DNA from: Saccharopolyspora sp. SCSIO 74807
Lineage (GTDB): Bacteria > Actinomycetota > Actinomycetes > Mycobacteriales > Pseudonocardiaceae
Direction of reading: 5' to 3'
DNA: 64,000 nucleotides
NCBI RefSeq assembly: GCF_037023755.1
Contig: NZ_CP146100.1
Location: forward strand, 5,859,501-5,923,500
A program made the position numbers and the translations under genes. The notes beneath the pieces were generated by a model. The model made no database searches. It had not been told where the DNA came from and was given only the letters and a program-made list of their open reading frames with translations. Of the stretch, positions 1 to 64,000 are shown in pieces (within the stretch, counting starts at the first letter, position 1; each line of letters begins with the position of its first letter).

Positions 1-988
1 GGTCCACGGCTTCGTCGGCCGCGTTCACGGCCACGTGCTTGATCGTGTTGAGGTCGGCCGGGCTGAGCACCCCGGTCTCGGCGCGGCGATGCAGCCCGTC
101 GGCGACCAGCGCCTCCGCGGGCCGCAGCAGCAGTTCGATCTCGGCCGCGCCGTAGACCTGCGCGGGCTGGCGCGCCATCGGCAGCGAAGCACCGGTGACG
201 GTCCGGCTGGTGACGCGGTCGTAGGAGAAGCGCACGGCCGTGCGGGCCAGTCCTAGGTAGATCGAGGCGATGGTGAAGGCGAACCAGGAGAATCCGCGTT
301 CCCTGGCGGCATCCCAGACGAGTTCTTCGTCGTTGGCGGCCAAATCCTGCTGCACGGCCGCATGGGGCACGAAGACGTCGTCGAAGACCACGTCCCAGGA
401 ACCGGTGCCGCGCATCGCCGTCGTGTCCCAGGTGTCCACGAAGTTCAGGCCCGGCGTGTCCCGATTCAGGCCGAACAGCAGCAGATTCCCGGTCTCGGTA
501 TCGGCCGCGGTTCCCCAGAAGAAGTTCAGCACCGGTGCCAGCGAGCAGAACGACTTGCGCCCGGAGATGACGTAGCCGCCGTCGACCGGCTTGGCCGGTG
601 TCGCCGAGGTGCGCACGTTCAGGCCGGTGGCCGCATCGGTCAGGCTGCCGCCGACGATCGTGCCGCCCGCGACCATCTGGAACAGCTGCTCGGCGCCGCG
701 ATCTCCGGCGTACCAGCCTTCGGCCGCGGAGCCGAGGCCGAAGACGTGCATGTTGACCGCCAGCGCCGTGGAGGCGCAGCCGCCGGCGAGGATCCGCTGG
801 CACGCGGCGACGGTCGCGAGGTCGGCCCCACCGCCGCCGAACTGCTCGGGCACCGCGATGGTGAGGTAGCCGACCTCTTTCATGCGCTCGATGTTCCGCA
901 CCGGGAACTGTCCACTTCGGTCGGTTTCCGCGGCGGTTTCGGCGAATTCCGCGGCCAGCCCGGTCGCGACCTCGGTCCAGTCTGTCAT
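1..988 (-). CDS. Acyl-CoA dehydrogenase family protein (3' end beyond window)
   Basis: Reading the minus strand from the ATG at 988 gives about 329 residues with no stop before the left edge, so the C-terminus is missing. The protein has the acyl-CoA dehydrogenase plan: N-terminal helical region (VPEQFGGGGADL), a middle beta domain with a Gly-rich FAD stretch (VGGSLTDAATGLNVRTSATP), and the start of the C-terminal helical bundle. Such flavoproteins either oxidise acyl-CoA thioesters or, in the DszC/HpaB-like branch, act as flavin-dependent monooxygenases. The sequence does not decide between these. Its start overlaps the stop of the upstream dehydrogenase by 4 bases (ATGA), so it is the distal gene seen of an operon that begins at 4159 and is probably controlled by the divergent TetR gene. 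Confidence 0.85.
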   Translation of the reverse strand, partial: MTDWTEVATGLAAEFAETAAETDRSGQFPVRNIERMKEVGYLTIAVPEQFGGGGADLATVAACQRILAGGCASTALAVNMHVFGLGSAAEGWYAGDRGAEQLFQMVAGGTIVGGSLTDAATGLNVRTSATPAKPVDGGYVISGRKSFCSLAPVLNFFWGTAADTETGNLLLFGLNRDTPGLNFVDTWDTTAMRGTGSWDVVFDDVFVPHAAVQQDLAANDEELVWDAARERGFSWFAFTIASIYLGLARTAVRFSYDRVTSRTVTGASLPMARQPAQVYGAAEIELLLRPAEALVADGLHRRAETGVLSPADLNTIKHVAVNAADEAVD

Positions 989-2016
989 CACGGCTCCACG
1001 ATGATCTTGCAGTGTTCTTCCGGGCGGTCGAGGGCTTCGAAGGCCCAGCCGATGTCGTCGAGCGGTATCCGCGCGGTGATCAGGGATGCCACGTCGATCT
1101 CCCCTTCGGCGATCGAACGCAGCGACCGCGCGAACTCCGCCGGGTCGTACCCCAGCGCGAACTGGACGTTGATCTCCTTGCTGATCCCGAAGAACGGGCT
1201 GATCGTGTCGTCCTCCATGCACACGCCGACCACGAGCACCCGCGTCCCGCGCGGCGCGGAACGCAGCACGTCGTTGATCATCCCCGGCACGCCGACGGCC
1301 TCGAACACCACGAGCGGCCGGTGGCCATCGCCGGTGCCCCAAGGTGTCTCCTCGCCGGGATCGACCGTCCGGTGCGCTCCCATGGTCGCGGCCAGGTTCC
1401 GGCGCGCGGGCGAGAAGTCGGCGGCCGCGATCGGTTCGATGCCGCGCACCCGCAGCGCCGCGATCACCGCCAGCCCGACCGGTCCGCAGCCGAGCACCAA
1501 CGCGTCTTCGCCTTGCTGAATCCCGGATTTGTTCACCGCGTGCAGCCCGACCGCCATCGGCTCGGTCAGCGCCGCGTGGTGCGCGGGAAGTCCATTGGGG
1601 ACTTCGAGCAGCAATTGCGCGGACAGCAGCAGTTGCTCGCCGTAGCCCCCTTTGACGCTGTTCGAGTAGACGATCGGTTGGATACCGTCCGGACCCGCGA
1701 GCAGCGGCATCGCGGTCACGTGCGCGCCGACCGGCGCGGATTCCTCCGTGTCCGGGCCGAATTCCAGCACCTCGGCGGAGAACTCGTGTCCCATGTAGAC
1801 GTCGCGGTCGAGCTCGACGAGATCGGCCGAGCCGCCCGTACCGTCCATTTCCCTGCCGAGCGCGAGCATCCGCTCGCCGTGCCGGGCGAAGTGCAGGTCG
1901 GAACCGCAGATCCCGCACGCCCGCACCCGCGCCAGCACCTGACCGGGGCCGGGCCGCGGGTCGGCGACGTCGTCGCGGACCGCGATCCGGCCCGCGTTGA
2001 GCACGGCGGCGCGCAT
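988..2016 (-). CDS. Zinc-binding medium-chain alcohol dehydrogenase
   Basis: A 342-residue MDR-superfamily dehydrogenase that should oxidise a secondary alcohol or diol with NAD(P). The catalytic zinc Cys lies in GICGSD (about residues 35-40), the GHE motif follows near residue 77, and the Rossmann fold shows VLGCGPVGLAVIAALR. The loop that normally carries four structural-zinc cysteines (here around AGPDGIQPIVYSNSV) lacks them, so only the catalytic zinc is expected. The start overlaps the LLM gene's stop (ATGA) and the stop overlaps the next start, so translation is coupled along the operon. The substrate is unknown; butanediol or threonine dehydrogenase-like names are family resemblance only. 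Confidence 0.88.
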   Translation of the reverse strand: MRAAVLNAGRIAVRDDVADPRPGPGQVLARVRACGICGSDLHFARHGERMLALGREMDGTGGSADLVELDRDVYMGHEFSAEVLEFGPDTEESAPVGAHVTAMPLLAGPDGIQPIVYSNSVKGGYGEQLLLSAQLLLEVPNGLPAHHAALTEPMAVGLHAVNKSGIQQGEDALVLGCGPVGLAVIAALRVRGIEPIAAADFSPARRNLAATMGAHRTVDPGEETPWGTGDGHRPLVVFEAVGVPGMINDVLRSAPRGTRVLVVGVCMEDDTISPFFGISKEINVQFALGYDPAEFARSLRSIAEGEIDVASLITARIPLDDIGWAFEALDRPEEHCKIIVEP

Positions 2017-3200
2017 CAGCCCTTCTCCCGCACGTGCGACTCGATCGCGTTGCCAATCGCCTGGCCCGCGCGGCCGAAGAGCTGATCGCGCTTGTCCACC
2101 GCCCACTGCTGCGCCGCGCGCGGCGCGGCCAACCGGCCCTTGAAATGCGGCAGGACGTACTGGGCGAACAGCCGGTAGGAGTTGATCGTGCGGTCCGGCG
2201 CGGCCCAGTCGTGACCCAGCAGCAGGAACGTCCCGAAGCCGCCGGACTGCTCCAGCAGGCGCTCGATGTAGGCGATGGCGTCGTCGGGGGTTCCGATGAC
2301 AACGCTGTCGGATTCGGCGTAGTCCGCGACGAATTCGCGGCGCGACTTCGGCTCGCCGCCGGTGTTCTCGGCCAGCGGGACGAAACCCGCTCCGCCGCCG
2401 AAGTAGTTCGCGAACTCCGGCAGCCCGTAGGTGCAGTCCTCGATGGCCTGGTCCCTGGTCTCGGCGAGGTGCATCGTGCCGAGCACGCGCCAGGTAGACC
2501 GATCCGGTGCCGGTTGCCCGGCGAGTTGCGCCTGCTCCTCGACGACCTCCCAGGCCTTGCCGATCGCGGCGAAACCCTCGCTCGCTGCCGACATCGACAA
2601 CGACAGCAGCGAAGCACCGTACTTGCCCGCAAGCCGTGGCCCGGACGGCGAGACCATCGCGGCCACGGCCACTTCCGGATGCGGCCACGAGTACGGGCGC
2701 ACCTGCAAGCGCCCTTCGTTGAGCTCGAACCAGTCGGTACGCCGGTCGATCGGCTCCTCGCCGCGGAACAGGGCGAGGATCGTCTCCAGCGATTCCTCCA
2801 TCATGCGGCGCTGATCGACCGGATCGATGCCCATGATGTGCGCGTCGGTCGGCAACGCGCCCGGTCCCGCACCGAAGATCAGCCTGCCGCGGGTGAGGTG
2901 GTCCAGGGTGACCAGCCGATCGGCCAGAAGCCACGGGTGGTGGTACGGCAACGACACCACACCGGTGCCCAGCTTGATGTGCCGGGTGCGTTGCGCGGCT
3001 GCGGCGATGAAGATCTCCGGCGATGCGATGATCTCGTAGCCGCCGGAGTGGTGCTCGCCGAACCACGCCTCGTCGAAGCCGAAGCGGTCCAGCGCCTCGA
3101 CCCGTTCCAGGTCGTACTCCAGTGCCAGCGTGGGATCCTGCCCGACGGGGTGGAAGGGCGCGTAGAAGACGCCGAAGTTCAGGGGCCTGCCATCGGTCAT
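2016..3200 (-). CDS. LLM-class flavin-dependent oxidoreductase
   Basis: A 394-residue luciferase-like (bacterial luciferase alpha-type TIM barrel) protein. Family marks include FDEAWFGEHHSGG near residue 43, the KLGTGVVSLPYHHP strand and the LDHLTRGRLIFGAGPG turn. Members use reduced FMN or F420 to insert oxygen into ketones, alkanes, sulfonates or heterocycles. ATG at 3200 overlaps the stop of the hydrolase gene by 4 bases. In context it is probably the oxygenase step of the catabolic operon, with the hydrolase upstream and dehydrogenases downstream handling the products. The cofactor choice (FMN or F420) cannot be told from sequence. Confidence 0.9.
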   Translation of the reverse strand: MTDGRPLNFGVFYAPFHPVGQDPTLALEYDLERVEALDRFGFDEAWFGEHHSGGYEIIASPEIFIAAAAQRTRHIKLGTGVVSLPYHHPWLLADRLVTLDHLTRGRLIFGAGPGALPTDAHIMGIDPVDQRRMMEESLETILALFRGEEPIDRRTDWFELNEGRLQVRPYSWPHPEVAVAAMVSPSGPRLAGKYGASLLSLSMSAASEGFAAIGKAWEVVEEQAQLAGQPAPDRSTWRVLGTMHLAETRDQAIEDCTYGLPEFANYFGGGAGFVPLAENTGGEPKSRREFVADYAESDSVVIGTPDDAIAYIERLLEQSGGFGTFLLLGHDWAAPDRTINSYRLFAQYVLPHFKGRLAAPRAAQQWAVDKRDQLFGRAGQAIGNAIESHVREKG

Positions 3201-4159
3201 GCGGTCACCTCGTCGCGTCTGACGGATTCGAAGAAGCGCAGGAGGACGGCGTTGACCTCGTCCGGTGCTTCCTGCTGGACCCAGTGGCCCGCACCGTCGA
3301 CGAGCACGTTGCCCCGGTGGTCGGTGAGCCACTGCTCCTGCGTGGACGGGGAAACTCCGGCCAGCACCGGGTCTGCGGCGCCGCCGATGAAGAAGCTGGG
3401 CACTTCGACCCGGGCACCTTCCAGCTGCGGCGTGCGTTCCCAGTTCCGGTCGAAGTTGCGGTACCAGTTGAGCCCGCCGGTGAAGCCGGTGCGGCGGAAC
3501 TCCGCGGCGTAGAAGTCGAATTCGGCCTGGCTGAGCCAATCCGGCAGCGCCGCGGGTTCCGGGAAGCGCTCCACGAATCCCCGCCCGTCGTCGGCGGAGA
3601 CCAGACCACCCGGGGAGTCGACGTCGGTGTGGACTCCCGACAGCAGCCGTCGCATCGTCTTTTCCGGATCGGCGCCGAGGTCGGCGTCGGCGACACCGGG
3701 CTGCTGGAAGTACAGGATGTAGAAGAACGAGCCCGCGAACCGCGCCCGCATCGCCTCGGTCGGCGGAATGGGCGTGCGCGGCTGGAACGGCACGCTCATC
3801 CCGCACACTCCCGCGACGCGGTCGGGATGCAGCAGCGCCGTGTGCCACGCGACCATCGATCCCCAGTCGTGGCCCACGAAAATCGCCTTCTGCTCGCCGA
3901 GGTCGTCGAGCAGCGCGATGAGATCGCCGACCAGGTGCGTGATGTCGTAGTCCTCGATCCGGTGCGGCCGCGAGGTCTTGCCGTAGCCGCGCTGATCGGG
4001 CGCCACCGCCCGATACCCGGCCGCGGCGACCGCGGGCAGCTGGTGGCGCCAGGAGTGGGCGAGTTCCGGGAAACCGTGCGCGAAGATCACCGGTGGCCCG
4101 CTGCCCTCCTCCACGACGTGCAGATCAACACCCTGGCAAGCGACTGTGCGCTCCGGCAT
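3197..4159 (-). CDS. Alpha/beta hydrolase, epoxide-hydrolase type
   Basis: A 320-residue alpha/beta-fold hydrolase. The nucleophile elbow is GHDWGS, with Asp rather than Ser, the signature of epoxide hydrolases and haloalkane dehalogenases. The oxyanion loop is HGFPE, and the acid (GGAADPV) and base (GAGHW) follow in order. A WYRNF segment may contribute cap residues. The ATG at 4159 is preferred over the in-frame start at 4219 because GAGGGAG sits 5 bases before it. It is the first gene of the minus-strand operon and divergent from the TetR gene. The epoxide assignment is strong by motif; the natural substrate is unknown. Confidence 0.87.
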   Translation of the reverse strand: MPERTVACQGVDLHVVEEGSGPPVIFAHGFPELAHSWRHQLPAVAAAGYRAVAPDQRGYGKTSRPHRIEDYDITHLVGDLIALLDDLGEQKAIFVGHDWGSMVAWHTALLHPDRVAGVCGMSVPFQPRTPIPPTEAMRARFAGSFFYILYFQQPGVADADLGADPEKTMRRLLSGVHTDVDSPGGLVSADDGRGFVERFPEPAALPDWLSQAEFDFYAAEFRRTGFTGGLNWYRNFDRNWERTPQLEGARVEVPSFFIGGAADPVLAGVSPSTQEQWLTDHRGNVLVDGAGHWVQQEAPDEVNAVLLRFFESVRRDEVTA

Positions 4160-4222
4160 CGCGGCTCCCTCGGCAGGCGGGAAATGGGCGGCCGTGCGGG
4201 GCGCGGGCCGCACGGCCATTCT

Positions 4223-4268
4223 GGTAACGCCCGTTTCCAGACTCTAGGTTAAGGTTACGGGCGTTGCC
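4223..4268. promoter_or_regulatory. Probable TetR operator between divergent operons
   Basis: An 11-base inverted repeat, GGTAACGCCCG (4223-4233) and CGGGCGTTGCC (4258-4268), has one mismatch. It straddles the gap between the catabolic operon and the TetR start, with the direct repeat GGTTAAGGTTA between the arms. Position and symmetry suggest the TetR protein represses both directions. Binding is inferred. Confidence 0.5.
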
Positions 4269-4920
4269 AACCTCCGACGATCATCCGAAACCGACCCGCT
4301 GGGCGGGCGTCCCCGCCGCCGACCGGGTGGCCGAACGGCGCTCGCTGCTGCTGGCGTCCGCCCTGGAACTGCTGGGCACCGAAGGCTGGTCGGCCACCTC
4401 GGTGCGCGCGATCTGCCAGTCCGCGCGGCTGAATCCGCGCTACTTCTACGAAAGCTTCGACGACCTCGACGACCTCGTGGTGGCCCTGTACGACCAGCTC
4501 GTCGCCGAGCTGCACGCCGAAGTCACCACTGCTGTGCGGGCGGTGGGCGAAGATCCGCGGGCGGCTCTGCGGGCTGTGGTGGAAACGACGGTGCGCTTCG
4601 TCGACGAGGACCACCGGCGCGCGCGGGTGCTGTACGTGGAGGCGCTGGGCAACGAAAAGCTCAACCGCCGCCGCTTGGAGACGGGTTTCAGCATCGCCGG
4701 GTACGTGCAGGCCGACAGCGCCAGACGCAACGCGCCCGCGAGCGAGCAGGTCGGGATGCTCACCGGCTCGATACTCGTCGGCGGTTTCAGCGAACTCCTG
4801 CTGGCCTGGACCGACGGAGCGCTCGAAGTCGGCCGCGAGCAGCTGGTCGAGGACGCCACGGAGCTGTTCGGCGCGATGGGCGATGCCGCCGCGGCCATCT
4901 CCGCACGCAGGCGGAAGTAG
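4264..4920 (+). CDS. TetR/AcrR family transcriptional regulator
   Basis: A 218-residue protein with the TetR helix-turn-helix at about residues 25-65 (SALELLGTEGWSATSVRAIC then RYFYESFDDLDDLVVALY) and a divergent all-helical ligand domain. The chosen start is TTG at 4264, inside the proposed operator and without a clear Shine-Dalgarno, so a leaderless transcript or a later GTG at 4327 is possible. It is divergent from the epoxide hydrolase-LLM-ADH-acyl-CoA dehydrogenase operon and most likely represses it until a pathway intermediate binds. It converges on the pdxA-like gene, 7 bases away. Confidence 0.85.
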   Translation: MPTSDDHPKPTRWAGVPAADRVAERRSLLLASALELLGTEGWSATSVRAICQSARLNPRYFYESFDDLDDLVVALYDQLVAELHAEVTTAVRAVGEDPRAALRAVVETTVRFVDEDHRRARVLYVEALGNEKLNRRRLETGFSIAGYVQADSARRNAPASEQVGMLTGSILVGGFSELLLAWTDGALEVGREQLVEDATELFGAMGDAAAAISARRRK

Positions 4921-4927
4921 TCCGGAG

Positions 4928-5914
4928 TCAGCCGACGCGCCTGCGGCCGCCGATCCGCACCGCGAGGTCGAAGGCGTTGCGCACCGATCCGGTGTTGGCC
5001 ACGCCTTCGCCGACCACGTCGAACGCCGTGCCGTGCGCCGGAGTGCAGATCGGCACCGGCAGGCCGCCCGCGATGGTCACCCCGCCGTCGAAGCCGAGCA
5101 GCTTCATCGCGATCTGGCCCTGGTCGTGGTACATCGTCAGGATTCCGTCGAATTCCTTGGCACGCAAGAAGATCGTGTCCGATGGGAAGGGGCCGCGGAC
5201 GTCGATCCCCTCCCCCGCCAGGTCTTCGACCGCCGGCCCGATGATCTCGATCTCATGGCGGCCGAACTTGCCGCCTTCGCCCGCGTGCGGGTTCAGCGCG
5301 CACACCCCGATCCGCGGCTCGTCCACACTGGACTCCAGCAGTACCTCGTGCAGCAACCGCCCCGCGGACACCACGTTTTCGCGAGTGACGCCTTCGGCGA
5401 CCTGTCCGATCGACACGTGCGAAGTGACCCGCGCGGTCCACAGTCCGGGCAGCACGTTCAGCTCCGAGGTGAACCCCTCGACGCCGAGCACCTTCTCGAA
5501 CCAACGCAGCTCGTCGTTCTCGGTCATTCCCGCCAGGTGCAGCGAAGTCTTGTTCAGCGGGGCGAAGAGGATCGCGTCGACCTCCCCGCGACCGGCCATG
5601 TCCAGAGCGCTGCGCAGGTTCGCCAGCGCCCAGCGACCACCCTCCGCAGTGGACTCGCGGCGCCGGAACCGCGGCACCGGCCGGGCGGAGCCGTTGTCGT
5701 GCAGCAGCGGCAAGCCGTCGGCCGGCTCGGTGGCGAAGGCGATGGGCGCGCCGGAATCCGCACCTGCCACCTTCAGCTCGTCCTCGTCGGAGATCAGCAC
5801 GATGTCCGCGGCCGCGGTGGTTTCCGGATCGGCGAGCAGGCGGGCGATCAGCTCGGGACCGATCCCGGCCGGATCTCCGAGGGTCACCGCGACGCGCGGC
5901 CTGGCAGCGGTCAT
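4928..5914 (-). CDS. PdxA-family 4-phospho-hydroxyacid dehydrogenase (PdxA2-like)
   Basis: A 328-residue metal-dependent NAD dehydrogenase of the PdxA family. The start (VTLGDPAGIGPELI), the NPHAGEGGKFGRHE loop, MYHDQGQIAMK and TPAHGTAFDV carry the expected metal-binding His residues. Canonical PdxA oxidises 4-phosphohydroxy-threonine in vitamin B6 synthesis, but actinomycetes generally make PLP by PdxST. Position directly behind a TctABC transporter therefore points to PdxA2, which oxidises phosphorylated four-carbon sugar acids. No DUF1537 kinase that would supply such a substrate is in the window. The start overlaps tctA by 4 bases (ATGA) after a GGAGGAG ribosome site. Confidence 0.85.
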   Translation of the reverse strand: MTAARPRVAVTLGDPAGIGPELIARLLADPETTAAADIVLISDEDELKVAGADSGAPIAFATEPADGLPLLHDNGSARPVPRFRRRESTAEGGRWALANLRSALDMAGRGEVDAILFAPLNKTSLHLAGMTENDELRWFEKVLGVEGFTSELNVLPGLWTARVTSHVSIGQVAEGVTRENVVSAGRLLHEVLLESSVDEPRIGVCALNPHAGEGGKFGRHEIEIIGPAVEDLAGEGIDVRGPFPSDTIFLRAKEFDGILTMYHDQGQIAMKLLGFDGGVTIAGGLPVPICTPAHGTAFDVVGEGVANTGSVRNAFDLAVRIGGRRRVG

Positions 5915-7425
5915 GGTTGCTTCTCCTCCTGTTGTTCGGCGCTCGCGGGCGCGCGCCCGCGCAACGCCCGCGTCAACGCCGGTCCGAGTGCGAGCGCGGC
6001 GGCCACGGCGAGCACCAGCAGCGCGGTGCCGCTGCCCGCGATCTGCGAGAGCACGTCCCCTTCACCGAGCGCTGAGGTCTGCACCAGCGCCTTCTCGAAC
6101 AGCGGTCCGATGACCAGCCCGAGCACCAGCGGCGCCACCGGCATCCCCAGCCGTTTCATGGCGTAGCCGACCAGGCCGAACACGAGCACGATCCACACGC
6201 TGAGCATGTTGTTCTTCACCGAGTACGCGCCGACCAGGCTGGTGACGATGATCAGCGGATACAGGATCGAGTACGGCACCCGCAGCAGCTGCGCGAACAC
6301 CGGCGCCAGCGGCAGGTTCAACAGCAGCAGGATCAGGTTGCCGATGAAGAACGAGGCCAGCAAGCCCCAGATCAGCACCGGCTGGTTCTCGAACAACAAC
6401 GGCCCCGGCTGGATGCCGTAGATCAGGAAAGCACCCAGCAAGACCGCGGTCGTGGCACCGCCAGGGACGCCGAGAACCAGCGTTGGCACGAAGTTCGCGT
6501 TGGAGGCGGCGTTCGTCGCGGCGTCGGGAGCGACCACCCCTTCGATGGCGCCGGTGCCGAGTTTCTTGCGATTGCGGGAAAATCGCTTCTCCGCGCCGTA
6601 CGCCATGAACGAGGCCAGCGTCGTACCGGCTCCGGGCAGGCAGCCGAGCAGGAATCCCACCACCGTGCCGCGCGCCGTGGCCGGAGTGGCGCGGCGCAAG
6701 TCCTCGCGGGTCAGCAGCAGGTCGCGGAAGCGGGTGCGGATCGGCTCGGCCATGCCGATGTGCAGCTGGTTGAGCAGCTCACCGATGGCGAACAGGCCGA
6801 TCATCACCTCCACGTAGGGCACCCCGCCGAAAAGCTGCACCTGCCCGAAGGTGTAGCGGGGCGTGCCGGAGCCGACATCGACGCCGATGCAGGCGATCAG
6901 CACGCCGACCAGGCCCAATCCGGTGCCCAGCAACAGGTTTCTTCCCGAGAACACCACGATGGTGCACAACCCGAGGATCATCACCGCCAGCATCTCCGGC
7001 GGCCCGAAGTCCAGCGCCAGCCGGGCGAACACCGGCGCCACGGCCGCGAGCGCCACCAGCGACACCATCGCGGACACGAACGCACCGAGCGCGGAGATCG
7101 CCAGCGCCGGACCGGCGCGTCCCAGCCGCGCCATCCGATAGCCGTCCAGAGTGGACACCACCGAGGACGCCTCGCCCGGCGTGGCGATCAGGATCGCGGT
7201 GATCGTCGCGCCGAACTGCGAACCGTGGTAGATCCCGGCGAGCATGATCAGCGCGGTCAGCGGGTCGAAGGTCAGCGTGACCGGAATCAGGATCGCCACC
7301 CCGGTCGCCGAACCCAGCCCCGGCAGGATGCCGACGATCGTGCCCAGCAGCACGCCGACGAAGCACCACAACAGGTTCTCCGCGCTCAGCGCCGCACCGA
7401 AGCCGGTGATGATGTGCTCGATCAC
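5911..7425 (-). CDS. tctA: Tripartite tricarboxylate transporter permease TctA
   Basis: A 504-residue, very hydrophobic large membrane subunit of a TTT transporter with about a dozen membrane segments. The family signature GxLPGLGSATGVAILIPVTL is near residues 30-50 and a second half-repeat (GCLPGAGTTLASFMAYGAEK) is near residue 265, as expected for the duplicated fold. With TctB and the substrate-binding lipoprotein TctC it drives ion-coupled uptake of carboxylates. It starts with GTG, overlapping the tctB stop (GTGA), and ends overlapping the PdxA-like start. The adjacent dehydrogenase suggests a sugar acid rather than citrate as substrate. Confidence 0.95.
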   Translation of the reverse strand: MIEHIITGFGAALSAENLLWCFVGVLLGTIVGILPGLGSATGVAILIPVTLTFDPLTALIMLAGIYHGSQFGATITAILIATPGEASSVVSTLDGYRMARLGRAGPALAISALGAFVSAMVSLVALAAVAPVFARLALDFGPPEMLAVMILGLCTIVVFSGRNLLLGTGLGLVGVLIACIGVDVGSGTPRYTFGQVQLFGGVPYVEVMIGLFAIGELLNQLHIGMAEPIRTRFRDLLLTREDLRRATPATARGTVVGFLLGCLPGAGTTLASFMAYGAEKRFSRNRKKLGTGAIEGVVAPDAATNAASNANFVPTLVLGVPGGATTAVLLGAFLIYGIQPGPLLFENQPVLIWGLLASFFIGNLILLLLNLPLAPVFAQLLRVPYSILYPLIIVTSLVGAYSVKNNMLSVWIVLVFGLVGYAMKRLGMPVAPLVLGLVIGPLFEKALVQTSALGEGDVLSQIAGSGTALLVLAVAAALALGPALTRALRGRAPASAEQQEEKQP

Positions 7426-7961
7426 GACGCGCTCCAGACGCTGGGATCCAGCAGGCCGAACGGCAACGGCACCCGCAGCACCACGATGAACAGCACGTAG
7501 GAGACCGCGAGCACGCCCACCGCAGCCGCCAGCGAGGTCCGCCAGCGCAACCGCTCGACGAACTTGGTCAGGAACAACGTCAGCAATGCCAACGCGGGCA
7601 GCATTCCGAGGAATGGAATCAGCAGTGCTGCGGCGAACATCCCGGCCGTGACCAACACCAGCTTGCGGCGAATTTCGCGCAGCTGCGCGGAATCATGCGC
7701 TGCTTCCGCCGCGACGTGGCCGTCACCTTCCAGCACCGAACCCGACCGCAACTCCTGCCTGCACAGGCCGAGTCCCACGATCAGCAGCAGAAACCCCGCC
7801 GTGCGGGGCAAAACCGCCGCGCCGATCGTGCCGTCCTCCGGATTGGTCCAGGGATAGGCGAACGATCCCAGGAAGAACGCGGCACCGACCGCCGCGAGCA
7901 CGAGGTGCGCGGCGAGCACCGGACGACGTCCCCGGGCCTGCACGTCCTGCACGTCGCTCAT
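7422..7961 (-). CDS. tctB: Tripartite tricarboxylate transporter small permease TctB
   Basis: A 179-residue protein with four predicted membrane segments (first around AAHLVLAAVGAAFFLGSFAY, last around AVGVLAVSYVLFIVVL), matching TctB, the poorly conserved small subunit. Identification rests mainly on position between tctC and tctA, both overlapped by 4 bases, plus length and topology. A longer open frame extends upstream but lies over tctC; ATG at 7961 in the ATGA overlap is the sensible start. Confidence 0.88.
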   Translation of the reverse strand: MSDVQDVQARGRRPVLAAHLVLAAVGAAFFLGSFAYPWTNPEDGTIGAAVLPRTAGFLLLIVGLGLCRQELRSGSVLEGDGHVAAEAAHDSAQLREIRRKLVLVTAGMFAAALLIPFLGMLPALALLTLFLTKFVERLRWRTSLAAAVGVLAVSYVLFIVVLRVPLPFGLLDPSVWSAS

Positions 7962-8923
7962 CGGAACACCTCGCGCATCCGCCGGTCGTACTCGTCGAGG
8001 TAGCGGGCGAAGTCCGCGCCCGCGAGATCCGCCGGAATGAGCAGGTCCTCGGCCAGGTAGTCGCGATAAGCCTGCGACCGCATCGCCCGGTGGATCGCGT
8101 CGATCCAGTACTCCCGCTGCACCTCGTCGATCCCGCCCGGAGCGAAAATCCCGCGCCACATCGTCACTTGCGCGTCGAGGCCCTGCTCCCGCGCAGTGGG
8201 CAGCGAGCCGAGCACGGGGTCGTCGTAACGCTCGCCGCTCAGCGTGCACAGCGCCTTGAGGTCACCGCTTTCCAAGTACGGCTTCGCCGAGGAAGCGCTG
8301 GCCGGAGCGGCCTCGATCTGCCCGCCGAGCAACCCGGTGATCACTTCACCGGTGGAGCCGTAGGGCACGACGGGGAACTTCCCGCCGTTGCGCTCGAACT
8401 CCGCCACGACCAAGGCATCCGCTCCCGTTTTGCCGCTGGAACCGGTCTTGACGGACCGGCTTCCGGCGGCGGTCACCAGCTCGGAGCAGCTGTTGTACGG
8501 GGTGTCCTTGCGGGCGACGACGATGCGCGAGTCCTCGGCGAACATCACCAGCGGGGTGAAGTCGCGATAGGTGAACGGCACGTCGTAGACCAGCGGCAGG
8601 GTGTTCAGCGCGGTCTCGGCGACCAGCAGCGCGTTGCCGTTGCCCTCCTCGGCCAGGAAGGTCGCCCACCCGACCGCGCCGGAACCGCCCTCCTTGTTCT
8701 CGACGTTGACGTTGAAACCCGCGTCGAGCTCGTTGAGCCCCTGCGCGAGCACGCGCGCCGACCGGTCGCTGCCGCCGCCGGGCGCGAACGCGACCACTGC
8801 GGAGACCGACCCGCGCGGAGTCCAGTCGTCGGGGACGGCGGGGCGCGCGTTCAGCGTCGAGCACCCCGAGACGAGCGAAACGGCGCCGGCCAACGCCAGT
8901 GCCAAGCGCAGGGATGACCTCAT
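7958..8923 (-). CDS. tctC: TctC-family substrate-binding lipoprotein
   Basis: A 321-residue extracytoplasmic receptor. The N-terminus is a lipoprotein signal with lipobox VSGC at residues 17-20, so it should be anchored to the outer face of the membrane. The mature part shows Bug/TctC features, including VVAFAPGGGSDRSARVLAQ and the ENKEGGSGAVGWATF loop that contacts a carboxylate ligand. It is first in the tctC-tctB-tctA-pdxA-like operon. A half-palindrome matching one next to the downstream GntR gene lies about 65 bases upstream, so the operon is probably substrate-inducible. Confidence 0.92.
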   Translation of the reverse strand: MRSSLRLALALAGAVSLVSGCSTLNARPAVPDDWTPRGSVSAVVAFAPGGGSDRSARVLAQGLNELDAGFNVNVENKEGGSGAVGWATFLAEEGNGNALLVAETALNTLPLVYDVPFTYRDFTPLVMFAEDSRIVVARKDTPYNSCSELVTAAGSRSVKTGSSGKTGADALVVAEFERNGGKFPVVPYGSTGEVITGLLGGQIEAAPASASSAKPYLESGDLKALCTLSGERYDDPVLGSLPTAREQGLDAQVTMWRGIFAPGGIDEVQREYWIDAIHRAMRSQAYRDYLAEDLLIPADLAGADFARYLDEYDRRMREVFR

Positions 8924-8988
8924 CGTCAGAGCCTTCTGTCCCGCACGGACCTCGCAGCGACTGCATGATGCGGAGCCGCAGATCCGAG

Positions 8989-9000
8989 ATCCTATTGGAT
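8989..9000. promoter_or_regulatory. Candidate GntR (FCD) operator upstream of tctC
   Basis: ATCC-TATT-GGAT is a small inverted repeat at the right distance for the tctC promoter. The flanking AGATCCTAT recurs at 10000-10008 in the gntR/isomerase intergenic region. The rest of 8924-9194 holds no convincing gene. Role inferred from repetition next to the regulator's two likely targets. Confidence 0.45.
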
Positions 9001-9194
9001 ATGTGCGAGCAAGCTAAGGTGCACGTGCGGTTCTTGGCAAGAGCCGCGGCAAGGGAAACGGCCGAAGCGGCCCGGGCGGACCGCTGCCGAAGCCCGCCGG
9101 CCTCCGCTCATGCGCCGGCGCGCGCCGACCGGAGTTGAGCCCCGGCCGACGAAAGCGCGGACCCGCCGCTTGACCAGCGCTGGGTGCCTGCGGC

Positions 9195-9944
9195 TCAGCC
9201 GCCCGCGCGGGACCGCCCGGCGACCGCGGCCAGGTGCTCGCGCATCGCGATCTTCGGCTGCTCCGGATCGCCGGACTCGAAGGCGGCGAGGATCGCGGCG
9301 TGCTCGTCGACGGCCTGATCGATGTCGATCGTGCCGCGGTCGGCCGTCTGGCGCAGCCGGTGCACGTGCGCGCTCAGCGAGTCCGCGCTCTGCAGCAGGA
9401 ATCGGTTGCCCGCAGCGCGGATGATCGTGCGGTGGAACTCCCAGTCCGCGGCGAAGTACTCGCGCAGATCCGCGAAATCGCCCGGCCCCGCACCGGATTC
9501 CTCACCCGGCCCGCGCAGCTTGCGCACCCGGTGCGCGCACAGCACGTGCTGGGCGTGCGCGACCCGCAGTTCCGGAACGAGGTCGTCGGCGTTGGCCGCG
9601 GCCCGTTCGACCGCGGCGGTCTCCAGCACGCTGCGCATGTCGAACAGCTCGGCCAGCTGCTCGTCGGTCATCGGCTCGGCGACGCGATAGCCCTTCAGCG
9701 CCACCCGCGAGACCAGGCCGGTGTGCTCCAACTGCACCAGCGCTTCGCGCACCGGAGTCGGCGAGACCTCCAGCTCACGCGCCAGCGGGTCGATGCCCAG
9801 CGAGCTGCCCGGCGGCGTGGAGCCGTCCAGCAGCTTCTCCAAGATCGCGTCGTAGACGCCGTCGCGCAGCGCGCGCCGCGCCACCACAGGCTGCTTGCGG
9901 GCGGGCGGGCGCACGGCCGCCGCGCGGTTGTCATCACTGGTCAT
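9195..9944 (-). CDS. GntR family regulator, FadR/FCD type
   Basis: A 249-residue regulator with an N-terminal winged helix-turn-helix (about residues 25-95; SPTPVREALVQLEHTGLVSR is the recognition region) and an all-helical FCD domain (DMRSVLETAAVERAAA ... DWEFHRTIIRAAGN). FCD regulators normally bind small organic acids and repress uptake and catabolism genes. It lies between the TctCBA/PdxA operon and the divergent isomerase gene, each with an AGATCCTAT-containing site, so it is the likely controller of both and of itself. The domain spacer contains a slightly unusual Gly-rich insertion (RGPGEESGAGPG). Confidence 0.9.
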   Translation of the reverse strand: MTSDDNRAAAVRPPARKQPVVARRALRDGVYDAILEKLLDGSTPPGSSLGIDPLARELEVSPTPVREALVQLEHTGLVSRVALKGYRVAEPMTDEQLAELFDMRSVLETAAVERAAANADDLVPELRVAHAQHVLCAHRVRKLRGPGEESGAGPGDFADLREYFAADWEFHRTIIRAAGNRFLLQSADSLSAHVHRLRQTADRGTIDIDQAVDEHAAILAAFESGDPEQPKIAMREHLAAVAGRSRAGG

Positions 9945-9999
9945 CGCACCCGAATCCTAGCGAAACGGCTGCACTCGCCGAGCCTACCGGGCCCAACAT

Positions 10000-10022
10000 A
10001 GATCCTATATGGTGTTGGATCT
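10000..10022. promoter_or_regulatory. Candidate GntR operator in gntR-isomerase intergenic region
   Basis: AGATCC and GGATCT form an inverted repeat with 11 bases between, enclosing CTATATGG. The first nine bases equal those beside the tctC promoter. Located between the divergent gntR and isomerase genes, it would allow autoregulation and co-control. Confidence 0.45.
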
Positions 10023-10057
10023 GGATCGACGCTTTCCCCGCACGAGGCCGGAGGACC

Positions 10058-10996
10058 ATGCCGCACACCGCTCAGGACTGGCCGATCGGCGCCGCGCTCC
10101 TGCAATTCCCGGGCACCACCCGCGACGGCCGCTCCGTGCAGGATCTGCCCGCGCAGCAGTGGGGACGAGTGCTGCGCGAGGTCGCCGCCGAGGGGTTCGA
10201 GCACCTCGACCTCACCGACAGCTGGCTGCGCCCGGCCGACCTGAGCCCGCAGCGCCGCCAGGAGTTCGCCCGCACGCTGCAGGAAAGCCGGCTGGCCGTC
10301 TCCGCGCTGTCGGTGACCCGGCGCAGCGTGCTCGACCCGGACACCGGGGCCGCCAACTTCGACTACCTGCTGCGCAGCATCGACGCCGCGGCCGAGCTGG
10401 GCGCCGGAGTGGTCTGCGCCGGGCTGCACCGGCCGCTGACCGATGCGCAGCGCGCCGCGGTCTGGTTCTGGCACCAGCCGGGCGCTGGCGACGACCCGGC
10501 GGACGAACGCGCTTGGGAACTGGCCGTGCGGCGGTTCCGCGCCGCAGGTCAGCGCGCCGCGGGCCGGGGTGTGGCGCTGTCGCTGGAGATGTACGAGGAC
10601 ACCTTCCTCGGCACGCCGGAAAGCGCGGTCCGGCTGGTGCGCGACATCGGCCTGGCGAACGTCGGGCTCAACCCGGACATCGGCAACCTGGTGCGGCTGC
10701 ACCGTCCGATGCCGCACTGGGAGGAGCTGCTGGTGCCGACCCTGCCCTACACCAACTACTGGCAGATCAAGAACTACTACCGCGACCACGACCCCGCGAC
10801 CGGGGCTTACGCCACCTCACCGGCCCCGGTCGAAAGCGGCGTCATCGACTACCGCAAAGCGCTGGAACTCGCGCTGGAAGCCGGTTTCGACGGCCCGATC
10901 TGCACCGAGCACTACGGCGGCGACGGCCTCGGCGTCTCCGCCCGCAACCGGGATTACCTGCGCCGGGTATTGGCCGTGAAGCTGGCCGCCACCTGA
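10058..10996 (+). CDS. Sugar phosphate isomerase/epimerase family protein (AP_endonuc_2 TIM barrel)
   Basis: A 312-residue TIM barrel of the xylose-isomerase-like superfamily. Metal-ligand positions typical of the family are visible: Glu in SLEMYED, Asp/Asn in VGLNPDIGN, and Glu/His in ICTEHYGGDGL near the C-terminus. These enzymes isomerise or epimerise ketoses or cleave sugar-acid derivatives. GAGGACC precedes the ATG. It is divergent from the FCD-type GntR gene and shares its proposed operator, so it probably belongs to the same sugar-acid pathway as TctCBA and PdxA2. The exact reaction is not assignable. Confidence 0.82.
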   Translation: MPHTAQDWPIGAALLQFPGTTRDGRSVQDLPAQQWGRVLREVAAEGFEHLDLTDSWLRPADLSPQRRQEFARTLQESRLAVSALSVTRRSVLDPDTGAANFDYLLRSIDAAAELGAGVVCAGLHRPLTDAQRAAVWFWHQPGAGDDPADERAWELAVRRFRAAGQRAAGRGVALSLEMYEDTFLGTPESAVRLVRDIGLANVGLNPDIGNLVRLHRPMPHWEELLVPTLPYTNYWQIKNYYRDHDPATGAYATSPAPVESGVIDYRKALELALEAGFDGPICTEHYGGDGLGVSARNRDYLRRVLAVKLAAT

Positions 10997-11042
10997 ACGT
11001 CGCGCTCCTCTCGGTGCGACACCGGCAACCTTTCGTTGCCCG

Positions 11043-12482
11043 TCACGTTCGCGATTCGGCCCATTCTCGAACGTCGCGGCGAAGGAAAAGGAGCGTGGCG
11101 ATGGGCGGGGCGGCGAGATTGACCACGAATGTGTTGATCCCGAGCCAGAGCGGCGCGACACCGAACGTCAAGCTCGCGAGACCACCGGCTATCAGAAAGA
11201 AAATTCCCAACGGTATCGCGGACACCAGCAGCGCGATTCCCTGCGAAATACCGGCCACTTGCAGCATCAGAATGGCCACCGGCCCGCCGCGCAAAACCCG
11301 GCGCATCCACAAGGCCACCGGTAACGGCCAGATCAGCAGGACCAACAGGGTTATGATCAGGAAGTCGAGGGTGGGATTGCCGGTCGCGAGCAGGCCACTG
11401 CTGGTGTAGGTGCCGCCTCCGCCGCTGGAACCGCCGGGGCCGACCAAGAACTTCACCACCCCGAGGGCCGCGCTGTAAAAAAGGACGCAGAACGTCACTA
11501 CGAGAGCGGGCAGCGGGAGAGCGAACAGCACAACGCCCAGCACCACCTCCTTCGGCCGCGGCTTGGTCGGCCTGTTCTTGCGCGGTACCGGCACACCGGC
11601 CCGTTCGTAAACCGGCCGCAACGCGAGCGGCAAGGCGTGCTGCGTCCGGGTGGCGGCGCCGCTGAGCGGATATTTGCCGTCGAGCATTTCCAGGTGCGGT
11701 GTCCAGTCCGGATCGAACCAGATCGCGGCACGGACGTACCGGCCCCGGAACAGGCGGTGCCGCGCCCGCGGCTGCGGATAGTCCGGCAATCCTTTCGGAA
11801 AGTACTGGTGCACTGATTCCCGGAACTGCGCGTACTGCGACCGGTCCCGGCTGACGAGGATCACCAGCCGAGCCGGATCACGCCGCACCACCTGATCGAC
11901 TTCCCATTCCAGGCCCTTCCCCGGACCGGCGGCCAGCAGGACCAGGCCGGCCCGGTCGAGCCCGGTGAGCACTTCGTCCTGCCACTGCTCGTCGGCGACG
12001 TAGCTGCGCTCGGCACCGGGTTGCGGTAGCTGATCCGAGGGCTTGCCGAGCGCGACCATCCGGCCGAACGCCGCGACCCCGCGGGCGACCTGCTGCTCCT
12101 CCGTGCGGAGATCGGCCAGTGTCGGCGGCCACTGCAACACGTCGCGAATCCGCGTTCCCCCCATCCGCGCGAAGCCTCGATCATCGGAGAACGACCGGAG
12201 ATACAGCACGACCCGCGCGTCCGCGGGCAAGAACCGAAGGCCGGGCACCACCGGCGTCAAGTGCCGGCGACCGCGCACCAGCGCCCACACTCCGACACCG
12301 ACCAAGGCGAAGCCGACCACAAACTCCAGTGCGCCCAGCCAGATCGAGTCGTGCTGGAAATCTGCCAGCAGGCACACAGCGCCCGCCAGCACTGCGACCG
12401 AGCCCCACCTGTCCAGCCGTCTGCCACGTTGTAGAGACCGCTCGAGCGCAGCAGGCGATTGGGAAGGGTCCCGTTCTGCCAT
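11043..12482 (-). CDS. Membrane protein with LRSF-DD Rossmann-like domain
   Basis: A 479-residue protein. Two membrane segments near residues 28-70 are followed by a soluble domain of about 240 residues beginning VVLYLRSFSDDRGF, with an Ala-Leu-Gly-Lys-Pro loop, a DEQWQDEVLTGLDRAGLVLL strand-helix unit and GKGLEWEVDQVV. The C-terminal third has four or more further segments. The LRSFxDD plus 'GLxWE' pattern is widespread in uncharacterised actinobacterial membrane proteins; its layout recalls TIR-like folds, which is inference. ATG at 12482 is used; a longer frame upstream has no better ribosome site. It is divergent from a SLATT-domain gene, and the 292-base gap holds both promoters. Function unknown; a signalling or conflict role is possible. 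Confidence 0.75.
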   Translation of the reverse strand: MAERDPSQSPAALERSLQRGRRLDRWGSVAVLAGAVCLLADFQHDSIWLGALEFVVGFALVGVGVWALVRGRRHLTPVVPGLRFLPADARVVLYLRSFSDDRGFARMGGTRIRDVLQWPPTLADLRTEEQQVARGVAAFGRMVALGKPSDQLPQPGAERSYVADEQWQDEVLTGLDRAGLVLLAAGPGKGLEWEVDQVVRRDPARLVILVSRDRSQYAQFRESVHQYFPKGLPDYPQPRARHRLFRGRYVRAAIWFDPDWTPHLEMLDGKYPLSGAATRTQHALPLALRPVYERAGVPVPRKNRPTKPRPKEVVLGVVLFALPLPALVVTFCVLFYSAALGVVKFLVGPGGSSGGGGTYTSSGLLATGNPTLDFLIITLLVLLIWPLPVALWMRRVLRGGPVAILMLQVAGISQGIALLVSAIPLGIFFLIAGGLASLTFGVAPLWLGINTFVVNLAAPPIATLLFLRRDVREWAESRT

Positions 12483-12774
12483 TTCCGTCCTATCGTCGGA
12501 TTTCGTCGTCGCCGTCTCTATGGATCCGTCGCACACCGCCGGTGGAGGCCGAAGAGTATCGACCGACGATGTTGCAGGTGGCTCCGGGCCCATCACCGCG
12601 ATTACGTCGGCGCAATGAACCCGACAATTCGGCGCACACCAGCGGCCGTTATGCATATTCGCGCGCGAACACCGCCGCCGAAATCCGCAGCGCTGCAGAT
12701 TACACCCGAATGGCGGCTTTCCGAACGCGCCCGCCGCGAGATCGACTGAATCTTCCCCAATGTGCGGAGCGTGG

Positions 12775-13659
12775 ATGTCGAGCACCGATCGGTTGCAGTC
12801 GTTGGCACCCCAGGACTACCCGGGGCTGTTCCAGGCGGCGGATGCCGTCTCGGTGGCACAGCAACGCAGCTATCTGCGCGCCGTTCGAGCCCGGCTGGTG
12901 CTCACCGTCGCGGCTGCCGTCTTCGCCGCGTTCGAACTTCCCGTCGGCACCGAGATCGAGCTGTACGCGGTGGGGACCGCACTCGCCTTCATCGGCGTGA
13001 TGGCCGTGGAGCTGGCCGTGGCCGGGAACCGGCCGGACAAGCTCTGGTACGAAGGCCGTGCTCTCGCGGAGTCGCTGAAAACCCTGACCTGGCGCTACGT
13101 CGCGGCCGCCGCTCCGTTCAACGGCGAGCGGGCCGACGAGGAGTTCGTCGAGCGCATCCGCGCCCTGCAACGCAACATGCCGGAGGTTCCGCCGCAGCCG
13201 AGCACGGCTCCGGCGATCAGCGAACGGATGCGCGCGATGCGAAGTGCCCCGCTGGCCGCGCGCAAGGAGGCGTACCTGACCTTCCGGGTGCGCGACCAGC
13301 AGGACTGGTACGCCGACAAGGCGGTTTACCACCACCGGCGCGCGCGGATCTTCTGGACCCTGACGTTGATCATGGAAGTGGCGGGTATCGCGGGCGCGCT
13401 GGCCAAGGCCTTCGGCCTCGTCGACTTCGACCTCGCCGGAATCGTGGCGGCACTGGTCTCGGCGCTGGCCGCGTGGAACTCCACCCGCCAGCACAACTCG
13501 ACCGCGACCGCTTACGTGCTGGCTTCGCACGAACTCGCGGCGGTCCGCGACCAGCTCTCGCACGACCTAGACGAGCAGGAATGGTCCGACGCCGTGGTCG
13601 ACGCCGAAACGGCGATCAGCCGCGAACACACCATGTGGCACGCCAACAGGGCGCGGTGA
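12775..13659 (+). CDS. SLATT-domain (DUF4231-like) two-TM protein
   Basis: A 294-residue protein with SLATT-family hallmarks: a first membrane pair near residues 40-80, the LWYEGRALAESLKTLTWRY helix, a linker, a QQDWYADKAVYHHRRARIFW segment, a second hydrophobic pair (LTLIMEVAGIAGALAKAFG, VAALVSALAAW), and a C-terminal helix ending in DAETAISREHTMW. SLATT proteins are pore-forming effectors predicted to act with SMODS/SLOG nucleotide sensors in bacterial conflict systems. No nucleotidyltransferase is adjacent; the neighbour is the divergent LRSF membrane protein. ATG 12775 is chosen for GGAG five bases upstream rather than ATG 12760. Confidence 0.82.
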   Translation: MSSTDRLQSLAPQDYPGLFQAADAVSVAQQRSYLRAVRARLVLTVAAAVFAAFELPVGTEIELYAVGTALAFIGVMAVELAVAGNRPDKLWYEGRALAESLKTLTWRYVAAAAPFNGERADEEFVERIRALQRNMPEVPPQPSTAPAISERMRAMRSAPLAARKEAYLTFRVRDQQDWYADKAVYHHRRARIFWTLTLIMEVAGIAGALAKAFGLVDFDLAGIVAALVSALAAWNSTRQHNSTATAYVLASHELAAVRDQLSHDLDEQEWSDAVVDAETAISREHTMWHANRAR

Positions 13660-13787
13660 TCGTTCCAGCGCGGCGAGTCAGCAGCGCGCTCCGGCGGTCC
13701 CATCGGGCGCGCGGACGAATGCCTACCGCACGCCCATATCGTGCGGTTTCGCTGACAGCGCCGCGACGGAGTGGTTACGGTAAGAAC

Positions 13788-14075
13788 ATGCGATGCCAGG
13801 AATGCGGCCGCGACAGCGCTTCGGCCGACGCGGACGGGACCTGCACCGTCTGCGCGGCGCAGGCCGAGCGCGAAGTGGCCGAGCTGACCGGTGACCCGCC
13901 GGTCGAGTACTGCGAGCTCGCAGGCAAGCGTGTCCGCGTGACCGGGTTGCCGCCGCACGTGCCGCTGGCCGACACCAGCGGCGAGCAGCCCGACCATTCC
14001 GTTCCCGGCTCCGTCCTGAACGCTCCGGACGTGGAGCACGAGTTCTTCATCCGCTACGGAATCGGCGGCGGGTAA
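13788..14075 (+). CDS. Small zinc-ribbon protein, function unknown
   Basis: A 95-residue reading frame beginning MRCQECGRDSASADADGTCT, with paired CxxC motifs (CQEC and CTVC) about 18 residues apart, typical of a zinc ribbon, then an acidic, Pro-rich tail. No strong ribosome site is seen (a weak GGTAAG lies a few bases upstream). It lies alone between the SLATT gene and the uxaA-like leader region. The zinc ribbon is visible; no partner or role can be inferred. Confidence 0.55.
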   Translation: MRCQECGRDSASADADGTCTVCAAQAEREVAELTGDPPVEYCELAGKRVRVTGLPPHVPLADTSGEQPDHSVPGSVLNAPDVEHEFFIRYGIGGG

Positions 14076-14421
14076 CCGCCCACAGCGGTAACGCGGCGGG
14101 TGCGCCGTACCCGTCGGATGCTCGCCCGTCGGCGATCTTCCAGTGTCCGATGTGGACCGGAAGTGACCGCTTCCGCGGCCAGGGCAGAAGCGCAGGCGAA
14201 GCCCGGATCTCGTTCGGCCGCGCGGAGAATCCGCTCGGTACGTTGACACCCGGTCGCCGCCACCTTAGCGTTTCCGGATCGACCCGGTCGTGACACAGCC
14301 TACACAGACCCGGAACGCCGCTCCGGCCCGGGAAGCGCCACCCACCCCGGAACCTCCGAACAGCCCGGACGCCCCGAACAGCGGGCGACATCGCGGGACA
14401 CCCATCCGATCCGGAAGACCC

Positions 14422-14495
14422 CTGTACCTCCGAAAAGGCCTGTACCTCCGAAAAGGCTCTATACCTCCGGAAATACCCCTGTACCGTGGAAATAC
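14422..14495. repeat. Tandem 18-20 bp repeats in uxaA leader
   Basis: Two exact copies of CTGTACCTCCGAAAAGGC (14422-14439, 14440-14457) are followed by degenerate copies starting at 14459 (CTATACCTCCGGAAATAC) and 14479 (CTGTACCGTGGAAATAC). The array ends just before the uxaA-like ribosome site. Likely a stacked operator or leader element. The remaining 14076-14421 is gene-free sequence in which I see nothing further. Confidence 0.7.
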
Positions 14496-14504
14496 GGAGT
14501 GCCG

Positions 14505-16049
14505 ATGGCTGCCACAGCGGAAGCTCCGACGGTCGTCCACTTGCACGAGTCCGACCACGTCGCGATCGCCGGGTCCGATCTGGCCGAGGGACTCGAAGTC
14601 CGCGCAGGTGGACAGCTGATCAGCGTCCGCGAGGAGGTCCGGCGCGGGCACAAGATCGCGGTGCGTTCGGTCGCGGCTGGCGAGCCCGTGCGCCGCTACG
14701 GGCAGGTGATCGGCTTCGCGGCGGTCGACATCCGGCCCGGCGAGCACGTCCACCTGCACAACCTCGAATACCGGGAGTTCGAGCGGCATTACGAGTTCGC
14801 CGCCGAAGCGCGCGCGGAAGACGTGGTCCCCGAGCCGCGACGCACCACCTTCCAGGGCTACGTGCGTTCGGACGGGCGCGTCGGCACCCGCAACTACCTG
14901 GGCGTGCTCACCAGCGTCAACTGCTCGGCCACCGCGGCCAAGCGGATCGCGCAGCAGGTGCGGTTCTCCGGAGCGCTCGAGGACTTCGACAACGTCGACG
15001 GCGTGGTGGCGCTGACCCACGGCACCGGATGCGGAATGGCGCCGGGCGGCGAAGGGATCGAGGTGCTGCGGCGGGTGATGCGCGGCTACCTCACCCACCC
15101 CAACTTCGCCGGATTCCTCGTGCTGGGGCTCGGGTGCGAGGACAACCAGATCGTGCAGCTGACCCGGGACGTGCCGCTGCGGGCGGACCTGCCCGTGGTC
15201 ACCACCACGATCCAAGAACTGGGCGGCACCGCGAAAACGGTGCGCGAAGGCGTCGCGCGGCTCACCGAAATGCTGCCGGAGGCGAACAAGGCGGGGCGCA
15301 GCACCGTGCCGGTGAGCGAGCTGGTGCTAGGCACCAACTGCGGCGGATCGGACTCGTACTCCGGTATCACCGCCAATCCCGGGCTCGGTGCGGCAGTAGA
15401 CCGGCTCGTCGCGCAGGGCGGCACCGGAATCGTCGGTGAGACACCGGAAATCTACGGCACCGAGCACATGCTGGTCCGTCGCGCCGAAAGCCGCGCGGTC
15501 GGCGAGAAGCTGCTCGACAAGATCGCTTGGTGGCAGGACTACACCGCGAGGAACGGCGGCTCGATGGACAACAACCCGTCCCCCGGGAACAAGGCGGGCG
15601 GTCTCACCACGATCCTCGAGAAGTCGCTCGGTGCCGTGGCGAAGGGCGGGACCACCACGCTGCGGGACGTCGTGGATTACGCCGCTGCGGTGACCAGCCG
15701 CGGTTTCGTCTTCATGGACACGCCCGGCTACGACCCGGTGTCGGTGACCGGGATCGTCGCGGGCGGCGCGAACGTCGTCTGCTTCACCACCGGCCGCGGG
15801 TCGGCCTTCGGCTGCACCCCGGTGCCGAGCCTCAAACTCGCCACGAACACCCCGCTGTACGAGCACATGCGCGAAGACATGGACGTCAACTGCGGAGGCG
15901 TCGTCGACGGCGCGACCACCATCGACGAACTCGGGGACGAGATCTTCGAGCACGTGGTGCGGGTCGCCTCCGGCGAACGCACCAAGAGCGAGGAATTCGA
16001 CTACGGCGAGGAGGAATTCGTCCCGTGGCACCTCGGCACCGTCATGTGA
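14505..16049 (+). CDS. UxaA-family altronate/galactarate dehydratase
   Basis: A 514-residue fused dehydratase: an N-terminal SAF domain (about residues 1-100, HESDHVAIAGSDLAEG) and a long UxaA C-terminal domain (GYVRSDGRVGTRNYLGVL, THGTGCGM, LGCEDNQ, NCGGSDSYSGI, FGCTPVPSLK). The conserved Cys and His residues that bind the catalytic iron are present. Members dehydrate altronate, galactarate or related sugar acids to 2-keto-3-deoxy acids. ATG at 14505 is preferred to GTG 14499 because GGAG lies five bases ahead. The tandem repeat array sits directly upstream, and the downstream Nramp-like carrier 74 bases away may share the transcript. Confidence 0.92.
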   Translation: MAATAEAPTVVHLHESDHVAIAGSDLAEGLEVRAGGQLISVREEVRRGHKIAVRSVAAGEPVRRYGQVIGFAAVDIRPGEHVHLHNLEYREFERHYEFAAEARAEDVVPEPRRTTFQGYVRSDGRVGTRNYLGVLTSVNCSATAAKRIAQQVRFSGALEDFDNVDGVVALTHGTGCGMAPGGEGIEVLRRVMRGYLTHPNFAGFLVLGLGCEDNQIVQLTRDVPLRADLPVVTTTIQELGGTAKTVREGVARLTEMLPEANKAGRSTVPVSELVLGTNCGGSDSYSGITANPGLGAAVDRLVAQGGTGIVGETPEIYGTEHMLVRRAESRAVGEKLLDKIAWWQDYTARNGGSMDNNPSPGNKAGGLTTILEKSLGAVAKGGTTTLRDVVDYAAAVTSRGFVFMDTPGYDPVSVTGIVAGGANVVCFTTGRGSAFGCTPVPSLKLATNTPLYEHMREDMDVNCGGVVDGATTIDELGDEIFEHVVRVASGERTKSEEFDYGEEEFVPWHLGTVM

Positions 16050-16123
16050 AACCGGAATCCCGCTGAGCGGCGGAATAGGCCACTCGCCGGCTCGGGCGCC
16101 TCTCCCCTGCCTGGAGGCTCGTG

Positions 16124-17533
16124 ATGTCCACCTACGCGGAATCGCCTGACACGCAACGAGATCCTTACGCGCTGACCGCCGACGAGATCCGGGAACCGCC
16201 CCGGACCTGGCGGGCGAGCCTGCGCTTCTTCGGTCCCGGGTTGATCGTGAGCGCCTCGGTGGTCGGCTCCGGCGAGCTGATCGCGACCACGGCGCTGGGC
16301 GCCGAGGCCGGATTCGCGATCCTGTGGCTGATCATCGTGAGCACGTTCGTCAAGGTCGCCGTGCAGATCGAGCTCGCCCGCTGGACGATCTCCACCGGCC
16401 AGCCGGTGATGACCGGGTGCAACAAGGTCGCGCCCCGGATCGGGCGGATCGGGTGGATCACCGTGCTGTGGCTGATCATGGCGGTGGCCAAGCTGATCCA
16501 GCTGGGCGGCGTCATCGGCGCGACCGCCACGGCGTGCAGCATCCTGGCGCCGGTGGGCGGCGATCCACTGGGGACGACTTCGCTCGCGGTGTGGACGGTG
16601 GCGCTGGCCGCCGCGACCATCGTCCTGCTCTACTCCAACCACTACTCCCTGATCGAACGGGGTGCGGCCGCGCTGGTCGCGATCTTCGTGGTGATCACCG
16701 TGGTGATCGCCGCCGGGTTGCCGTTCACGCCGTTCGCCTACGGGACCTCGGATGTCCTCAGTGGACTCTCATTCGGCATTCCGCCCGGGGTGGTGGGCGT
16801 CGCGATCGCCGCGTTCGGCATCACCGGCATCGGGTCCGACGAGATCATCGCCTACCAGTACTGGTGCCTGGAGAAGGGCTACGCGCGCTGGACCGGTCCG
16901 GCCGACGGCAGCGATGCCCGCACGAAGCGGGCCAACGGCTGGATCCGGGTGATGTACCGGGACGCGCTGCTGTCGTGGGTCGTCTACACGCTGGCGACGC
17001 TGGCCTTCTTCGTCATGGGCGCGGCCGTGCTGCACCCGCAGGGCCTCGTTCCCGAGGGCAACGGGATGCTCACCACGCTGTCCAGGATGTACACCGACAC
17101 CCTTGGAAACTGGGCAGGCGTGCTGTTCCTGATCGGCGCGATCGCGGTGCTCGGCTCGACGCTGTGGGCCTCGCTGCCCTCCTGGGCTCGAGTGTGGACC
17201 AACACGCTGGCCCTGCTCGGCGTGCTGGACTGGACGGACCAGCGGGCCCGGACGAGGTGGCTGCGGATCTTCACCGTCGCCCTGCCGATCACCTGGAGCG
17301 CGGCCTACCTGCTGCTGTCCGAACCGGTGGTCATGGTCCAGGTCGGCGGGATCTCCGGAGCGCTGTTCCTGGTCGGTGTCGTGGTCGCGGTGTGGTACCT
17401 GCGCAACACCGAAACCGACCCGCGGCTGCGCGGAAGCCGCGCGTTCAACGCGGCCCTGGTGATCAGCAGCGCGGCGATCGGACTGCTCGGCGTCTACACG
17501 CTGCTGACCACCGTCGGCGTCGAGTTCGGCTGA
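16124..17533 (+). CDS. Nramp-like membrane transporter lacking the metal motif
   Basis: A 469-residue, 11-12 segment membrane protein of the Nramp/LeuT-fold group. The helix-1 motif, DPGN in true manganese/iron transporters, reads VGSGE here (GPGLIVSASVVGSGELIATT), and the helix-6 region reads AFGITGIGSDEIIAYQYWC. The metal-coordinating Asp/Asn is therefore absent, placing it among Nramp-related proteins whose substrate is not a divalent metal. GGAGG lies seven bases before ATG 16124. Position immediately after the sugar-acid dehydratase suggests uptake of the dehydratase's substrate, which is inference. Confidence 0.8.
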   Translation: MSTYAESPDTQRDPYALTADEIREPPRTWRASLRFFGPGLIVSASVVGSGELIATTALGAEAGFAILWLIIVSTFVKVAVQIELARWTISTGQPVMTGCNKVAPRIGRIGWITVLWLIMAVAKLIQLGGVIGATATACSILAPVGGDPLGTTSLAVWTVALAAATIVLLYSNHYSLIERGAAALVAIFVVITVVIAAGLPFTPFAYGTSDVLSGLSFGIPPGVVGVAIAAFGITGIGSDEIIAYQYWCLEKGYARWTGPADGSDARTKRANGWIRVMYRDALLSWVVYTLATLAFFVMGAAVLHPQGLVPEGNGMLTTLSRMYTDTLGNWAGVLFLIGAIAVLGSTLWASLPSWARVWTNTLALLGVLDWTDQRARTRWLRIFTVALPITWSAAYLLLSEPVVMVQVGGISGALFLVGVVVAVWYLRNTETDPRLRGSRAFNAALVISSAAIGLLGVYTLLTTVGVEFG

Positions 17534-17709
17534 GCACCCCGGTCCGAACCGCTCGCTCCACGGTCCCCTCCTCCCGGCCGGAGACGCCAACGGCCGTGCA
17601 AAACCGCGAAAGGTGCCGCAGATCACGCTGCGCGCACTTGAGTGTGCCGCAGCGGCACGGCTTTTCGTGGAGCACGGCTCACCGCGCGTCACCGAACGAG
17701 AGGAACGAC

Positions 17710-19590
17710 ATGGCACTGCCGGATCTGCGGCCGGTCGAGGACTTCTTCGGCCAACCGGAACGTGCCGGCGCATCGATTTCGCCGGACGGAACGAGGATCG
17801 CCTACTTGGCGCCGTGGCGGGACCGGCTCAACGTGTGGGTCCAAGACCTCGACTCCGGTGCTCAACCCCGCTGCGTCACCGCTGACGATTCCCGCAGCGT
17901 GCTCAGCTACCAGTGGACGAACGAACCGCGCTGGCTGCTCTACACCCAGGACGAGGGCGGCGACGAGAACTGGCACGTGCACCGGGTGGATCTGCACGAC
18001 CCGGACGCCCCGGCCGTCGACATGACCCCGTTTCCCGGCGTGCGAACCCTGGCGCTGGAACAGCCCGCCGCGCGTCCCGGGAAAGCCGTCCTGCACCTGA
18101 ACGCCCGCAACGCCGCCGAATTCGACCTGCACGAACTCGACATCGCCACCGGCGAGCTCACGCTGCTGGCGCGGAATCCCGGCGACGTCGCGTCCTGGCT
18201 CACCGCGGGCCGCGAGTTGTTCGCACTGCGCTACACCGCCGACGGCGACATCGAGTTGTCCCGCTGGGACGGTGAAACCGCTCAACCGCACCGGATCACG
18301 ACCTTCGACGGCGACGACTACCCGTTGGGCGTCTGCCCGTTCGAGATCACTCCGGACGGAACCGCGGCATGGATCGGATCCAACCGGGGAACCGACCGGA
18401 CCCGCCTGGTCCGGCTCGACCTGGCCACCGGCGCCGAGGCCGAGGTCGACAGCCACCCGACCTTCGACCTCGACACGCGCGCGTTCGTCTTCCCGACCCT
18501 GCCCTCGCCGCTGATCCGGCAACGGGGCACCGGCGAGCTGCTGGGCGCGCGCTATCTCGGCGAGCGCCAGGTGATCCACGCCTTCGATCCGGATTTCGCC
18601 GAGGTGCTCAAGAACCTCGAACCGCTCTCCGATGGCGATCTCGCGGAGGTCTCCTCGGACGAGAACGGCCTGCGCTGGATCGTTTCCTTCACCCGCGACC
18701 GCGATCCCGGTGTGACCTGGTTCTACGACCACGCCACCGGTGAATGCCGGCTGCTGTTCCGCCCCTACCCGCACCTCGACCCGGATTCGCTGGCCGCGAT
18801 GCACCCGGTCACGATCACCGCGCGCGACGGGCTGGCGCTGCCGTCCTATCTGACGCTGCCGGTCGGGATCGAGCCCTCCGGACTGCCGATGGTCCTGATG
18901 GTCCACGGTGGACCGTGGACGCGGGACTCGTGGGGGTGCGACAAAGCCGTGCAGTTGCTGGCCAATCGCGGCTATGCCGTGCTGCAGGTGAACTTCCGCG
19001 GCTCGACCGGCTTCGGCAAGGCCCACATGCGGGCCGCGATCGGGGAATTCGCGGGCGCGATGCACGACGACCTGATCGACGGCGTCGACTGGGCCGTCGA
19101 GCGGGGTTACGCCGATCCGGACCGCGTCGCGATCTTCGGCGGTTCCTACGGCGGCTACGCCTCCCTGGTCGGCATCACCTTCACCCCGGACCGGTTCGCC
19201 GCGGCCATCGACTACGTCGGCATCTCGAACCTGGCCAACTTCATGCGGACGGTGCCGGAATTCGCCAAACCGGGCCTGATCGCCAACTGGTTCCGCTACG
19301 TCGGCGATCCCGGCGACCCGCAGCAGGAAGCGGACATGCTCGCCCGCTCCCCGATCACCCGGATACCCGAGATCCGCACCCCGCTGATGGTGGTGCAGGG
19401 CGCCAACGACGTCCGGGTCGTGCAAGCCGAATCGGACCTGATCGTCGACGCGCTGCGCGCCCGCGAGGCCGATGTGGACTACCTCGTCTTCCCCGACGAA
19501 GGCCACAGCTTCGTCAACCCGGAGAACCTGATCGCCATGTTCCGCGCCGCGGAGCGCTTCCTCGCGCGACACCTGGGAGGACGGGCGTAG
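17710..19590 (+). CDS. S9 family prolyl-oligopeptidase-like peptidase
   Basis: A 626-residue serine peptidase: an N-terminal seven-blade propeller-like half (repeated SPDGTRIAYL and DLATG motifs, residues 1 to about 380) and a C-terminal alpha/beta hydrolase domain with nucleophile GGSYGGYAS, Asp in QGANDVRV and His in DEGHSF. The oxyanion region is MVHGGPWTRD. Such enzymes cleave short or acylated peptides. No signal peptide is seen, so it is cytoplasmic. AGAGGA lies five bases before ATG 17710. It converges on the GH128-like gene with only 14 bases between the stops. Confidence 0.93.
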   Translation: MALPDLRPVEDFFGQPERAGASISPDGTRIAYLAPWRDRLNVWVQDLDSGAQPRCVTADDSRSVLSYQWTNEPRWLLYTQDEGGDENWHVHRVDLHDPDAPAVDMTPFPGVRTLALEQPAARPGKAVLHLNARNAAEFDLHELDIATGELTLLARNPGDVASWLTAGRELFALRYTADGDIELSRWDGETAQPHRITTFDGDDYPLGVCPFEITPDGTAAWIGSNRGTDRTRLVRLDLATGAEAEVDSHPTFDLDTRAFVFPTLPSPLIRQRGTGELLGARYLGERQVIHAFDPDFAEVLKNLEPLSDGDLAEVSSDENGLRWIVSFTRDRDPGVTWFYDHATGECRLLFRPYPHLDPDSLAAMHPVTITARDGLALPSYLTLPVGIEPSGLPMVLMVHGGPWTRDSWGCDKAVQLLANRGYAVLQVNFRGSTGFGKAHMRAAIGEFAGAMHDDLIDGVDWAVERGYADPDRVAIFGGSYGGYASLVGITFTPDRFAAAIDYVGISNLANFMRTVPEFAKPGLIANWFRYVGDPGDPQQEADMLARSPITRIPEIRTPLMVVQGANDVRVVQAESDLIVDALRAREADVDYLVFPDEGHSFVNPENLIAMFRAAERFLARHLGGRA

Positions 19591-19604
19591 CCGCCCGGCC
19601 GGGA

Positions 19605-20438
19605 CTAGCCAGTGTTCCTGGCCTCGCGGTAGGCGTTGCCGCTCTGGTTGGGCCGGACGCCGTCGTAGAGGCCGGTGGGGCTGGTTTCGGTGGAGAGCGT
19701 GAACCAGGCGTAGCGCTCGACGAACGGCAGTTCTTCGAGCATCGCGGTGGAGTTCCGGACGAACTCGGTTTGCTGCTGCTGGCTCGGGTAGCGCGGCGTC
19801 GCGCCGGAGAAATCGATCAGCGCGTATTCGGTGAGCCAAACCGGTTTCCGGTAGCGGTCCTGAACGGCTTGGACGTAGCTGCGCAGCTGCTCGGTCGCCG
19901 CGGGTGAGAAATCCGCGCCGTACCAGTGCAGCGGGATGAAATCGACCCGGTAGCCGCGTTCGGCCGCGCCCTGCATGAACCGGTCGAGCCAGCCGCCTTC
20001 CTGATCGGCACCGGTGGCCACCGCGGGTGCGCCCAGCCGCATCCCGGTTTCCTGCAGCTGCGGCCACAAATCGAGGGCCTGCTCGACGGACATGTTCGCT
20101 TGCTCCGCCATGTCCGGCTCGTTGAAGCTCAGCAATGTCGAGCCCGAATTCTTCGCCTCGTCCAGCTCTTGCCGGTTGACCGCATCGGCGCCCCAGATCG
20201 TCGGGACGAATTCCGTGCCCTCCGGTGCTGCGATGCCCTGCTCATCGGCGGACCAGTCGTAGAACCAGCTCGTACCGGCGTCGCCGAGCGCTTCGTCCAC
20301 ACCGGACACATCGGTCGCGCTGACACCCTTCTTGCCGGGATCTTCGACGGTTCCCGGCCCGGCTGCCGCGGCCGAGGGCGCGAGCAGCACTGCCACCACC
20401 GCCGCCAGCGCGGTCCGCAGCGACGTCCCGGCGACCAT
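19605..20438 (-). CDS. Secreted Asl1-like glycosyl hydrolase (GH128-type)
   Basis: A 277-residue protein with a Sec signal peptide (MVAGTSLRTALAAVVAVLLA, cleavage near AAAAG) and a single TIM-barrel domain of the Asl1/GH128 type. The two likely catalytic glutamates are in LLSFNEPDM and VWLTEYALID; SWFYDWS and FIPLHWYG are also characteristic. GH128 members hydrolyse beta-1,3-glucans, so this is probably a secreted fungal- or plant-wall degrading enzyme. ATG 20438, preceded by GGGGGA, is preferred over the upstream frame start at 20537, which would bury the signal sequence. Confidence 0.85.
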   Translation of the reverse strand: MVAGTSLRTALAAVVAVLLAPSAAAAGPGTVEDPGKKGVSATDVSGVDEALGDAGTSWFYDWSADEQGIAAPEGTEFVPTIWGADAVNRQELDEAKNSGSTLLSFNEPDMAEQANMSVEQALDLWPQLQETGMRLGAPAVATGADQEGGWLDRFMQGAAERGYRVDFIPLHWYGADFSPAATEQLRSYVQAVQDRYRKPVWLTEYALIDFSGATPRYPSQQQQTEFVRNSTAMLEELPFVERYAWFTLSTETSPTGLYDGVRPNQSGNAYREARNTG

Positions 20439-20703
20439 CAAATCCCCCGATGGCAGGCCACGGCGAGCCCGAACGACGTGCGGGTACCGGCGAGCAAGCG
20501 AGCTGATTTCCGCATGAGTCCTCTTCGAGGTGTGCACGACCAGGAAAGTTCGAGAGCATCATAGGAACGCGCACGCGCCAGGTCCCGGCACGAATTTTCC
20601 CGGATTTCGCGCCACGCCCGGATTCACCCGCGCAGCGGTTTCGCCCGCGTTCGGCGCACGCCGGACTGGAAGCCGAGCACCAGCCTCGGGAAGGAGCACC
20701 TCC

Positions 20704-22305
20704 ATGACGCGGTTCGACTACATCATCGTCGGCGCCGGAACAGCTGGTTGCGTGCTCGCCAACCGCCTCTCCGCCGATCCCGATGTCAGCGTGCTGCTGA
20801 TCGAGGCGGGCGAGCAGGACGCGAACCCGCTCATCGCCATGCCGCGCGGATTCGCCGAGCTCATCGGCGATCCCAGCAACGCGTGGCACTACCCGACTCG
20901 CCCGTTCGGACCGGCCCGGCAGGTCGAGCACTGGGTGCGGGGCAAGACGCTCGGCGGGTCCAGCTCGGTCAACGGCATGGTCTACAACCGCGGCAACCGC
21001 GCCGACCACGACGCGATCGCCGAGCTCGGCAACCCGGGGTGGGGCTGGGACGAGATGCTGCCGGTCTTCAACACGATCGAGGACAACCCGCTCGGCGCCA
21101 CCGAAGCGCGCGGCGCGGGCGGCCCACTGCAGCTCTCGACCGCCGAAGGCGGTGACCCGCTGCTCGAGGACGTGCTCACCGCCGGTACCCGACTCGGCTG
21201 GCAGCGGGCGCGGGACCTCAACGAGACCGACGAGGAACGCATCGGCTACACGATGGCCACGATCCGCGACGGCCGCAGGTGCAGTGCGGCGACCGCGTTC
21301 CTGCACCCGGTCATGAACCGGCCGAACCTGACCGTCGCGCTGCGCACCGACGTCGATCGGGTCGTGCTCGACGGTGACCGGGCGTGCGGCGTGCGAGCCA
21401 GGCAGGACGGGCGGGCCGTCGAATACGGCGCCATCCGCGAGGTGATCCTGTCCTCCGGCGCGCTCGCCACGCCGAAGATCCTTCAGCTCTCCGGAATCGG
21501 TGATCGCGAGACGCTGCGCGCCGCCGGGGTCGGCATCGCCGCGGAAAGCCCGAACGTCGGCGCCCGGATGCGCGAGCACCGCGTGCTCTACGCGCAGTTC
21601 CGGCTCGCCGAGGACATCGGGTACAACCGGCTGCTGAACACGCCGGAGGCCCAGCAGCGGGCAATGACCGAGTACCAGGCGACCGGAGGCGGGCCGATGG
21701 CCGCGCCGTCGTTCGACATCGTCGGATTCTTCAAGACCCGCCCCGAGCTCGCCCGCCCCGACGCGCAGCTGCAAGTCGCGCCGTACTCGATGCTGCCGCC
21801 CGAACCCGGCAAGGGCATTCAGCTCGAGCAGGAGCCGGGGATGGTGTGCATCGCCTACCTGCTGCGGCCGGACAGCGCGGGCGGCGTCCGCATCACCTCG
21901 GCGGATCCGGACGCACCGCTGGACATCGATCCGGGGTACTTCAGCACCGAGCACGACCGAACGACCTCCGCGGCCGCCTTCCGCGTGATTCGCGGGCTGT
22001 TCGGCACCGCGCCGCTCGCGCAGCGGATCGAGCACGAGATCTCGCCCGGGGACGACGTGCAGACCGATCGGGAGATCATCGACGCCGGGTTGCTCGGCGG
22101 CGCTTGCGGTTACCACGCGAGCGGGACCGCCGCGATGGGGCCGAACGATGACGACGTGGTCGACTCGCGGCTGCGCGTGCGCGGTGTGGCCGGGCTGCGC
22201 GTAGTGGACGCCTCGGTGTTGCCGATCATGGTTTCCGGCAACCTCAACGGGCCGGTCACGGCGTTGGCTTGGCACGCGGCCGATTACATCCTCGAAGACG
22301 CCTGA
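20704..22305 (+). CDS. GMC-family FAD-dependent oxidoreductase
   Basis: A 533-residue GMC oxidoreductase, similar in pattern to choline dehydrogenase and alcohol dehydrogenases of this family. The N-terminal FAD motif is IIVGAGTAGCVLANRLS, the second signature VRGKTLGGSSSVNGMVYNRG, and the C-terminal catalytic His/Asn pair lies in GYHASGTAAMG and SGNLNGP. It oxidises primary or secondary alcohols. GAAGGAG is suitably placed before ATG 20704. It is divergent from the GH128-like gene across 265 bases and monocistronic as far as seen. Substrate unknown. Confidence 0.92.
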   Translation: MTRFDYIIVGAGTAGCVLANRLSADPDVSVLLIEAGEQDANPLIAMPRGFAELIGDPSNAWHYPTRPFGPARQVEHWVRGKTLGGSSSVNGMVYNRGNRADHDAIAELGNPGWGWDEMLPVFNTIEDNPLGATEARGAGGPLQLSTAEGGDPLLEDVLTAGTRLGWQRARDLNETDEERIGYTMATIRDGRRCSAATAFLHPVMNRPNLTVALRTDVDRVVLDGDRACGVRARQDGRAVEYGAIREVILSSGALATPKILQLSGIGDRETLRAAGVGIAAESPNVGARMREHRVLYAQFRLAEDIGYNRLLNTPEAQQRAMTEYQATGGGPMAAPSFDIVGFFKTRPELARPDAQLQVAPYSMLPPEPGKGIQLEQEPGMVCIAYLLRPDSAGGVRITSADPDAPLDIDPGYFSTEHDRTTSAAAFRVIRGLFGTAPLAQRIEHEISPGDDVQTDREIIDAGLLGGACGYHASGTAAMGPNDDDVVDSRLRVRGVAGLRVVDASVLPIMVSGNLNGPVTALAWHAADYILEDA

Positions 22306-22586
22306 CCAAGGCTGACTGCGGAACCGCCGGCGAGGGCTGGTGCCGTTCCCCGGTCGGCGGCGTCCACCGCGTCATCACACTCGGATAGAGCAGTCCGAAA
22401 TCCGCACGGCTACGGGCAGAACCTCGACTGCCCGAACACGACCAACCGTTCGTCGCAGCAACACGACCGCACAACGGAGCAACACGGGAAAATTCATTGC
22501 CTCCCAGTTACCGCCGGTGATTTCATATGCGTCCCATCGGGGAGGGATTAGCTCGGAAGAAGGAAGCAACACTGGGAGGTAAGCTC

Positions 22587-22769
22587 ATGCAAGCCGAGGT
22601 CATGCACGACGGCATCACCCACCGCGCGAACGTCTCGATCTGGGACAGCCGGGCGATCTCGCTGTGCGGCAAGGCATTCCCGGAGCACACGTACCGGACG
22701 AAGACCTTCCACGGCAGCGTCACCTGCCCCGACTGCAAGCACGCCAAGCGCCTCGGCAAGCGCCCCTGA
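22587..22769 (+). CDS. Small zinc-finger-like protein, unknown
   Basis: A 60-residue protein with Cys in SLCGKAFP and a CPDC pair near the C-terminus, plus His residues that could complete a zinc site, ending in a basic tail. A very good ribosome site (GGGAGGT, six bases before ATG 22587) decides the start over the ATG at 22527. Related small zinc-binding proteins are common near actinobacterial regulatory genes. Function unknown. The region 22306-22586 upstream shows no other gene. Confidence 0.65.
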   Translation: MQAEVMHDGITHRANVSIWDSRAISLCGKAFPEHTYRTKTFHGSVTCPDCKHAKRLGKRP

Positions 22770-22831
22770 GCGCGGTCGCACCGCACCGTTCGCGAACCTG
22801 GCGGTCATTTCCCGGTCACCGCCGCCGTGCC

Positions 22832-23677
22832 ATGATCAACAGCATGTCGGACACGAAGCGTGCCGCGCTGTTCTCGTTCGGTGCCGAACAGTTCGCCGCG
22901 CTGCACGAATGCTGCGAACAGCACGGCTACGCCCCCGTCGCCTACGTGCACACCGCGGCGAAGCGGCCCGGGCGGGCGCGGACCGGGAAGGCCGCCGGTG
23001 AGCTGCTCGGCTCGATACCCGGCGACGTCGACTTCCTGGTTCCCGGCAGTGCCGCGGGATTGACCGGCGCGCTGCGCGGCTACCAGGTGGATCTCGCGGT
23101 GGTCTACGGGTTCAACTGGCCGCTTCCAGCAGACCTGTTGCGGAGCCTGCCGGACGGCGCGCTCAACGTGCATCCCTCGTCGTTGCCGCGATACCGCGGT
23201 CCCGCGCCGGTGCACTGGGCGCTGCGCAACGGCGATCCGTCGATCGGCGTGACCGTGCACCGCATGACGGAGCAGCTCGACGCCGGGCCGATTCTGGCTC
23301 AACGCAGCGGAATTCCCCTCGACGAGGAGATGACGCAGGAACTGCTGTGGGAACGGATCGAACCGGTCGTCCGGGAGCTGCTCGGCACCGCGTTGGGCCG
23401 GGTCGCGGCAGGCGATCAGGGCGAACCGCAGGACGAGTCGGCGGCCACTCGGGCCGGATACCTGGAGCCCGGTTTCTCCGTCGTCGACTGGTCGAACCGC
23501 GCCACGGACATCCACAACCAGGTGCGCACCAACCGGTTCATGCGAAGGAGCCCGACCGCGCGGCTGAACGGGAAGCAGGTGCGGATCCTGCGCACCCGCA
23601 CGACTCCGGGCGACGGTGTCCGGGTCGAGTGCGCGGACGGTCCATTGTGGATAACGGATTACGCTTGCGCGGAGTGA
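22832..23677 (+). CDS. Formyltransferase-family protein (Fmt-like)
   Basis: A 281-residue protein with a methionyl-tRNA formyltransferase-type N-terminal Rossmann domain: LNVHPSSLPRYRGPAPVHWA holds the catalytic Asn and His, and QLDAGPIL the Asp. The C-terminal part (VVDWSNRATDIHNQVRTN) resembles the Fmt C-domain start. The fold transfers a formyl group from formyl-tetrahydrofolate to an amine. The N-terminal strand is degenerate (RAALFSFGAEQFAALHECC), unlike housekeeping Fmt, so this is likely a paralogue acting on a sugar amine or other amine. An alternative start is ATG 22844. Its last 19 bases overlap the convergent STAND gene. Confidence 0.82.
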   Translation: MINSMSDTKRAALFSFGAEQFAALHECCEQHGYAPVAYVHTAAKRPGRARTGKAAGELLGSIPGDVDFLVPGSAAGLTGALRGYQVDLAVVYGFNWPLPADLLRSLPDGALNVHPSSLPRYRGPAPVHWALRNGDPSIGVTVHRMTEQLDAGPILAQRSGIPLDEEMTQELLWERIEPVVRELLGTALGRVAAGDQGEPQDESAATRAGYLEPGFSVVDWSNRATDIHNQVRTNRFMRRSPTARLNGKQVRILRTRTTPGDGVRVECADGPLWITDYACAE

Positions 23678-26037
23678 TCGCGGATCCGGCGCGCGACCCG
23701 CTCGCGCATCGCCATCGCGACCGGGTCCTCGAAAGCTCTCAGACAGCCCGCGGCCTCCCGCCAGGAATCCACCGCTCGCTCCGACTCACCACCGGCTGCT
23801 GCGGCGGCTGCGAGACCATCGGCGGCCGCAGCGAGCTGCCAGTCGTCGCCCAGTTCCCGGTGGATCGCTGCTGCGCGCCGGTGGAAGTCGGCGGCGTCGC
23901 CGAAACGTCCGAGTTCGCGGTAGGTCTCACCGATGCCGTGCAGCGCCATCGCTTCCCGGCTGCGGTCGCCCAGCTGTTGCTGCAGGACCAAGGAGCGCTG
24001 GTAGGAACTCAGCGCCTCGCCAGGTGTTCCGACCGCGCGCTGCACCCGGGCCAGCTCGGTCAGCCAGTACGCCTCCCACATGCGGTTGCCGAATTCCGCG
24101 GCGAGGGCGAGGGCTTCCGAGATCGTCGAGTGCGCGGCCGGTGCGTCGCCCGATTCGCGCTGCGCCCGGCTGAGCAGGAACAGCGCGTTGCCTTCCCGGG
24201 CGCGGTCGCCGCGTTCCCGGTACCTGCGCAGGGCGGTGTTCAGCTGCGCCGCGGCGGCCGGGATGTCGCCGAGTTCGCACCGGACCTCCCCGAGGTTGCA
24301 CGCGGCCAATGCCTGCCAGCCGACGTCGCCCGCTTGCCGGGCCAGGTCTGCGCAGCGTTCGAAACGCGCACGGGCCTCGGTCAGCTCCCGGGCGCGCAGC
24401 GCCACCAGGCCCAGCGCATTGATCGAGGCGAGCAGGCCGGGCCGGTCGTCGATCTCCCGGCGGATCTCCAGCGCCGCCCGGTGGTGCCGCTCGCTGTCGG
24501 CGAGTCCGCGGCATTGCAGATGCGCTTTGCCGAGGCTCTCGTGCAGTTCCGCCGCGCCGTAGCGGTCACCGATCTGCTCGGCCGAGGCCAGCCCGATCCG
24601 GGCGGTGGTGAACCAGTCGTCGAACTCGTTGCGGTTGGCGTGCGCGTTGCGCAGCAACGCGGCCAGTCGCCAGGAGGTTTCGTGCGCACCGTGCTCGGCC
24701 GCGGCCCGCACCACGGCGACCAGGTTCACCCGTTCCGCCCCGTACCACTCCAGCGCACGGGTGCGGTCGTCGAATGCGATCCGGTCCCCTGGCGCGAACT
24801 CCGGGCGCCGGGCGTGCGGGAAGATCACGCCCAACGCCGAACCGGCCGAGCGCGCGTACCAGCCGAGCACTCGCCGCACGGCGAGCCACCGGTCCTGCTC
24901 GGACTCCTCGTGCAACGCCTGGTCGGCCGCGTAGGCGCGCAGCAGGTCGTGGAGCTGGTAGCGACCCGGCGCACGCTGGTCGATCAAGTGCGCGCCGACC
25001 AGCACGTCCAGCAACCGCTTGGCTTGCGCGGTGGAGCCGTCCAGCAGCGCGGCCGCGGCGTCGGTGCCGAACTCCGGGCCGGGATGCAGCCCCAGCCGCC
25101 GGAACAGCCGCGCCGCGTCCTGCGGCAACGCCCGGTAGGACCAGGCGAAGACGGTGCGCACGGCGTCGGATTCCTCGTCGTCCTCGGCGGTGAGCGCGTC
25201 CCAGAGCGAGGATTCGTCGCGCAGGTCGGAGATCAGGTCCGCCAGGCTCATCAGCGGTCTGCTGGCGGCGCGTTCCGCGGCGATGCGCAACGCCAGCGGC
25301 AACCGGGCGCACAGCCGCGCCAACTCCAGCAGTTCGGCCTGGTCGTCGGCCGCGCGGTAGCTCGCGGTGAGCTCGCGCAGCAGCTCGGCGGACTCGTCCG
25401 CGGTGAGCACGCCCAAGTCGACCCGCCGCGCACCGTTGCGCACCACCAGCCCGGACAGCCGGCTGCGGCTGGTCACGATCACCAGGCACTCCGAGGTCCC
25501 GGGCAGTAGCGGCCGCACCTGTCCGACCGAGCCCGCGTTGTCCAGCAGCACCAGCATCCGCTGGTCGGCCAGCCGGGAGCGGTAGAGCGCGGCGCGATCC
25601 TCCGGCTCGGCCGGGATCGACCCGGCCGGCACGCCGAGCGCGCGCAGGAAGCGGTCCAGCACTTCCCCGGCGGTCACCGGCTCGCCCGGGTCGTAGCCGC
25701 GCAGGTTCACGTACAGCTGGCCCTGCGGGAAGCGGTGCCGGACCCGGTGCGCCCAGTGCACCGCCAGCGAAGTCTTGCCGACCCCGGCGGTGCCGGTGAT
25801 CACGACCACCCCGGGAGGATCGGCGTCCTCGAGGACCGCGTCGAGATCGCCCGTCTCCGCGACGCGGTTGACGAAACTCCGCACGTTCCCGGGAAGTTGC
25901 TGCGGCGTGTCGACCGGCGCGCGGTCGCCGCCGTGGAAGTGGACGTCGCCGTACACGCGTCCAGCCTGCACGACATCGGCAGCATCTCCGGAGATCTCCG
26001 AGCGGTTCCGGGACGTCCGGCCGTGCGCCTGCTCCAT
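23659..26037 (-). CDS. STAND NTPase with TPR repeats (AfsR/NB-ARC-like, no DNA-binding domain)
   Basis: A 792-residue signalling ATPase. A short N-terminal leader contains VYGDVHFHG, an element typical of actinobacterial STAND proteins. The NB-ARC module follows with Walker A GTAGVGKTS (residues 82-90), Walker B LVLLDNA near 162 and sensor TSRSRLSG. From about residue 430 to the end are tandem TPR-like repeats (for example EARARFERCADLARQAGD). There is no SARP/BTAD or HTH domain, so it is not an AfsR transcription factor. It ends an operon of three minus-strand genes with the DUF6879 and small proteins. Probable role: a ligand- or partner-sensing switch, target unknown. Confidence 0.87.
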   Translation of the reverse strand: MEQAHGRTSRNRSEISGDAADVVQAGRVYGDVHFHGGDRAPVDTPQQLPGNVRSFVNRVAETGDLDAVLEDADPPGVVVITGTAGVGKTSLAVHWAHRVRHRFPQGQLYVNLRGYDPGEPVTAGEVLDRFLRALGVPAGSIPAEPEDRAALYRSRLADQRMLVLLDNAGSVGQVRPLLPGTSECLVIVTSRSRLSGLVVRNGARRVDLGVLTADESAELLRELTASYRAADDQAELLELARLCARLPLALRIAAERAASRPLMSLADLISDLRDESSLWDALTAEDDEESDAVRTVFAWSYRALPQDAARLFRRLGLHPGPEFGTDAAAALLDGSTAQAKRLLDVLVGAHLIDQRAPGRYQLHDLLRAYAADQALHEESEQDRWLAVRRVLGWYARSAGSALGVIFPHARRPEFAPGDRIAFDDRTRALEWYGAERVNLVAVVRAAAEHGAHETSWRLAALLRNAHANRNEFDDWFTTARIGLASAEQIGDRYGAAELHESLGKAHLQCRGLADSERHHRAALEIRREIDDRPGLLASINALGLVALRARELTEARARFERCADLARQAGDVGWQALAACNLGEVRCELGDIPAAAAQLNTALRRYRERGDRAREGNALFLLSRAQRESGDAPAAHSTISEALALAAEFGNRMWEAYWLTELARVQRAVGTPGEALSSYQRSLVLQQQLGDRSREAMALHGIGETYRELGRFGDAADFHRRAAAIHRELGDDWQLAAAADGLAAAAAAGGESERAVDSWREAAGCLRAFEDPVAMAMRERVARRIRDHSAQA

Positions 26038-26074
26038 CTGCTCGGGTCACCCCCGTCGCGGCACAGCCGTCACG

Positions 26075-26677
26075 TCACCGCACGCCCGGTACGAGCCCGG
26101 AGCGGTCGGCGAACGCGGCCAACTCCTCCCCGCGGTCGTAGAGGTCCCTGATGAAGCCGCGGCAGCGCGCGATCAGTTCGGGGTCGCGGTAGCGGATTCC
26201 GCCCGCGAGCGCGCCATCGGTGTCGTAGCGGACCTCGTACATGACTTCGTCGCCGAGCGTGCAAACTTCCGGCAACGGGCCGGATTCCTCGAACCGCTCG
26301 ACCTGGTCCTCGCGCACCACGCGCATTCCGGCGCCGTACTCGCTGCGCAACCGCAGCAGTTGCAGCTCCCAGCGCAGGTACGGCGTGAGCGGTTCGGCGA
26401 GCACCCGGACGCGCTTGGTGCGGAAACCGGCCTCGGCGATTCTGCGGTAGTAGTCCGCGATTTCCGGGCGCTGGTCTTCGAGGCGGTGCATCGCCTCGTC
26501 CCACGCACCGCGGGCGAACGCCTGCCAGCTCGGGCTGCGGGGTTCGGCGAAGGTCTGCTGCCGTTCCAGCTTCCAGAACCCGGCCGCGCCGATCCGCCAG
26601 AAGTGCTGCTGGAAGTCCGCCTGGTAGTCCTTCAGCGGCAACCGCGCACCGCGCGCCGCTTGCAGCAGCTCACGCAT
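26075..26677 (-). CDS. DUF6879 family protein
   Basis: A 200-residue soluble, Arg/Glu-rich protein matching the DUF6879 pattern of actinomycetes: an N-terminal FWKLERQQTF segment, WDEAMHRLEDQRPEI, a middle KRVRVLAEPLTPYLRWEL strand, and VMYEVRYDTDGALAGGIRYR near the end. These proteins usually sit next to a small partner and a helix-turn-helix or NTPase gene, but no biochemical function is known. The start overlaps the upstream gene's stop by 8 bases, and the STAND NTPase starts 37 bases after it, so the three are probably co-expressed. Confidence 0.8.
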   Translation of the reverse strand: MRELLQAARGARLPLKDYQADFQQHFWRIGAAGFWKLERQQTFAEPRSPSWQAFARGAWDEAMHRLEDQRPEIADYYRRIAEAGFRTKRVRVLAEPLTPYLRWELQLLRLRSEYGAGMRVVREDQVERFEESGPLPEVCTLGDEVMYEVRYDTDGALAGGIRYRDPELIARCRGFIRDLYDRGEELAAFADRSGLVPGVR

Positions 26678-26939
26678 CGGGGATGTCCTCCTTGGCGGCC
26701 AGCAAGGTCGCGCGCGGCACGACCACGAGCCGCTCGTCGGCGGCCACCATCGCCCCGTCCGGCAACCGGCCTGCGTACTCGCCGGTGAGATCGCGGCCGA
26801 TCACGGCGACATCGCCGTTGGCCAGTTCCCAGACGTCCGGGCAACCGTCGTCGTCGCCGCTGGTTCCCAGTTCCCGGGCGGATTTGCCCAGCCGCCGCGC
26901 GAGCGGCGACGAAGGATCCGCCTCCCAGCTCCGGGCCAT
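26670..26939 (-). CDS. Small DUF6879-associated protein
   Basis: An 89-residue acidic protein (MARSWEADPSSPLARRLGKS start; CPDVWELANGDVAVIGRDLT core; ERLVVVPRATLLAAKEDIP end) of a type regularly found directly upstream of DUF6879 genes. The ATG at 26939 has GGAGG eight bases ahead and is preferred over an in-frame ATG at 27053, which has no ribosome site. It overlaps the DUF6879 start by 8 bases, implying translational coupling and perhaps a physical complex. Confidence 0.7.
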   Translation of the reverse strand: MARSWEADPSSPLARRLGKSARELGTSGDDDGCPDVWELANGDVAVIGRDLTGEYAGRLPDGAMVAADERLVVVPRATLLAAKEDIPDA

Positions 26940-27053
26940 CTCCCCCACCTCCGATACCGCCAACGGCCGCGTGGAGAGCGGAATGCCGGCCGTCCACAGC
27001 TCGATCGATACTGTTCGTGCCGTTACCGGCGCGTACAGTACCATGTTGATCAT

Positions 27054-27536
27054 GCTCGGCGGCGCGACCCGATCAATGTTCCAACGTTCGGAGTCGATGT
27101 CCGGCCCGGTTCGGTGAACCCACCACGTCGATCGGTCGCCGCTGTTCGGGTCAACCGCAGGTGATTTCCTGGGCGGCCACCGCTACCGAGTACCCGGTCA
27201 GCGAGGAAGTCCAGGCGCTGATCTCCAGGGCGTTCGGCACGATGCAGGCCCGCAACTCATCTACTTGGACGGGAAGACCGCCTACTTTGCAACCTCCGCC
27301 ACGGCCGCGAACGCGCTGAGACGATTCCACGGGTGCACTGTGCGCCGGTCGGCAGGCCACCGGATCCGGTCGTCCGGTGAACGCGGCTTCTGTTCCACTA
27401 TGGACGATCCGGGCCGTGAGCGAATTTCCGCTCACGGCCCGGGTTTCCGCCGCCGGGGGTCGCCCGCGACCGTCAGCGCGCAGGAGGTTCGTCCGCGCTT
27501 GGACCGGTCATGGTGCCGCGACCGCACCCCAGGTGC
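27054..27536. other. Gene-free region with possible coding remnant
   Basis: No complete gene is supported here. On the plus strand 27169-27270 reads as an open stretch (YPVSEEVQALISRAF and similar) without a start or good ribosome site, perhaps a decayed gene. A strong hairpin lies at 27409-27442. Confidence 0.4.
27409..27442 (-). terminator. Intrinsic terminator-like hairpin after propeller STAND gene
   Basis: Perfect 14-base arms CCGGGCCGTGAGCG and CGCTCACGGCCCGG enclose a 6-base loop. It lies about 95 bases beyond the stop of the minus-strand STAND gene; no long T-tract on that strand. Confidence 0.65.
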
Positions 27537-30146
27537 TCAGCCAGGGGGCTCGCTGACCACGGCTGCCCCGTCCGGGCGCCATCCTTGCGCGACCAACGCG
27601 CCGCCTTGGAGCGTTGCGGAGAGCATCGGTTGCATCCGCGTGCCGAGTTCGTCCGGGATGCCTCCGAGGCGGGCGTAGGACACCCGGCTCGGATCATCTT
27701 GGTGGCGGACGAAGATGTTCACGGCTCCGGACTCGTCGGACGCCACGATCGGCAGGCCGGTGTAGGCGCCTGGGAGTTCGGGAACGGGATACCACTCCTG
27801 CGGCCACTGGTTGGGGCCGAGGTCCCGGCTCTCGGGCAGCTGCCGCAAGGCGCGATTGCCGTCCAGCGCGAACAGCACCAGCCTGTCGTCGATCATCATC
27901 ACCGCCGGTGGACTGTGCAGCTGGGCGTTGCCGAGAAGAGGCTCCCGGAACTTGAAGTCGCCGGAGACCTCCTGCGCCCATGTGCGCATGTAGTGGCTCC
28001 TGTCCAGCACGAACACGCGCAAGAAGCCCGAATCGTCCCGGTGGACCTTCGGGTCCTCGTCGGTCAGCGTTCCGTCCAGCATCTTGCGTTTCCAGCCCTC
28101 GTTCTGCGCCAGTCGCCAGACGCTCCCGCCGGAGTCCCTGGTGATCACCACGAGGTTCCCGCTACGGTCCTGGGCCGCCGCCGGCGTGCCGGACATGCCG
28201 GTCGCGATCTCTTTCCAGTCGTCTGCCTGCGACGGAACGCCCGGCTCGACGTTCGGGTTGTACAGCAGCCTCCCGGCCGTGTCGGTCACGAACCCGACCA
28301 GCCTTCCGTTGCGGTCCGGCACGAGCACCGGACGGGTTTCGGCCATAGCGCTCACACCGAGATCGCCGTCCGGTTCCGGTGCCGTTCCAGCGGAAGATTG
28401 CACGTATCGGTGCACCGTGCCCGGGCCGCTCCCAAGCGTGACGAGGCTGCCGTCCCCGGCCTGAGCCGTCGAACGGGCCGGGAGATCGCAGTCGGGGCGG
28501 TCGCACTCGGCCGACGATGCGGGCGGTGCCTGCGGTGGCGGCTCCGCGGCGGCTGGAGGTTCCGGCGTGGGTGCCGGGTTGGGCGTCGTGGCCGGTGGCG
28601 GCCCGGGAATCTGCGCAGGCGGCATCTGTCGCACCGGCGGCGGTTCGGCCGGTGTCCCGTCGCGGCCGACGTCCAGCTGCGCGGCGAACGCGACTCCCGC
28701 GGACAGCACCACGGCAGCCGGAACGCCCACCAACACCGTCCGGCGCACCCGGCGGCCGCGCGACGCCTTGCGCCCCGCGGATTCCCGGGCCAGCGCGGAG
28801 CTCGCCGGGATCTGCACTCCGGGCTGGGACCGATCCGCCGCACGGCGGTGGAAATGGCCCTGCGCGCGCAGGTACGGATCGGATTCCGGCGACACCGCCG
28901 CGGCTCCCGATCCCGATTTCCCCGCCGATTTCGGCTGGAACGAACCCAGGAAGGCCCGGTGGTATTCGGGCAGCTCGGCGCCGACCCGCTTGCGCAGGTA
29001 GTCACCGACGACATCGTGCACCTGAACGGCGGGTGCGTCGCCGACCCAGCACCGCTGCACCAAGGCCAGCTCGTCGAGCCGCGCGAGCAGATCCTCGACC
29101 GCGTCCGCGGTCATGCCCGCGACACGACCCCAGTACGTCCGCAACGTCTCGGGCGGGATGAACGCGTCCCCGGGGAAGATCGCGAGGTCGAAGCACCGCT
29201 GCCGGTGCTGCTCGCCGAGCAGGGACAGGTTCAGCTCGATCATGGCCGAGGCCGTGTCGCAGCGCTGCGTCACGGCCGTGCGGTCCACCTCCTGCGCACC
29301 GCGGGAGAGCCGATCGGCCACTTTTCGCGCCGCATCGGAAAGCGAACGCCCGCCGTTGACGTACTTGTGCACGGCACGATTGGCCAGCGCCAGCATCAAC
29401 GGCCACCCGTGCGTGCGGGCCAGCAGCGGATCCACCTGATCCGGATGGTGCGTCGACCACCCCGCGCACAACACGGCCTGAGCTTGGTCCGGCTGCATCG
29501 CCCCGGCAGTCACCGGCGCGGCGCCCTGCGCCAGCAACTCCGGGAACCTGGTGGTGACCAGCTTGCGGCAGTTCGTGCCCGCGGCCGCGAACGGTTCCAG
29601 CTGCGAACGCCGCCACACGTCGTCGATCACCAGCAGGCAGCGCTTGTCCGCCACGAGGTTGCCGAGATGTTCACCGGCCTTGTCCGGGCCGGTGAACGAC
29701 GGGCGGCTTCCGGACAACCGCTCGGACAGCTCGTTGAGCTTGGTCGCCAGGTCCGGCCCGGCGGCGTCGTACCCGATCGTCGTCCACAGCACGCCGTCGG
29801 GGAACGACTCGGCCACCCGCGCGTCGCGGCACGCCATTGTGGCCAGCGTGGTCTTGCCGAACCCGCTGTCCCCGGTGACGCCGGTCGGCAGCTCGGTTCC
29901 GGCGGCACCACGCAATGCCTCGATCAGTTCGTCGAGCAGCTCCGGGCGAGGCACCGCGGAATGCGCGGGAATCGGCAACGAGTCTCCGGTGCTCGGGCGA
30001 ACCGACGACGATCCGCCCGTGTTGATCGTGAGACCACCGGAAATACTGCCGCCGACTTGCATCGCCAGACCGACGTGGTCGCCGACCTGGTTCGACGTCG
30101 ACGCCACTTCCGCTGCGGCGTCGTCGCCTTCCGACCTTTCCGACAA
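27537..30146 (-). CDS. Membrane-anchored STAND NTPase with C-terminal five-blade propeller
   Basis: An 869-residue protein. Residues 1-60 are a Gly-rich leader; NB-ARC follows with Walker A GDSGFGKTT (92-100), Walker B LLVIDDVW (about 171-177), GWPL near 247 and a winged-helix part with VHD near 376. A basic stretch precedes one membrane helix (about 470-491), then a Pro-rich linker (500-545). Residues about 575-860 hold five repeats of an 'xPxxxxDxxGxLxxFVxD' type, consistent with a PLL/tachylectin-like five-blade propeller placed outside the cell. The start is TTG at 30146 with a weak ribosome site; later starts are possible. It looks like a transmembrane sensor with a cytoplasmic switch NTPase; ligand and output are unknown. 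Confidence 0.85.
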   Translation of the reverse strand: MSERSEGDDAAAEVASTSNQVGDHVGLAMQVGGSISGGLTINTGGSSSVRPSTGDSLPIPAHSAVPRPELLDELIEALRGAAGTELPTGVTGDSGFGKTTLATMACRDARVAESFPDGVLWTTIGYDAAGPDLATKLNELSERLSGSRPSFTGPDKAGEHLGNLVADKRCLLVIDDVWRRSQLEPFAAAGTNCRKLVTTRFPELLAQGAAPVTAGAMQPDQAQAVLCAGWSTHHPDQVDPLLARTHGWPLMLALANRAVHKYVNGGRSLSDAARKVADRLSRGAQEVDRTAVTQRCDTASAMIELNLSLLGEQHRQRCFDLAIFPGDAFIPPETLRTYWGRVAGMTADAVEDLLARLDELALVQRCWVGDAPAVQVHDVVGDYLRKRVGAELPEYHRAFLGSFQPKSAGKSGSGAAAVSPESDPYLRAQGHFHRRAADRSQPGVQIPASSALARESAGRKASRGRRVRRTVLVGVPAAVVLSAGVAFAAQLDVGRDGTPAEPPPVRQMPPAQIPGPPPATTPNPAPTPEPPAAAEPPPQAPPASSAECDRPDCDLPARSTAQAGDGSLVTLGSGPGTVHRYVQSSAGTAPEPDGDLGVSAMAETRPVLVPDRNGRLVGFVTDTAGRLLYNPNVEPGVPSQADDWKEIATGMSGTPAAAQDRSGNLVVITRDSGGSVWRLAQNEGWKRKMLDGTLTDEDPKVHRDDSGFLRVFVLDRSHYMRTWAQEVSGDFKFREPLLGNAQLHSPPAVMMIDDRLVLFALDGNRALRQLPESRDLGPNQWPQEWYPVPELPGAYTGLPIVASDESGAVNIFVRHQDDPSRVSYARLGGIPDELGTRMQPMLSATLQGGALVAQGWRPDGAAVVSEPPG

Positions 30147-30935
30147 GGATCTACAGTTCCTCTCCGCGGACCGGACCGGTCCACACGTCCGACTAGTTCG
30201 AGTTCCGGCCGCACAACGCCGAAGAACCGAAGCGCTGCCCGGACATCGCGGGGACGATGTCCGATGCAGGCAGAACGGGCGGACATGGGCTACCGCTGCG
30301 GAACGAGAAGCTCCGGCAGCGCGCGAATTCCGCCCGAAAGCACCCGGGCGCCGGTTCCATCAGCGAGCACGCAACGGGCACGCCGTTGCGGTTCACCCGA
30401 GGCGGACCGAGCTCGCACCCCTGACTCGGCCCGGTGCTGTGCGCTCCGGGAGGCGCGCGAACACGCCCCCTGCGATAAGTTGATCAGTTGTCGCTCGCTA
30501 CCACTTCTCCCCGGCACAACGTCCGCACACGCTTCTTTGGAATATGCAGCAATCGCCGATACCGGCGATTAATCCAGTCCTGATGCGGGACAGTCAACTT
30601 ACTTGAACTTGAATTCGCTGCGGGATCGAGCAGGATTGCGACGAGCGGGCATACCGATCGACGAGCGGTCGCTTCCGAACGACGAATGACGAGCGCAAGT
30701 TCGTCCCGGCCGAACTCGGCCGGGCGCACGAACAATAATCGTTGCTTACTGAACCAGCACTGCCGCAAACAAATTGATTCCGAAATCATTGCCCTGGTCC
30801 GCGACGGCCGATGAATCGGCCACAGTGGACGCTCCGATCGCGGAGTGTCCACTGTGGCCGGTATCAGCGCGCGTTCCGGGCCGGTTCGCGAGCGGCGGAG
30901 CCTGCGGTCGTGCGGGACCGCCACCGGACTTCCTG
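30147..30935. other. Gene-free region upstream of propeller STAND gene
   Basis: About 790 bases with lower GC than the neighbours between 30500 and 30800. Open frames here show no domain, ribosome site or codon bias. It should contain the STAND promoter and holds the hairpin at 30817-30860. Confidence 0.5.
30817..30860 (-). terminator. Long hairpin terminator after PNPOx-like gene
   Basis: Twenty-base arms with one mismatch (CGGCCACAGTGGACGCTCCG on the left) enclose a 4-base loop ATCG, 76 bases beyond the minus-strand stop at 30936. No T-run, so termination may rely on the hairpin alone, or it may protect the 3' end. Confidence 0.6.
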
Positions 30936-31361
30936 CTAGAACGACCCCATCTCGGCCGACAGCCAATGCTCCGGGCGCATGTAGATGGTCACGTGCTCAC
31001 CGAGCTCCGTGCGCTCGTACTCCACGAAGTTCGCGGCCGCCTCCGGCGGCAGGTACCGCTCGGCCATGCGCCGGGAGGCTTCCTCGCTCCCCGCCTCGAT
31101 CCGGGTGACCGGACCTTCCACCGAGACGTAGCGCACGGTCGGTTCGATCCGCTGCGCCAGCAGGCTGAACCGGCCCGCGGCGCGGATCGCTTCGGCCTTG
31201 CGCGACTGCGCCCCGGTGCTGATCCAAAGCTCCTCGCCGGGCGAGTAGTGGTACCAGATCGGGACCGTCATCGGCGCGCGACCGTTCGTCCACGCCACCG
31301 CGAGCGATCCCGTGTGCGGTTCGGCGAGGAATTGCTCTCGTTCCTGTGCAGACAGTGCCAT
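30936..31361 (-). CDS. Pyridoxamine 5'-phosphate oxidase-like flavin/F420-binding protein
   Basis: A 141-residue split-barrel protein of the PNPOx-like superfamily: PMTVPIWYHYSPGEELWIST and SRKAEAIRAAGRFSLLAQR are the typical strand and phosphate-binding helix, followed by RYVSVEGPVT. Actinobacterial members bind FMN, F420 or haem and often act in redox protection. ATG 31361 is used; a GTG at 31385 would add eight residues. Alone on its strand and followed by a strong hairpin. Cofactor and substrate unknown. Confidence 0.82.
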   Translation of the reverse strand: MALSAQEREQFLAEPHTGSLAVAWTNGRAPMTVPIWYHYSPGEELWISTGAQSRKAEAIRAAGRFSLLAQRIEPTVRYVSVEGPVTRIEAGSEEASRRMAERYLPPEAAANFVEYERTELGEHVTIYMRPEHWLSAEMGSF

Positions 31362-31456
31362 GCACTCGAAGATAGCGGCGGTCACCGACGATCGCCCGCG
31401 TCCGCGGAAGCTCGCAGCTCACGACGAGCACGCCGCCGGCGCGGGTTCGACACGCC

Positions 31457-31696
31457 TTCCCGGACGGTGAATGCCGCACCTTCCTGCATCGCCACAGCGG
31501 CACCTGGATCGGCGGCGGGCACCTGTCGGTGAAGTTCATCTGCCCGTTCTACGTCGAAGACGAGGTCACCGCCCGCGGCGCGATCCTTGGCCCGGTCGAG
31601 CACCGCGGGCAACGACACATGCAAAGCGAAGTCTGGGTGCAGAACCAGGACGGCCGGAAGACCGCCGTCGGATGGGCCCACGCACCGCTCGCGTGA
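31457..31696 (+). pseudogene. Truncated hotdog-fold (MaoC/acyl dehydratase-like) remnant
   Basis: This frame encodes about 79 residues (FPDGECRTFLHRHSGTW, HLSVKFICPFYVEDEVTARG, VWVQNQDGRKTAVGWAHAPL) resembling the C-terminal half of a hotdog dehydratase. There is no start codon or ribosome site upstream in this frame and the N-terminal half is missing, so it looks like a decayed gene. Whether it is MaoC-type or thioesterase-type cannot be told. Confidence 0.45.
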
Positions 31697-31784
31697 CGAC
31701 GTCGAACACTTCAGTACATTGTGGGCGGAACATTGCGGGTGGACCGGATCCGTTCCGTCCCAACGGTTCTGGCGACCGCCCCGC

Positions 31785-32783
31785 TCAGGGCAGCGGGTGG
31801 CGCAGGGAGCTTTCGCCGCGCCGCCAAGCACCCAGCAGGCATTCGGCGAGCCTGCCCTCCAGCACGCCGGTGGCCTCGATGCCGAAGACCACGTCCGCGG
31901 CCAGGCCCGGTTCGCGGTCGAGCAGGTCGCCGATCACGTCACGGCGCATGACCTGCTCGTGCACGGCATCGGCCTCGACGTGCTCGGTGAAGAAGTGCAC
32001 GCTCGCTCGCCCGGCGCCGTGGCCGCGCAGCGCATCGGCGAGCCGCTGGGCGCTCGGGGCGGTGGTGATCTCCGCTGCGCTGAAGTGGCCGACGAGCGCG
32101 CCGCGCAATCCCCGGTGCAGCCCCAACATCGACATCAGGTTCACCAGTGCGATCTGCGGCGCGGGCACATCGTCCAGGTAGTGCAGGTAGCCCGGGTTCA
32201 ACCCGGCATCGGCCAGCAGATCGGCGAACAGCCGCGCGTGCACCCGTTCGCCGTGCCCGCCGCCGAATTCGTCGAACTCCACCGCCACCAGCGCCGCCTT
32301 CGCCCGGCCCTGCAACCGCGGGATGACCCAGGCGTGCGGGTCGGCCTCTTTGAGGTGGTAGATCGAGCGGTGCGCGAAGTACTCGCACAGCTGCCACCAT
32401 TCGCCCTCGTCCCGCAGGAAGTGCGAAACGCCGTTGCCCGGCACCGGTTCCACCAGCAGGTCGTCCAGCACGCCGGAGACGTCGTCGGACCCGCCGGTGG
32501 CGGCGCGCAGCGCGTCCAGGAAGGTGCGCTCGAGCTCGCGGCGGAAACCGAGCAGTCCCGGCTCCCACTCCCATTCCGGGCTGGAGTCCCGGAAACCGCG
32601 GTAGTGCAGCTCGTAGCAAGTGTGCAGGGCGAGGGCGAAGTCGTCGCCGAACGGCTCCGCGGTGCGCGCCTGAAGCAGCGGCAGCACCGGGCCGGGCGGG
32701 GGCTGCCCGAGCGCGTCGACGACGGCCGCCGACAGCGGGCCGCGCGGAGTGGGCAGTGCGGGGGCATCGGTCATGACCGTCAT
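31785..32783 (-). CDS. Iron-containing redox enzyme, haem-oxygenase-like diiron family
   Basis: A 332-residue all-helical protein with ligand motifs of haem-oxygenase-like diiron oxidases (HDO): ELHYRGF near residue 59, CEYFAHRSIYHLKEADPHAW, VEFDEFGGGHGERVHARLF, and FTEHVEADAVHEQVM. The spaced Glu/Asp/His residues would hold two irons. Known HDO enzymes cleave carbon chains or oxygenate amines. The start overlaps the stop of the GCS2 ligase gene (ATGA), so the two act together: a ligase making an amide followed by an oxidative step is a reasonable guess. Substrate unknown. Confidence 0.82.
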   Translation of the reverse strand: MTVMTDAPALPTPRGPLSAAVVDALGQPPPGPVLPLLQARTAEPFGDDFALALHTCYELHYRGFRDSSPEWEWEPGLLGFRRELERTFLDALRAATGGSDDVSGVLDDLLVEPVPGNGVSHFLRDEGEWWQLCEYFAHRSIYHLKEADPHAWVIPRLQGRAKAALVAVEFDEFGGGHGERVHARLFADLLADAGLNPGYLHYLDDVPAPQIALVNLMSMLGLHRGLRGALVGHFSAAEITTAPSAQRLADALRGHGAGRASVHFFTEHVEADAVHEQVMRRDVIGDLLDREPGLAADVVFGIEATGVLEGRLAECLLGAWRRGESSLRHPLP

Positions 32784-33928
32784 GCGTGCGCTCCTCGTTC
32801 GGTGCGGGAATCGGCGCCCGCGGCCAGCAGGTCCAGCAGCTCCGGAACGCCCGCCGCGGCCGCGGCCCGCTGGCGTTGCGCGCCGGTGCCGTGCCGGACC
32901 AGCTCGCTCACGACCGAACGCACCCGTTGCAGGTCGCCGGTCTCGGCCAGCGCGGGCGCCGCTCGCTCGATCAGCTCGGACACCAGATCGGGCGCGGGCA
33001 CCCGGCATTCCCGCGACACGTGGACGCCGTAACCGGCGAGGCCGTCGCGGGCCGCGCACCACACCGCGGCCCGCGCGAACTGGTCGCGAACCGGCGGAGC
33101 CTCCCGGCCGGCGCGCAGTTCGCCGAGCGCGGTGCGCACGAGGGCGCGGCACAGCGCGGCCTGCGCGACCGCTTCCCGCGCGGTGATCGCGGTGTCGGCC
33201 ACCCGGAACTCGATCGTCGGCAGGTGCGGGGACGGCCGCGCCAGCCAGAACGACTGGGCCGGGTCGACCAGCACGCCGCAGTCCACCAGCTTCGCGATCT
33301 GCTCGTCGTGGTCGGCGGCCGAGCGCAGCTGCGGCGGCACGCCGGAACCGGGGAAGCGGGACTGCTGCACCATCCGCCAGCTCCCGTACCCGGTGTCCGA
33401 ACCGAGGTGCAGCGGCGAGTTCACCGACAGCGCCAGCAGCGCGGGAAGCCAGGGACGCAGGTGGTTGAGCACGGCGACCGCCAGCTCCCGGTCCGCCAGG
33501 CCGACGTGCACGTGCAGGCCGCACGCCTGGTAGTCGGCAACGGCGGCGCGGTAGGTGCGCGCGACCCGCTCGAAGCGGTCCCCGGCGGAAACGGCCGGTC
33601 GAGCGGATCCGGGCAACGGTGGCGTGCCCGCCGCCAGCACTCGCAGATCGGCGGGCCGCGCGGCCGCGGCGAGCCGCTCGCGGGCGGCGACCAGCTGTGC
33701 GTCCAGCTCGGACAGCGCGGTGCAGACTCCGCTGGCCGTTTCCACCTGGCTGCTGAACAGTTCCGGCTGGAGCACGGTTCCGCCCGCGAGGTCCCGGCCG
33801 GTCGCGCCCAGCACCGCCCCGGCGCGCGCCGCCGGGGCACCGGTGTGCGCATCGGCCAGCAGGAACTCCTCTTCGACCCCGACGGTGCGGCCCGGCTCCG
33901 CGGAATCGTCCCCGCCGAGCGTCCGCAT
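32780..33928 (-). CDS. Carboxylate-amine ligase, GCS2 (YbdK) family
   Basis: A 382-residue ATP-dependent ligase of the glutamate-cysteine ligase type 2 family. Key elements are TVGVEEEFLLAD (Glu-rich start), ELFSSQVETASG, the GLHVHVGLADRE metal-binding loop and IEFRVADTAITAREAV. Related enzymes form gamma-glutamyl amides; YbdK itself has weak glutamate-cysteine ligase activity, and actinomycete copies take part in mycothiol-unrelated peptide conjugation. AGGAG precedes ATG 33928 by six bases. Coupled to the downstream diiron enzyme, and divergent from the methyltransferase-CDGSH pair. Confidence 0.87.
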   Translation of the reverse strand: MRTLGGDDSAEPGRTVGVEEEFLLADAHTGAPAARAGAVLGATGRDLAGGTVLQPELFSSQVETASGVCTALSELDAQLVAARERLAAAARPADLRVLAAGTPPLPGSARPAVSAGDRFERVARTYRAAVADYQACGLHVHVGLADRELAVAVLNHLRPWLPALLALSVNSPLHLGSDTGYGSWRMVQQSRFPGSGVPPQLRSAADHDEQIAKLVDCGVLVDPAQSFWLARPSPHLPTIEFRVADTAITAREAVAQAALCRALVRTALGELRAGREAPPVRDQFARAAVWCAARDGLAGYGVHVSRECRVPAPDLVSELIERAAPALAETGDLQRVRSVVSELVRHGTGAQRQRAAAAAGVPELLDLLAAGADSRTERGAHA

Positions 33929-34036
33929 CCGTAGCTCCTTCCGCCGCGTCCGGCACGAATCGGCCAACGGCATAACCACCCCACCGGCGGGCGAAACCCG
34001 GTTTCCGCGGCGGCGGAGGCAGGTACCCCGTGAGCT

Positions 34037-34675
34037 ATGCAGTTGCTCGAACCGCCGGGTGTCTACCGCCCGCAAGGCGACACCCGACTGCTGACGGACG
34101 CGCTGGACGAGGCGGGCATCCACCCGGGTAGCAACGTGCTGGACGTGGGCACCGGCACCGGGGCGCTGGCGGTCGCGGCCGTCCGCGGTGGGGCCGCGCG
34201 CGTGACGGCGGTAGACGTGTCCGCCCGGGCGGTCGTCACCGCCTGGCTCAACGCGCTGCTGATGCCGGTTCGGGTGCGGCGGGGGGACGCGCTGGTGCTG
34301 CACTACCCGGAGCGGTTCGACCTGGTGCTGGCCAACCCGCCGTACGTGCCTTCCGCGCCCGACCGCCGTCGCGCTCGGGCATGGGACGGCGGCCCGGACG
34401 GCCGGAAGCTGGTCGACCGGATTTGCGATCGTGCGCCGGAACTGCTGGCGCGCGGTGGAACGTTGCTGATGGTGCACTCCGCCCTCGCCGATCCGGACGC
34501 GACCTTGCAACGCCTGCACCGCGCGGATCTGAAAGCCGCCGTCGTGGATCGGCGGAACCAGGGTTTCGGGCCGGTGCTGCACGATCGGGCAACCGCGTTC
34601 GAGGACTCGGGATTGATCATGCCCGGGCAGCGGGAAGAGGAGCTGGTGGTGATCCGTGGGGACCGGACGGACTGA
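34037..34675 (+). CDS. HemK/MTQ2-like class I methyltransferase
   Basis: A 212-residue methyltransferase: SAM-binding LDVGTGTGALAVAA (residues about 35-48), acidic VTAVDVS, and the catalytic NPPYVPSAP typical of enzymes methylating glutamine side chains or exocyclic amines. It is shorter than PrmC and lacks its N-terminal domain, as in MTQ2. It overlaps the CDGSH gene by 20 bases and is divergent from the GCS2/diiron pair. These four genes are likely one functional unit. Protein or small-molecule substrate unknown. Confidence 0.85.
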   Translation: MQLLEPPGVYRPQGDTRLLTDALDEAGIHPGSNVLDVGTGTGALAVAAVRGGAARVTAVDVSARAVVTAWLNALLMPVRVRRGDALVLHYPERFDLVLANPPYVPSAPDRRRARAWDGGPDGRKLVDRICDRAPELLARGGTLLMVHSALADPDATLQRLHRADLKAAVVDRRNQGFGPVLHDRATAFEDSGLIMPGQREEELVVIRGDRTD

Positions 34676-34910
34676 ACGCACCGCCCCGGCGGGCGGGCAA
34701 CGACACCCCGTCCCGGAGGGCGGGCAACGACGCCGCGTCACGCTCGTGCGCAACGGCCCGGTGCTGGTGGAGGGGCCGGTGCGGCTGGTGCTGGACGACG
34801 GCACGGAGGTCGACTCCGACCGGTTCACCGTGGCGATCTGCGCGTGCCGCCGCAGCAGGGACTACCCCTTCTGCGACACCAGCCACCGCAAGCGGGTCCG
34901 CGAGACGTGA
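34656..34910 (+). CDS. CDGSH iron-sulfur domain protein
   Basis: An 84-residue protein with a C-terminal CDGSH-type motif: C-A-C-R-R-S-R-D-Y-P-F-C-D-T-S-H, where the third position after CD is Thr rather than Gly. Three Cys and one His should bind a [2Fe-2S] cluster. Preceded by a beta-strand region (VRNGPVLVEGPVRLVLDDG) usual for the family. GTG start within the end of the methyltransferase. Possible electron donor to the diiron oxidase next door, by context only. Confidence 0.85.
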   Translation: MGTGRTERTAPAGGQRHPVPEGGQRRRVTLVRNGPVLVEGPVRLVLDDGTEVDSDRFTVAICACRRSRDYPFCDTSHRKRVRET

Positions 34911-34941
34911 ACCCGACGGCCCGAGGTGGGTATCCGGGAAC

Positions 34942-35511
34942 ATGGCAAAGGACCGCAAGACCTACGAAGCCGACTACACCCACCCCGAGCTTCGGGAGCG
35001 GCTGAAGGAAGAGCTCAAGGCCGCCGACAAGGGCGGGGCGCCGGGACAGTGGTCGGCGCGCAAGAGCCAGCTGCTCACCCAGGAGTACGAGAAGCACGGC
35101 GGCGGCTACCGGCACCCGCAGCGGCCGACCGCGCAGCAGCAGGACCTGGCCGAGTGGACCGAGCAGCGCTGGATGACCGAGTCGGGCTCGGCGAACGCGC
35201 GCCACGACGGCCGGACCGAGCGCTACCTCCCGGAACAGGCGTGGGAAGAACTCGCACCGCACGAGCGCCGGGAAGCGCAGCGGACCAAGCGGGCCGGGTC
35301 GCGGCGCGGTGAGCAGCATTCGCCGAACCCGCAGGCGGCTAAGTCCGCGCGCAAGGTCGCCGAGCTGGACGCGCTCTCCGCGCGCGAGGCGGCCCAGCGC
35401 GCGCGGAAGCTGACCGCGCCCGAGGCGCAGCAGGCACTCCGGCACGAGCGCGAGCACAAAGCGCGCAAGACCGTGCTGCGCCAGCTAGACAAGATCACCC
35501 GCAGAGGTTGA
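34942..35511 (+). CDS. DUF5872-like basic protein
   Basis: A 189-residue, highly charged, mostly helical protein. Its first half (DYTHPELRERLKEELKAADK, GQWSARKSQLLTQEYEKHGG) matches the DUF5872 pattern; the second half is Arg/Ala-rich and could bind nucleic acid. Followed within 23 bases by the DUF3140 gene, a frequent partner, often in stress-related loci of actinomycetes. No enzymatic motif. Confidence 0.75.
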   Translation: MAKDRKTYEADYTHPELRERLKEELKAADKGGAPGQWSARKSQLLTQEYEKHGGGYRHPQRPTAQQQDLAEWTEQRWMTESGSANARHDGRTERYLPEQAWEELAPHERREAQRTKRAGSRRGEQHSPNPQAAKSARKVAELDALSAREAAQRARKLTAPEAQQALRHEREHKARKTVLRQLDKITRRG

Positions 35512-35533
35512 GCCACCAGGGAGCGTGTCCCGG

Positions 35534-35863
35534 ATGAACCGGCAACAGCAGGACGTCGCCACCGACTTCGAGCGGCTCGTGAACATGACTCCGAAGGAGC
35601 TCGAACAGTGGCTGGCCCGTGCTGAATCGAAGAACGCGGGCCAACCCGGCGGCGACGGCGAGACCAAGGGCCACGAGTCCGGCAGGCGCATCGTCGCGCT
35701 GCTGCGCAAGAACCGTTCCGAGTACACCGACGACGACCTGGCGCACATGCGGCGAGTGCGCGCCTACATCAATCGCCACCTCGCACAACGCCCCTCCGGC
35801 GACATCACGAACACGACTTGGCGCCATTCGCTGATGAATTGGGGCCACGATCCCGCACGGTGA
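35534..35863 (+). CDS. DUF3140 family protein
   Basis: A 109-residue protein with the DUF3140 signature: MTPKELEQWLARAESKN near the start, GRRIVALLRKNRSEYTDDDL, HMRRVRAYINRHLAQRPSG and a terminal WRHSLMNWGHDP. All-helical, probably DNA- or protein-binding; function unknown. ATG 35534 is used with GGGAG ten bases upstream; a GTG at 35525 is possible. Co-directional with the DUF5872 gene. Confidence 0.8.
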   Translation: MNRQQQDVATDFERLVNMTPKELEQWLARAESKNAGQPGGDGETKGHESGRRIVALLRKNRSEYTDDDLAHMRRVRAYINRHLAQRPSGDITNTTWRHSLMNWGHDPAR

Positions 35864-35925
35864 CCGCATTCCGCGTCGACCGGGCCGTCCGCACGCCCGT
35901 GCTTCAGCCGTCCGTTCACCGCCGG

Positions 35926-36843
35926 TCAGCCGCGGGAGATCGGGAAGTCGAAGTAGGTGTCCGGGAACGGCTCGGCAGCCAGGGTGAAGTGCCACCACTC
36001 GTTGGGATAGTTCGCCATGCCGACGGATTCCATGGTCGTGCTGAGCCGCTGCCGATTTGCCTTGGCGAGCTCGCTCACCCGCGGATCGGCGGTGTGCGCC
36101 AGCGGGTCGAAGCAATCGAAACCGGTACCGGTTTCCACGCCGTTGTCCGGGAATCGCTGCTGCGGCGCAGCCGTGCACGGCGTCAGCGGTTCGCCCGGGA
36201 AGTAGGGGCGTTGCGGCGCGGCGGGCAGCCGGACCAACGTGAGGTCGACCGTGCTCGCCCTGCTGTGGCCCGATTTCTCGTCGATGTAGCCGTCGGCGAA
36301 CAGCCGTGATTTGTCCACCGCCGGGTAGAACTCCGCCTTCATCCGCTGGTCGCGGGAGTCCGCGGCCCACCGCACGAAGTGGTCCACCGCCCGCTGCGGC
36401 CGGTAGCAGTCGTAGACCTTGAGGCCGTGGCCGCTGCGCACCAGCTGTTGCTGCGCGGCGTGCAGGGCTTCGGCCGCCTGCCTCGTCAGCAGGCACTCTG
36501 CTTGCGGGTCACTGAGGGGGGCTTGCGGGTAACCGAGGGGGGCTCGCGGGTAACCGGGCACCGGCGCGCCGGTGAAGTTGTGCCACCCCGCGTACCGGAT
36601 CTCCTGGGCGATCGTCGGGTCGATGTCGCGCAGCGCGACGACTTCCGGCGGCCGCTCGCCGACGGCCCGGCCCGCGGCGACTTGGTCCGCGGCGGGGTGG
36701 CTCGGGGCTGGGTGGCTCGCGGCGGGGTGGCTCGCGGCAGCCGGGTTTTCGGCGCCGTGCGCCGGTGCCGCGAGCGGCCCGAGCACGATCACCACCGCGA
36801 GCGCCGCGCCCCGCAGCCGGCGCCGCAGAACTGATCGGGTCAT
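35926..36843 (-). CDS. VanX-type D-Ala-D-Ala dipeptidase, exported
   Basis: A 305-residue M15D zinc peptidase with a signal peptide (RLRGAALAVVIVLGPLAAPAHG). Zinc and catalytic residues appear in SGHSRASTVDLTL (SxHxxGxAxD-like, although the Gly is replaced) and EWWHFTL. The family cleaves D-Ala-D-Ala; exported forms recycle or remodel wall peptides rather than confer vancomycin resistance. Two low-complexity stretches stand out: AASHPAASHPAPSHPAAD after the signal and GYPRAPLGYPQAPLSDPQ near residue 97, both from short tandem DNA repeats. Confidence 0.87.
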   Translation of the reverse strand: MTRSVLRRRLRGAALAVVIVLGPLAAPAHGAENPAAASHPAASHPAPSHPAADQVAAGRAVGERPPEVVALRDIDPTIAQEIRYAGWHNFTGAPVPGYPRAPLGYPQAPLSDPQAECLLTRQAAEALHAAQQQLVRSGHGLKVYDCYRPQRAVDHFVRWAADSRDQRMKAEFYPAVDKSRLFADGYIDEKSGHSRASTVDLTLVRLPAAPQRPYFPGEPLTPCTAAPQQRFPDNGVETGTGFDCFDPLAHTADPRVSELAKANRQRLSTTMESVGMANYPNEWWHFTLAAEPFPDTYFDFPISRG

Positions 36844-36981
36844 GGCCGTGTATCTAGCACTCGCGCGCCGCCGCGGGTAGCGACCTCGCCCGGTCGGACG
36901 AGTGGCGCAGCGGGACGCCGCGGAAGGACGGCCGGGCTGCGGAGGGTGGCCGAACCTTCACCCGGATGCGGTCGTGATCCA

Positions 36982-37010
36982 TTGACTCAGTGGTCTAGTC
37001 CACCTAAGTT
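36982..37010 (+). promoter_or_regulatory. Chitinase promoter with embedded DasR dre-like operator
   Basis: TTGACT (36982-36987), a 17-base spacer, then TAAGTT (37005-37010) form a promoter for the GH18 pair. The spacer holds AGTGGTCTAGTCCACC (36989-37004), close to the DasR element ACTGGTCTAGACCACT with its central TCTAG kept and its own GTGG...CCAC symmetry. DasR bound here would block RNA polymerase. Confidence 0.65.
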
Positions 37011-37132
37011 CCTGCCAGCCCGCAGCGGAGACCCGCAGCGCACGAGCCGCGCCGAACGCGCCGCGCGCCGGAGGCTCCGCACCGCACCACCGCCGGGTCC
37101 GATGGGCCGGGCCGGGAGACGGGAGCACTTCC

Positions 37133-38179
37133 GTGAGGAACAGACCGATCCACTGGGCGGCGCTGCTGGCAGGCGTGCTCGCACTGCCGTTCACCGCAGC
37201 GCCCGCCACCGCAGCGCCCGCCACCGCAGCGCCCGCCACGGCAGCACCGGCCACGGCAGCGCCCGCCGCACCGGGCGACCTGCGCACCGCGCCGTACTAC
37301 ATGCCGCTGGACAGCGACCCGCAGGACATCGGCGAAGCGATGCGGGCCAGCGGGCAGAAGGACTTCGTCTTCGCCTTCGTCCTCGCACCCGGCGCAGGCA
37401 GCTGCACCCCCACCTGGGACGGCAAGCCCGGCCAGGAGGTCGCCGCGGACACCGCGGTCAAGGCGAAGGTCGACGCGGTGCGCCAGACGGGCGGCGACGT
37501 GTCGGTGTCGTTCGGCGGCTACAACGGCATCGAGCTCGGTGCCGCCTGCCCGGACGCGGCGGCGCTGGCCGACGCCTACCAGCAGGTGATCGACAAGTAC
37601 GGGCTGACGCACATCGACCTGGACATCGAAGGCGACGACCTCGGCGACGTGCCCGGGGAGACCAAGCGCTTCGCGGCCGTCAAGACCCTCAAGCAGCGCA
37701 ATCCCGACCTGCACGTGACGCTGACGCTGCCGATGACCAGCGTCGGGCTCAACGAGGCGGGCAAGGCGGAGATCCAGCGGGCCAAGGACATGGGCGCCGA
37801 GATCGACCTGTTCAAGATCATGGACTTCGACTACGGCGGTCCGGGCAACGACATGGCCAACAGCGCGATCTCGGTGGCCGAAGCCTTCCACCGCCAGCTG
37901 CGCGAACTGCACCCCGAGTTCGACGACGCGGCCGCCTACGCGCGCACCGGCGTGATCCTGATGAACGGCCACACCGACCAGCCCAGCGAGCTGTTCACCC
38001 AGGACACCTTCCGCGCGCTGGTGGATTACGCCGAGCAGCACCGGATCGGGCGGCTGTCGTACTGGTCGATGAACCGGGACCGGGTCTGCACCGAGCCCGT
38101 CGGCTGGGCGGACGGCAAGTGCAGCAGCGTCGAGCAGCAGCCCTACGAATTCACCAAGATCGTTTCTCGGTACCAGTGA
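37133..38179 (+). CDS. Secreted GH18 chitinase-like protein, copy 1
   Basis: A 348-residue secreted protein: a signal peptide, five APATA repeats (residues about 22-45, encoded by 15-base tandem DNA repeats), then one GH18 TIM barrel. The catalytic motif DxDxE is present as HIDLDIEGDD, preceded by the SVSFGGYNG strand. The compact barrel without insertion domains fits the ChiD/bacterial subfamily of GH18. No carbohydrate-binding module. GTG 37133 is preceded by GGGAG. The upstream dre-like operator fits control by N-acetylglucosamine through DasR. Followed 48 bases later by a diverged paralogue. Confidence 0.88.
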   Translation: MRNRPIHWAALLAGVLALPFTAAPATAAPATAAPATAAPATAAPAAPGDLRTAPYYMPLDSDPQDIGEAMRASGQKDFVFAFVLAPGAGSCTPTWDGKPGQEVAADTAVKAKVDAVRQTGGDVSVSFGGYNGIELGAACPDAAALADAYQQVIDKYGLTHIDLDIEGDDLGDVPGETKRFAAVKTLKQRNPDLHVTLTLPMTSVGLNEAGKAEIQRAKDMGAEIDLFKIMDFDYGGPGNDMANSAISVAEAFHRQLRELHPEFDDAAAYARTGVILMNGHTDQPSELFTQDTFRALVDYAEQHRIGRLSYWSMNRDRVCTEPVGWADGKCSSVEQQPYEFTKIVSRYQ

Positions 38180-38227
38180 TCCAGCAGTACTAGTGATCCC
38201 CCACCCGCGATTCCCCGGAGAACCAGC

Positions 38228-39202
38228 ATGAAACTGTTCACCAAGCTGTTCGCGGTGCTCGCCGCCGGGACGCTGCTCCCGCTGACCGCGGGCGCGAGCG
38301 CCGCCGCACCCGAACCCGCCGCACCCGAGCCCGTTGCGCTGAAAACCGCGCCGTACGTAGACGTCACGCAGGAAAAGCCCACCCTGCCCGAGATCGCCGA
38401 AGCCACCGGGCAGAAGACCTTCACGCTGGCGTTCGTGCTCGGCAGCGCCGCCGGATGCACCCCGATGTGGGGCGGTGAGAAGGCGCTGGACGATCCCGCC
38501 GTCCTCGGCCAGATCGAGCAGCTGCGGGCGCAAGGCGGCGAAGTCGCCGTCGCCACCGGTGGCGCGATGGGCCCGTACCTGGAGAGCGTCTGCGGCACCG
38601 CCGACGAACTGCTCGGCGCCTACAAGCAGATCCTCGACGCCACCGGCTCGAACCACCTCGACGTCGACGTCGAGGCGAACATCCCGCAGGACACCGTCAA
38701 CGAGGCGCTGGCCAAGCTGCAGGCCGAACGCGGCACCGAGGTCAGCTACACGCTGCGCGTGCAGGGCGACGAAACCGGCGTGGACCCGTATTCGCTGCAG
38801 GTGCTCCAGAGCGCGGCCGCGCACGGCGTCGACGTCACCGTGAACCCGATGGCGATGGAGTTCGGCTCCAGCAAGCCATGGGGCGACGCGGTGATCGCCG
38901 CCGCGGAGAGCACGCTCAAGCAGATGAAGGGCATCTGGCCGGACCTCAGCGACGCCGACCTGAAGGCGAAGCTGGGCGTGACGCCGATGATCGGGCGCAA
39001 CTACAACGGCAACGTCTTCACCCAGGACAACGCCAGGCAGCTCGTCGAGTGGGCGAACACCAACAAGATCGGGCTGCTGTCGTTCTGGTCCGCCGGCCGG
39101 GACAACGGCAGCTGCCCCGGCGGCGGCGTCTCCCCAACCTGCAGCAGCATCGACCAGCAGCCGTACGAGTTCACCAAGATCCTCCAGGACTTCACCGGCT
39201 GA
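38228..39202 (+). CDS. Secreted GH18-like protein, copy 2
   Basis: A 324-residue secreted paralogue of the preceding chitinase, with a signal peptide (KLFAVLAAGTLLPLTAGASA) and Pro/Ala linker. The barrel aligns throughout (TFTLAFVLGSAAGCTPMW; SSIDQQPYEFTKIL at the end), and the catalytic region reads HLDVDVEAN, so the acid Glu is retained. Later strands differ more (NPMAMEFGS in place of the KIMDFDYGG strand), which may change substrate or abolish hydrolysis. GGAG lies before ATG 38228. The two genes probably share the dre-controlled promoter and the strong terminator downstream. Confidence 0.85.
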   Translation: MKLFTKLFAVLAAGTLLPLTAGASAAAPEPAAPEPVALKTAPYVDVTQEKPTLPEIAEATGQKTFTLAFVLGSAAGCTPMWGGEKALDDPAVLGQIEQLRAQGGEVAVATGGAMGPYLESVCGTADELLGAYKQILDATGSNHLDVDVEANIPQDTVNEALAKLQAERGTEVSYTLRVQGDETGVDPYSLQVLQSAAAHGVDVTVNPMAMEFGSSKPWGDAVIAAAESTLKQMKGIWPDLSDADLKAKLGVTPMIGRNYNGNVFTQDNARQLVEWANTNKIGLLSFWSAGRDNGSCPGGGVSPTCSSIDQQPYEFTKILQDFTG

Positions 39203-39220
39203 TCCGGGACCGATCGACCA

Positions 39221-39264
39221 CAAGCCGAAGGGCCGTTCCCACCCGGGGACGGCCCTTCGGCTTG
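39221..39264 (+). terminator. Rho-independent terminator after GH18 pair
   Basis: Sixteen-base perfect arms (CAAGCCGAAGGGCCGT and its complement) around a 12-base loop, 18 bases after the second GH18 stop. Confidence 0.85.
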
Positions 39265-39340
39265 CACGATGATCGGTTACCGCGTCTGGTGCGGTCGCGT
39301 CACCTCGGGCGCAACGACGAACCGGCGCAGCGCGGCGCGA

Positions 39341-41320
39341 TCAGCCGTTTCGCCCGGCCGGCCGCTTTCCGGCCTTGTCCGGCCGGGCAGCTTGCAGGAG
39401 AGCCTTGACGCGGATCTTGATCCGGTGTGCCAGCGACTTCGTCGCCGCTTTCCGCTCCTGCTCACCACTCCTGCGCAAGCGCTGCTGCTCATCGGTCAGT
39501 TCGTTGGTGTAAGTGCCACCGGTCGAGATGGCGTGCTCGACCGCTTGGTAGACCGTTTCGAGCTGGTGCTCCCACTTCCCCGACCCGGTCTGCCTGATTT
39601 CGACGATGGCCGCAGGAGTCATGGAGCGGGCTCCGGTGTATTTCACCTGGTCCGTCCTGGTTTTGAGCGCCCCCATCCCGGCATACAGTTCACGAAGTTC
39701 GTCGATCAGCTTTCGCAGCTCGTGCCCTTCTTCCGGGATGGGGATCGGCTCGGTCGACGGGCGTTGACCGACGCCCTCGCCGATCTTCGGGATGACGTCC
39801 CGGCGCTTCGGGTTGACGTCCTGGCGCACCTCGGCCGCGAGTCGCTCGGCCTTCTCCCTGTCGGTGAGCCCCGCATCGTCCGGGCCCAGTTTGCCGTGCG
39901 CGGTCAGCAGATCCCGTCCCGGGCGGCCGTCGCGCGGAACCATTTCCGTCAGCCACTCGGTCCTGGTGGTGGTGATCTCCATGGCTCGGCTGTCGTCCAT
40001 CGGGTCGTCGAACCATTGGTTCAGCAGCCGATCCTCTTCCAGTGGATCCTTGAGCTCGGGTCGTTCCGCCACCAACCGCACCCAGGCGTCCACATCGGCC
40101 GCGATTGCGTTCCGTTCCGCCTCGGGCAACATCCCGAACATCGCCGCGAAATCGGTGCGCGCCAGCACGGGGAACACGCCCTTGGGAAAGGTCCGCCTCG
40201 CGTCCACAGCACCCTGTTCCAGGTAGCTGTCCAGCAGGTTTATGAAGCCGAGCAGATCCTTGCTCGGTTCGACGACAGGTCCGAGACGCTGCGCTTCACC
40301 TTCCGGACGTCGCTGTTGCGGAACATCACCCCGGGGCGTGATCTTGACCCCGAGTCCCTCCAATTCGGTGAACAGCTGGTGCATCGCCGCGAGCGGTACC
40401 CCGGCGGTCACCTGCACACTCGGCGAGAAAATTCCCGCTGGCAGCAGCTGATACTCGTCCACACCACCTTTCAGCACACCCGCGGAGAACTGGCGACGCT
40501 GCTTCAGCAATTCGTCTTTGAGCGCGATCATTCCTTTCAGCATCTTGTCCCACTCGTTGCGATTCACCACGCCCGGCGGGTTGGTCACCATCTCGATGTT
40601 GGACTGTTCCGCCCCGCCGAACTCGGCCTGCAGCTGAAAGTACGGACGGTGCACCAACGCAGTGCCTTTCGGGACCGGCTTGCCCGCTTCATCCTTGACG
40701 CGCCAATGGTTCTCCTCCAGCTCGGCACCGACGGCGCGCTGGAGGACATCTGGTCCGCCGCTATTCGGCCCGGCCGTCCGGGCGTCCCGTTCCGGTGCCG
40801 GATCGCCGCGCATCGCCCGCGTGGCGTCGGCCTCGGCGGCGCGCTCGTCCGGGTCGCCCGGATCGGAAACTTTCATCCCGTCACCGGTGTCGGTCCCGGA
40901 GACCGGCCCGGTGCGCTGCTGCACGACGTGCGCCAGCTCGTGTGCCAGTACGTGCTTGCCCACTGCGGACGTGGTGTCGTAATGGCCTCGGCCGAAAACG
41001 ATGTGCGAACCCGCGGTGAAGGCTCTCGCCTGCACCGAATGCGCGGCGCTCGCCGCCTCCGATCCGGTGTGCACGCGGACATCGGAGAAATCCGCACCGA
41101 GCCGTTTTTCCATGTCCGCGCGAACATGCCCGGCCATCGGCGCACCCGAAGAACCCAGTGCCCGATCGACGGCGGTGCGCTGCACCAATCCGGCGACTGC
41201 GGCATTACCCACCAGGCGTTGCAGTGCGAGCAGTCCCGGTGCCGACCCCTCCACCGGGTTTCGCCGTGCCGATCGGGTCGTCACGTCCCGCCGTCCTGGA
41301 TCCTGCTCGTGTGCGTACAT
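39341..41320 (-). CDS. eCIS-core (DUF4157) domain protein with unknown C-terminal region
   Basis: A 659-residue protein. Residues about 55-140 form the DUF4157/eCIS-core domain: KRLGADFSDVRVHTGSEAAS, then GSHIVFGRGHY and a zinc-protease-like HELAH motif at 127-131. This domain marks proteins loaded into, or associated with, extracellular contractile injection systems and related toxins. The remaining 500 residues are soluble and helical, show no domain I recognise, and end in a very basic tail. No tail sheath, baseplate or AAA gene is in the window, so it is an orphan here. ATG 41320 has GGAG eight bases ahead; the longer frame upstream overlaps the divergent methyltransferase. Confidence 0.82.
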   Translation of the reverse strand: MYAHEQDPGRRDVTTRSARRNPVEGSAPGLLALQRLVGNAAVAGLVQRTAVDRALGSSGAPMAGHVRADMEKRLGADFSDVRVHTGSEAASAAHSVQARAFTAGSHIVFGRGHYDTTSAVGKHVLAHELAHVVQQRTGPVSGTDTGDGMKVSDPGDPDERAAEADATRAMRGDPAPERDARTAGPNSGGPDVLQRAVGAELEENHWRVKDEAGKPVPKGTALVHRPYFQLQAEFGGAEQSNIEMVTNPPGVVNRNEWDKMLKGMIALKDELLKQRRQFSAGVLKGGVDEYQLLPAGIFSPSVQVTAGVPLAAMHQLFTELEGLGVKITPRGDVPQQRRPEGEAQRLGPVVEPSKDLLGFINLLDSYLEQGAVDARRTFPKGVFPVLARTDFAAMFGMLPEAERNAIAADVDAWVRLVAERPELKDPLEEDRLLNQWFDDPMDDSRAMEITTTRTEWLTEMVPRDGRPGRDLLTAHGKLGPDDAGLTDREKAERLAAEVRQDVNPKRRDVIPKIGEGVGQRPSTEPIPIPEEGHELRKLIDELRELYAGMGALKTRTDQVKYTGARSMTPAAIVEIRQTGSGKWEHQLETVYQAVEHAISTGGTYTNELTDEQQRLRRSGEQERKAATKSLAHRIKIRVKALLQAARPDKAGKRPAGRNG

Positions 41321-41554
41321 CCGCCCGTCTCCGTCCCGGATCAAGACCTTCCGCCAGAGGGCTTTCCCGCATGGCAGCAGAAACGGCACGGAATCGATAG
41401 CCGTCGACGGACACAACCCGTTGCCCGAAAGGGCAGCCCTGCACCCCGTTCCAGGTACGCGCTCGACACCGGCGCGATCAAGCGGTGGTTCAGCCAGGGT
41501 GGTGCGGCTAGATACACTCGGCTCGTTGATCAAGTCGGGCGGCGAGGAGCGTTG

Positions 41555-42415
41555 ATGGCGGCCGAGAACACACCTGCCGGCACGGGAGGACGCGATATCG
41601 ATCTCGAACGTCCGAGCGCTGCGCGAATGTACGACTGGTACCTCGGCGGCAAGGCGAACTACGCGATCGACCGCGAGTTCGGCAAGACGATCCTCGAGGT
41701 GTTCCCGATCGTGCGGCCGGTCGCGCTGGCCAACCGCTACCTGCTGCACCGCATCGTGCGGCACCTGGTCGGTCGCGGTGTGCGGCAGTTCGTCGACCTC
41801 GGCTCGGGCGTGCCCACGGTCGGCAACGTGCACCACGTGGCCGACGAGGTCGCCCCGGACAGCCGGGTGGTCTACGTCGACTACGAACCCGTCGCGGTGG
41901 CGCACTCGCAGCGCTTGCTCGACAAGCACGGCGACCCGGAACGGCACGCCGTGGTGCAGGCCGATCTGCGCTCCCCGAAGTCGCTGTGGAAGCAGGTGCG
42001 CGCCACCGGTGTGGTCGATCCGGCGGAACCGATCGCCTTGCTGATGATCGCGGTGCTGCACTTCGTGCCGGACGACGACGAGGTCGAGCAGGCGCTCGTC
42101 CAGTACCGCGACCTGCTGCCCGCCGGGTCGTACCTGGCGATCTCACACGCCACTGTGGACGGTGCGCAGCCGCAGCGGGCCGCGGAGTACCTGCAGCTGG
42201 TGCAGCGCTACGACCAGACCGCCAATCCCGTCCGGCTGCGGAGCTGGGACGAGACCCGCGCGCTGTTCGGCGACTTCGAGCTGATCGAGCCCGGGATGGC
42301 CTGGGCCCCGGAATGGCATCCCGAGGACGCGAGCCCCGGAACGGGCAAGAAGTTGTTCAACACCGCGGACGAGTCCGTCGTCTGCGCCGCGGTCGGCTAC
42401 AAAGCCGAAGGCTGA
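41555..42415 (+). CDS. DUF574-type SAM-dependent methyltransferase
   Basis: A 286-residue member of the actinomycete-expanded DUF574 methyltransferases. Diagnostic features are PSAARMYDWYLGGKANYAID near the start, FVDLGSGVPTVGNVHHVA (SAM loop), VVYVDYEPVAVAHS, and LLMIAVLHFVPDD. These often flank secondary metabolism or regulatory genes; no substrate is established. GAGGAGC precedes ATG 41555. It is divergent from the eCIS-core gene and followed by a hairpin overlapping its stop. Confidence 0.9.
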   Translation: MAAENTPAGTGGRDIDLERPSAARMYDWYLGGKANYAIDREFGKTILEVFPIVRPVALANRYLLHRIVRHLVGRGVRQFVDLGSGVPTVGNVHHVADEVAPDSRVVYVDYEPVAVAHSQRLLDKHGDPERHAVVQADLRSPKSLWKQVRATGVVDPAEPIALLMIAVLHFVPDDDEVEQALVQYRDLLPAGSYLAISHATVDGAQPQRAAEYLQLVQRYDQTANPVRLRSWDETRALFGDFELIEPGMAWAPEWHPEDASPGTGKKLFNTADESVVCAAVGYKAEG

Positions 42416-42448
42416 ACGGTTCGAGTCGCTCACCGGAAAGCCTTCGGC
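42404..42448 (+). terminator. Hairpin over the methyltransferase stop
   Basis: Ten-base arms GCCGAAGGCT (42404-42413) and AGCCTTCGGC (42439-42448) with a 25-base loop. Long loop and no T-run make it a weak terminator candidate. Confidence 0.35.
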
Positions 42449-42628
42449 GAGCCCCCGGAGCTGCACTGCTCCGTTGGTCGCAGTGCGACCGCCCCGATGC
42501 GCCTCGACCGGCCTCGCGAACCCGACGTCCGGTGAAGAGCGGATGAACGGCAGACGTATCCGCCCGGTGCGCACCGTGATCGCTCCTAGTGTCGAGTCGC
42601 CGACCGGCCGCACGAGGAGACGACGGAC

Positions 42629-44311
42629 ATGGGCAGTGTGTGGGCAGGACTCGGCGGCATCGTCGCCGAACCCGGCACCCCGCTCGCGATCGCGCTCGCG
42701 ATTCTGATCACGATCACCGCGCCGCTGGCGGACCGGTTCGTCATCCGGCGCAAACGCATCGACTACCGGGTGCTCTACAACTCGAAGATCGGCCTGAACC
42801 CGATCCCGCAGGACATCGCCTCCACCGAAGCGGACCCGCGACTGCGGCACCTGACCACCACTGTGGACCGGATGAGCGTGGCCATCATCCGGATCCGCAA
42901 CGTCGGCAGCTTCGACATCGAGCGCAAGGACTTCGAGACGCCGATCTCGTGCACCTTCGGCCGCCGCGTGGTGTGGGACGCGCGGATCTCCGAGGCCAGC
43001 ACCGACGACCTGCACCAGCGCGCCAAGAACAACCTGGTCTTCTTCTCCGACGAGACGGCACCGGAGGCCGCGAACCGGCGGGAGCAGCCGCGGGAACCGG
43101 GCAACAACCTGCGCGCCCTGCGGGACTGGCTCGCCCGCCGCCTGTCCAGCTCGATCGAACCGGCGCAGCAGACCCCGGCGACCGAGCTGGGACCGCAGTG
43201 GCACGGGGTCCGGCTGACCCGGCTCTCGTTGCGGCGCAACGAGAAGTTCAAGCTCGTCGTGGTACTGCAGGAGCCCGAGGACGCGCCGGCGGGCGAGATC
43301 ACCAAGACGATCCGCGTCGACGGCCGCATCGAGAACGGCTGGTTCAAGGACGATAAGGCGCAGCCGCGCTTGACCTGGACCCGGCTGGCGGTGGGGCTGA
43401 GCGTGCTGCTCACCGGAGCGTTGATCGGCACTTCGCTGTTCGGCGTGATCACCCGCGAACCCGCGCATTGCGCGAGCGGCGAAGTCCAGATCACCGGCTC
43501 CAGCGCGTTCCTGCCGATCGTCGAAGAGATCGCCGACGAGTACGAGAAGGACTGCAGCGGTGCGAAAATAAACGTCGCCCCGACCAGCAGCATCGACGGA
43601 CTCGACGCGCTGCGCAATGCGCGGAGCGATTCGGCTCCGGACCGGGCGGTGTTCTCCGACGGCCGGGCCGCGGACACCGCCGCGTCCGAACCGCCGGCAC
43701 CGGTCGCCCTGGTGACTTACGCGATCGTGGTGAACAACGAGGCCGGGGTGCACGAGATCAGCACCGCCGACCTGCGGGCCATCTTCTCCGGCGAGAAGAC
43801 CGACTGGAGTCAGGTGGCCGGCGGTTCCCCCGGCCCGATCAAGATCGTGGACCGGGACGATTCTTCCGGCACCCGCCGCACGTTCGAGCGCAAGATCGCC
43901 CCGGGCACTTCGAGCGGACCGCTGCCGATGTGCGACAGCCGCGAACTGTCCCGGCAGGACGCACCGGTGCACTGCCAGGCCGCCGACACCGAAGCCCTGC
44001 TGAACAGGGTCGGGACCACTCCAGGGGCGATCGGTTACGCCGACGCCGGCGCCGCGGGCCGGGAAGTCGCCGAGGACGCGAACCTCACCGTCGTGCCGAT
44101 CGACGCGACCCGTCCCGAACCGGACAACGTTCCGCGCTACCGCTTCTGGACCGTGGAGCAGCTCTACACCGCGGAACCGGTCTCCCCCGACTCGTTGCTC
44201 GGGAAATTCAAGCAGTACATGGCCGCGGAACCCGCCTTGGGAATGCTGCGCGACGCCGGTTACCCGCCATGCGCCGACCGGAAAGCGACTGCCGACTGCC
44301 GCGCTCAATGA
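42629..44311 (+). CDS. Membrane-anchored PstS-like substrate-binding protein
   Basis: A 560-residue two-part protein. An N-terminal membrane helix (LAIALAILITITAPLADRF) is followed by about 200 cytoplasmic residues of unknown fold, a second helix near residue 255 (LAVGLSVLLTGALIGTSLFG) and an outer domain of the PstS/PBP-like type (QITGSSAFLPIVEEIADEYE, DRDDSSGTRRTFE, GTTPGAIGYADAG). The SSGT loop and C-terminal pattern match phosphate-binding proteins, but there are no pstCAB genes nearby. It may be a sensor that couples an external ligand to the cytoplasmic domain. GAGGAGACG precedes the ATG. Confidence 0.8.
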   Translation: MGSVWAGLGGIVAEPGTPLAIALAILITITAPLADRFVIRRKRIDYRVLYNSKIGLNPIPQDIASTEADPRLRHLTTTVDRMSVAIIRIRNVGSFDIERKDFETPISCTFGRRVVWDARISEASTDDLHQRAKNNLVFFSDETAPEAANRREQPREPGNNLRALRDWLARRLSSSIEPAQQTPATELGPQWHGVRLTRLSLRRNEKFKLVVVLQEPEDAPAGEITKTIRVDGRIENGWFKDDKAQPRLTWTRLAVGLSVLLTGALIGTSLFGVITREPAHCASGEVQITGSSAFLPIVEEIADEYEKDCSGAKINVAPTSSIDGLDALRNARSDSAPDRAVFSDGRAADTAASEPPAPVALVTYAIVVNNEAGVHEISTADLRAIFSGEKTDWSQVAGGSPGPIKIVDRDDSSGTRRTFERKIAPGTSSGPLPMCDSRELSRQDAPVHCQAADTEALLNRVGTTPGAIGYADAGAAGREVAEDANLTVVPIDATRPEPDNVPRYRFWTVEQLYTAEPVSPDSLLGKFKQYMAAEPALGMLRDAGYPPCADRKATADCRAQ

Positions 44312-44651
44312 GCACTTCGACACCGCGGAAGGATCTCGCTGATCGCACAACGTCGCCAATGTTTCCCGCAATGTGATCGCCCGCGCACCGCTCGCCGATC
44401 TCACCGCAACTTCACAACCGCCTCGCACGAGCGGAAAAGCTCGATTTGTGCGGCACGACACCCCCCACTTGTGGACCGTGCGGTACCGGTTTGCGTAGCC
44501 TGTGCGCGGCTTCGCGATGATCGGTCACCGATTAGGTGGCGGACGCGAATCGAGCCGAATCGGTTGGACCGTGGCCGGTTCGGTGCCATTCGGGCATAGC
44601 GCCTCGGACGGTCGGGGGTCGATGAGGCGGTGGGAGCAGCAAAGGAGTCTT
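44312..44651. other. Gene-free leader region upstream of NlpC/P60 gene
   Basis: About 340 bases without a supported gene. It must hold the promoter and 5' leader of the cell-wall hydrolase. Some local inverted sequence is present, but no recognisable riboswitch consensus. Confidence 0.45.
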
Positions 44652-45695
44652 GTGCGTTCAGTGTCGTCGTCCCGATTGAAGCGCTCGATGGGCGGTGCCC
44701 TGGCCGCCACGGTGGTCGTCACCACCGTCGGCGTGTCCACCCCGCAGGCGATCGCGCAGCCGCCAGGCAACGCATCGGAAGCCCAGAAGCAGCTCAGGGA
44801 CCTGGGGCGCAAGGCCGAGGAACTGACCGAGGCGTACAAGGGCGCGCAGGACGATCACGCCAAGCGCCAGGACGACCTCAACCGCGCGAACGCGGAAGCC
44901 GAACAGGCCGGCCGCGTCGCCGAGCAGGCGCGCGCCGAGGAGGAGCGGTTCCGCCAGCAGGTCGACGGCCTGGTCAGCGCGTCCTACCAGGGCGCCCGGA
45001 TGAGCAAGCTTTCGGCGCTGCTGGTCAGCGAGTCGCCGAACGACTTCCTGGATCGCGCCTCGGCGTTGGACGCGCTGGGCAAGGACAACAACAAGGCAGT
45101 GCAGACCTTGTCCGGCGCCACGCACCGCGCCGAAGGCGCCGAGCAGCAGGCCCAGGACGCGCGCAACCGCGCCACGCAGGCGGAGGCCGACGCGGCCCGG
45201 CTGGAAGGTGAGATCGCGGCCAAGAAGGGCGAAGCGGACGCCCAGGTCGCCAAGGTCAAGCAGCAGTACAACAGCCTCAGCGCGCAGGAGCAGGAATCGA
45301 TGTCCGGCGGCAGCAGCAACGTCGGACTGCTGGGCGGTGCCGGCGTCGCCATCCAGGCGGCCAACGCCGCGCTGGGCAAGCAGGGCTCGCCGTACGTCTT
45401 CGGCGCCAAGGGGCCGAGCCAGTTCGACTGCTCCGGGCTCGTGCAGTGGTCCTACCAGCAGGCCGGTGTTTCGCTGCCCAGTGGCACGAAGGCACAGATG
45501 CAGGCGGGCGAGAAGGTCTCCAAGAGCGAGATGAAGCCCGGTGACGTGATCTTCTTCTACAGCTCGGGCAGCCACAACGGGATCTACATCGGCGGCGGCA
45601 AGATCGTGCACGCGCCGACCGAGGGCCAGGACGTCACGGTCGAAGAGGTCGAGTACATGGGTCAGGTCAACAGCGTCCGCCGCTTCGCGGGCTGA
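44652..45695 (+). CDS. NlpC/P60 peptidoglycan endopeptidase, RipA-like
   Basis: A 347-residue exported cell-wall hydrolase. The signal/anchor is RLKRSMGGALAATVVVTTVG; residues about 45-230 are a long coiled coil typical of RipA/PcsB-like proteins; the C-terminal NlpC/P60 domain has the Cys nucleophile in FDCSGLVQWSYQQAG, and the His in SHNGIYIGG with KIVHAP. It should cut the D-Glu to meso-DAP bond in stem peptides during division. GTG 44652 with AAAGGAG four bases ahead is the best start; the in-frame ATG 44622 has weaker spacing. It converges on the RiPP operon. Confidence 0.9.
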   Translation: MRSVSSSRLKRSMGGALAATVVVTTVGVSTPQAIAQPPGNASEAQKQLRDLGRKAEELTEAYKGAQDDHAKRQDDLNRANAEAEQAGRVAEQARAEEERFRQQVDGLVSASYQGARMSKLSALLVSESPNDFLDRASALDALGKDNNKAVQTLSGATHRAEGAEQQAQDARNRATQAEADAARLEGEIAAKKGEADAQVAKVKQQYNSLSAQEQESMSGGSSNVGLLGGAGVAIQAANAALGKQGSPYVFGAKGPSQFDCSGLVQWSYQQAGVSLPSGTKAQMQAGEKVSKSEMKPGDVIFFYSSGSHNGIYIGGGKIVHAPTEGQDVTVEEVEYMGQVNSVRRFAG

Positions 45696-45714
45696 GCGCT
45701 GGCCGTTGCTTCGT

Positions 45715-45742
45715 GCGGCGCAGGTTCGGCGGCCTGCGCCGC
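45715..45742. terminator. Convergent terminator hairpin
   Basis: Perfect ten-base arms GCGGCGCAGG and CCTGCGCCGC with an 8-base loop, between the convergent NlpC/P60 gene and the RiPP operon. Confidence 0.6.
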
Positions 45743-45764
45743 GGAACTTCCGCGCGATCCGGCC

Positions 45765-46844
45765 TCACCCCGGATCGGCCGGGAGATCCGCCACGGCGGC
45801 TTCCAGCACGTGGTAACTGCGGTCGACGGCGGTGGCGGACACGAGCCGGAATCCCGAGCGGGCCAGCAGTTCGGCGAATTCCGGCTCCGTGCGCACCCGG
45901 CCGCCCGACGTGGTCAGCAGGATGAGGTCGCGCAGCGGCACGTCCGATTCCGCAGGCGGCCGGGCGTCACCGAGGTTTTCGACCAGCAGCAGCCGGGCGT
46001 GCGGGCGCATCGCGCGTCGGCAGGCCCGCAGGATCTGCGACGCGGGCCGGTCCGCCCAGTCCTGGATGACGCTTTTGAGCAGGTAGGCGTCCCCGCCTGC
46101 CGGGAGCTCGCCGAAGAAGTCGCCGATGACCCGCTCGCAGCGCTGCCCGGCGTCCGCGAACACGGCAGCCCCGCACCCGGCAGCGGTGTCCACGAGAACG
46201 CCCCGGATGCCGGGATTGCGTGCGAGCACGGCGTTCAGCAGCGCGCCGTTGCCGCCGCCGACGTCCACGACGGTGCCGAACCGGGCGAAGTCGACGGCAT
46301 CGGCCAGCGCCGGTGCCACCGCCAGCGTCTCCTGGCCCAGCCCGTCGCGGACAGCGGACGCCAACGCCGGATCCCGGTCGCAGTAGTCGTAGAAGTCGAC
46401 GCCGAACTCGCGCGCGAACCCGGTTTGGCCGGTTCGCACGGTCTGTTCCAAGGATTCCCACGCCCGCCAGACGGGTTCGGCGCAGAACAGCTCGATCATC
46501 GAGGCGACCGGACCCTCGCAGCGCAGTTGGTCGCCGGTGGGGGTGAGGGCGAAACGAGCGGGTCGTGCTTCGGCGACGATCCCGATGTGCTCCAGCCCGC
46601 GCAGCAATCGGTGCAGCGCGTCGGGCCGGGTCTCGGTCTGCGCGGCGAGCTCGTCGACGCTGAGCTGCTCGTCGGCAAGCGCGTCCGGGATCCGGAGGCG
46701 GACCGCCGCGTGCAGCATCCGCGAGGCGAGGTAGCCGTAGCACAGCGTGAGCAGCTGCCCCCGGCCTGCGGCCGCATCGGCGGTGGCCGCGCTCCCCTGC
46801 TCGGACTCGCGATCTCCCGGCGACGCGGTTTCCCGGATCTTCAT
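45765..46844 (-). CDS. O-methyltransferase (plant-OMT-like) of the azole RiPP cluster
   Basis: A 359-residue class I methyltransferase with an N-terminal helical dimerisation part (about residues 30-110; LCYGYLASRMLHAAVRLRIP) and a C-terminal SAM domain (VVDVGGGNGALLNAVLARNP). This is the hydroxyneurosporene/plant-OMT type common in secondary metabolism. Its ATG overlaps the SagB-type gene's stop (ATGA), making it the last gene of the five-gene operon. It could methylate a Ser, Tyr or carboxylate of the peptide; C-terminal O-methylation, as in azolemycin, is one option. Substrate is inferred from the operon only. Confidence 0.85.
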   Translation of the reverse strand: MKIRETASPGDRESEQGSAATADAAAGRGQLLTLCYGYLASRMLHAAVRLRIPDALADEQLSVDELAAQTETRPDALHRLLRGLEHIGIVAEARPARFALTPTGDQLRCEGPVASMIELFCAEPVWRAWESLEQTVRTGQTGFAREFGVDFYDYCDRDPALASAVRDGLGQETLAVAPALADAVDFARFGTVVDVGGGNGALLNAVLARNPGIRGVLVDTAAGCGAAVFADAGQRCERVIGDFFGELPAGGDAYLLKSVIQDWADRPASQILRACRRAMRPHARLLLVENLGDARPPAESDVPLRDLILLTTSGGRVRTEPEFAELLARSGFRLVSATAVDRSYHVLEAAVADLPADPG

Positions 46845-47917
46845 GGGCGTGCTCCGTTCAGTGGCCGGAAATCCGGACTCGTCGGCGCGGAATCGGCGGG
46901 GTTTCCCAACGCGAAGTTCGCCACGTGCACGACGTCCTCCCGGTAGGGGCGCAGGAATTCGGGACTCGCTTGCGGTTCGACCGCTGCGGTGGCGCACGGG
47001 GCGAGTCCGAGATCGGTGGCGACCAGGTACATCGTCTGCAGCAGGCAGCCGGTGTCGCGGTAGATGAGGCTCAGCGTCATGCCGCCGTACTTCCACCGCA
47101 CGCGCTGGTGGTACGCGGCGAGGTAGATGCTCACCGGCGGCGGGTGCTCGGTGAGCGTGGGGCGGCAGATGAGCCGATGCTGCAGGTCGTCCAGCTCCGC
47201 GTCCCATGGCTGCAACTTGGCGAGCTGATGCGCGAACGGGTCGTAGTGGTACGCACCGGGCGGCAGATCCGCCACGGCGCGCGCGAGGACGTAGATCTCC
47301 AGGCTGTGCCTGCCGCCGCCGGAAGCGCTCGGCCGTCGAGTGGCCTGCAACCGGTCCGGTCCGAGCCATCCGCGCACGCGCGCCGAATCGCCCAGGAATC
47401 GGCCCAGTTCCGCTGAACCGACCGGGGTCTCGGCGAAGTCGCGGATGCTCGTGCGCGACCGGAGCAGCTCGCGCAGCGGCCGGCTGTCCCCTTCGCCGGC
47501 GGGCAGCGGGATCACCTCGGACGCTTCGCGGTGGCGCAGCCGAGCCGGTGGGATGTCGACTTCGTCGAGGCGGGAGCGGGCGATGCCGCCCCGCGCGGCG
47601 AGTGCGTGCACCGCGAGTTCCGGGGGCGTCGGGTTCGGCGGGTCGTCCACGACCTGCGCATCGTCGACCGGTTCGACGATGCCCGCCTCCGCGAGCCGCG
47701 CCAGCAGCGCCTCGGTCTCCTGCGGGCCGGGCGCCGCCCCGTCTTCGAGGGCGAGTTCGCCGGGCAGCACGGGTGCCGACATCCGGTTGAGCACTCCGAG
47801 CAACGTCCGCTTGACCGCGAATCGCCGCAGTGTGCGGGAATCGACCAGCACGACGCCGTCGTGCTCGCTGCCCCATTCCAGGATCAAGTCCGGGTTGCGC
47901 CGGTAGCGCCTGTTCAT
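46841..47917 (-). CDS. SagB-type FMN azoline dehydrogenase
   Basis: A 358-residue nitroreductase-fold protein of the SagB/ThcOx type. Residues 1-140 are an N-terminal region with a winged-helix-like start (RRFAVKRTLLGVLNRMSAPV); the nitroreductase domain follows with RTSIRDFAETPVGSAELGRF, GAYHYDPFAHQL and the C-terminal DTGCLLQTMYLVATDLGLAP. These FMN enzymes oxidise thiazolines and oxazolines to aromatic thiazoles and oxazoles. Its presence predicts oxazoles, not only oxazolines, in the product. The start overlaps the amidohydrolase stop (ATGA). The longer open frame upstream lies over that gene and is rejected. Confidence 0.9.
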   Translation of the reverse strand: MNRRYRRNPDLILEWGSEHDGVVLVDSRTLRRFAVKRTLLGVLNRMSAPVLPGELALEDGAAPGPQETEALLARLAEAGIVEPVDDAQVVDDPPNPTPPELAVHALAARGGIARSRLDEVDIPPARLRHREASEVIPLPAGEGDSRPLRELLRSRTSIRDFAETPVGSAELGRFLGDSARVRGWLGPDRLQATRRPSASGGGRHSLEIYVLARAVADLPPGAYHYDPFAHQLAKLQPWDAELDDLQHRLICRPTLTEHPPPVSIYLAAYHQRVRWKYGGMTLSLIYRDTGCLLQTMYLVATDLGLAPCATAAVEPQASPEFLRPYREDVVHVANFALGNPADSAPTSPDFRPLNGARP

Positions 47918-49197
47918 CGCAGTCCTCGCAGTGGTTCGCCGGACGGGTCCGGGCGCGGCACGAACAGGCAGCCGCGAAGCAGGGTCGCTACCACCGGCCC
48001 GATCGGGTAGCGGCGGTGTTCCTGGAAGGCGGTGAACGAGGTCAGCGGCAGCAGGGTCACCGGCTCGTCGCCGGAAGCACCCAGCGCGGCAGTGCCCGGT
48101 TCGCCGCCTGCGGCGGCCGCCGAGAACACCTCGAGCGGTGCCAGACCCGCTTCGACGAGCAGGTTCATCTCCTCCCACAGTCCCCGGCCGGGCAGCACGC
48201 CGGGGTTGGGTGTGTCGCTGCCGGGCACCAGCCGGACTCCTTCCCCGGCCAGGCGCGCCACGACGGCCGACATCTCGGTGCCCGCCGCACGGCAGTGGTG
48301 CAGCTGCCGCTCGGTCCACGGTTGCGAGATCAGCGGCATCCGCCGCCAGAAAGCCGCGGTCGCGGGATCGGCACCGGCGAAACTCCAGGAATCCGCGGCT
48401 TCTACGGCCAACCGGTGCTGCACCACCAAGGTGGGGCACAACCTCGTCCCTGCGGGAAGCTGCGGCCACGAGTCACCGTCCCGTTGCGCCCACCGCCGGT
48501 GCAGGGCGTGCGCGCCGCCGCGGCCGTCACCGCGAGGTGCCAGACATGCGACGTGCTCGATCTCGTCGACCCCGGCGCGCAACGCGGCCGGTGCGCCACC
48601 AGGAGCCGGATGCACGGCCACCCGGAGGTTCCGGGCGTGTGCCCGGCGCACCACGGCTGCGATCAGCTCTTCCGGGAACTGCGCGTACAGCTTGATCCAA
48701 GAGGCTCCGCGCGCTGCTGCCGCCTCGACGACGCCGGGCAACTCCTCGGCTTTTTCCCATCGGGTCGCGATGTCCAGCCGAGGTTCTCCCGGGCGGTCCA
48801 GCAGCGGGCCGCCCAGCACGACCTCCGGTATCGGGTCTCCGCAATGCCGGGCGGCGGGCACGGGGTGCTCGGTGCCCGCGGTCGAACCGAGGTCCCGGAT
48901 TCGGCAGATGCCGTAGGCCACGAAGTCCGGCAGCGCCATTCCCGGGTGCAGGTGCACGTGGGCGTCTTCCAGCGCCGGAGCCGCCAGAGCCTGCGGGTAT
49001 CGGCGCGCGACCGGTGGGCCGCCGGGTGCTGCCGCGCCGCGGCGCAGCGTCCACCTCCGGTCGCTCCACACCGTCAGAACGTGCTTGTCGCGCACCAAAC
49101 CCGCGCCGGTCAGCGCCCCGCCGACCTCGATCCGATAGGGGGCGTTCGCGCGGCACAGCGAGTGTTCGACGCGCGGCGCCTCCGGTGTGCAGGGCAT
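47914..49197 (-). CDS. Imidazolonepropionase-like metal-dependent amidohydrolase
   Basis: A 427-residue amidohydrolase-superfamily enzyme. Metal residues appear in order: HVHLHPG (HxH), WIKLYAQFP (possible carboxylated Lys), AVHPAPGG, EIEHVACLA, and the final Asp in LVPGSDTPNPG. Homologues are iminohydrolases, peptidase-like proline dipeptidases and the amidohydrolases of bottromycin-type RiPP clusters. Lying between the cyclodehydratase and the dehydrogenase with tight spacing (6 bases and a 4-base overlap), it must act in maturation: trimming the acidic follower or leader, or hydrolysing a ring, are options. No ordinary protease is in the operon. No signal peptide. Confidence 0.88.
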   Translation of the reverse strand: MPCTPEAPRVEHSLCRANAPYRIEVGGALTGAGLVRDKHVLTVWSDRRWTLRRGAAAPGGPPVARRYPQALAAPALEDAHVHLHPGMALPDFVAYGICRIRDLGSTAGTEHPVPAARHCGDPIPEVVLGGPLLDRPGEPRLDIATRWEKAEELPGVVEAAAARGASWIKLYAQFPEELIAAVVRRAHARNLRVAVHPAPGGAPAALRAGVDEIEHVACLAPRGDGRGGAHALHRRWAQRDGDSWPQLPAGTRLCPTLVVQHRLAVEAADSWSFAGADPATAAFWRRMPLISQPWTERQLHHCRAAGTEMSAVVARLAGEGVRLVPGSDTPNPGVLPGRGLWEEMNLLVEAGLAPLEVFSAAAAGGEPGTAALGASGDEPVTLLPLTSFTAFQEHRRYPIGPVVATLLRGCLFVPRPDPSGEPLRGLR

Positions 49198-49203
49198 GGG
49201 TCC

Positions 49204-51426
49204 TCACGCCATCGGCAGCGGCAGCGGGTTGAGCTCCTGCTCGCCGAGCGGCTGCTCGCGCAGGCCCATCCGCACCGGTGCCTCGAACACGCGGCGGCCG
49301 CCGAGATGCCGGAACTTCTGGGAGAAGACCACCGGCTGCAGCCCCGGAACGATGCTGCGGACGACGCTCACCCCGCACTCGGCGACGTCGATCGGCGTGA
49401 TGTCCACGGCGACGGGCCGATGACCGGCCGCGGCCAGCCGCGCCACGATTTCGTCCACATCGGACTCACTCGGTCGCCGGGACGGCGGCACCTGCTGCAG
49501 CGGCCCCTCGCGCGTCCAGTCCAGCAGTTCGGCGCGGTCCGCGCGGCAGTAGTAGAGGTAGAAGTCCCACATGTGCCCCAACGTGACGCCGTCCTCGGGC
49601 ACCGCGCGGGTCCGGAACAGGCCGTCGATCTGGCAGAACCCGAGTTCCAGTTCCTCGCAGGCGCCGAGCAGCGCTTCGCCGGTGTCCAGCGCGGATCGGC
49701 TGGAGTGCAGGACGATCGGCCGTTCCGGAGTCGTCAGCCGCCCCTGCAGCAGGATCGTCGGGATGCCGAGGTCCGTCGTGATGTCCTTGGCGATGACCTC
49801 GATACCGCGCAGCCGCATCCGTTCCGCCACGGTGCGCACCGCACCCGGCGGGAGGCCGTCCAGGTCGAGGCTGGGCGCGCGGAGCCGGTTGTACCAGTAG
49901 ACCGCGAAGGCATCGCGTTCGACCACTTCGAGCAGCCCGCCGCGAAGCGCCTGGTCGCGGGTACTACCCGCGGCCAGCCCGGTGGAGACCGAATTCAACA
50001 GGCGTTCGCGGCGGTTCGGCGCCTTGTAGGGCACGTAAACGGTGCCTGCAGGCACGTAGCGCGGTTGCCCGGTGCTCAGGTCGACTCCCACGACCCAGTC
50101 GATCACCAGCTCCGGGTGGTAGGGCGCGAAACGCCGGAACGAGCGGTATTCCGCCGGTGAACCCAGCGGCAGCTCGCGCGGATCCACCGCGGCGGCGCCC
50201 AGCTCCGACAACGAGCCGCGCACGAAGTCGTCCGGGTCGTAGATGCCCGCCGCGTAGCGCTCCAGCCCCTCGCCCAGCGCGCACACGCGTGCTTCCAGCG
50301 GATCGTGCTTGGCCGAGCCGCTCACCGTCCACGCCGAGACCGCGGAGAACCACCCCGTCTCCGTGCCGCCGACGGTGTTGGCCAGCGTCGTTTCCGAACC
50401 CTCCGGGCGCCGGTCCTGAACCGAGGCGAAGATGCCGGTGAGCGGGTCGATGGCGCGCTGCATCCGCTGCCAGCTCGCGGCGAGCGCGGGCGCCGTTCCG
50501 TCCTGCTGGGGCGGCGTGCGCACCTCGCGAGCGCAGGCGGGACACCCCGGCAGGTGCAGAGCGGGATGCCGCGTGCTCGCCCAGGAATCCAAGTCCAGTT
50601 CGACGAGTTCGGCCGCATCGCCACCATCGCCGGTACCGGCACCTACCGCGCGCAACACGGTGTGCGCCACCAGCCCGATCATGGCGTCGTGGCTGGGCCA
50701 GCCGGGCTCCGAGCAGGTGCCGAGCAGGAGTTCCAGCGGCGCGTCGGCGATGTCCTGGCCGGGCCAGTTCGCGCGGATCCGCCGGACCACGCACAGCGGG
50801 CACGCCGTGCTCGGCGGGCGCAGCACCGCGGTGTGGAGTTTCCGCGGTGTGCAGGCGAAAACGACGATCGGTGCCCGGTTCCCGAGCGCGCGTTCGGTCA
50901 CGGCCCGCAGGTCGTCCTCCGGCGCGACGAGCGGAAGCACCCAAGCCTGCGCGGGGCGGCCGTCCGTCCCGTCGCGGCCCGTAGCGTCGCGGGCAGTCCC
51001 GTCGCGGGCCGCCGCGTCGCAGGTCGTCGCGACCCCGTTGTTCCGCAGGGACGATGCGATCGAGATGCTCAGCTGATCGTCGCCCAGCACCCGCACCGCT
51101 CCGGCTTGCGCGCGCGGAGGCTCGTAGGAGAGGTGCCTGCGCAGCGGTTGATCGGCGGGCACCATCAAGCCGCGTTCGGCGAGCCCGGCGAGGGTGCTTT
51201 CCGGGAGTTCCCACCACGCCACCTCCGCCGTTGCGCCGGCCCGCGGCACCTCCGGTCCCGCCGCTCCCCTTTCAGCCGCTCCCCTTTCAGCCGCTTCCGG
51301 GGCCGTTTCCCGGGCGGCGACCGGAACGCGCAGCGCGCCGCTGCTGCTGCACACGTACAAATAGCGCCCGTGCCAGCGGAAGCGCACATCGGCGCGCGGA
51401 ACCATCGACGAATGCGACGTGCTCAA
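49204..51426 (-). CDS. Fused E1-like/YcaO azoline cyclodehydratase
   Basis: A 740-residue fusion. Residues 1 to about 310 are an E1-like (ocin-ThiF/TOMM C) domain with zinc pairs CPLC (209-212) and CPAC (295-298) expected to recognise the leader. Residues about 320-740 are YcaO, with ALGEGLERYAAG and STGLAAGSTRDQALRGGLLE carrying ATP/Mg residues, ending PLPLP just before the stop; a PxPxP tail marks azoline-forming YcaO proteins. It should convert Ser, Thr or Cys of the precursor to azolines by backbone phosphorylation. The TTG start (51426) has GAGGTG five bases ahead; ATG 51405 is an alternative. The N-terminal domain contains a low-complexity insert (DGTARDATGRDGTDG). Confidence 0.93.
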   Translation of the reverse strand: MSTSHSSMVPRADVRFRWHGRYLYVCSSSGALRVPVAARETAPEAAERGAAERGAAGPEVPRAGATAEVAWWELPESTLAGLAERGLMVPADQPLRRHLSYEPPRAQAGAVRVLGDDQLSISIASSLRNNGVATTCDAAARDGTARDATGRDGTDGRPAQAWVLPLVAPEDDLRAVTERALGNRAPIVVFACTPRKLHTAVLRPPSTACPLCVVRRIRANWPGQDIADAPLELLLGTCSEPGWPSHDAMIGLVAHTVLRAVGAGTGDGGDAAELVELDLDSWASTRHPALHLPGCPACAREVRTPPQQDGTAPALAASWQRMQRAIDPLTGIFASVQDRRPEGSETTLANTVGGTETGWFSAVSAWTVSGSAKHDPLEARVCALGEGLERYAAGIYDPDDFVRGSLSELGAAAVDPRELPLGSPAEYRSFRRFAPYHPELVIDWVVGVDLSTGQPRYVPAGTVYVPYKAPNRRERLLNSVSTGLAAGSTRDQALRGGLLEVVERDAFAVYWYNRLRAPSLDLDGLPPGAVRTVAERMRLRGIEVIAKDITTDLGIPTILLQGRLTTPERPIVLHSSRSALDTGEALLGACEELELGFCQIDGLFRTRAVPEDGVTLGHMWDFYLYYCRADRAELLDWTREGPLQQVPPSRRPSESDVDEIVARLAAAGHRPVAVDITPIDVAECGVSVVRSIVPGLQPVVFSQKFRHLGGRRVFEAPVRMGLREQPLGEQELNPLPLPMA

Positions 51427-51439
51427 TCCTTCACCTCAT

Positions 51440-51497
51440 CCGGTGCTGTGCGGACTCGGGTGCCGTGCTCCGGTGCCGTGCGGACTCCAGTGCCGCG
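51440..51497. repeat. 30-bp imperfect direct repeat before the ycaO-type gene
   Basis: Two copies with 30-base period start CCGGTGCTGTGCGGACTC (51440) and CCGGTGCCGTGCGGACTC (51470). They lie in the 241-base gap between precursor and cyclodehydratase genes; role unknown. Confidence 0.6.
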
Positions 51498-51595
51498 CCG
51501 AATCAGGGGATGCCCACGATTGCGCACCCGCTGCAGACTCGGCAACAGGGCCCAACGCCCTGATCAGCCGAGCAGAAGCCGGCGCGTTTCGGAGA

Positions 51596-51625
51596 CCGCA
51601 GGCCGAGTTCGCACCCGGCCTGCGG
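51596..51625 (-). terminator. Attenuator-like hairpin between precursor and enzymes
   Basis: Perfect ten-base arms CCGCAGGCCG and CGGCCTGCGG with a 10-base loop, 43 bases beyond the precursor stop. RiPP operons often use such read-through hairpins to make more precursor than enzyme message; that role is inferred here. Confidence 0.55.
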
Positions 51626-51667
51626 AGCCCTGGCATTGCGGCGACCCGCGTCAGCCGCGTGCGCCCG

Positions 51668-51778
51668 TCATTCCTCGTCGTCGCCCGACTCGTCGACGGC
51701 GAAGGAGGACGAGGAGCTGATCGGCACCGCCTCGGTGTCCTTCGTGGTGATCTCCTCGAATTCGTCCATGAGCTCCAT
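51668..51778 (-). CDS. Azole RiPP precursor peptide with Ser5-Phe core
   Basis: A 36-residue peptide too short for usual gene calling. The leader is acidic (MELMDEFEEITTKDTEAVP), then residues 20-26 read I-S-S-S-S-S-F, followed by an acidic tail AVDESGDDEE. The five consecutive Ser are ideal substrates for the fused YcaO next door and, after SagB oxidation, would give up to five oxazoles. The pattern Ile-Ser-run-Phe recalls the C-terminal half of plantazolicin, but here a ten-residue follower comes after Phe. GGAAGGGAG lies seven bases before the ATG at 51778 (a second Met at residue 4 is possible). It is first in the operon. The function of the product is unknown. Confidence 0.88.
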   Translation of the reverse strand: MELMDEFEEITTKDTEAVPISSSSSFAVDESGDDEE

Positions 51779-51826
51779 GAAAACACTCCCTTCCGGATTT
51801 TCGTGGAATGCCGAATTGGCTTCCTC

Positions 51827-51855
51827 ATATTATCCAGATGATGGTGAAAGGTCCA
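51827..51855 (-). promoter_or_regulatory. Promoter of the azole RiPP operon
   Basis: On the minus strand TGGACC (51855-51850), a 17-base spacer and TAATAT (51832-51827) precede the precursor start by about 48 bases. The AT-rich setting (a TCATATTATCC tract) is unusual for this genome and marks a clear promoter. Confidence 0.65.
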
Positions 51856-51986
51856 CCACCATCACCGGAAAAGGCTACCGCTGCTCCGTTGCGGTTAATT
51901 TCGAGCCCAAAACTCCGTCCTGCAACTGCTACCGACGAGCGATTCCCGCAATTGTGCGCACTCCGCCCGGCACGATCAGATAGCGC

Positions 51987-52016
51987 GCAAATATTCAGCA
52001 TTCATGGCAAATATTC
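51987..52016. repeat. 20-bp-phased direct repeat upstream of RiPP promoter
   Basis: GCAAATATTC occurs at 51987-51996 and 52007-52016, exactly 20 bases (two helical turns) apart, each with an AATATT palindrome. It lies about 130 bases upstream of the -35 on the minus strand, an arrangement expected for an activator. The rest of 51856-52164 holds no gene. Confidence 0.55.
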
Positions 52017-52164
52017 GGATTCGTCGCACGGTCACATGCGAATGAACGGCGCCCCGCACGAGTCGCCCGCAGCGACCGCCCGGCGCCAGCATCGCGAACC
52101 GGAACCAGCGCGCCGACTCCGGCGGGAAGCCCGTGGGGTTCCGGCTGTGTGAGGCTCCGCGGAT

Positions 52165-52929
52165 CTACCGCGTCGCGACGACGGTTCCCCAGACGTGCGT
52201 GAGGGTGCGGTCGCCCGCGGGGCCTTGCGGGCGCAGGCCCGTCGGCGTGCCGCCTGCGAGTTCGGCGTCGAAGGTGCGGTGGATCTCGGCGCGGTCCTGC
52301 TCGGGAGTGCCGCTGCGCGACATCCAGTCTTCGACGTCGAGCGGGTTGTCCCTGGTCGTCGTGGACACCACGGTGGCCCCGGCTTCGGTGAGCATCCGGT
52401 GGATCTCTTCGACCGTGCGGGTGCGGTTGTGGCTCGGATCGCGCAACCGCTCCACGCGGGTGTTCTCCGCGGCGAGTTCCGGAGCTTCGAGGACCATGTC
52501 GGTGATGCCGATCCGGCCGCCTTCGCGGGCCACGCGGGCCATCTCGCGCACGACCGCCGCCGGGTCGGCGACCTGGTGCAGCGAGATGCGGCAGGCCACC
52601 AGGTCGAACTGGGCGTCCAGCCAGGGCAGGGCCGTCGCGTCGCCGCGGGCGAAGGTGATGTTGCGCAGTCCCTCGGCCCGCGCCAGCCGGTCGCCTTGCG
52701 CCAGCATCTCGGGCGTCAGGTCGATCGCGCTGACGTGCCCGAGCCGCGGCGCGAGCGCGCGGCCGAGGTGCCCGGCGCCGCAGGCCACGTCCAGCGCCTG
52801 TTCGCCCTCCCGCGGATCGAGCTGGTCGACGATCCAGTCCAGGCCGCTGGTGGCGAAGCCGGTGTCGGTGAACGTGCCTGCCTGCAGCCGGAACTGCTCC
52901 CGGACCCGGTCGTCGTGCGCGCCGGTCAT
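52165..52929 (-). CDS. Class I SAM methyltransferase (UbiE-like)
   Basis: A 254-residue small-molecule methyltransferase: ALDVACGAGHLGRALAPRLG is the SAM loop (residues about 45-65), AIDLTPEML the acidic strand, then FDLVACRISLHQVADP. It resembles UbiE/Coq5 and many antibiotic methyltransferases. GGAGGGC directly precedes ATG 52929. It lies between the azole operon (its stop to the RiPP promoter is about 300 bases) and the polyketide sugar genes, and could belong to either or neither. A sugar or peptide N/O-methylation is possible. Confidence 0.87.
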   Translation of the reverse strand: MTGAHDDRVREQFRLQAGTFTDTGFATSGLDWIVDQLDPREGEQALDVACGAGHLGRALAPRLGHVSAIDLTPEMLAQGDRLARAEGLRNITFARGDATALPWLDAQFDLVACRISLHQVADPAAVVREMARVAREGGRIGITDMVLEAPELAAENTRVERLRDPSHNRTRTVEEIHRMLTEAGATVVSTTTRDNPLDVEDWMSRSGTPEQDRAEIHRTFDAELAGGTPTGLRPQGPAGDRTLTHVWGTVVATR

Positions 52930-52965
52930 GCCCTCCGCCGTTCTGCTGATCGCACCGCTGCCGAC

Positions 52966-53430
52966 CTACCCGGCGACCTTGGCGACCGTGCCGCCGGTGA
53001 CCCGCCGCAGCTCGTCCGGAGTCACCGAGAACACCGCGTTCGGCGTGCCCGCGGCGGCCCATACGACCTCGTACCGGAACAGGTCCTCGTCGATGACCAC
53101 GGTGGCCGGTTCGTTCTGCGCGACCGGAGGAACCCCGCCGACGCTGTAGCCGGTCCGCTTCTTCACCGTCTTGGCGTCCGGCTGGGTAAGCTCGGCGTCG
53201 AGCAGCTCGCCGACCGCGTCGACCGAAACCCGGTTCGTGCCGGAGGCGATCACCAGCACCGGCTGTTCTCCGGCGAGGAACAGCAGGCTCTTCGCGATCT
53301 GCGAGACGGTGGTGCCGATCGAGTCCGCCGCGTCCTGGGAAGTCCGGGTGCTGCTGTCGAGTTCGCGGACCTCGGTGCGGACACCGAGGTTTTCCAACGT
53401 GTCGGCGACTCGCTGGGCTTTGGCGTGCAT
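52966..53430 (-). CDS. YbaK/ProX-type aminoacyl-tRNA editing domain protein
   Basis: A 154-residue stand-alone editing domain (YbaK/EbsC type): SKSLLFLAGEQPVLVIASGT-like core, the KKRTGYSVGGVPPVA loop with the typical GYxxGGxPP motif, and EDLFRYEVVWAAAGTPNAVF. Such proteins deacylate mischarged Cys-tRNA(Pro) or Ala-tRNA(Pro). GGAGG precedes the ATG by six bases. It is a housekeeping-type gene and is followed at 36 bases by the methyltransferase gene. Confidence 0.9.
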   Translation of the reverse strand: MHAKAQRVADTLENLGVRTEVRELDSSTRTSQDAADSIGTTVSQIAKSLLFLAGEQPVLVIASGTNRVSVDAVGELLDAELTQPDAKTVKKRTGYSVGGVPPVAQNEPATVVIDEDLFRYEVVWAAAGTPNAVFSVTPDELRRVTGGTVAKVAG

Positions 53431-53606
53431 CGGTTCCCTCCTGAGCGTCCGTGCGTCTCGTGCTCCGGCACGCCACTCTAGTGCAAGTCGATCAGTCCGT
53501 CCGCGAATTTCGAGGCCGCCCGGCCTGGGCGCGCGGATTGGGGTTTCGCCTACTTTTTCCGCGATAGGTATGGGGTCCCCGGCACCGACCGCGCTGAGGA
53601 GATCCC

Positions 53607-55046
53607 ATGCCGCCTCCGGCTGGAACCGGTTTGCTGCGCAAACCGGACACGACGCTGCCGCACCGGCTGGCGCGCTCGGCCCGCACCGTGCAGGACGCCG
53701 CGGTGCCGATGCCGCGGCTGCGCGCGTGGATCGCCGAGCGCGGCGCCGCGCAGCTGCACCACGTCGAGCGGATCCCGTTCGCGGACCTGCACAGGTGGCG
53801 CTTCGACGACGCCACCGCCGACCTCGCGCACGACTCCGGGCGGTTCTTCCGCATCCAGGGGTTGCGGGTGCGCAGCGATCACGGTCCGGTGACCGGCTGG
53901 ACCCAGCCGATCATCAACCAGCCGGAGATCGGCATCCTCGGCATCCTGGTGCGCGAGATCGATGGCGTGCTGCACTGCCTGATGCAGGCGAAAACCGAGC
54001 CCGGCAACGTCAACGGCGTCCAGCTGTCGCCGACCGTGCAGGCCACCCGCAGCAACTATCAGCGGGTGCACGACGGCAACGCGGTGCCGTACCTGGAGCA
54101 CTTCCGGGACGCGCCGGAGCGCAACGTGCTCGCCGACGTGCTGCAGTCCGAGCAGGGTTCGTGGTTCTACCGCAAGCGCAACCGGAACATGGTCGTGGAG
54201 GTGCGCGAGCCGCTGCCGGAGCACGAAGACTTCCGCTGGGTCACGCTCGGGCAGCTGCACGCGCTGCTCGCCGAGGAGAACCTGGTGAACATGGACGCGC
54301 GGACGGTCCTTTCCTGCTTTCCCGGCGGGTTCGAGGGGGCCGCCGAGGGGTCCGCTTCGGACTCGTTGGGCGCCGCGCTGACCGGCTCCGGCGATCCGGC
54401 CGCGGGCAGCCTGCACACCACCTCCGAGGTGCGCAGCTGGATCACGGCGCAGCACGCCGAGCACCAGGTCCGCGCCGACCTGATCCCGCTCGGCGCGGTC
54501 CGCGGCTGGCGCCGCACCCCGGACGAGATCCGGCACGACGAGCACAACTTCTTCAGCATCGTGGCCGTGGACGTGCGCTCGAACAGCCGCGAGGTGACCG
54601 GCTGGACCCAGCCGTTGCTGCGCCCGCACGGCATCGGCATGGTGGCGCTGCTGGTCAAACGAGTGGACGGCGTGCTGCACGCACTGGTCAACGCCAGGGT
54701 CGAACCCGGTTACCTCGACGTCGTGGAGCTGGCACCGACCGTGCAGTGCACCCCGGAGAACTACGACCGGCTGGGCGTGGACTACCGGCCACCGTTCCTG
54801 GACGCGGTGCTGCACCGGCCCGCCGAGCGGGTGCTGTTCGACACCGAGCTGTCCGAGGAAGGCGGCCGGTTCCACCAGGCCCGGAACCGGTACCAGATCA
54901 TCGAGGTGGAACCCGGTTGCACCGCGGACGATCTGCCGGACTTCCGGTGGCTCACGCTGCACCAGCTCACCGAGCTGCTCAAGCACAGCCACTACGTCAA
55001 CGTGCAGGCGCGCAGCCTGATCGCTTGCTTGCGGGGGCTGTCATGA
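53607..55046 (+). CDS. NDP-hexose 2,3-dehydratase
   Basis: A 479-residue protein with the duplicated architecture of NDP-4-keto-6-deoxyhexose 2,3-dehydratases (EryBVI/SpnO type): the two halves each carry a repeat of GWTQP(II/LL) near residues 95 and 335, and each ends in FRW(V/L)TLxQL before LV/HYVN. The enzyme removes the 2-hydroxyl of NDP-4-keto-6-deoxyhexose, giving a 2,6-dideoxy precursor with the 3-ketoreductase. GAGGAG precedes ATG 53607 by five bases. The next gene starts within its stop codon (ATGA), so they are translationally coupled. First of the deoxysugar operon. Confidence 0.95.
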   Translation: MPPPAGTGLLRKPDTTLPHRLARSARTVQDAAVPMPRLRAWIAERGAAQLHHVERIPFADLHRWRFDDATADLAHDSGRFFRIQGLRVRSDHGPVTGWTQPIINQPEIGILGILVREIDGVLHCLMQAKTEPGNVNGVQLSPTVQATRSNYQRVHDGNAVPYLEHFRDAPERNVLADVLQSEQGSWFYRKRNRNMVVEVREPLPEHEDFRWVTLGQLHALLAEENLVNMDARTVLSCFPGGFEGAAEGSASDSLGAALTGSGDPAAGSLHTTSEVRSWITAQHAEHQVRADLIPLGAVRGWRRTPDEIRHDEHNFFSIVAVDVRSNSREVTGWTQPLLRPHGIGMVALLVKRVDGVLHALVNARVEPGYLDVVELAPTVQCTPENYDRLGVDYRPPFLDAVLHRPAERVLFDTELSEEGGRFHQARNRYQIIEVEPGCTADDLPDFRWLTLHQLTELLKHSHYVNVQARSLIACLRGLS

Positions 55047-56023
55047 GCCCGGTTCGGCTGGGTGTGCTCGGATGCTCGGCGATCGCCCGGCGCCGGAGCC
55101 TGCCCGCGGCCGCGGAGGTGCCGGAGCTGGTCACCACCGCGGTCGCCAGCCGAACCAGGGAGAAGGCCGAACGCTTCGCCGCCGAATTCGGTGCCACAGC
55201 GACGGATTACGAGTCGCTGGTGTCCGATCCGGACATCGACGCGATCTACCTCTCGCTGCCGAATTCGCTGCACCACGAGTGGACGCGGCGCGCGCTGGAC
55301 GCAGGTAAGCACGTGCTGTGCGAGAAACCGCTGACCGGCAGCGCGGCGGCAACTCGCGAGCTGACCGCGCTAGCGGACGAGAAGCGCCTCGTGCTGCGGG
55401 AGAATTTCGCCTTCCTGCACCATCCCGTGCACGACCACGTTCGCCGACTGCTCGACCAGGGACGCATCGGTCCGCTTCGGACTTTTACCGCGACGTTCGG
55501 CATTCCGCCGCTGCCCGGCGAGGACATCCGGTATTCCGCCGAACTCGGTGGCGGCGCGTTGCTCGACGTCGGCGTGTACCCGTTGCGGGCGGCGCTGCTG
55601 CTGCTCGGGCCGTCGCTGTCGCTGGTGGGCGCGACGCTGCGAATGGATGCTTCGTCCGATGTCGACGTGGCCGGAAACGTGTTGCTGACCGCGGACTCCG
55701 GGGTCTTCGCCAACCTCGAGTTCGGCTTCGAGCACAGCTACCGAGCCCGCTACGCGCTCTGGGGCGGCACGGCGTGGCTCGGCCTCGATCGGGCGTTCAC
55801 CCCGCCGCCGCAGCACCAGCCGGTCCTGCGCATCGAGGAGCAGGACCACGCCGAGGAGATCGTGCTGCCGCCGGCGCACCAGTTCCGCACCTCGCTTGGC
55901 TCGTTCGCGCAAGCCGTGCAACAGCGCACGCCGGAGGAAAAGCGCTGGGTGGCGGCTGCGGACGCGTTGGCCGCGCTGGTGGACGAGGTGCGCGAGCGCG
56001 CCGTGCGGGTCGAGGCGGCCTGA
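55043..56023 (+). CDS. NDP-hexose 3-ketoreductase, Gfo/Idh/MocA family
   Basis: A 326-residue Gfo/Idh/MocA oxidoreductase: Rossmann LGVLGCSAIARR at the start, the IYLSLPNSLHHEW and HVLCEKPLTGSA signatures, and the C-terminal dimer domain from about residue 125. Such enzymes reduce the 3-keto group formed by the 2,3-dehydratase (SpnN/KijD10-type). ATG 55043 overlaps the dehydratase stop by 4 bases. With the dehydratase and the 4-ketoreductase it makes a complete 2,6-dideoxyhexose branch; the stereochemistry at C3 cannot be told. Confidence 0.93.
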   Translation: MSPVRLGVLGCSAIARRRSLPAAAEVPELVTTAVASRTREKAERFAAEFGATATDYESLVSDPDIDAIYLSLPNSLHHEWTRRALDAGKHVLCEKPLTGSAAATRELTALADEKRLVLRENFAFLHHPVHDHVRRLLDQGRIGPLRTFTATFGIPPLPGEDIRYSAELGGGALLDVGVYPLRAALLLLGPSLSLVGATLRMDASSDVDVAGNVLLTADSGVFANLEFGFEHSYRARYALWGGTAWLGLDRAFTPPPQHQPVLRIEEQDHAEEIVLPPAHQFRTSLGSFAQAVQQRTPEEKRWVAAADALAALVDEVRERAVRVEAA

Positions 56024-56024
56024 A

Positions 56025-56795
56025 GTGGAGATCGTCGGCCGCGGCTTCCTCGCCCGCCATCTCGCGCCGCACTTCGGTGCGCGCTACCCGGACGTCACCG
56101 TGATCGCTGCCGGGGTCTCCACGGCGGCCAGCACCGACTTCGCCGCTTTCGACCGGGAAGCGGAGCTCGTCGCGGACGTGCTGCGGCGATGCCGGAAGCA
56201 GCGGCGCACCGCGGTGTTCCTGTCCACCGCCTCTTCCGGGGTCTACGGCGCGGAGGGCTCGCCGGGCACCGAGGACGGCCCGGTCTTCCCGCGCACCGTC
56301 TACGGGCGGCACAAGCTCGCGCTGGAGCGGGTGTGCGCGCTGTCCGGCGCGCCCTACCTGATCCTGCGGCTCACCCACCTCGTCGGTGCCGGTCAGCAGC
56401 CGGACCAGCTGCTACCCGCGTTGACCCGCGGAGTTCTCTCCGGCGCGGTGGCCGTGCAGCCGGGCGCATACCGGGACCTGCTGGACGTTCGGCACGTTGC
56501 ACCGACACTCGATGTGTTGCTGCGGCGGGGAATCCGCAATGACGTCTTGAATATCGCGTCCGGCCGCCCGATCGCGGTCCCGGACATCGTGGACGGTATC
56601 GAATCCCGGATGGACGTCCGCGCCGAGCGCCGCACCGTGCCCCGACCGCCGGAGCGCACTGTGGTCGACACCGCGAAGTTGCGCAGGCTGGTGCCCGAGT
56701 TCGCCGCGCACGACTTCGGTACGGGCTACCTAGACGATCTCCTGGACCGCTACCTGAGCGCTTTCGTGCAAGACGCCGTCGTCTTCAGCGGTTGA
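56025..56795 (+). CDS. NDP-hexose 4-ketoreductase (extended SDR)
   Basis: A 256-residue epimerase/dehydratase-fold reductase. The N-terminal NAD strand is reduced to EIVGRGFLARHLAPHFG, and the YxxxK catalytic pair is YGRHK with STASSGVYG upstream. A short extended SDR of this kind reduces the C4 ketone of NDP-4-keto-2,6-dideoxyhexose, the last step before transfer. GTG at 56025 follows the previous stop by one base. It converges on the glycosyltransferase gene with its stop 4 bases away. Identification relies on the sugar context; EryBIV-like. Confidence 0.85.
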   Translation: MEIVGRGFLARHLAPHFGARYPDVTVIAAGVSTAASTDFAAFDREAELVADVLRRCRKQRRTAVFLSTASSGVYGAEGSPGTEDGPVFPRTVYGRHKLALERVCALSGAPYLILRLTHLVGAGQQPDQLLPALTRGVLSGAVAVQPGAYRDLLDVRHVAPTLDVLLRRGIRNDVLNIASGRPIAVPDIVDGIESRMDVRAERRTVPRPPERTVVDTAKLRRLVPEFAAHDFGTGYLDDLLDRYLSAFVQDAVVFSG

Positions 56796-56799
56796 GGGT

Positions 56800-58026
56800 T
56801 CAGTCGCGCGCCAGGGCTTCCAACTTGCCGACCACATCGGACGGTGCGGGCAGCGATGCGGCCGCCGCGGCGAGCTCGCGGGCGGATTCGGTGAACGACG
56901 ATTCCTCCAGCAGGCGACCGAAAGCGGCCTTGAGCCCGTCGACCTCCGCCGCGTGGTTCGGAATGTCCAGCCCGGCACCGGCCGCGCTGAACCGCCCGGC
57001 CATCACCGGCTGGTCGTACCCGCACGGCAATGCGAGCTGCGGCACTCCGGCCACCAGCGAGGTCATGCTCACTCCCCCGCCGCCGTAATGCGCCACCGCA
57101 GCGCATTCCGGCAACACCAAGCTCAGCGGCACGTCGGAGCGCACGATCACACCGTCCGGCAACGGTCCGGCCGCCGCGGCGTCGGCGGGTGAGGAAAGCA
57201 GCAGCACCTCCGCGCCCGCCGCGTTCGCGGCCTGAACGACCTGAGACATCTTGTTCACAACAGGCCCGAACGTGCGGGTCGCCGAGCGGCCCCACACCAC
57301 GCACACCCGCGGTTTCCCGCCGCACGGCGGGATATCGCCCGGAACGCTGCCCGGACCGTTGTACGGGATGTAGCGACTCGGAACGGCCGCAGCTTCGTAA
57401 GACGGCCGCAGCTGCGGCGGGCACGGGTCCAGCACGTGATCGATGTGGTGGAACCCCATCTCGCCGAGGCCGTAACGCTCGAAGGCGGCACTGGTATCCA
57501 CCGGTGCGTGCCCGTCCGGCGCCTCGCCGTAATCGTCGGCTGTGCCGAACGGGCCCCACAGCTGGAGCACGTCGGGTGCGCCGGTCATCTTCGCGACCAG
57601 CGGCCCTTCCAAGCTCTCCATGTCGTGCACCACGAGCTGCGGCCGCCATTCACGGGCGAAGGCCACGGCCGCGTCGGTGCTGCGGGTGGCGTTCGCGAGC
57701 ATCTCCGGACGTAATTTCTCGTGCCACGCCGCGAAATCGAACGTTGCGAAGTCGACCGGCTCCGCGGTGTCCGGGTGCAGCGGCGGCTCCGGGTACGGCC
57801 AGCCGCCGCGCAATGCCGTGAGCAGGTTGATCAGCCGCGCCCCGCGCAGCAGGTCCAGGCTCGCCAGCCGCGGCACGGGCGTCATCCCGGCCCGCGCAAC
57901 CGGGTCCACATCGGACTCGTTGCACAGCACCCGAACTTCGTGCCCGGCGGCCTGCAACGCCCATCCCAGCGGAACCATCGGGAAGTAGTGACCCGGCCAC
58001 GGGGAAACCGCGAACAGCACTCGCAT
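56800..58026 (-). CDS. Macrolide-type glycosyltransferase (GT1, activator-dependent type)
   Basis: A 408-residue GT-B glycosyltransferase of the EryCIII/DesVII-like group. The N-terminal domain starts VLFAVSPWPGHYFPMVPLGW, the acceptor-side middle has the WHEKLRPEML helix, and the C-terminal donor signature is AHYGGGGVSMTSLVAGVPQL with PCGYDQPV. These enzymes transfer NDP-deoxysugars to polyketide aglycones and usually need a P450-like activator protein; none is in the window. ATG 58026 is convergent with the 4-ketoreductase and divergent from the exporter genes. Confidence 0.92.
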   Translation of the reverse strand: MRVLFAVSPWPGHYFPMVPLGWALQAAGHEVRVLCNESDVDPVARAGMTPVPRLASLDLLRGARLINLLTALRGGWPYPEPPLHPDTAEPVDFATFDFAAWHEKLRPEMLANATRSTDAAVAFAREWRPQLVVHDMESLEGPLVAKMTGAPDVLQLWGPFGTADDYGEAPDGHAPVDTSAAFERYGLGEMGFHHIDHVLDPCPPQLRPSYEAAAVPSRYIPYNGPGSVPGDIPPCGGKPRVCVVWGRSATRTFGPVVNKMSQVVQAANAAGAEVLLLSSPADAAAAGPLPDGVIVRSDVPLSLVLPECAAVAHYGGGGVSMTSLVAGVPQLALPCGYDQPVMAGRFSAAGAGLDIPNHAAEVDGLKAAFGRLLEESSFTESARELAAAAASLPAPSDVVGKLEALARD

Positions 58027-58214
58027 GGCCGCATCGTATTCCGCCGCAAATGGCAGAATCACTAGTGTCGTGGGCGGATTCCGAACGCCGATCTGGTCGT
58101 ACCACGAGTCTTCCGGTGTTAAGCCCCTTGGTGCGGGACTCGGACTGTCCCATGCTGCACCTCGCGGCGACCCGGTTTGCTGGGACACACGACGAGAAAC
58201 GGGGAATCCGACCC

Positions 58215-59204
58215 ATGACCGTGTTCACGACCGCCCGCACCGTCCGATCCGCGCTCGATCCGGAACCGGACGCGGTGATGATCGAAGCCGTCGACGTGGG
58301 CAAGCGGTTCGGCTCGGTGCCCGCGCTGGAGTCGGTGAGCCTGCAGGTGCCGAAGGGCAGCGTGCTCGGCCTGCTCGGGCACAACGGTGCGGGCAAGACG
58401 ACGCTGGTGAACATCCTGACCGCGATGCAGCCGGCCGGTTCGGGCACCGCCCGCGTCGCCGGGTTCGACGTGGCGGCGCAGCCGAAGGAGGTGCGCAAGC
58501 GGATCGGGCTGACCGGCCAGTTCGCCGCGGTCGACGAGCGGCTCAGCGGGCGGGAGAACCTGACCATGCTGGCCCGGTTGCTCGGCGCGGACACCTCGCG
58601 GGCCAAGGCGCGCGCCGACGAGCTGCTCACCGCGTTCGACCTGACCGAGGCGTCCGGACGGCAGGCCAGGACCTACTCGGGCGGGATGCGCAGGCGCCTG
58701 GACCTGGCGGCTTCGCTGGTCGGCAATCCCGAAGTGATCTTCCTGGACGAGCCGACCACCGGGCTGGACCCGACCAGCAGGCGAGCCATGTGGGAGATCG
58801 TCTCCGGGCTGGTCGCCGAGGGCACCACCGTCCTGCTGACCACGCAATACCTGGACGAGGCCGATCGGCTGGCGGACACGATCACGGTGCTCTCGGCCGG
58901 GCGGATCGTCGCCAGCGGCTCCGCCGCGGAGCTCAAAGCACGCGTCGGGCAGCGCACCGTGACCGTCGTCCCGCCGCACGGCGGCGACCCGGAGGCCGGG
59001 TGCGCGGCGCTGCGGCGAGCGGGAATGGACCCGTCGGTGGGCCGGGACGGCACCGCGATCATCACGCCGATCGAGGCTTCCCGGGACACCGCGGCGGTGA
59101 TCCGGGTGCTCGACGAGGCCGGAGTGGACGTCGCCGAGCTCGCGTTCGGCGAGCCGACGCTGGACGACGTGTACCTGGCGCTGGCGCGGCGCACCGCGGG
59201 CTGA
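58215..59204 (+). CDS. ABC exporter ATP-binding subunit, DrrA-type
   Basis: A 329-residue ATPase of the DrrA/daunorubicin-resistance group: Walker A GHNGAGKTT (residues about 56-64), signature YSGGMRRRLDLA, Walker B VIFLDEPTTG, and the C-terminal DrrA extension. With the next permease it should export the polyketide or a related drug-like compound and provide self-resistance. ATG 58215 has no strong ribosome site, but the upstream frame lacks family similarity. The location between glycosyltransferase and PKS supports a role in the polyketide cluster. Confidence 0.94.
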   Translation: MTVFTTARTVRSALDPEPDAVMIEAVDVGKRFGSVPALESVSLQVPKGSVLGLLGHNGAGKTTLVNILTAMQPAGSGTARVAGFDVAAQPKEVRKRIGLTGQFAAVDERLSGRENLTMLARLLGADTSRAKARADELLTAFDLTEASGRQARTYSGGMRRRLDLAASLVGNPEVIFLDEPTTGLDPTSRRAMWEIVSGLVAEGTTVLLTTQYLDEADRLADTITVLSAGRIVASGSAAELKARVGQRTVTVVPPHGGDPEAGCAALRRAGMDPSVGRDGTAIITPIEASRDTAAVIRVLDEAGVDVAELAFGEPTLDDVYLALARRTAG

Positions 59205-59269
59205 CCCGACCGGCCGGGAACGCGCGGTACTTCCCGAACCACCACCTCTCCGACCACAGTGGAGCGACA

Positions 59270-60097
59270 ATGACCGCGACCGCACCGGTTGCAGCGGGCG
59301 CGACGACCGCGCCGAGATGGAACGGCAGCTCCGTCGCAACCCAGATAGCCGTGCTCACCGAGCGATCGCTGCGCGCGTTCGCCGGCGATCCCGGGCTGGT
59401 GCTGATCGGCCTGATCCAGCCGGTGATGACGCTGTTCGTGTTCACCCAGATCTTCACCAACTTCGCGCTCGCCGCGAAACTGCCCGCGGGCACCGAGTAC
59501 CTCGATTTCCTGCTGCCCGCGGTGCTGGTCAACCACGTCGTGCAGACGTCTTCGCAAACCGGAATCGGGCTGGTGGAGGACCTGCGCAACGGCATCGTCG
59601 CCCGGCTGCGCTCGATGCCGATCATCCCGAGCGCGCTGCTGCTGGCGCGCAGCGCCTCCGACTTGATCCGCAGCGCTATCCAGGTGGCGCTGATCCTGGT
59701 GCTGGCCTGGGCGGTGCTCGGCTACTCCCCCGCGGGCGGATTCGGCGGGACGCTGCTGTCCGCGCTGCTCACCCTCGCCGTCGGCACCGCGCTGAGCTGG
59801 GCGTTCCTCGCGATGGGGGCCTGCTTGCGGCGCACCGAGCCGATGCAGAACATCAGCGTGCTGGTGATGGTGCCGCTGATGTTCATCTCCAGCGCGTTCG
59901 TCCCGATCGAGGAACTGCCGGACTGGCTGGAGTTCGTCGCCCGCATCAACCCGCTCACCTACGCCGTGGACGCTTCCCGCGCCGTCGCGCTGGGCCTGGA
60001 CGGCACCTACCTGATCGGCCCGTCCCTGCTCATCAGCATCGCCGTCACCGCCGTCAGCGCAGGCATCGCCGTCCGAGGCTTCCGCAAGCCGCTGTAA
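59270..60097 (+). CDS. ABC exporter permease subunit, DrrB-type
   Basis: A 275-residue ABC-2 permease with six membrane segments and the conserved VEDLRNGIVARLRSMPI region between segments 2 and 3 and MFISSAFVPIEELPDWLE near residue 205, both diagnostic of DrrB. It pairs with the ATPase 65 bases upstream. A strong terminator follows the stop. Confidence 0.94.
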   Translation: MTATAPVAAGATTAPRWNGSSVATQIAVLTERSLRAFAGDPGLVLIGLIQPVMTLFVFTQIFTNFALAAKLPAGTEYLDFLLPAVLVNHVVQTSSQTGIGLVEDLRNGIVARLRSMPIIPSALLLARSASDLIRSAIQVALILVLAWAVLGYSPAGGFGGTLLSALLTLAVGTALSWAFLAMGACLRRTEPMQNISVLVMVPLMFISSAFVPIEELPDWLEFVARINPLTYAVDASRAVALGLDGTYLIGPSLLISIAVTAVSAGIAVRGFRKPL

Positions 60098-60115
60098 CCC
60101 CGCTCGTCCCCCGCC

Positions 60116-60156
60116 CCGGCCCGCCGCGCCCTCCTGCACGCGGCGGGCCGGTTTTC
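60116..60156 (+). terminator. Rho-independent terminator after the exporter
   Basis: Thirteen-base perfect arms (CCGGCCCGCCGCG and complement, 60116-60128 and 60139-60151) with a 10-base loop, then a TTTT run. The rest of 60157-60327 has no supported gene. Confidence 0.8.
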
Positions 60157-60327
60157 GTCGGCTCACGGGGAAATCGGCTCCCCATCGGCGTAATCGGCCG
60201 TGGTCGTGGCCTTGCTCTCGAGATCTTCTTCGATTGGATGCCCCGCCGGGACTCGCGGCCGGGGGAACGCGAGCCACCGGCGGGGCGCGGTCTGCCACCG
60301 GGCTCGGGAAACCGGCGGCAGACCGGG

Positions 60328-60597
60328 TCAGGCGGCCGTGCCGGACTTCCAGTCCGACGGCCGTTGCGGGACGATCCGCGATGATCCGGGCCCTGATTCG
60401 TCGCTGTTCCACGTCGTAAACAGGCAGGCTTGGCAGATTTCTCGGGTGTCCTGGGGCAGAGCCTGGACGAGCACGCGGGACATGCGGCCGACCAACGGGT
60501 GACCGCAGGCAGCGACGATGACATTCCCTCGCGCCGAGCAACCGACCACGTGCCACCACGAACACCACTCCGAGGTGATCCAGGCGTAGTGGTTCAC
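60328..60597 (-). CDS. Small Cys-rich protein in GntR-linked operon
   Basis: An 89-residue protein beginning VNHYAWITSEWCSWWHVVG, with ACGHPLVGRMSRVLV and a CQAC pair, probably a small zinc site. Similar Trp/Cys-rich proteins occur near conjugative or regulatory loci of actinomycetes, with no known function. The GTG at 60597 overlaps the stop of the 31-residue ORF by 4 bases (GTGA), which decides the start over the GTG at 60600. Third gene of a three-gene minus-strand unit. Confidence 0.65.
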   Translation of the reverse strand: MNHYAWITSEWCSWWHVVGCSARGNVIVAACGHPLVGRMSRVLVQALPQDTREICQACLFTTWNSDESGPGSSRIVPQRPSDWKSGTAA

Positions 60598-60689
60598 CAC
60601 GAATCACCCAGCCCCGAGGCCGACCGCACCAAGATCTCCAACAGCACCAGCTGTCCGATCACCGCGAGATTCAGCAAATCCTTGTTCAT
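60594..60689 (-). CDS. 31-residue hydrophobic microprotein
   Basis: A 31-codon frame (MNKDLLNLAVIGQLVLLEIL..., ending SGLGDSW) that sits exactly between its neighbours: its ATG overlaps the previous stop by 4 bases and its TGA overlaps the next start by 4 bases. The central leucine-rich half could form one membrane helix. Coupling at both ends is the main support; too short for usual callers. Function unknown. Confidence 0.55.
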   Translation of the reverse strand: MNKDLLNLAVIGQLVLLEILVRSASGLGDSW

Positions 60690-60958
60690 CGCGCGATTTC
60701 CCAGCCTGTGCTGCCGAACACGACCTCATCGCACTGACCGGCCGATGACTCAGATCCCAGTGCAAGCGCCCTGGTGCAGAACATGCACGGCGCCCCCGCT
60801 GGCCGGTCGAACACCTCTACGTCGTCGGCGCGCATTACCAGCTCGCACAACGTCCGATACAGCTCACCCGGTGTCGCCGTCGCGACGTGCACCGTCCGCC
60901 GCGCTTCGCCGACCAAGCCAAGCCGATACCGGACCCGCACCACTTCGTTAATCAGCAC
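60686..60958 (-). CDS. Small CxxC protein in GntR-linked operon
   Basis: A 90-residue protein with a NEVVRVRYRLGLVGEARRTV start, LCELVMRADDVEVFDRP and a PCMFC metal-type motif. Proteins of this type accompany GntR regulators in actinomycete accessory DNA. GTG 60958 has a strong GGAGGGGGTGAG ribosome site. First gene of the minus-strand unit, divergent from the GntR/UTRA gene and separated from it by a palindrome. Confidence 0.7.
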   Translation of the reverse strand: MLINEVVRVRYRLGLVGEARRTVHVATATPGELYRTLCELVMRADDVEVFDRPAGAPCMFCTRALALGSESSAGQCDEVVFGSTGWEIAR

Positions 60959-61020
60959 CGCTCACCCCCTCCATCGATGTCGCGTGAGCGCTACTGCGCA
61001 ACAGCCGCGCACCGATTGCT

Positions 61021-61094
61021 CGTCTTACTCGTCTGTGACGAGTAAGACGTTACGTTGACCGCCCGGGATGGGCAAGTACCAAACGAGTGAGACG
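61021..61094. promoter_or_regulatory. GntR operator: 13-bp perfect palindrome plus second site
   Basis: CGTCTTACTCGTC (61021-61033) and its exact complement GACGAGTAAGACG (61037-61049) flank TGT. A second half-like site ACGAGTGAGACG (61083-61094) has one change. They lie between the divergent small-gene unit and the GntR gene, the expected place for autoregulatory control. TTGACC at 61055 may be a -35. Confidence 0.75.
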
Positions 61095-61134
61095 ATTGGG
61101 GACGCACGACAAATCCCACGTGTGAGAGGTACCG

Positions 61135-61875
61135 ATGAGCGCAGCAGCGAGGCACAAGGAGATCGCGGACGTTCTGCGCGCAGAGATCGACTCTCAGCTG
61201 ACGGCGGGCGATCGGCTGCCGAGCGAACCTGAGCTCATAGCGCGGTTCGAGGCCAGTCGCAGCACGATTCGCCAAGCGCTTGCGGCGTTGCGCGACGAGG
61301 GCAAGGTTCAGATGCGCCACGGCATCGGCGTGTTCGTCAGTCCGCCGCGCGTGGTCCGGCGCCTGGACTCGCGCGAGCGGTTGAGCAAGTCCCGGCGGGA
61401 GCGCAACGAGAGCGCCTTCCTCGGTGACGCAGCCGCGCAAGGCTTCACCCCGTCGTCATCGGTGCGGGTCTGGTTCGAGCCGGCCGCCGACTTCGCCGAG
61501 ATCTTCGGCATCGAACCGGCCGACGAGGTCTGCGTGCGCGACCGCGTGATGCGTGCCGATGGGCAACCGGTCATGTTGGCGACGTCGCGGCTTCCGCGGA
61601 GGATCACCGAAGGAACGCCGCTGGAGAAGGTCGATACCGGGCCCGGCGGTGCGCTTGCCCGTCTCGAAGACCTCGGCTACGGCGCCACCCGCTATGAAGA
61701 GATCGTGTCGGCCGCGATGGCCGGCGATCTCGAGCGGCAGTCCCTCGACATGGCGCGCGGGCCGCTACTGCACGTTCGCCGAATCGCGTGGAGCGGCGAT
61801 CGCGTGGTCGAGGTGAACGACATGAAGATGCCGGGCAGCGGGTACGAACTCCGCTACGGCTGGGACGCGGACTGA
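61135..61875 (+). CDS. GntR family regulator, HutC/UTRA type
   Basis: A 246-residue repressor with an N-terminal winged helix (about residues 1-70; DRLPSEPELIARFEASRSTI, RQALAALRDEGKVQMRHGIG) and a C-terminal UTRA ligand domain (SSVRVWFEPAADFAEIFGIE, CVRDRVMRADGQPVMLATS). UTRA domains bind sugar phosphates or other small effectors. The perfect palindrome 86-114 bases upstream is its likely binding site and also faces the divergent small-gene unit. It lies between the polyketide exporter and PKS genes, but its targets look local. Confidence 0.9.
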   Translation: MSAAARHKEIADVLRAEIDSQLTAGDRLPSEPELIARFEASRSTIRQALAALRDEGKVQMRHGIGVFVSPPRVVRRLDSRERLSKSRRERNESAFLGDAAAQGFTPSSSVRVWFEPAADFAEIFGIEPADEVCVRDRVMRADGQPVMLATSRLPRRITEGTPLEKVDTGPGGALARLEDLGYGATRYEEIVSAAMAGDLERQSLDMARGPLLHVRRIAWSGDRVVEVNDMKMPGSGYELRYGWDAD

Positions 61876-61915
61876 CCGAGGACCGCCAGGCGGGACGGCA
61901 CGGTCGTCCCGCCGG

Positions 61916-64000
61916 TCAGGACAGCCCGAGTTCGTTGTCGAGCATGTCGAACATGGCGTCGTCGGTGGCTTCGTCGAAGTCGAAGTCCTGTTCCGGAGCC
62001 GGGTCGTCGCCGCGCAGCGACAGCCACTTCGACCGGAGGACTTCGAGCCGGCCGGTGACCTGCTCGTGCAGCTGCTCGTCCACCCGCACACCCTCGAAGA
62101 CCCGCTGCAATCGGTCCAATTCGGACAGCAGTGCGGTCGCCGAGTCCTGCTCCGGTGCGAGTTCGGCGAGCAGGTGCTCGACCAGCTCGGCGGGGGTCGG
62201 GTGGTCGAACAGCAGCGTCGCGGGCAACCGGAGACCGGTGGCTGTGCCGAGGCGGTTGCGGAACTCGACCGCGGTGAGGGAGTCGAAGCCGAGCGATTTG
62301 AACTCATCGTCGGGCCGGACCGCCCATTGCTCGTCAGCCCCGGGCTCGCCCGCGGAGTGTCCGAGGACCGCGGCGACGTCCTTGCGCACCAGTTCCAGCA
62401 GGGCCTCGCGTCGCTGGGCCGCGTCCATCCCGGTGAGCCGTTGCGCCAAATCGTCTCCGCCCGCCGCGGTGCGCCGGGCCGGGGTGCGGACCAGTCCGCG
62501 CAGCAGCCATGGGACCTCGTCCCGGGCCCGCAGCGCGGCCGAGTCCAACCGCACCGGGGCGAGCACCGGCTCGGCTGATCCGACCGCGGCGTCGAACAGC
62601 GCGAGACCGTCCACTGCGGACAGCGGCGGAGTTCCGGCGCGACTCATGCGTTCGGACTCCTCCCCACCGAGCATCCCCTGGTCCCATGCGCCCCACGCCA
62701 GCGAAACGGCGGGCGATCCGGCTGCACGCCGGTGCCGCGCGAGGGCGTCGAGGTAGGAGTTCGCGGCCGCGTAGTTGCCCTGCCCGGCCGTGCCGAACAG
62801 CCCGGCGGCCGAGGAGAACAGCACGAACCCGTCCAGTTCCAGGGCCTTCGTCGCCTCGTGCAGGTTCCACGCGGCGTCGACCTTCGGTCGCAGCACGGCC
62901 GAGGTCCGCTCCGCGTCGAGCGAGCCGAGCACACCGTCGTCGAGCACTCCGGCGCTGTGCACCACGGCTCGCAGCGGGAACTCGGCCGGGATGTCCGCGA
63001 GCACTCGGTCCAGCTGCTCTCGATCGGCGGCGTCGCAGGCCACGATGGACGCTTGTGAGCCGAGTTCTTGCAGTTCGGCGACGAGTTCGGCCGCGCCCTC
63101 CGCCTCCGGCCCCCGGCGACCGGCCAGCAGCAGCCGCGGCACTCCTCGCTCGGCGAGGTGCCGGGCGAGGAGGCGGCCGAGACCACCGGTGCCGCCGGTG
63201 ATGAGAACGGTGCCGTCCCAACTCACCGGCTCCGCGGCGGTCTCCCGCACGAGGCGGCGGACTCGCACCTTTCCGTCCACGATGGACGCTTCCGGTTCGG
63301 TGCAGGACAGCGCCCGCAGCAACGCATCCGCTTCGACGTCGGCGCCGAGGTGCAGAAGGCCGAAGTTGCCCGGATTCTCCGACTCCCCGGTGCGCACCAG
63401 ACCGGCCGCGGTCGCGGCGGCGAGATCGTCCCGCATCGCGAACACGAGCCTGCCGGGGCCGCTCCAGTTCTGGAGCGCTGCGCGCACCTGGTTCGTCAGC
63501 TCGTGCGCGGACTCCGGTGAATCGTCGCCGTGCAGCGAGCACAGCACGGTCCGGTCCTCGTCCACGTCCGATGGCGCGGTGCGCACGTCGACCTGCACAC
63601 CGCCCGCCTTGAGCACGTCGGCCAGTCCGAACGGGTCGGCCCCGGCCAGGATCGGCGCCGCGGCACGATCCGGCTGCTGCGGCAGCGCTGTCCACTCCGG
63701 ACGGTAGAGCGAGTCGGTGCCGTGCAACGGTTGCTGCTTGCGGGTGCGCAGCGAGCGGATGGTGGCGACCGGGTTTCCGGAACCGTCCACCAGCGCGATG
63801 CTCAGCGCCTCACCGGCCCGGCGCAGTCGCACGCGCAGCGCGGATGCGCCGGTGGCGTGCAGCGACACGCCCTCCCACGTGAACGGGACACCACCTTCGG
63901 CATCGGTGAGCATCGCCGCGTGCAGCGCGGAGTCCAGCAGCGCCGGGTGCAACCCGTAGCGGCCGGCATCGACCTCGTCGGGCAGGTCGACCTCCGCGAA
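61916..64000 (-). CDS. Modular type I polyketide synthase, C-terminal DH-KR-ACP (5' end beyond window)
   Basis: The open frame enters from the right edge and gives 694 residues. First is the C-terminal half of a dehydratase with the HPALLDSALHA catalytic Asp motif. A ketoreductase follows with NADPH loop GGTGGLG (about residues 268-274), the B-type LDD motif in SAGVLDDGV, and Ser/Tyr/Asn in FSSAAGLFGTAGQGNYAAAN. The acyl carrier has GFDSL with the phosphopantetheine Ser near 574. The last 80 residues are a C-terminal docking region (LQRVFEGVRVDEQLHEQV then an acidic FDFDEATDD end), so another PKS subunit follows in the assembly line. No thioesterase: this is not the last subunit. It should reduce and dehydrate an extended polyketide; the aglycone is not predictable from one partial module. 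Confidence 0.95.
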   Translation of the reverse strand, partial: FAEVDLPDEVDAGRYGLHPALLDSALHAAMLTDAEGGVPFTWEGVSLHATGASALRVRLRRAGEALSIALVDGSGNPVATIRSLRTRKQQPLHGTDSLYRPEWTALPQQPDRAAAPILAGADPFGLADVLKAGGVQVDVRTAPSDVDEDRTVLCSLHGDDSPESAHELTNQVRAALQNWSGPGRLVFAMRDDLAAATAAGLVRTGESENPGNFGLLHLGADVEADALLRALSCTEPEASIVDGKVRVRRLVRETAAEPVSWDGTVLITGGTGGLGRLLARHLAERGVPRLLLAGRRGPEAEGAAELVAELQELGSQASIVACDAADREQLDRVLADIPAEFPLRAVVHSAGVLDDGVLGSLDAERTSAVLRPKVDAAWNLHEATKALELDGFVLFSSAAGLFGTAGQGNYAAANSYLDALARHRRAAGSPAVSLAWGAWDQGMLGGEESERMSRAGTPPLSAVDGLALFDAAVGSAEPVLAPVRLDSAALRARDEVPWLLRGLVRTPARRTAAGGDDLAQRLTGMDAAQRREALLELVRKDVAAVLGHSAGEPGADEQWAVRPDDEFKSLGFDSLTAVEFRNRLGTATGLRLPATLLFDHPTPAELVEHLLAELAPEQDSATALLSELDRLQRVFEGVRVDEQLHEQVTGRLEVLRSKWLSLRGDDPAPEQDFDFDEATDDAMFDMLDNELGLS

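Follow-up and report, generated by a model that had tools for sequence, protein, structure and literature searches.

What does a short gene with five consecutive serine codons make, and how is its product processed? The gene lies in a 64,000-nt stretch of contig NZ_CP146100.1 of Saccharopolyspora sp. SCSIO 74807 (the window), where an initial annotation had predicted a 36-residue RiPP precursor at the head of an operon. Size, position and place in the operon were borne out; the strand, which that annotation did not give, is minus (Table 1). The ORF consists of 36 codons plus a stop, starts with ATG, runs from 51778 to 51668 and encodes MELMDEFEEITTKDTEAVPISSSSSFAVDESGDDEE. A plus-strand reading of the same interval gives a different peptide and was discarded. 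The best explanation is an operon for a linear polyazole RiPP, in which rings would form on the Ser run, a PurAH-like enzyme would remove the follower, a methyl group would probably cap the product, and a peptidase encoded elsewhere would remove the leader. We put the probability of this reading at roughly 0.7.

Table 1. Features of the azole-peptide operon, in window coordinates
Feature	Position	Strand	Details
Ribosome-binding-like purine stretch	51786..51794	-	GGAAGGGAG, ends 7 nt before the precursor ATG; identified by eye
Precursor peptide gene	51668..51778	-	leader MELMDEFEEITTKDTEAVP, core block ISSSSSF, follower AVDESGDDEE
ISSSSSF codons	51701..51721	-	ATC AGC TCC TCG TCC TCC TTC
Hairpin between precursor and E1-YcaO gene	51596..51625	-	13 bp, 92% paired, without T-run
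E1-like/YcaO fusion cyclodehydratase	49204..51426	-	740 aa, TTG start or ATG at 51405; PF02624 218.1 bits
PurAH-like amidohydrolase, predicted follower-peptide hydrolase	47914..49197	-	427 aa; family profile versus PDB 6i5s
SagB-type FMN azoline dehydrogenase	46841..47917	-	358 aa; TIGR03605 116.5 bits, over cut-off; PF00881
O-methyltransferase	45765..46844	-	359 aa; PF00891 136.2 bits; PF08100 52.4 bits

A leave-one-out profile HMM, built from 16 relatives with the window sequence excluded, matched the precursor ORF at E = 3.9e-6 (23 bits). This was the sole significant match, the next best of 1027 window fragments having E = 3.3. When the whole genome was searched with an alignment of 17 relatives, the precursor again ranked first (E = 9.4e-4; 1.07 for the second-ranked sequence) and was the only copy better than E = 1. 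Together, these searches rule out a chance small ORF. Nor is the Ser run a simple DNA repeat, because its five codons are mixed. Downstream, the 111-nt stretch containing the hairpin folds with z = -2.60, and five relatives have stable hairpins in the same gap (scored without a shuffle control). The hairpin is a possible attenuator, which would raise the precursor over the enzymes. Neither a sigma-70 promoter nor a T-tailed terminator was found in 51400-52200, a result that carries little weight for an actinomycete.

All on the minus strand, the precursor gene is followed by genes for an E1-YcaO fusion, an amidohydrolase, a SagB-type dehydrogenase and an O-methyltransferase. The precursor had been described as next to a cyclodehydratase and an azoline oxidase. 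Both are indeed in the operon, but the E1-YcaO gene begins only after a gap of 241 nt, and ahead of the dehydrogenase comes the amidohydrolase, which went unmentioned. The E1-YcaO fusion exceeds the cut-off of TIGR03604 (255.8 bits) and falls just under that of TIGR03882 (36.0 versus 36.9 bits), and its relatives align along nearly the full length. Among PDB sequences, CalO6 is nearest to the O-methyltransferase. Neither a leader peptidase nor a transporter was identified in the operon, and this counts against the best explanation. Dehydrazoles need a lanthipeptide-type dehydratase, according to excerpts of PMC10676384; no such enzyme is among the operon's genes, and dehydrazoles were rejected.

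A contig search with the single E1-YcaO protein as query gave no relative; with an E1-YcaO alignment as query, it gave 18 loci. At 16 of these 18, a precursor HMM, whose seed held copies from eight of the loci plus the window, found a small ORF better than E = 1e-4. The exceptions were L054, which has almost no upstream DNA, and L065, where YcaO is broken and the match reached only E = 1.1. In a YcaO tree of 18 sequences (broken L065 left out), the window belongs to a clade of six, with support of 1.0. The other five members come from Streptoalloteichus, Actinopolyspora and Saccharothrix (S. tenebrarius L051 and L063, S. hindustanus L048, A. biskrensis L049 and S. carnea L050), and twelve Streptomyces or Actinacidiphila loci form the other branch. 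With the tree rooted by these other loci, L051 and then the window branch first within the clade. All six clade members have the same plan of leader, seven-residue core and acidic follower. These homologous clusters support the initial annotation's view of the ORF as a RiPP precursor with a Ser-run core and a removable acidic follower. Within the host family, an E1-YcaO match at E ≤ 1e-40 was present in 12 of 390 genomes (two candidates scored per genome), five of them, the own genome included, at 49% identity or more; plasmid records gave no match at E 1e-40.

Two groups outside the clade are worth recording. L065 (Streptomyces sulphureus) is a cluster remnant: its YcaO match is split in two, its precursor-like ORF is decayed, and it adjoins genes syntenic with L058. 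Nine Streptomyces loci (L055-L062 and L064) have the core FAGHSC(L/F)(C/S) upstream of E1-YcaO; they carry the clade's leader motif and a SagB gene and are without the clade amidohydrolase. We know of no product with such a core.

The clade contains 19 precursor copies, including that of the window, and 16 are of the regular seven-residue type. Irregular copies (QTIRSCL in S. hindustanus; LTVCLSLSL and DFVSESLCALSF in S. tenebrarius) were left out of the core counts. Positions 2, 4 and 6 are Ser, Thr or Cys in 16/16 regular copies. At positions 3 and 5, the same residues are found in 4/4 contiguous cores (ISSSSSF in the window; VCSSTCF, VSCSCCF and ACSCCCF in L051) and in 0/12 alternating ones, such as LTVTVSF, ISATASF and LTLTITL, where hydrophobic residues stand between the ring positions. 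Conservation of the Ser run, which had been proposed as a check, is therefore partial: a run is kept at two of six loci (CSSTC, SCSCC and CSCCC in L051), and the other four clade loci alternate. Position 7 is F in 12 copies, L in three and Y in one. This position and parts of the follower are better conserved (entropy of 1.0 bits at position 7, 0.9 at position 8 and 0.3 at position 11) than positions 1, 3 and 5 (2.3 to 3.0 bits). Position 7 may be part of the follower's recognition site, or a conserved end of the product. The window peptide is divergent, with Ala at position 8 and Glu at 11, where the regular relatives have V/I and D (15/15). This divergence, like the leave-one-out score of 23 bits, counts against the best explanation.

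How many of the serines would be cyclized? Only at positions 2, 4 and 6 are heterocyclisable residues present without exception in the 16 regular copies; at positions 3 and 5, 12 of these copies have residues that cannot be cyclized. It could be, then, that only Ser-2, Ser-4 and Ser-6 of the window core are cyclized and Ser-3 and Ser-5 stay free, giving a tris-oxazole like the predicted products of the alternating relatives. We consider this unlikely, since positions 3 and 5 behave as all-or-none across the clade. Among the L051 paralogues, moreover, four of the five ring positions vary and all stay Ser, Thr or Cys, two of the changes requiring two bases; at positions 3 and 5, S-C and T-C exchanges preserve the class. 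This is the pattern one would expect from selection for five rings, although it is not proof. Contiguous cyclization may in fact be ancestral, because in the YcaO tree the branches of L051 and the window lie below those of the alternating loci, and the azolemycin-like relatives described later carry contiguous runs (VSTTTI, VCSCTV).

Several of the clade loci have additional features. L048 contains an array of seven precursor copies (6607-8855) and L063 an array of five (7111-8692), with varied cores and similar followers; three of these copies are irregular or decayed. A protein of 388-465 aa is encoded beside all four alternating-core loci (L048:5003-6256, with relatives in L049, L050 and L063; minus strand, upstream), and the L048 protein has no Pfam match at E 0.05. 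Beside three of the four lie another set of related genes (L048:13513-15093, L049:5078-6604 and L063 from 13451). The L048 member matches a PLP-dependent decarboxylase family at 27.2 bits (cut-off 27) and could tailor a terminus. The contiguous-core locus L051 is flanked (7145-17359) by a P450 and a radical SAM gene, and also by a gene for a protein without a Pfam match that appears glycosyltransferase-like by eye.

What removes the follower? The amidohydrolase has no Pfam match at 1e-3, Amidohydro_1 scoring 15.7 bits, under its cut-off of 25. The five relatives are 53-56% identical to the window protein. Residues H80, H82, K169, H196, H215 and D328, which we take to be metal ligands by analogy with other amidohydrolases, are invariant across the six. 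With the family profile, the best PDB match was 6i5s, the bottromycin amidohydrolase PurAH (E = 1.7e-14, about 310 positions), and the second was an arginine carboxypeptidase (7.9e-7, best stretch 45 positions). The ligand motifs of the dinuclear amidohydrolase align with PurAH, and the consensus identity is 79/291. Single sequences gave a more mixed picture. PurAH ranked first in the PDB for the L051 protein (5.1e-8) and second for the window protein (E = 1.1e-4), after a partial match to another amidohydrolase (5.1e-5). This weak solo match of the window protein counts against the best explanation.

By tblastn at 1e-5, all six clade loci have the amidohydrolase gene and none of the 13 others does, these 13 including L054, a 3.3-kb contig, and decayed L065. 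In three of the six clade loci (L048, L050 and L063), a single ORF encodes both amidohydrolase and SagB, which suggests that cutting and oxidation are coupled. In a sample of the order, 2/298 genomes had an amidohydrolase match at E ≤ 1e-25, and in a sample of the class 1/394, the own one, but these are subsamples that include none of the four other known carriers, with 4 to 6 candidates scored per genome, and so test absence weakly. Besides the own genome, the order sample yielded one 33% identical enzyme, with no YcaO, SagB or O-methyltransferase match within 19.5 kb. Given this clade-specific, PurAH-like enzyme, a product that keeps its acidic end, which the initial annotation had allowed for, is less likely.

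In bottromycin biosynthesis, PurAH removes the follower, according to excerpts of PMC10885120 and PMC7136475. The title of its own paper, as cited in these excerpts, calls PurAH thiazoline-specific, whereas the last ring here would come from Ser; this counts against the best explanation. A non-RiPP enzyme described in parts of PMC10127204 is only 14% identical to PurAH. The amidohydrolase could also have a different role, for instance hydrolyzing a by-product or helping ring formation, with the follower cut by general proteases or kept. The azolemycin-like loci and other sister loci, those of Streptomyces included, do carry an acidic or hydrophilic tail behind the core but no clade amidohydrolase, so a tail does not require the enzyme, which also counts against the best explanation; and the bottromycin protein BtmI was once proposed to act in macrocyclization (excerpts of PMC5103208). 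We nevertheless find a different role distinctly improbable, because the enzyme co-occurs with an acidic follower after F, L or Y in all six loci, its fusion to SagB in half of them ties it to ring maturation, and among solved structures the family profile comes closest to a follower hydrolase.

From gene content and these comparisons, we infer the following pathway for the linear polyazole. The leader would recruit the E1-YcaO fusion, which would turn the Ser residues of ISSSSSF into oxazolines. The SagB-type enzyme would then oxidize most or all of these to oxazoles, giving up to five contiguous rings. The amidohydrolase, dedicated to this step and of the bottromycin PurAH type, would remove the acidic follower, the cut falling at the last azoline or, one residue further on, behind Phe. 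The carboxylate freed at the C-terminus would probably be capped by the O-methyltransferase, as a methyl ester, and the leader would fall to a peptidase encoded elsewhere. The methyl site is a guess, because PF00891 enzymes mostly methylate small-molecule hydroxyls. The O-methyltransferase gene is present at both contiguous-core loci, the window and L051, and at none of the four alternating ones; L051 is the only one of the 18 related loci to have it.

The fate of Phe depends on which precedent is followed. PurAH cuts directly after thiazoline, and by analogy Phe would leave with the follower. The plantazolicin core ends in ...IISSSSTF, and the azolemycin and plantazolicin cores keep their terminal hydrophobic residue, a precedent by which Phe would stay. 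We slightly favor its leaving, since the conservation of position 7 follows that of the follower and the fusions suggest coupling. A bolder version of the pathway, which we hold only tentatively, joins an azolemycin-type E1-YcaO/SagB pair to a bottromycin-type hydrolase. Cutting would occur directly after the last azoline, with Phe as a recognition residue of the follower, and the product would be a bare polyazole ending in an azole carboxylate, which would carry a methyl ester in the window strain. Joint changes at positions 3 and 5 would have switched the clade's product between two backbones, pentazole (contiguous) and tris-azole (alternating).

Judged by its sequence, the operon would be of the LAP/TOMM type, and new by virtue of its follower hydrolase and core grammar. 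The nearest characterized relative is probably azolemycin, a linear azol(in)e peptide of Streptomyces sp. FXJ1.264 with the core VVSTCTI. Two sister loci may be its kin, judging from the azolemycin core and gene list: L053 (S. sparsogenes; VIVSTTTI) and L052 (A. oryziradicis; VVVCSCTV), each with an E1-YcaO fusion and SagB as in the window. Both have the FEE..EPE leader motif in common with the window, and their YcaO sequences are 44-46% identical to its own. They are without the amidohydrolase, whereas the window has both the amidohydrolase and a PF00891 methyltransferase. A diverging FAD monooxygenase lies near the core in L053, as does an LCM-family methyltransferase (both by Pfam), and L052 has relatives of both (blastp grouping). 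The FAD monooxygenase of azolemycin makes its N-terminal oxime; among window genes called in 42-60 kb, none is related to the L052/L053 monooxygenase. Passages of PMC7136475 report oxime groups and C-terminal O-methylation for azolemycin.

Bottromycin shares with the window the metal-ligand motifs of PurAH/BotAH and a C-terminal follower on the precursor. Otherwise the systems differ. Bottromycin has two stand-alone YcaO proteins and no E1 partner in the account given in parts of PMC4603692, no canonical leader in excerpts of PMC10885120, and no flavin dehydrogenase in those of PMC5103208, whereas the window has an E1-YcaO fusion, an N-terminal leader and a SagB-type enzyme. Membership of the bottromycin group was rejected on the strength of the fusion and the leader.

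Plantazolicin is a membrane-active chain of contiguous azoles. Its core resembles that of the window: in each, a hydrophobic residue precedes a contiguous Ser/Thr run, and Phe follows it. Passages of PMC4603692 give plantazolicins five to six heterocyclisable residues near the C-terminus, cores mostly beginning with Arg, two azole blocks and a specific N-methyltransferase. In the window there is a single block, Arg is absent, and both a follower and an O-methyltransferase-type enzyme (PF00891/PF08100) are present. With the initial Arg and the second azole block missing, membership was rejected, and the likeness to plantazolicin drawn in the initial annotation survives as a chemical analogy and not as kinship. 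Telomestatin, as described in parts of PMC5469769, derives from a Ser-run core in a 42-aa precursor, with a YcaO protein, a flavin oxidoreductase, and both a leader and a follower to remove. However, telomestatin and YM-216391 are polyoxazole macrocycles, unlike the linear product proposed here. The telomestatin cluster also encodes two peptidase-annotated and extra cyclodehydratase-like proteins (same excerpts), none of which is among the window's four enzymes.

The combination of a PurAH-type hydrolase with an azole-peptide operon would be a new union of two known pathways. In the main text of one TOMM survey (PMC4603692, seen in excerpt form), the words 'amidohydrolase', 'follower', Streptoalloteichus, Saccharothrix and Actinopolyspora do not occur, and open-access titles and abstract beginnings mentioned no PurAH-like enzyme in connection with a leader-dependent azole RiPP, a weak form of absence. 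If the proposed pathway is true, bottromycin's macrocycle is no prerequisite for PurAH-type cutting, which works with a standard leader-dependent heterocyclase, and the follower hydrolase would provide a way to release the C-terminus tracelessly. Telomestatin, which binds G-quadruplexes, is one of the contiguous oxazole chains (parts of PMC5469769). The natural set of 16 cores, with its strict 2-4-6 phase and contiguous variants, lends itself to direct tests of ring order and of the rules for the cut site.

Is the operon intact? In G401, a conspecific genome, homology ends at window 45865 and resumes with own-genome DNA at 5965780, about 60.4 kb beyond the break (5905365). An ORF at the G401 junction (L081:1255-1917) combines a start that is histidinol-dehydrogenase-like by eye with the last O-methyltransferase codons (window 45765-45865). 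Because of the break, the resumption point and this junction ORF, we conclude that the operon was probably in the species' ancestor and was lost in G401 together with the window's neighboring sugar and polyketide genes. Its absence from G401, apparently through a deletion of about 60 kb, would also fit an operon that is fossil or silent and makes nothing. We regard that as very improbable. All five ORFs are open over their full length, and the dehydrogenase start codon overlaps the amidohydrolase stop, as the O-methyltransferase start does the dehydrogenase stop. Third-position GC is high in the E1-YcaO and amidohydrolase genes, the amidohydrolase metal ligands are conserved, and the hairpin between precursor and enzymes is stable.

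Adjacent to the operon, window positions 53607-63952 encode an NDP-hexose 2,3-dehydratase, a DrrA-type ABC ATPase and a PKS module fragment with KR and carrier domains. These deoxysugar and polyketide genes are probably a separate cluster. The own genome contains a second YcaO gene, a 469-aa open frame (C1:428163-429134, L002), far from the window.
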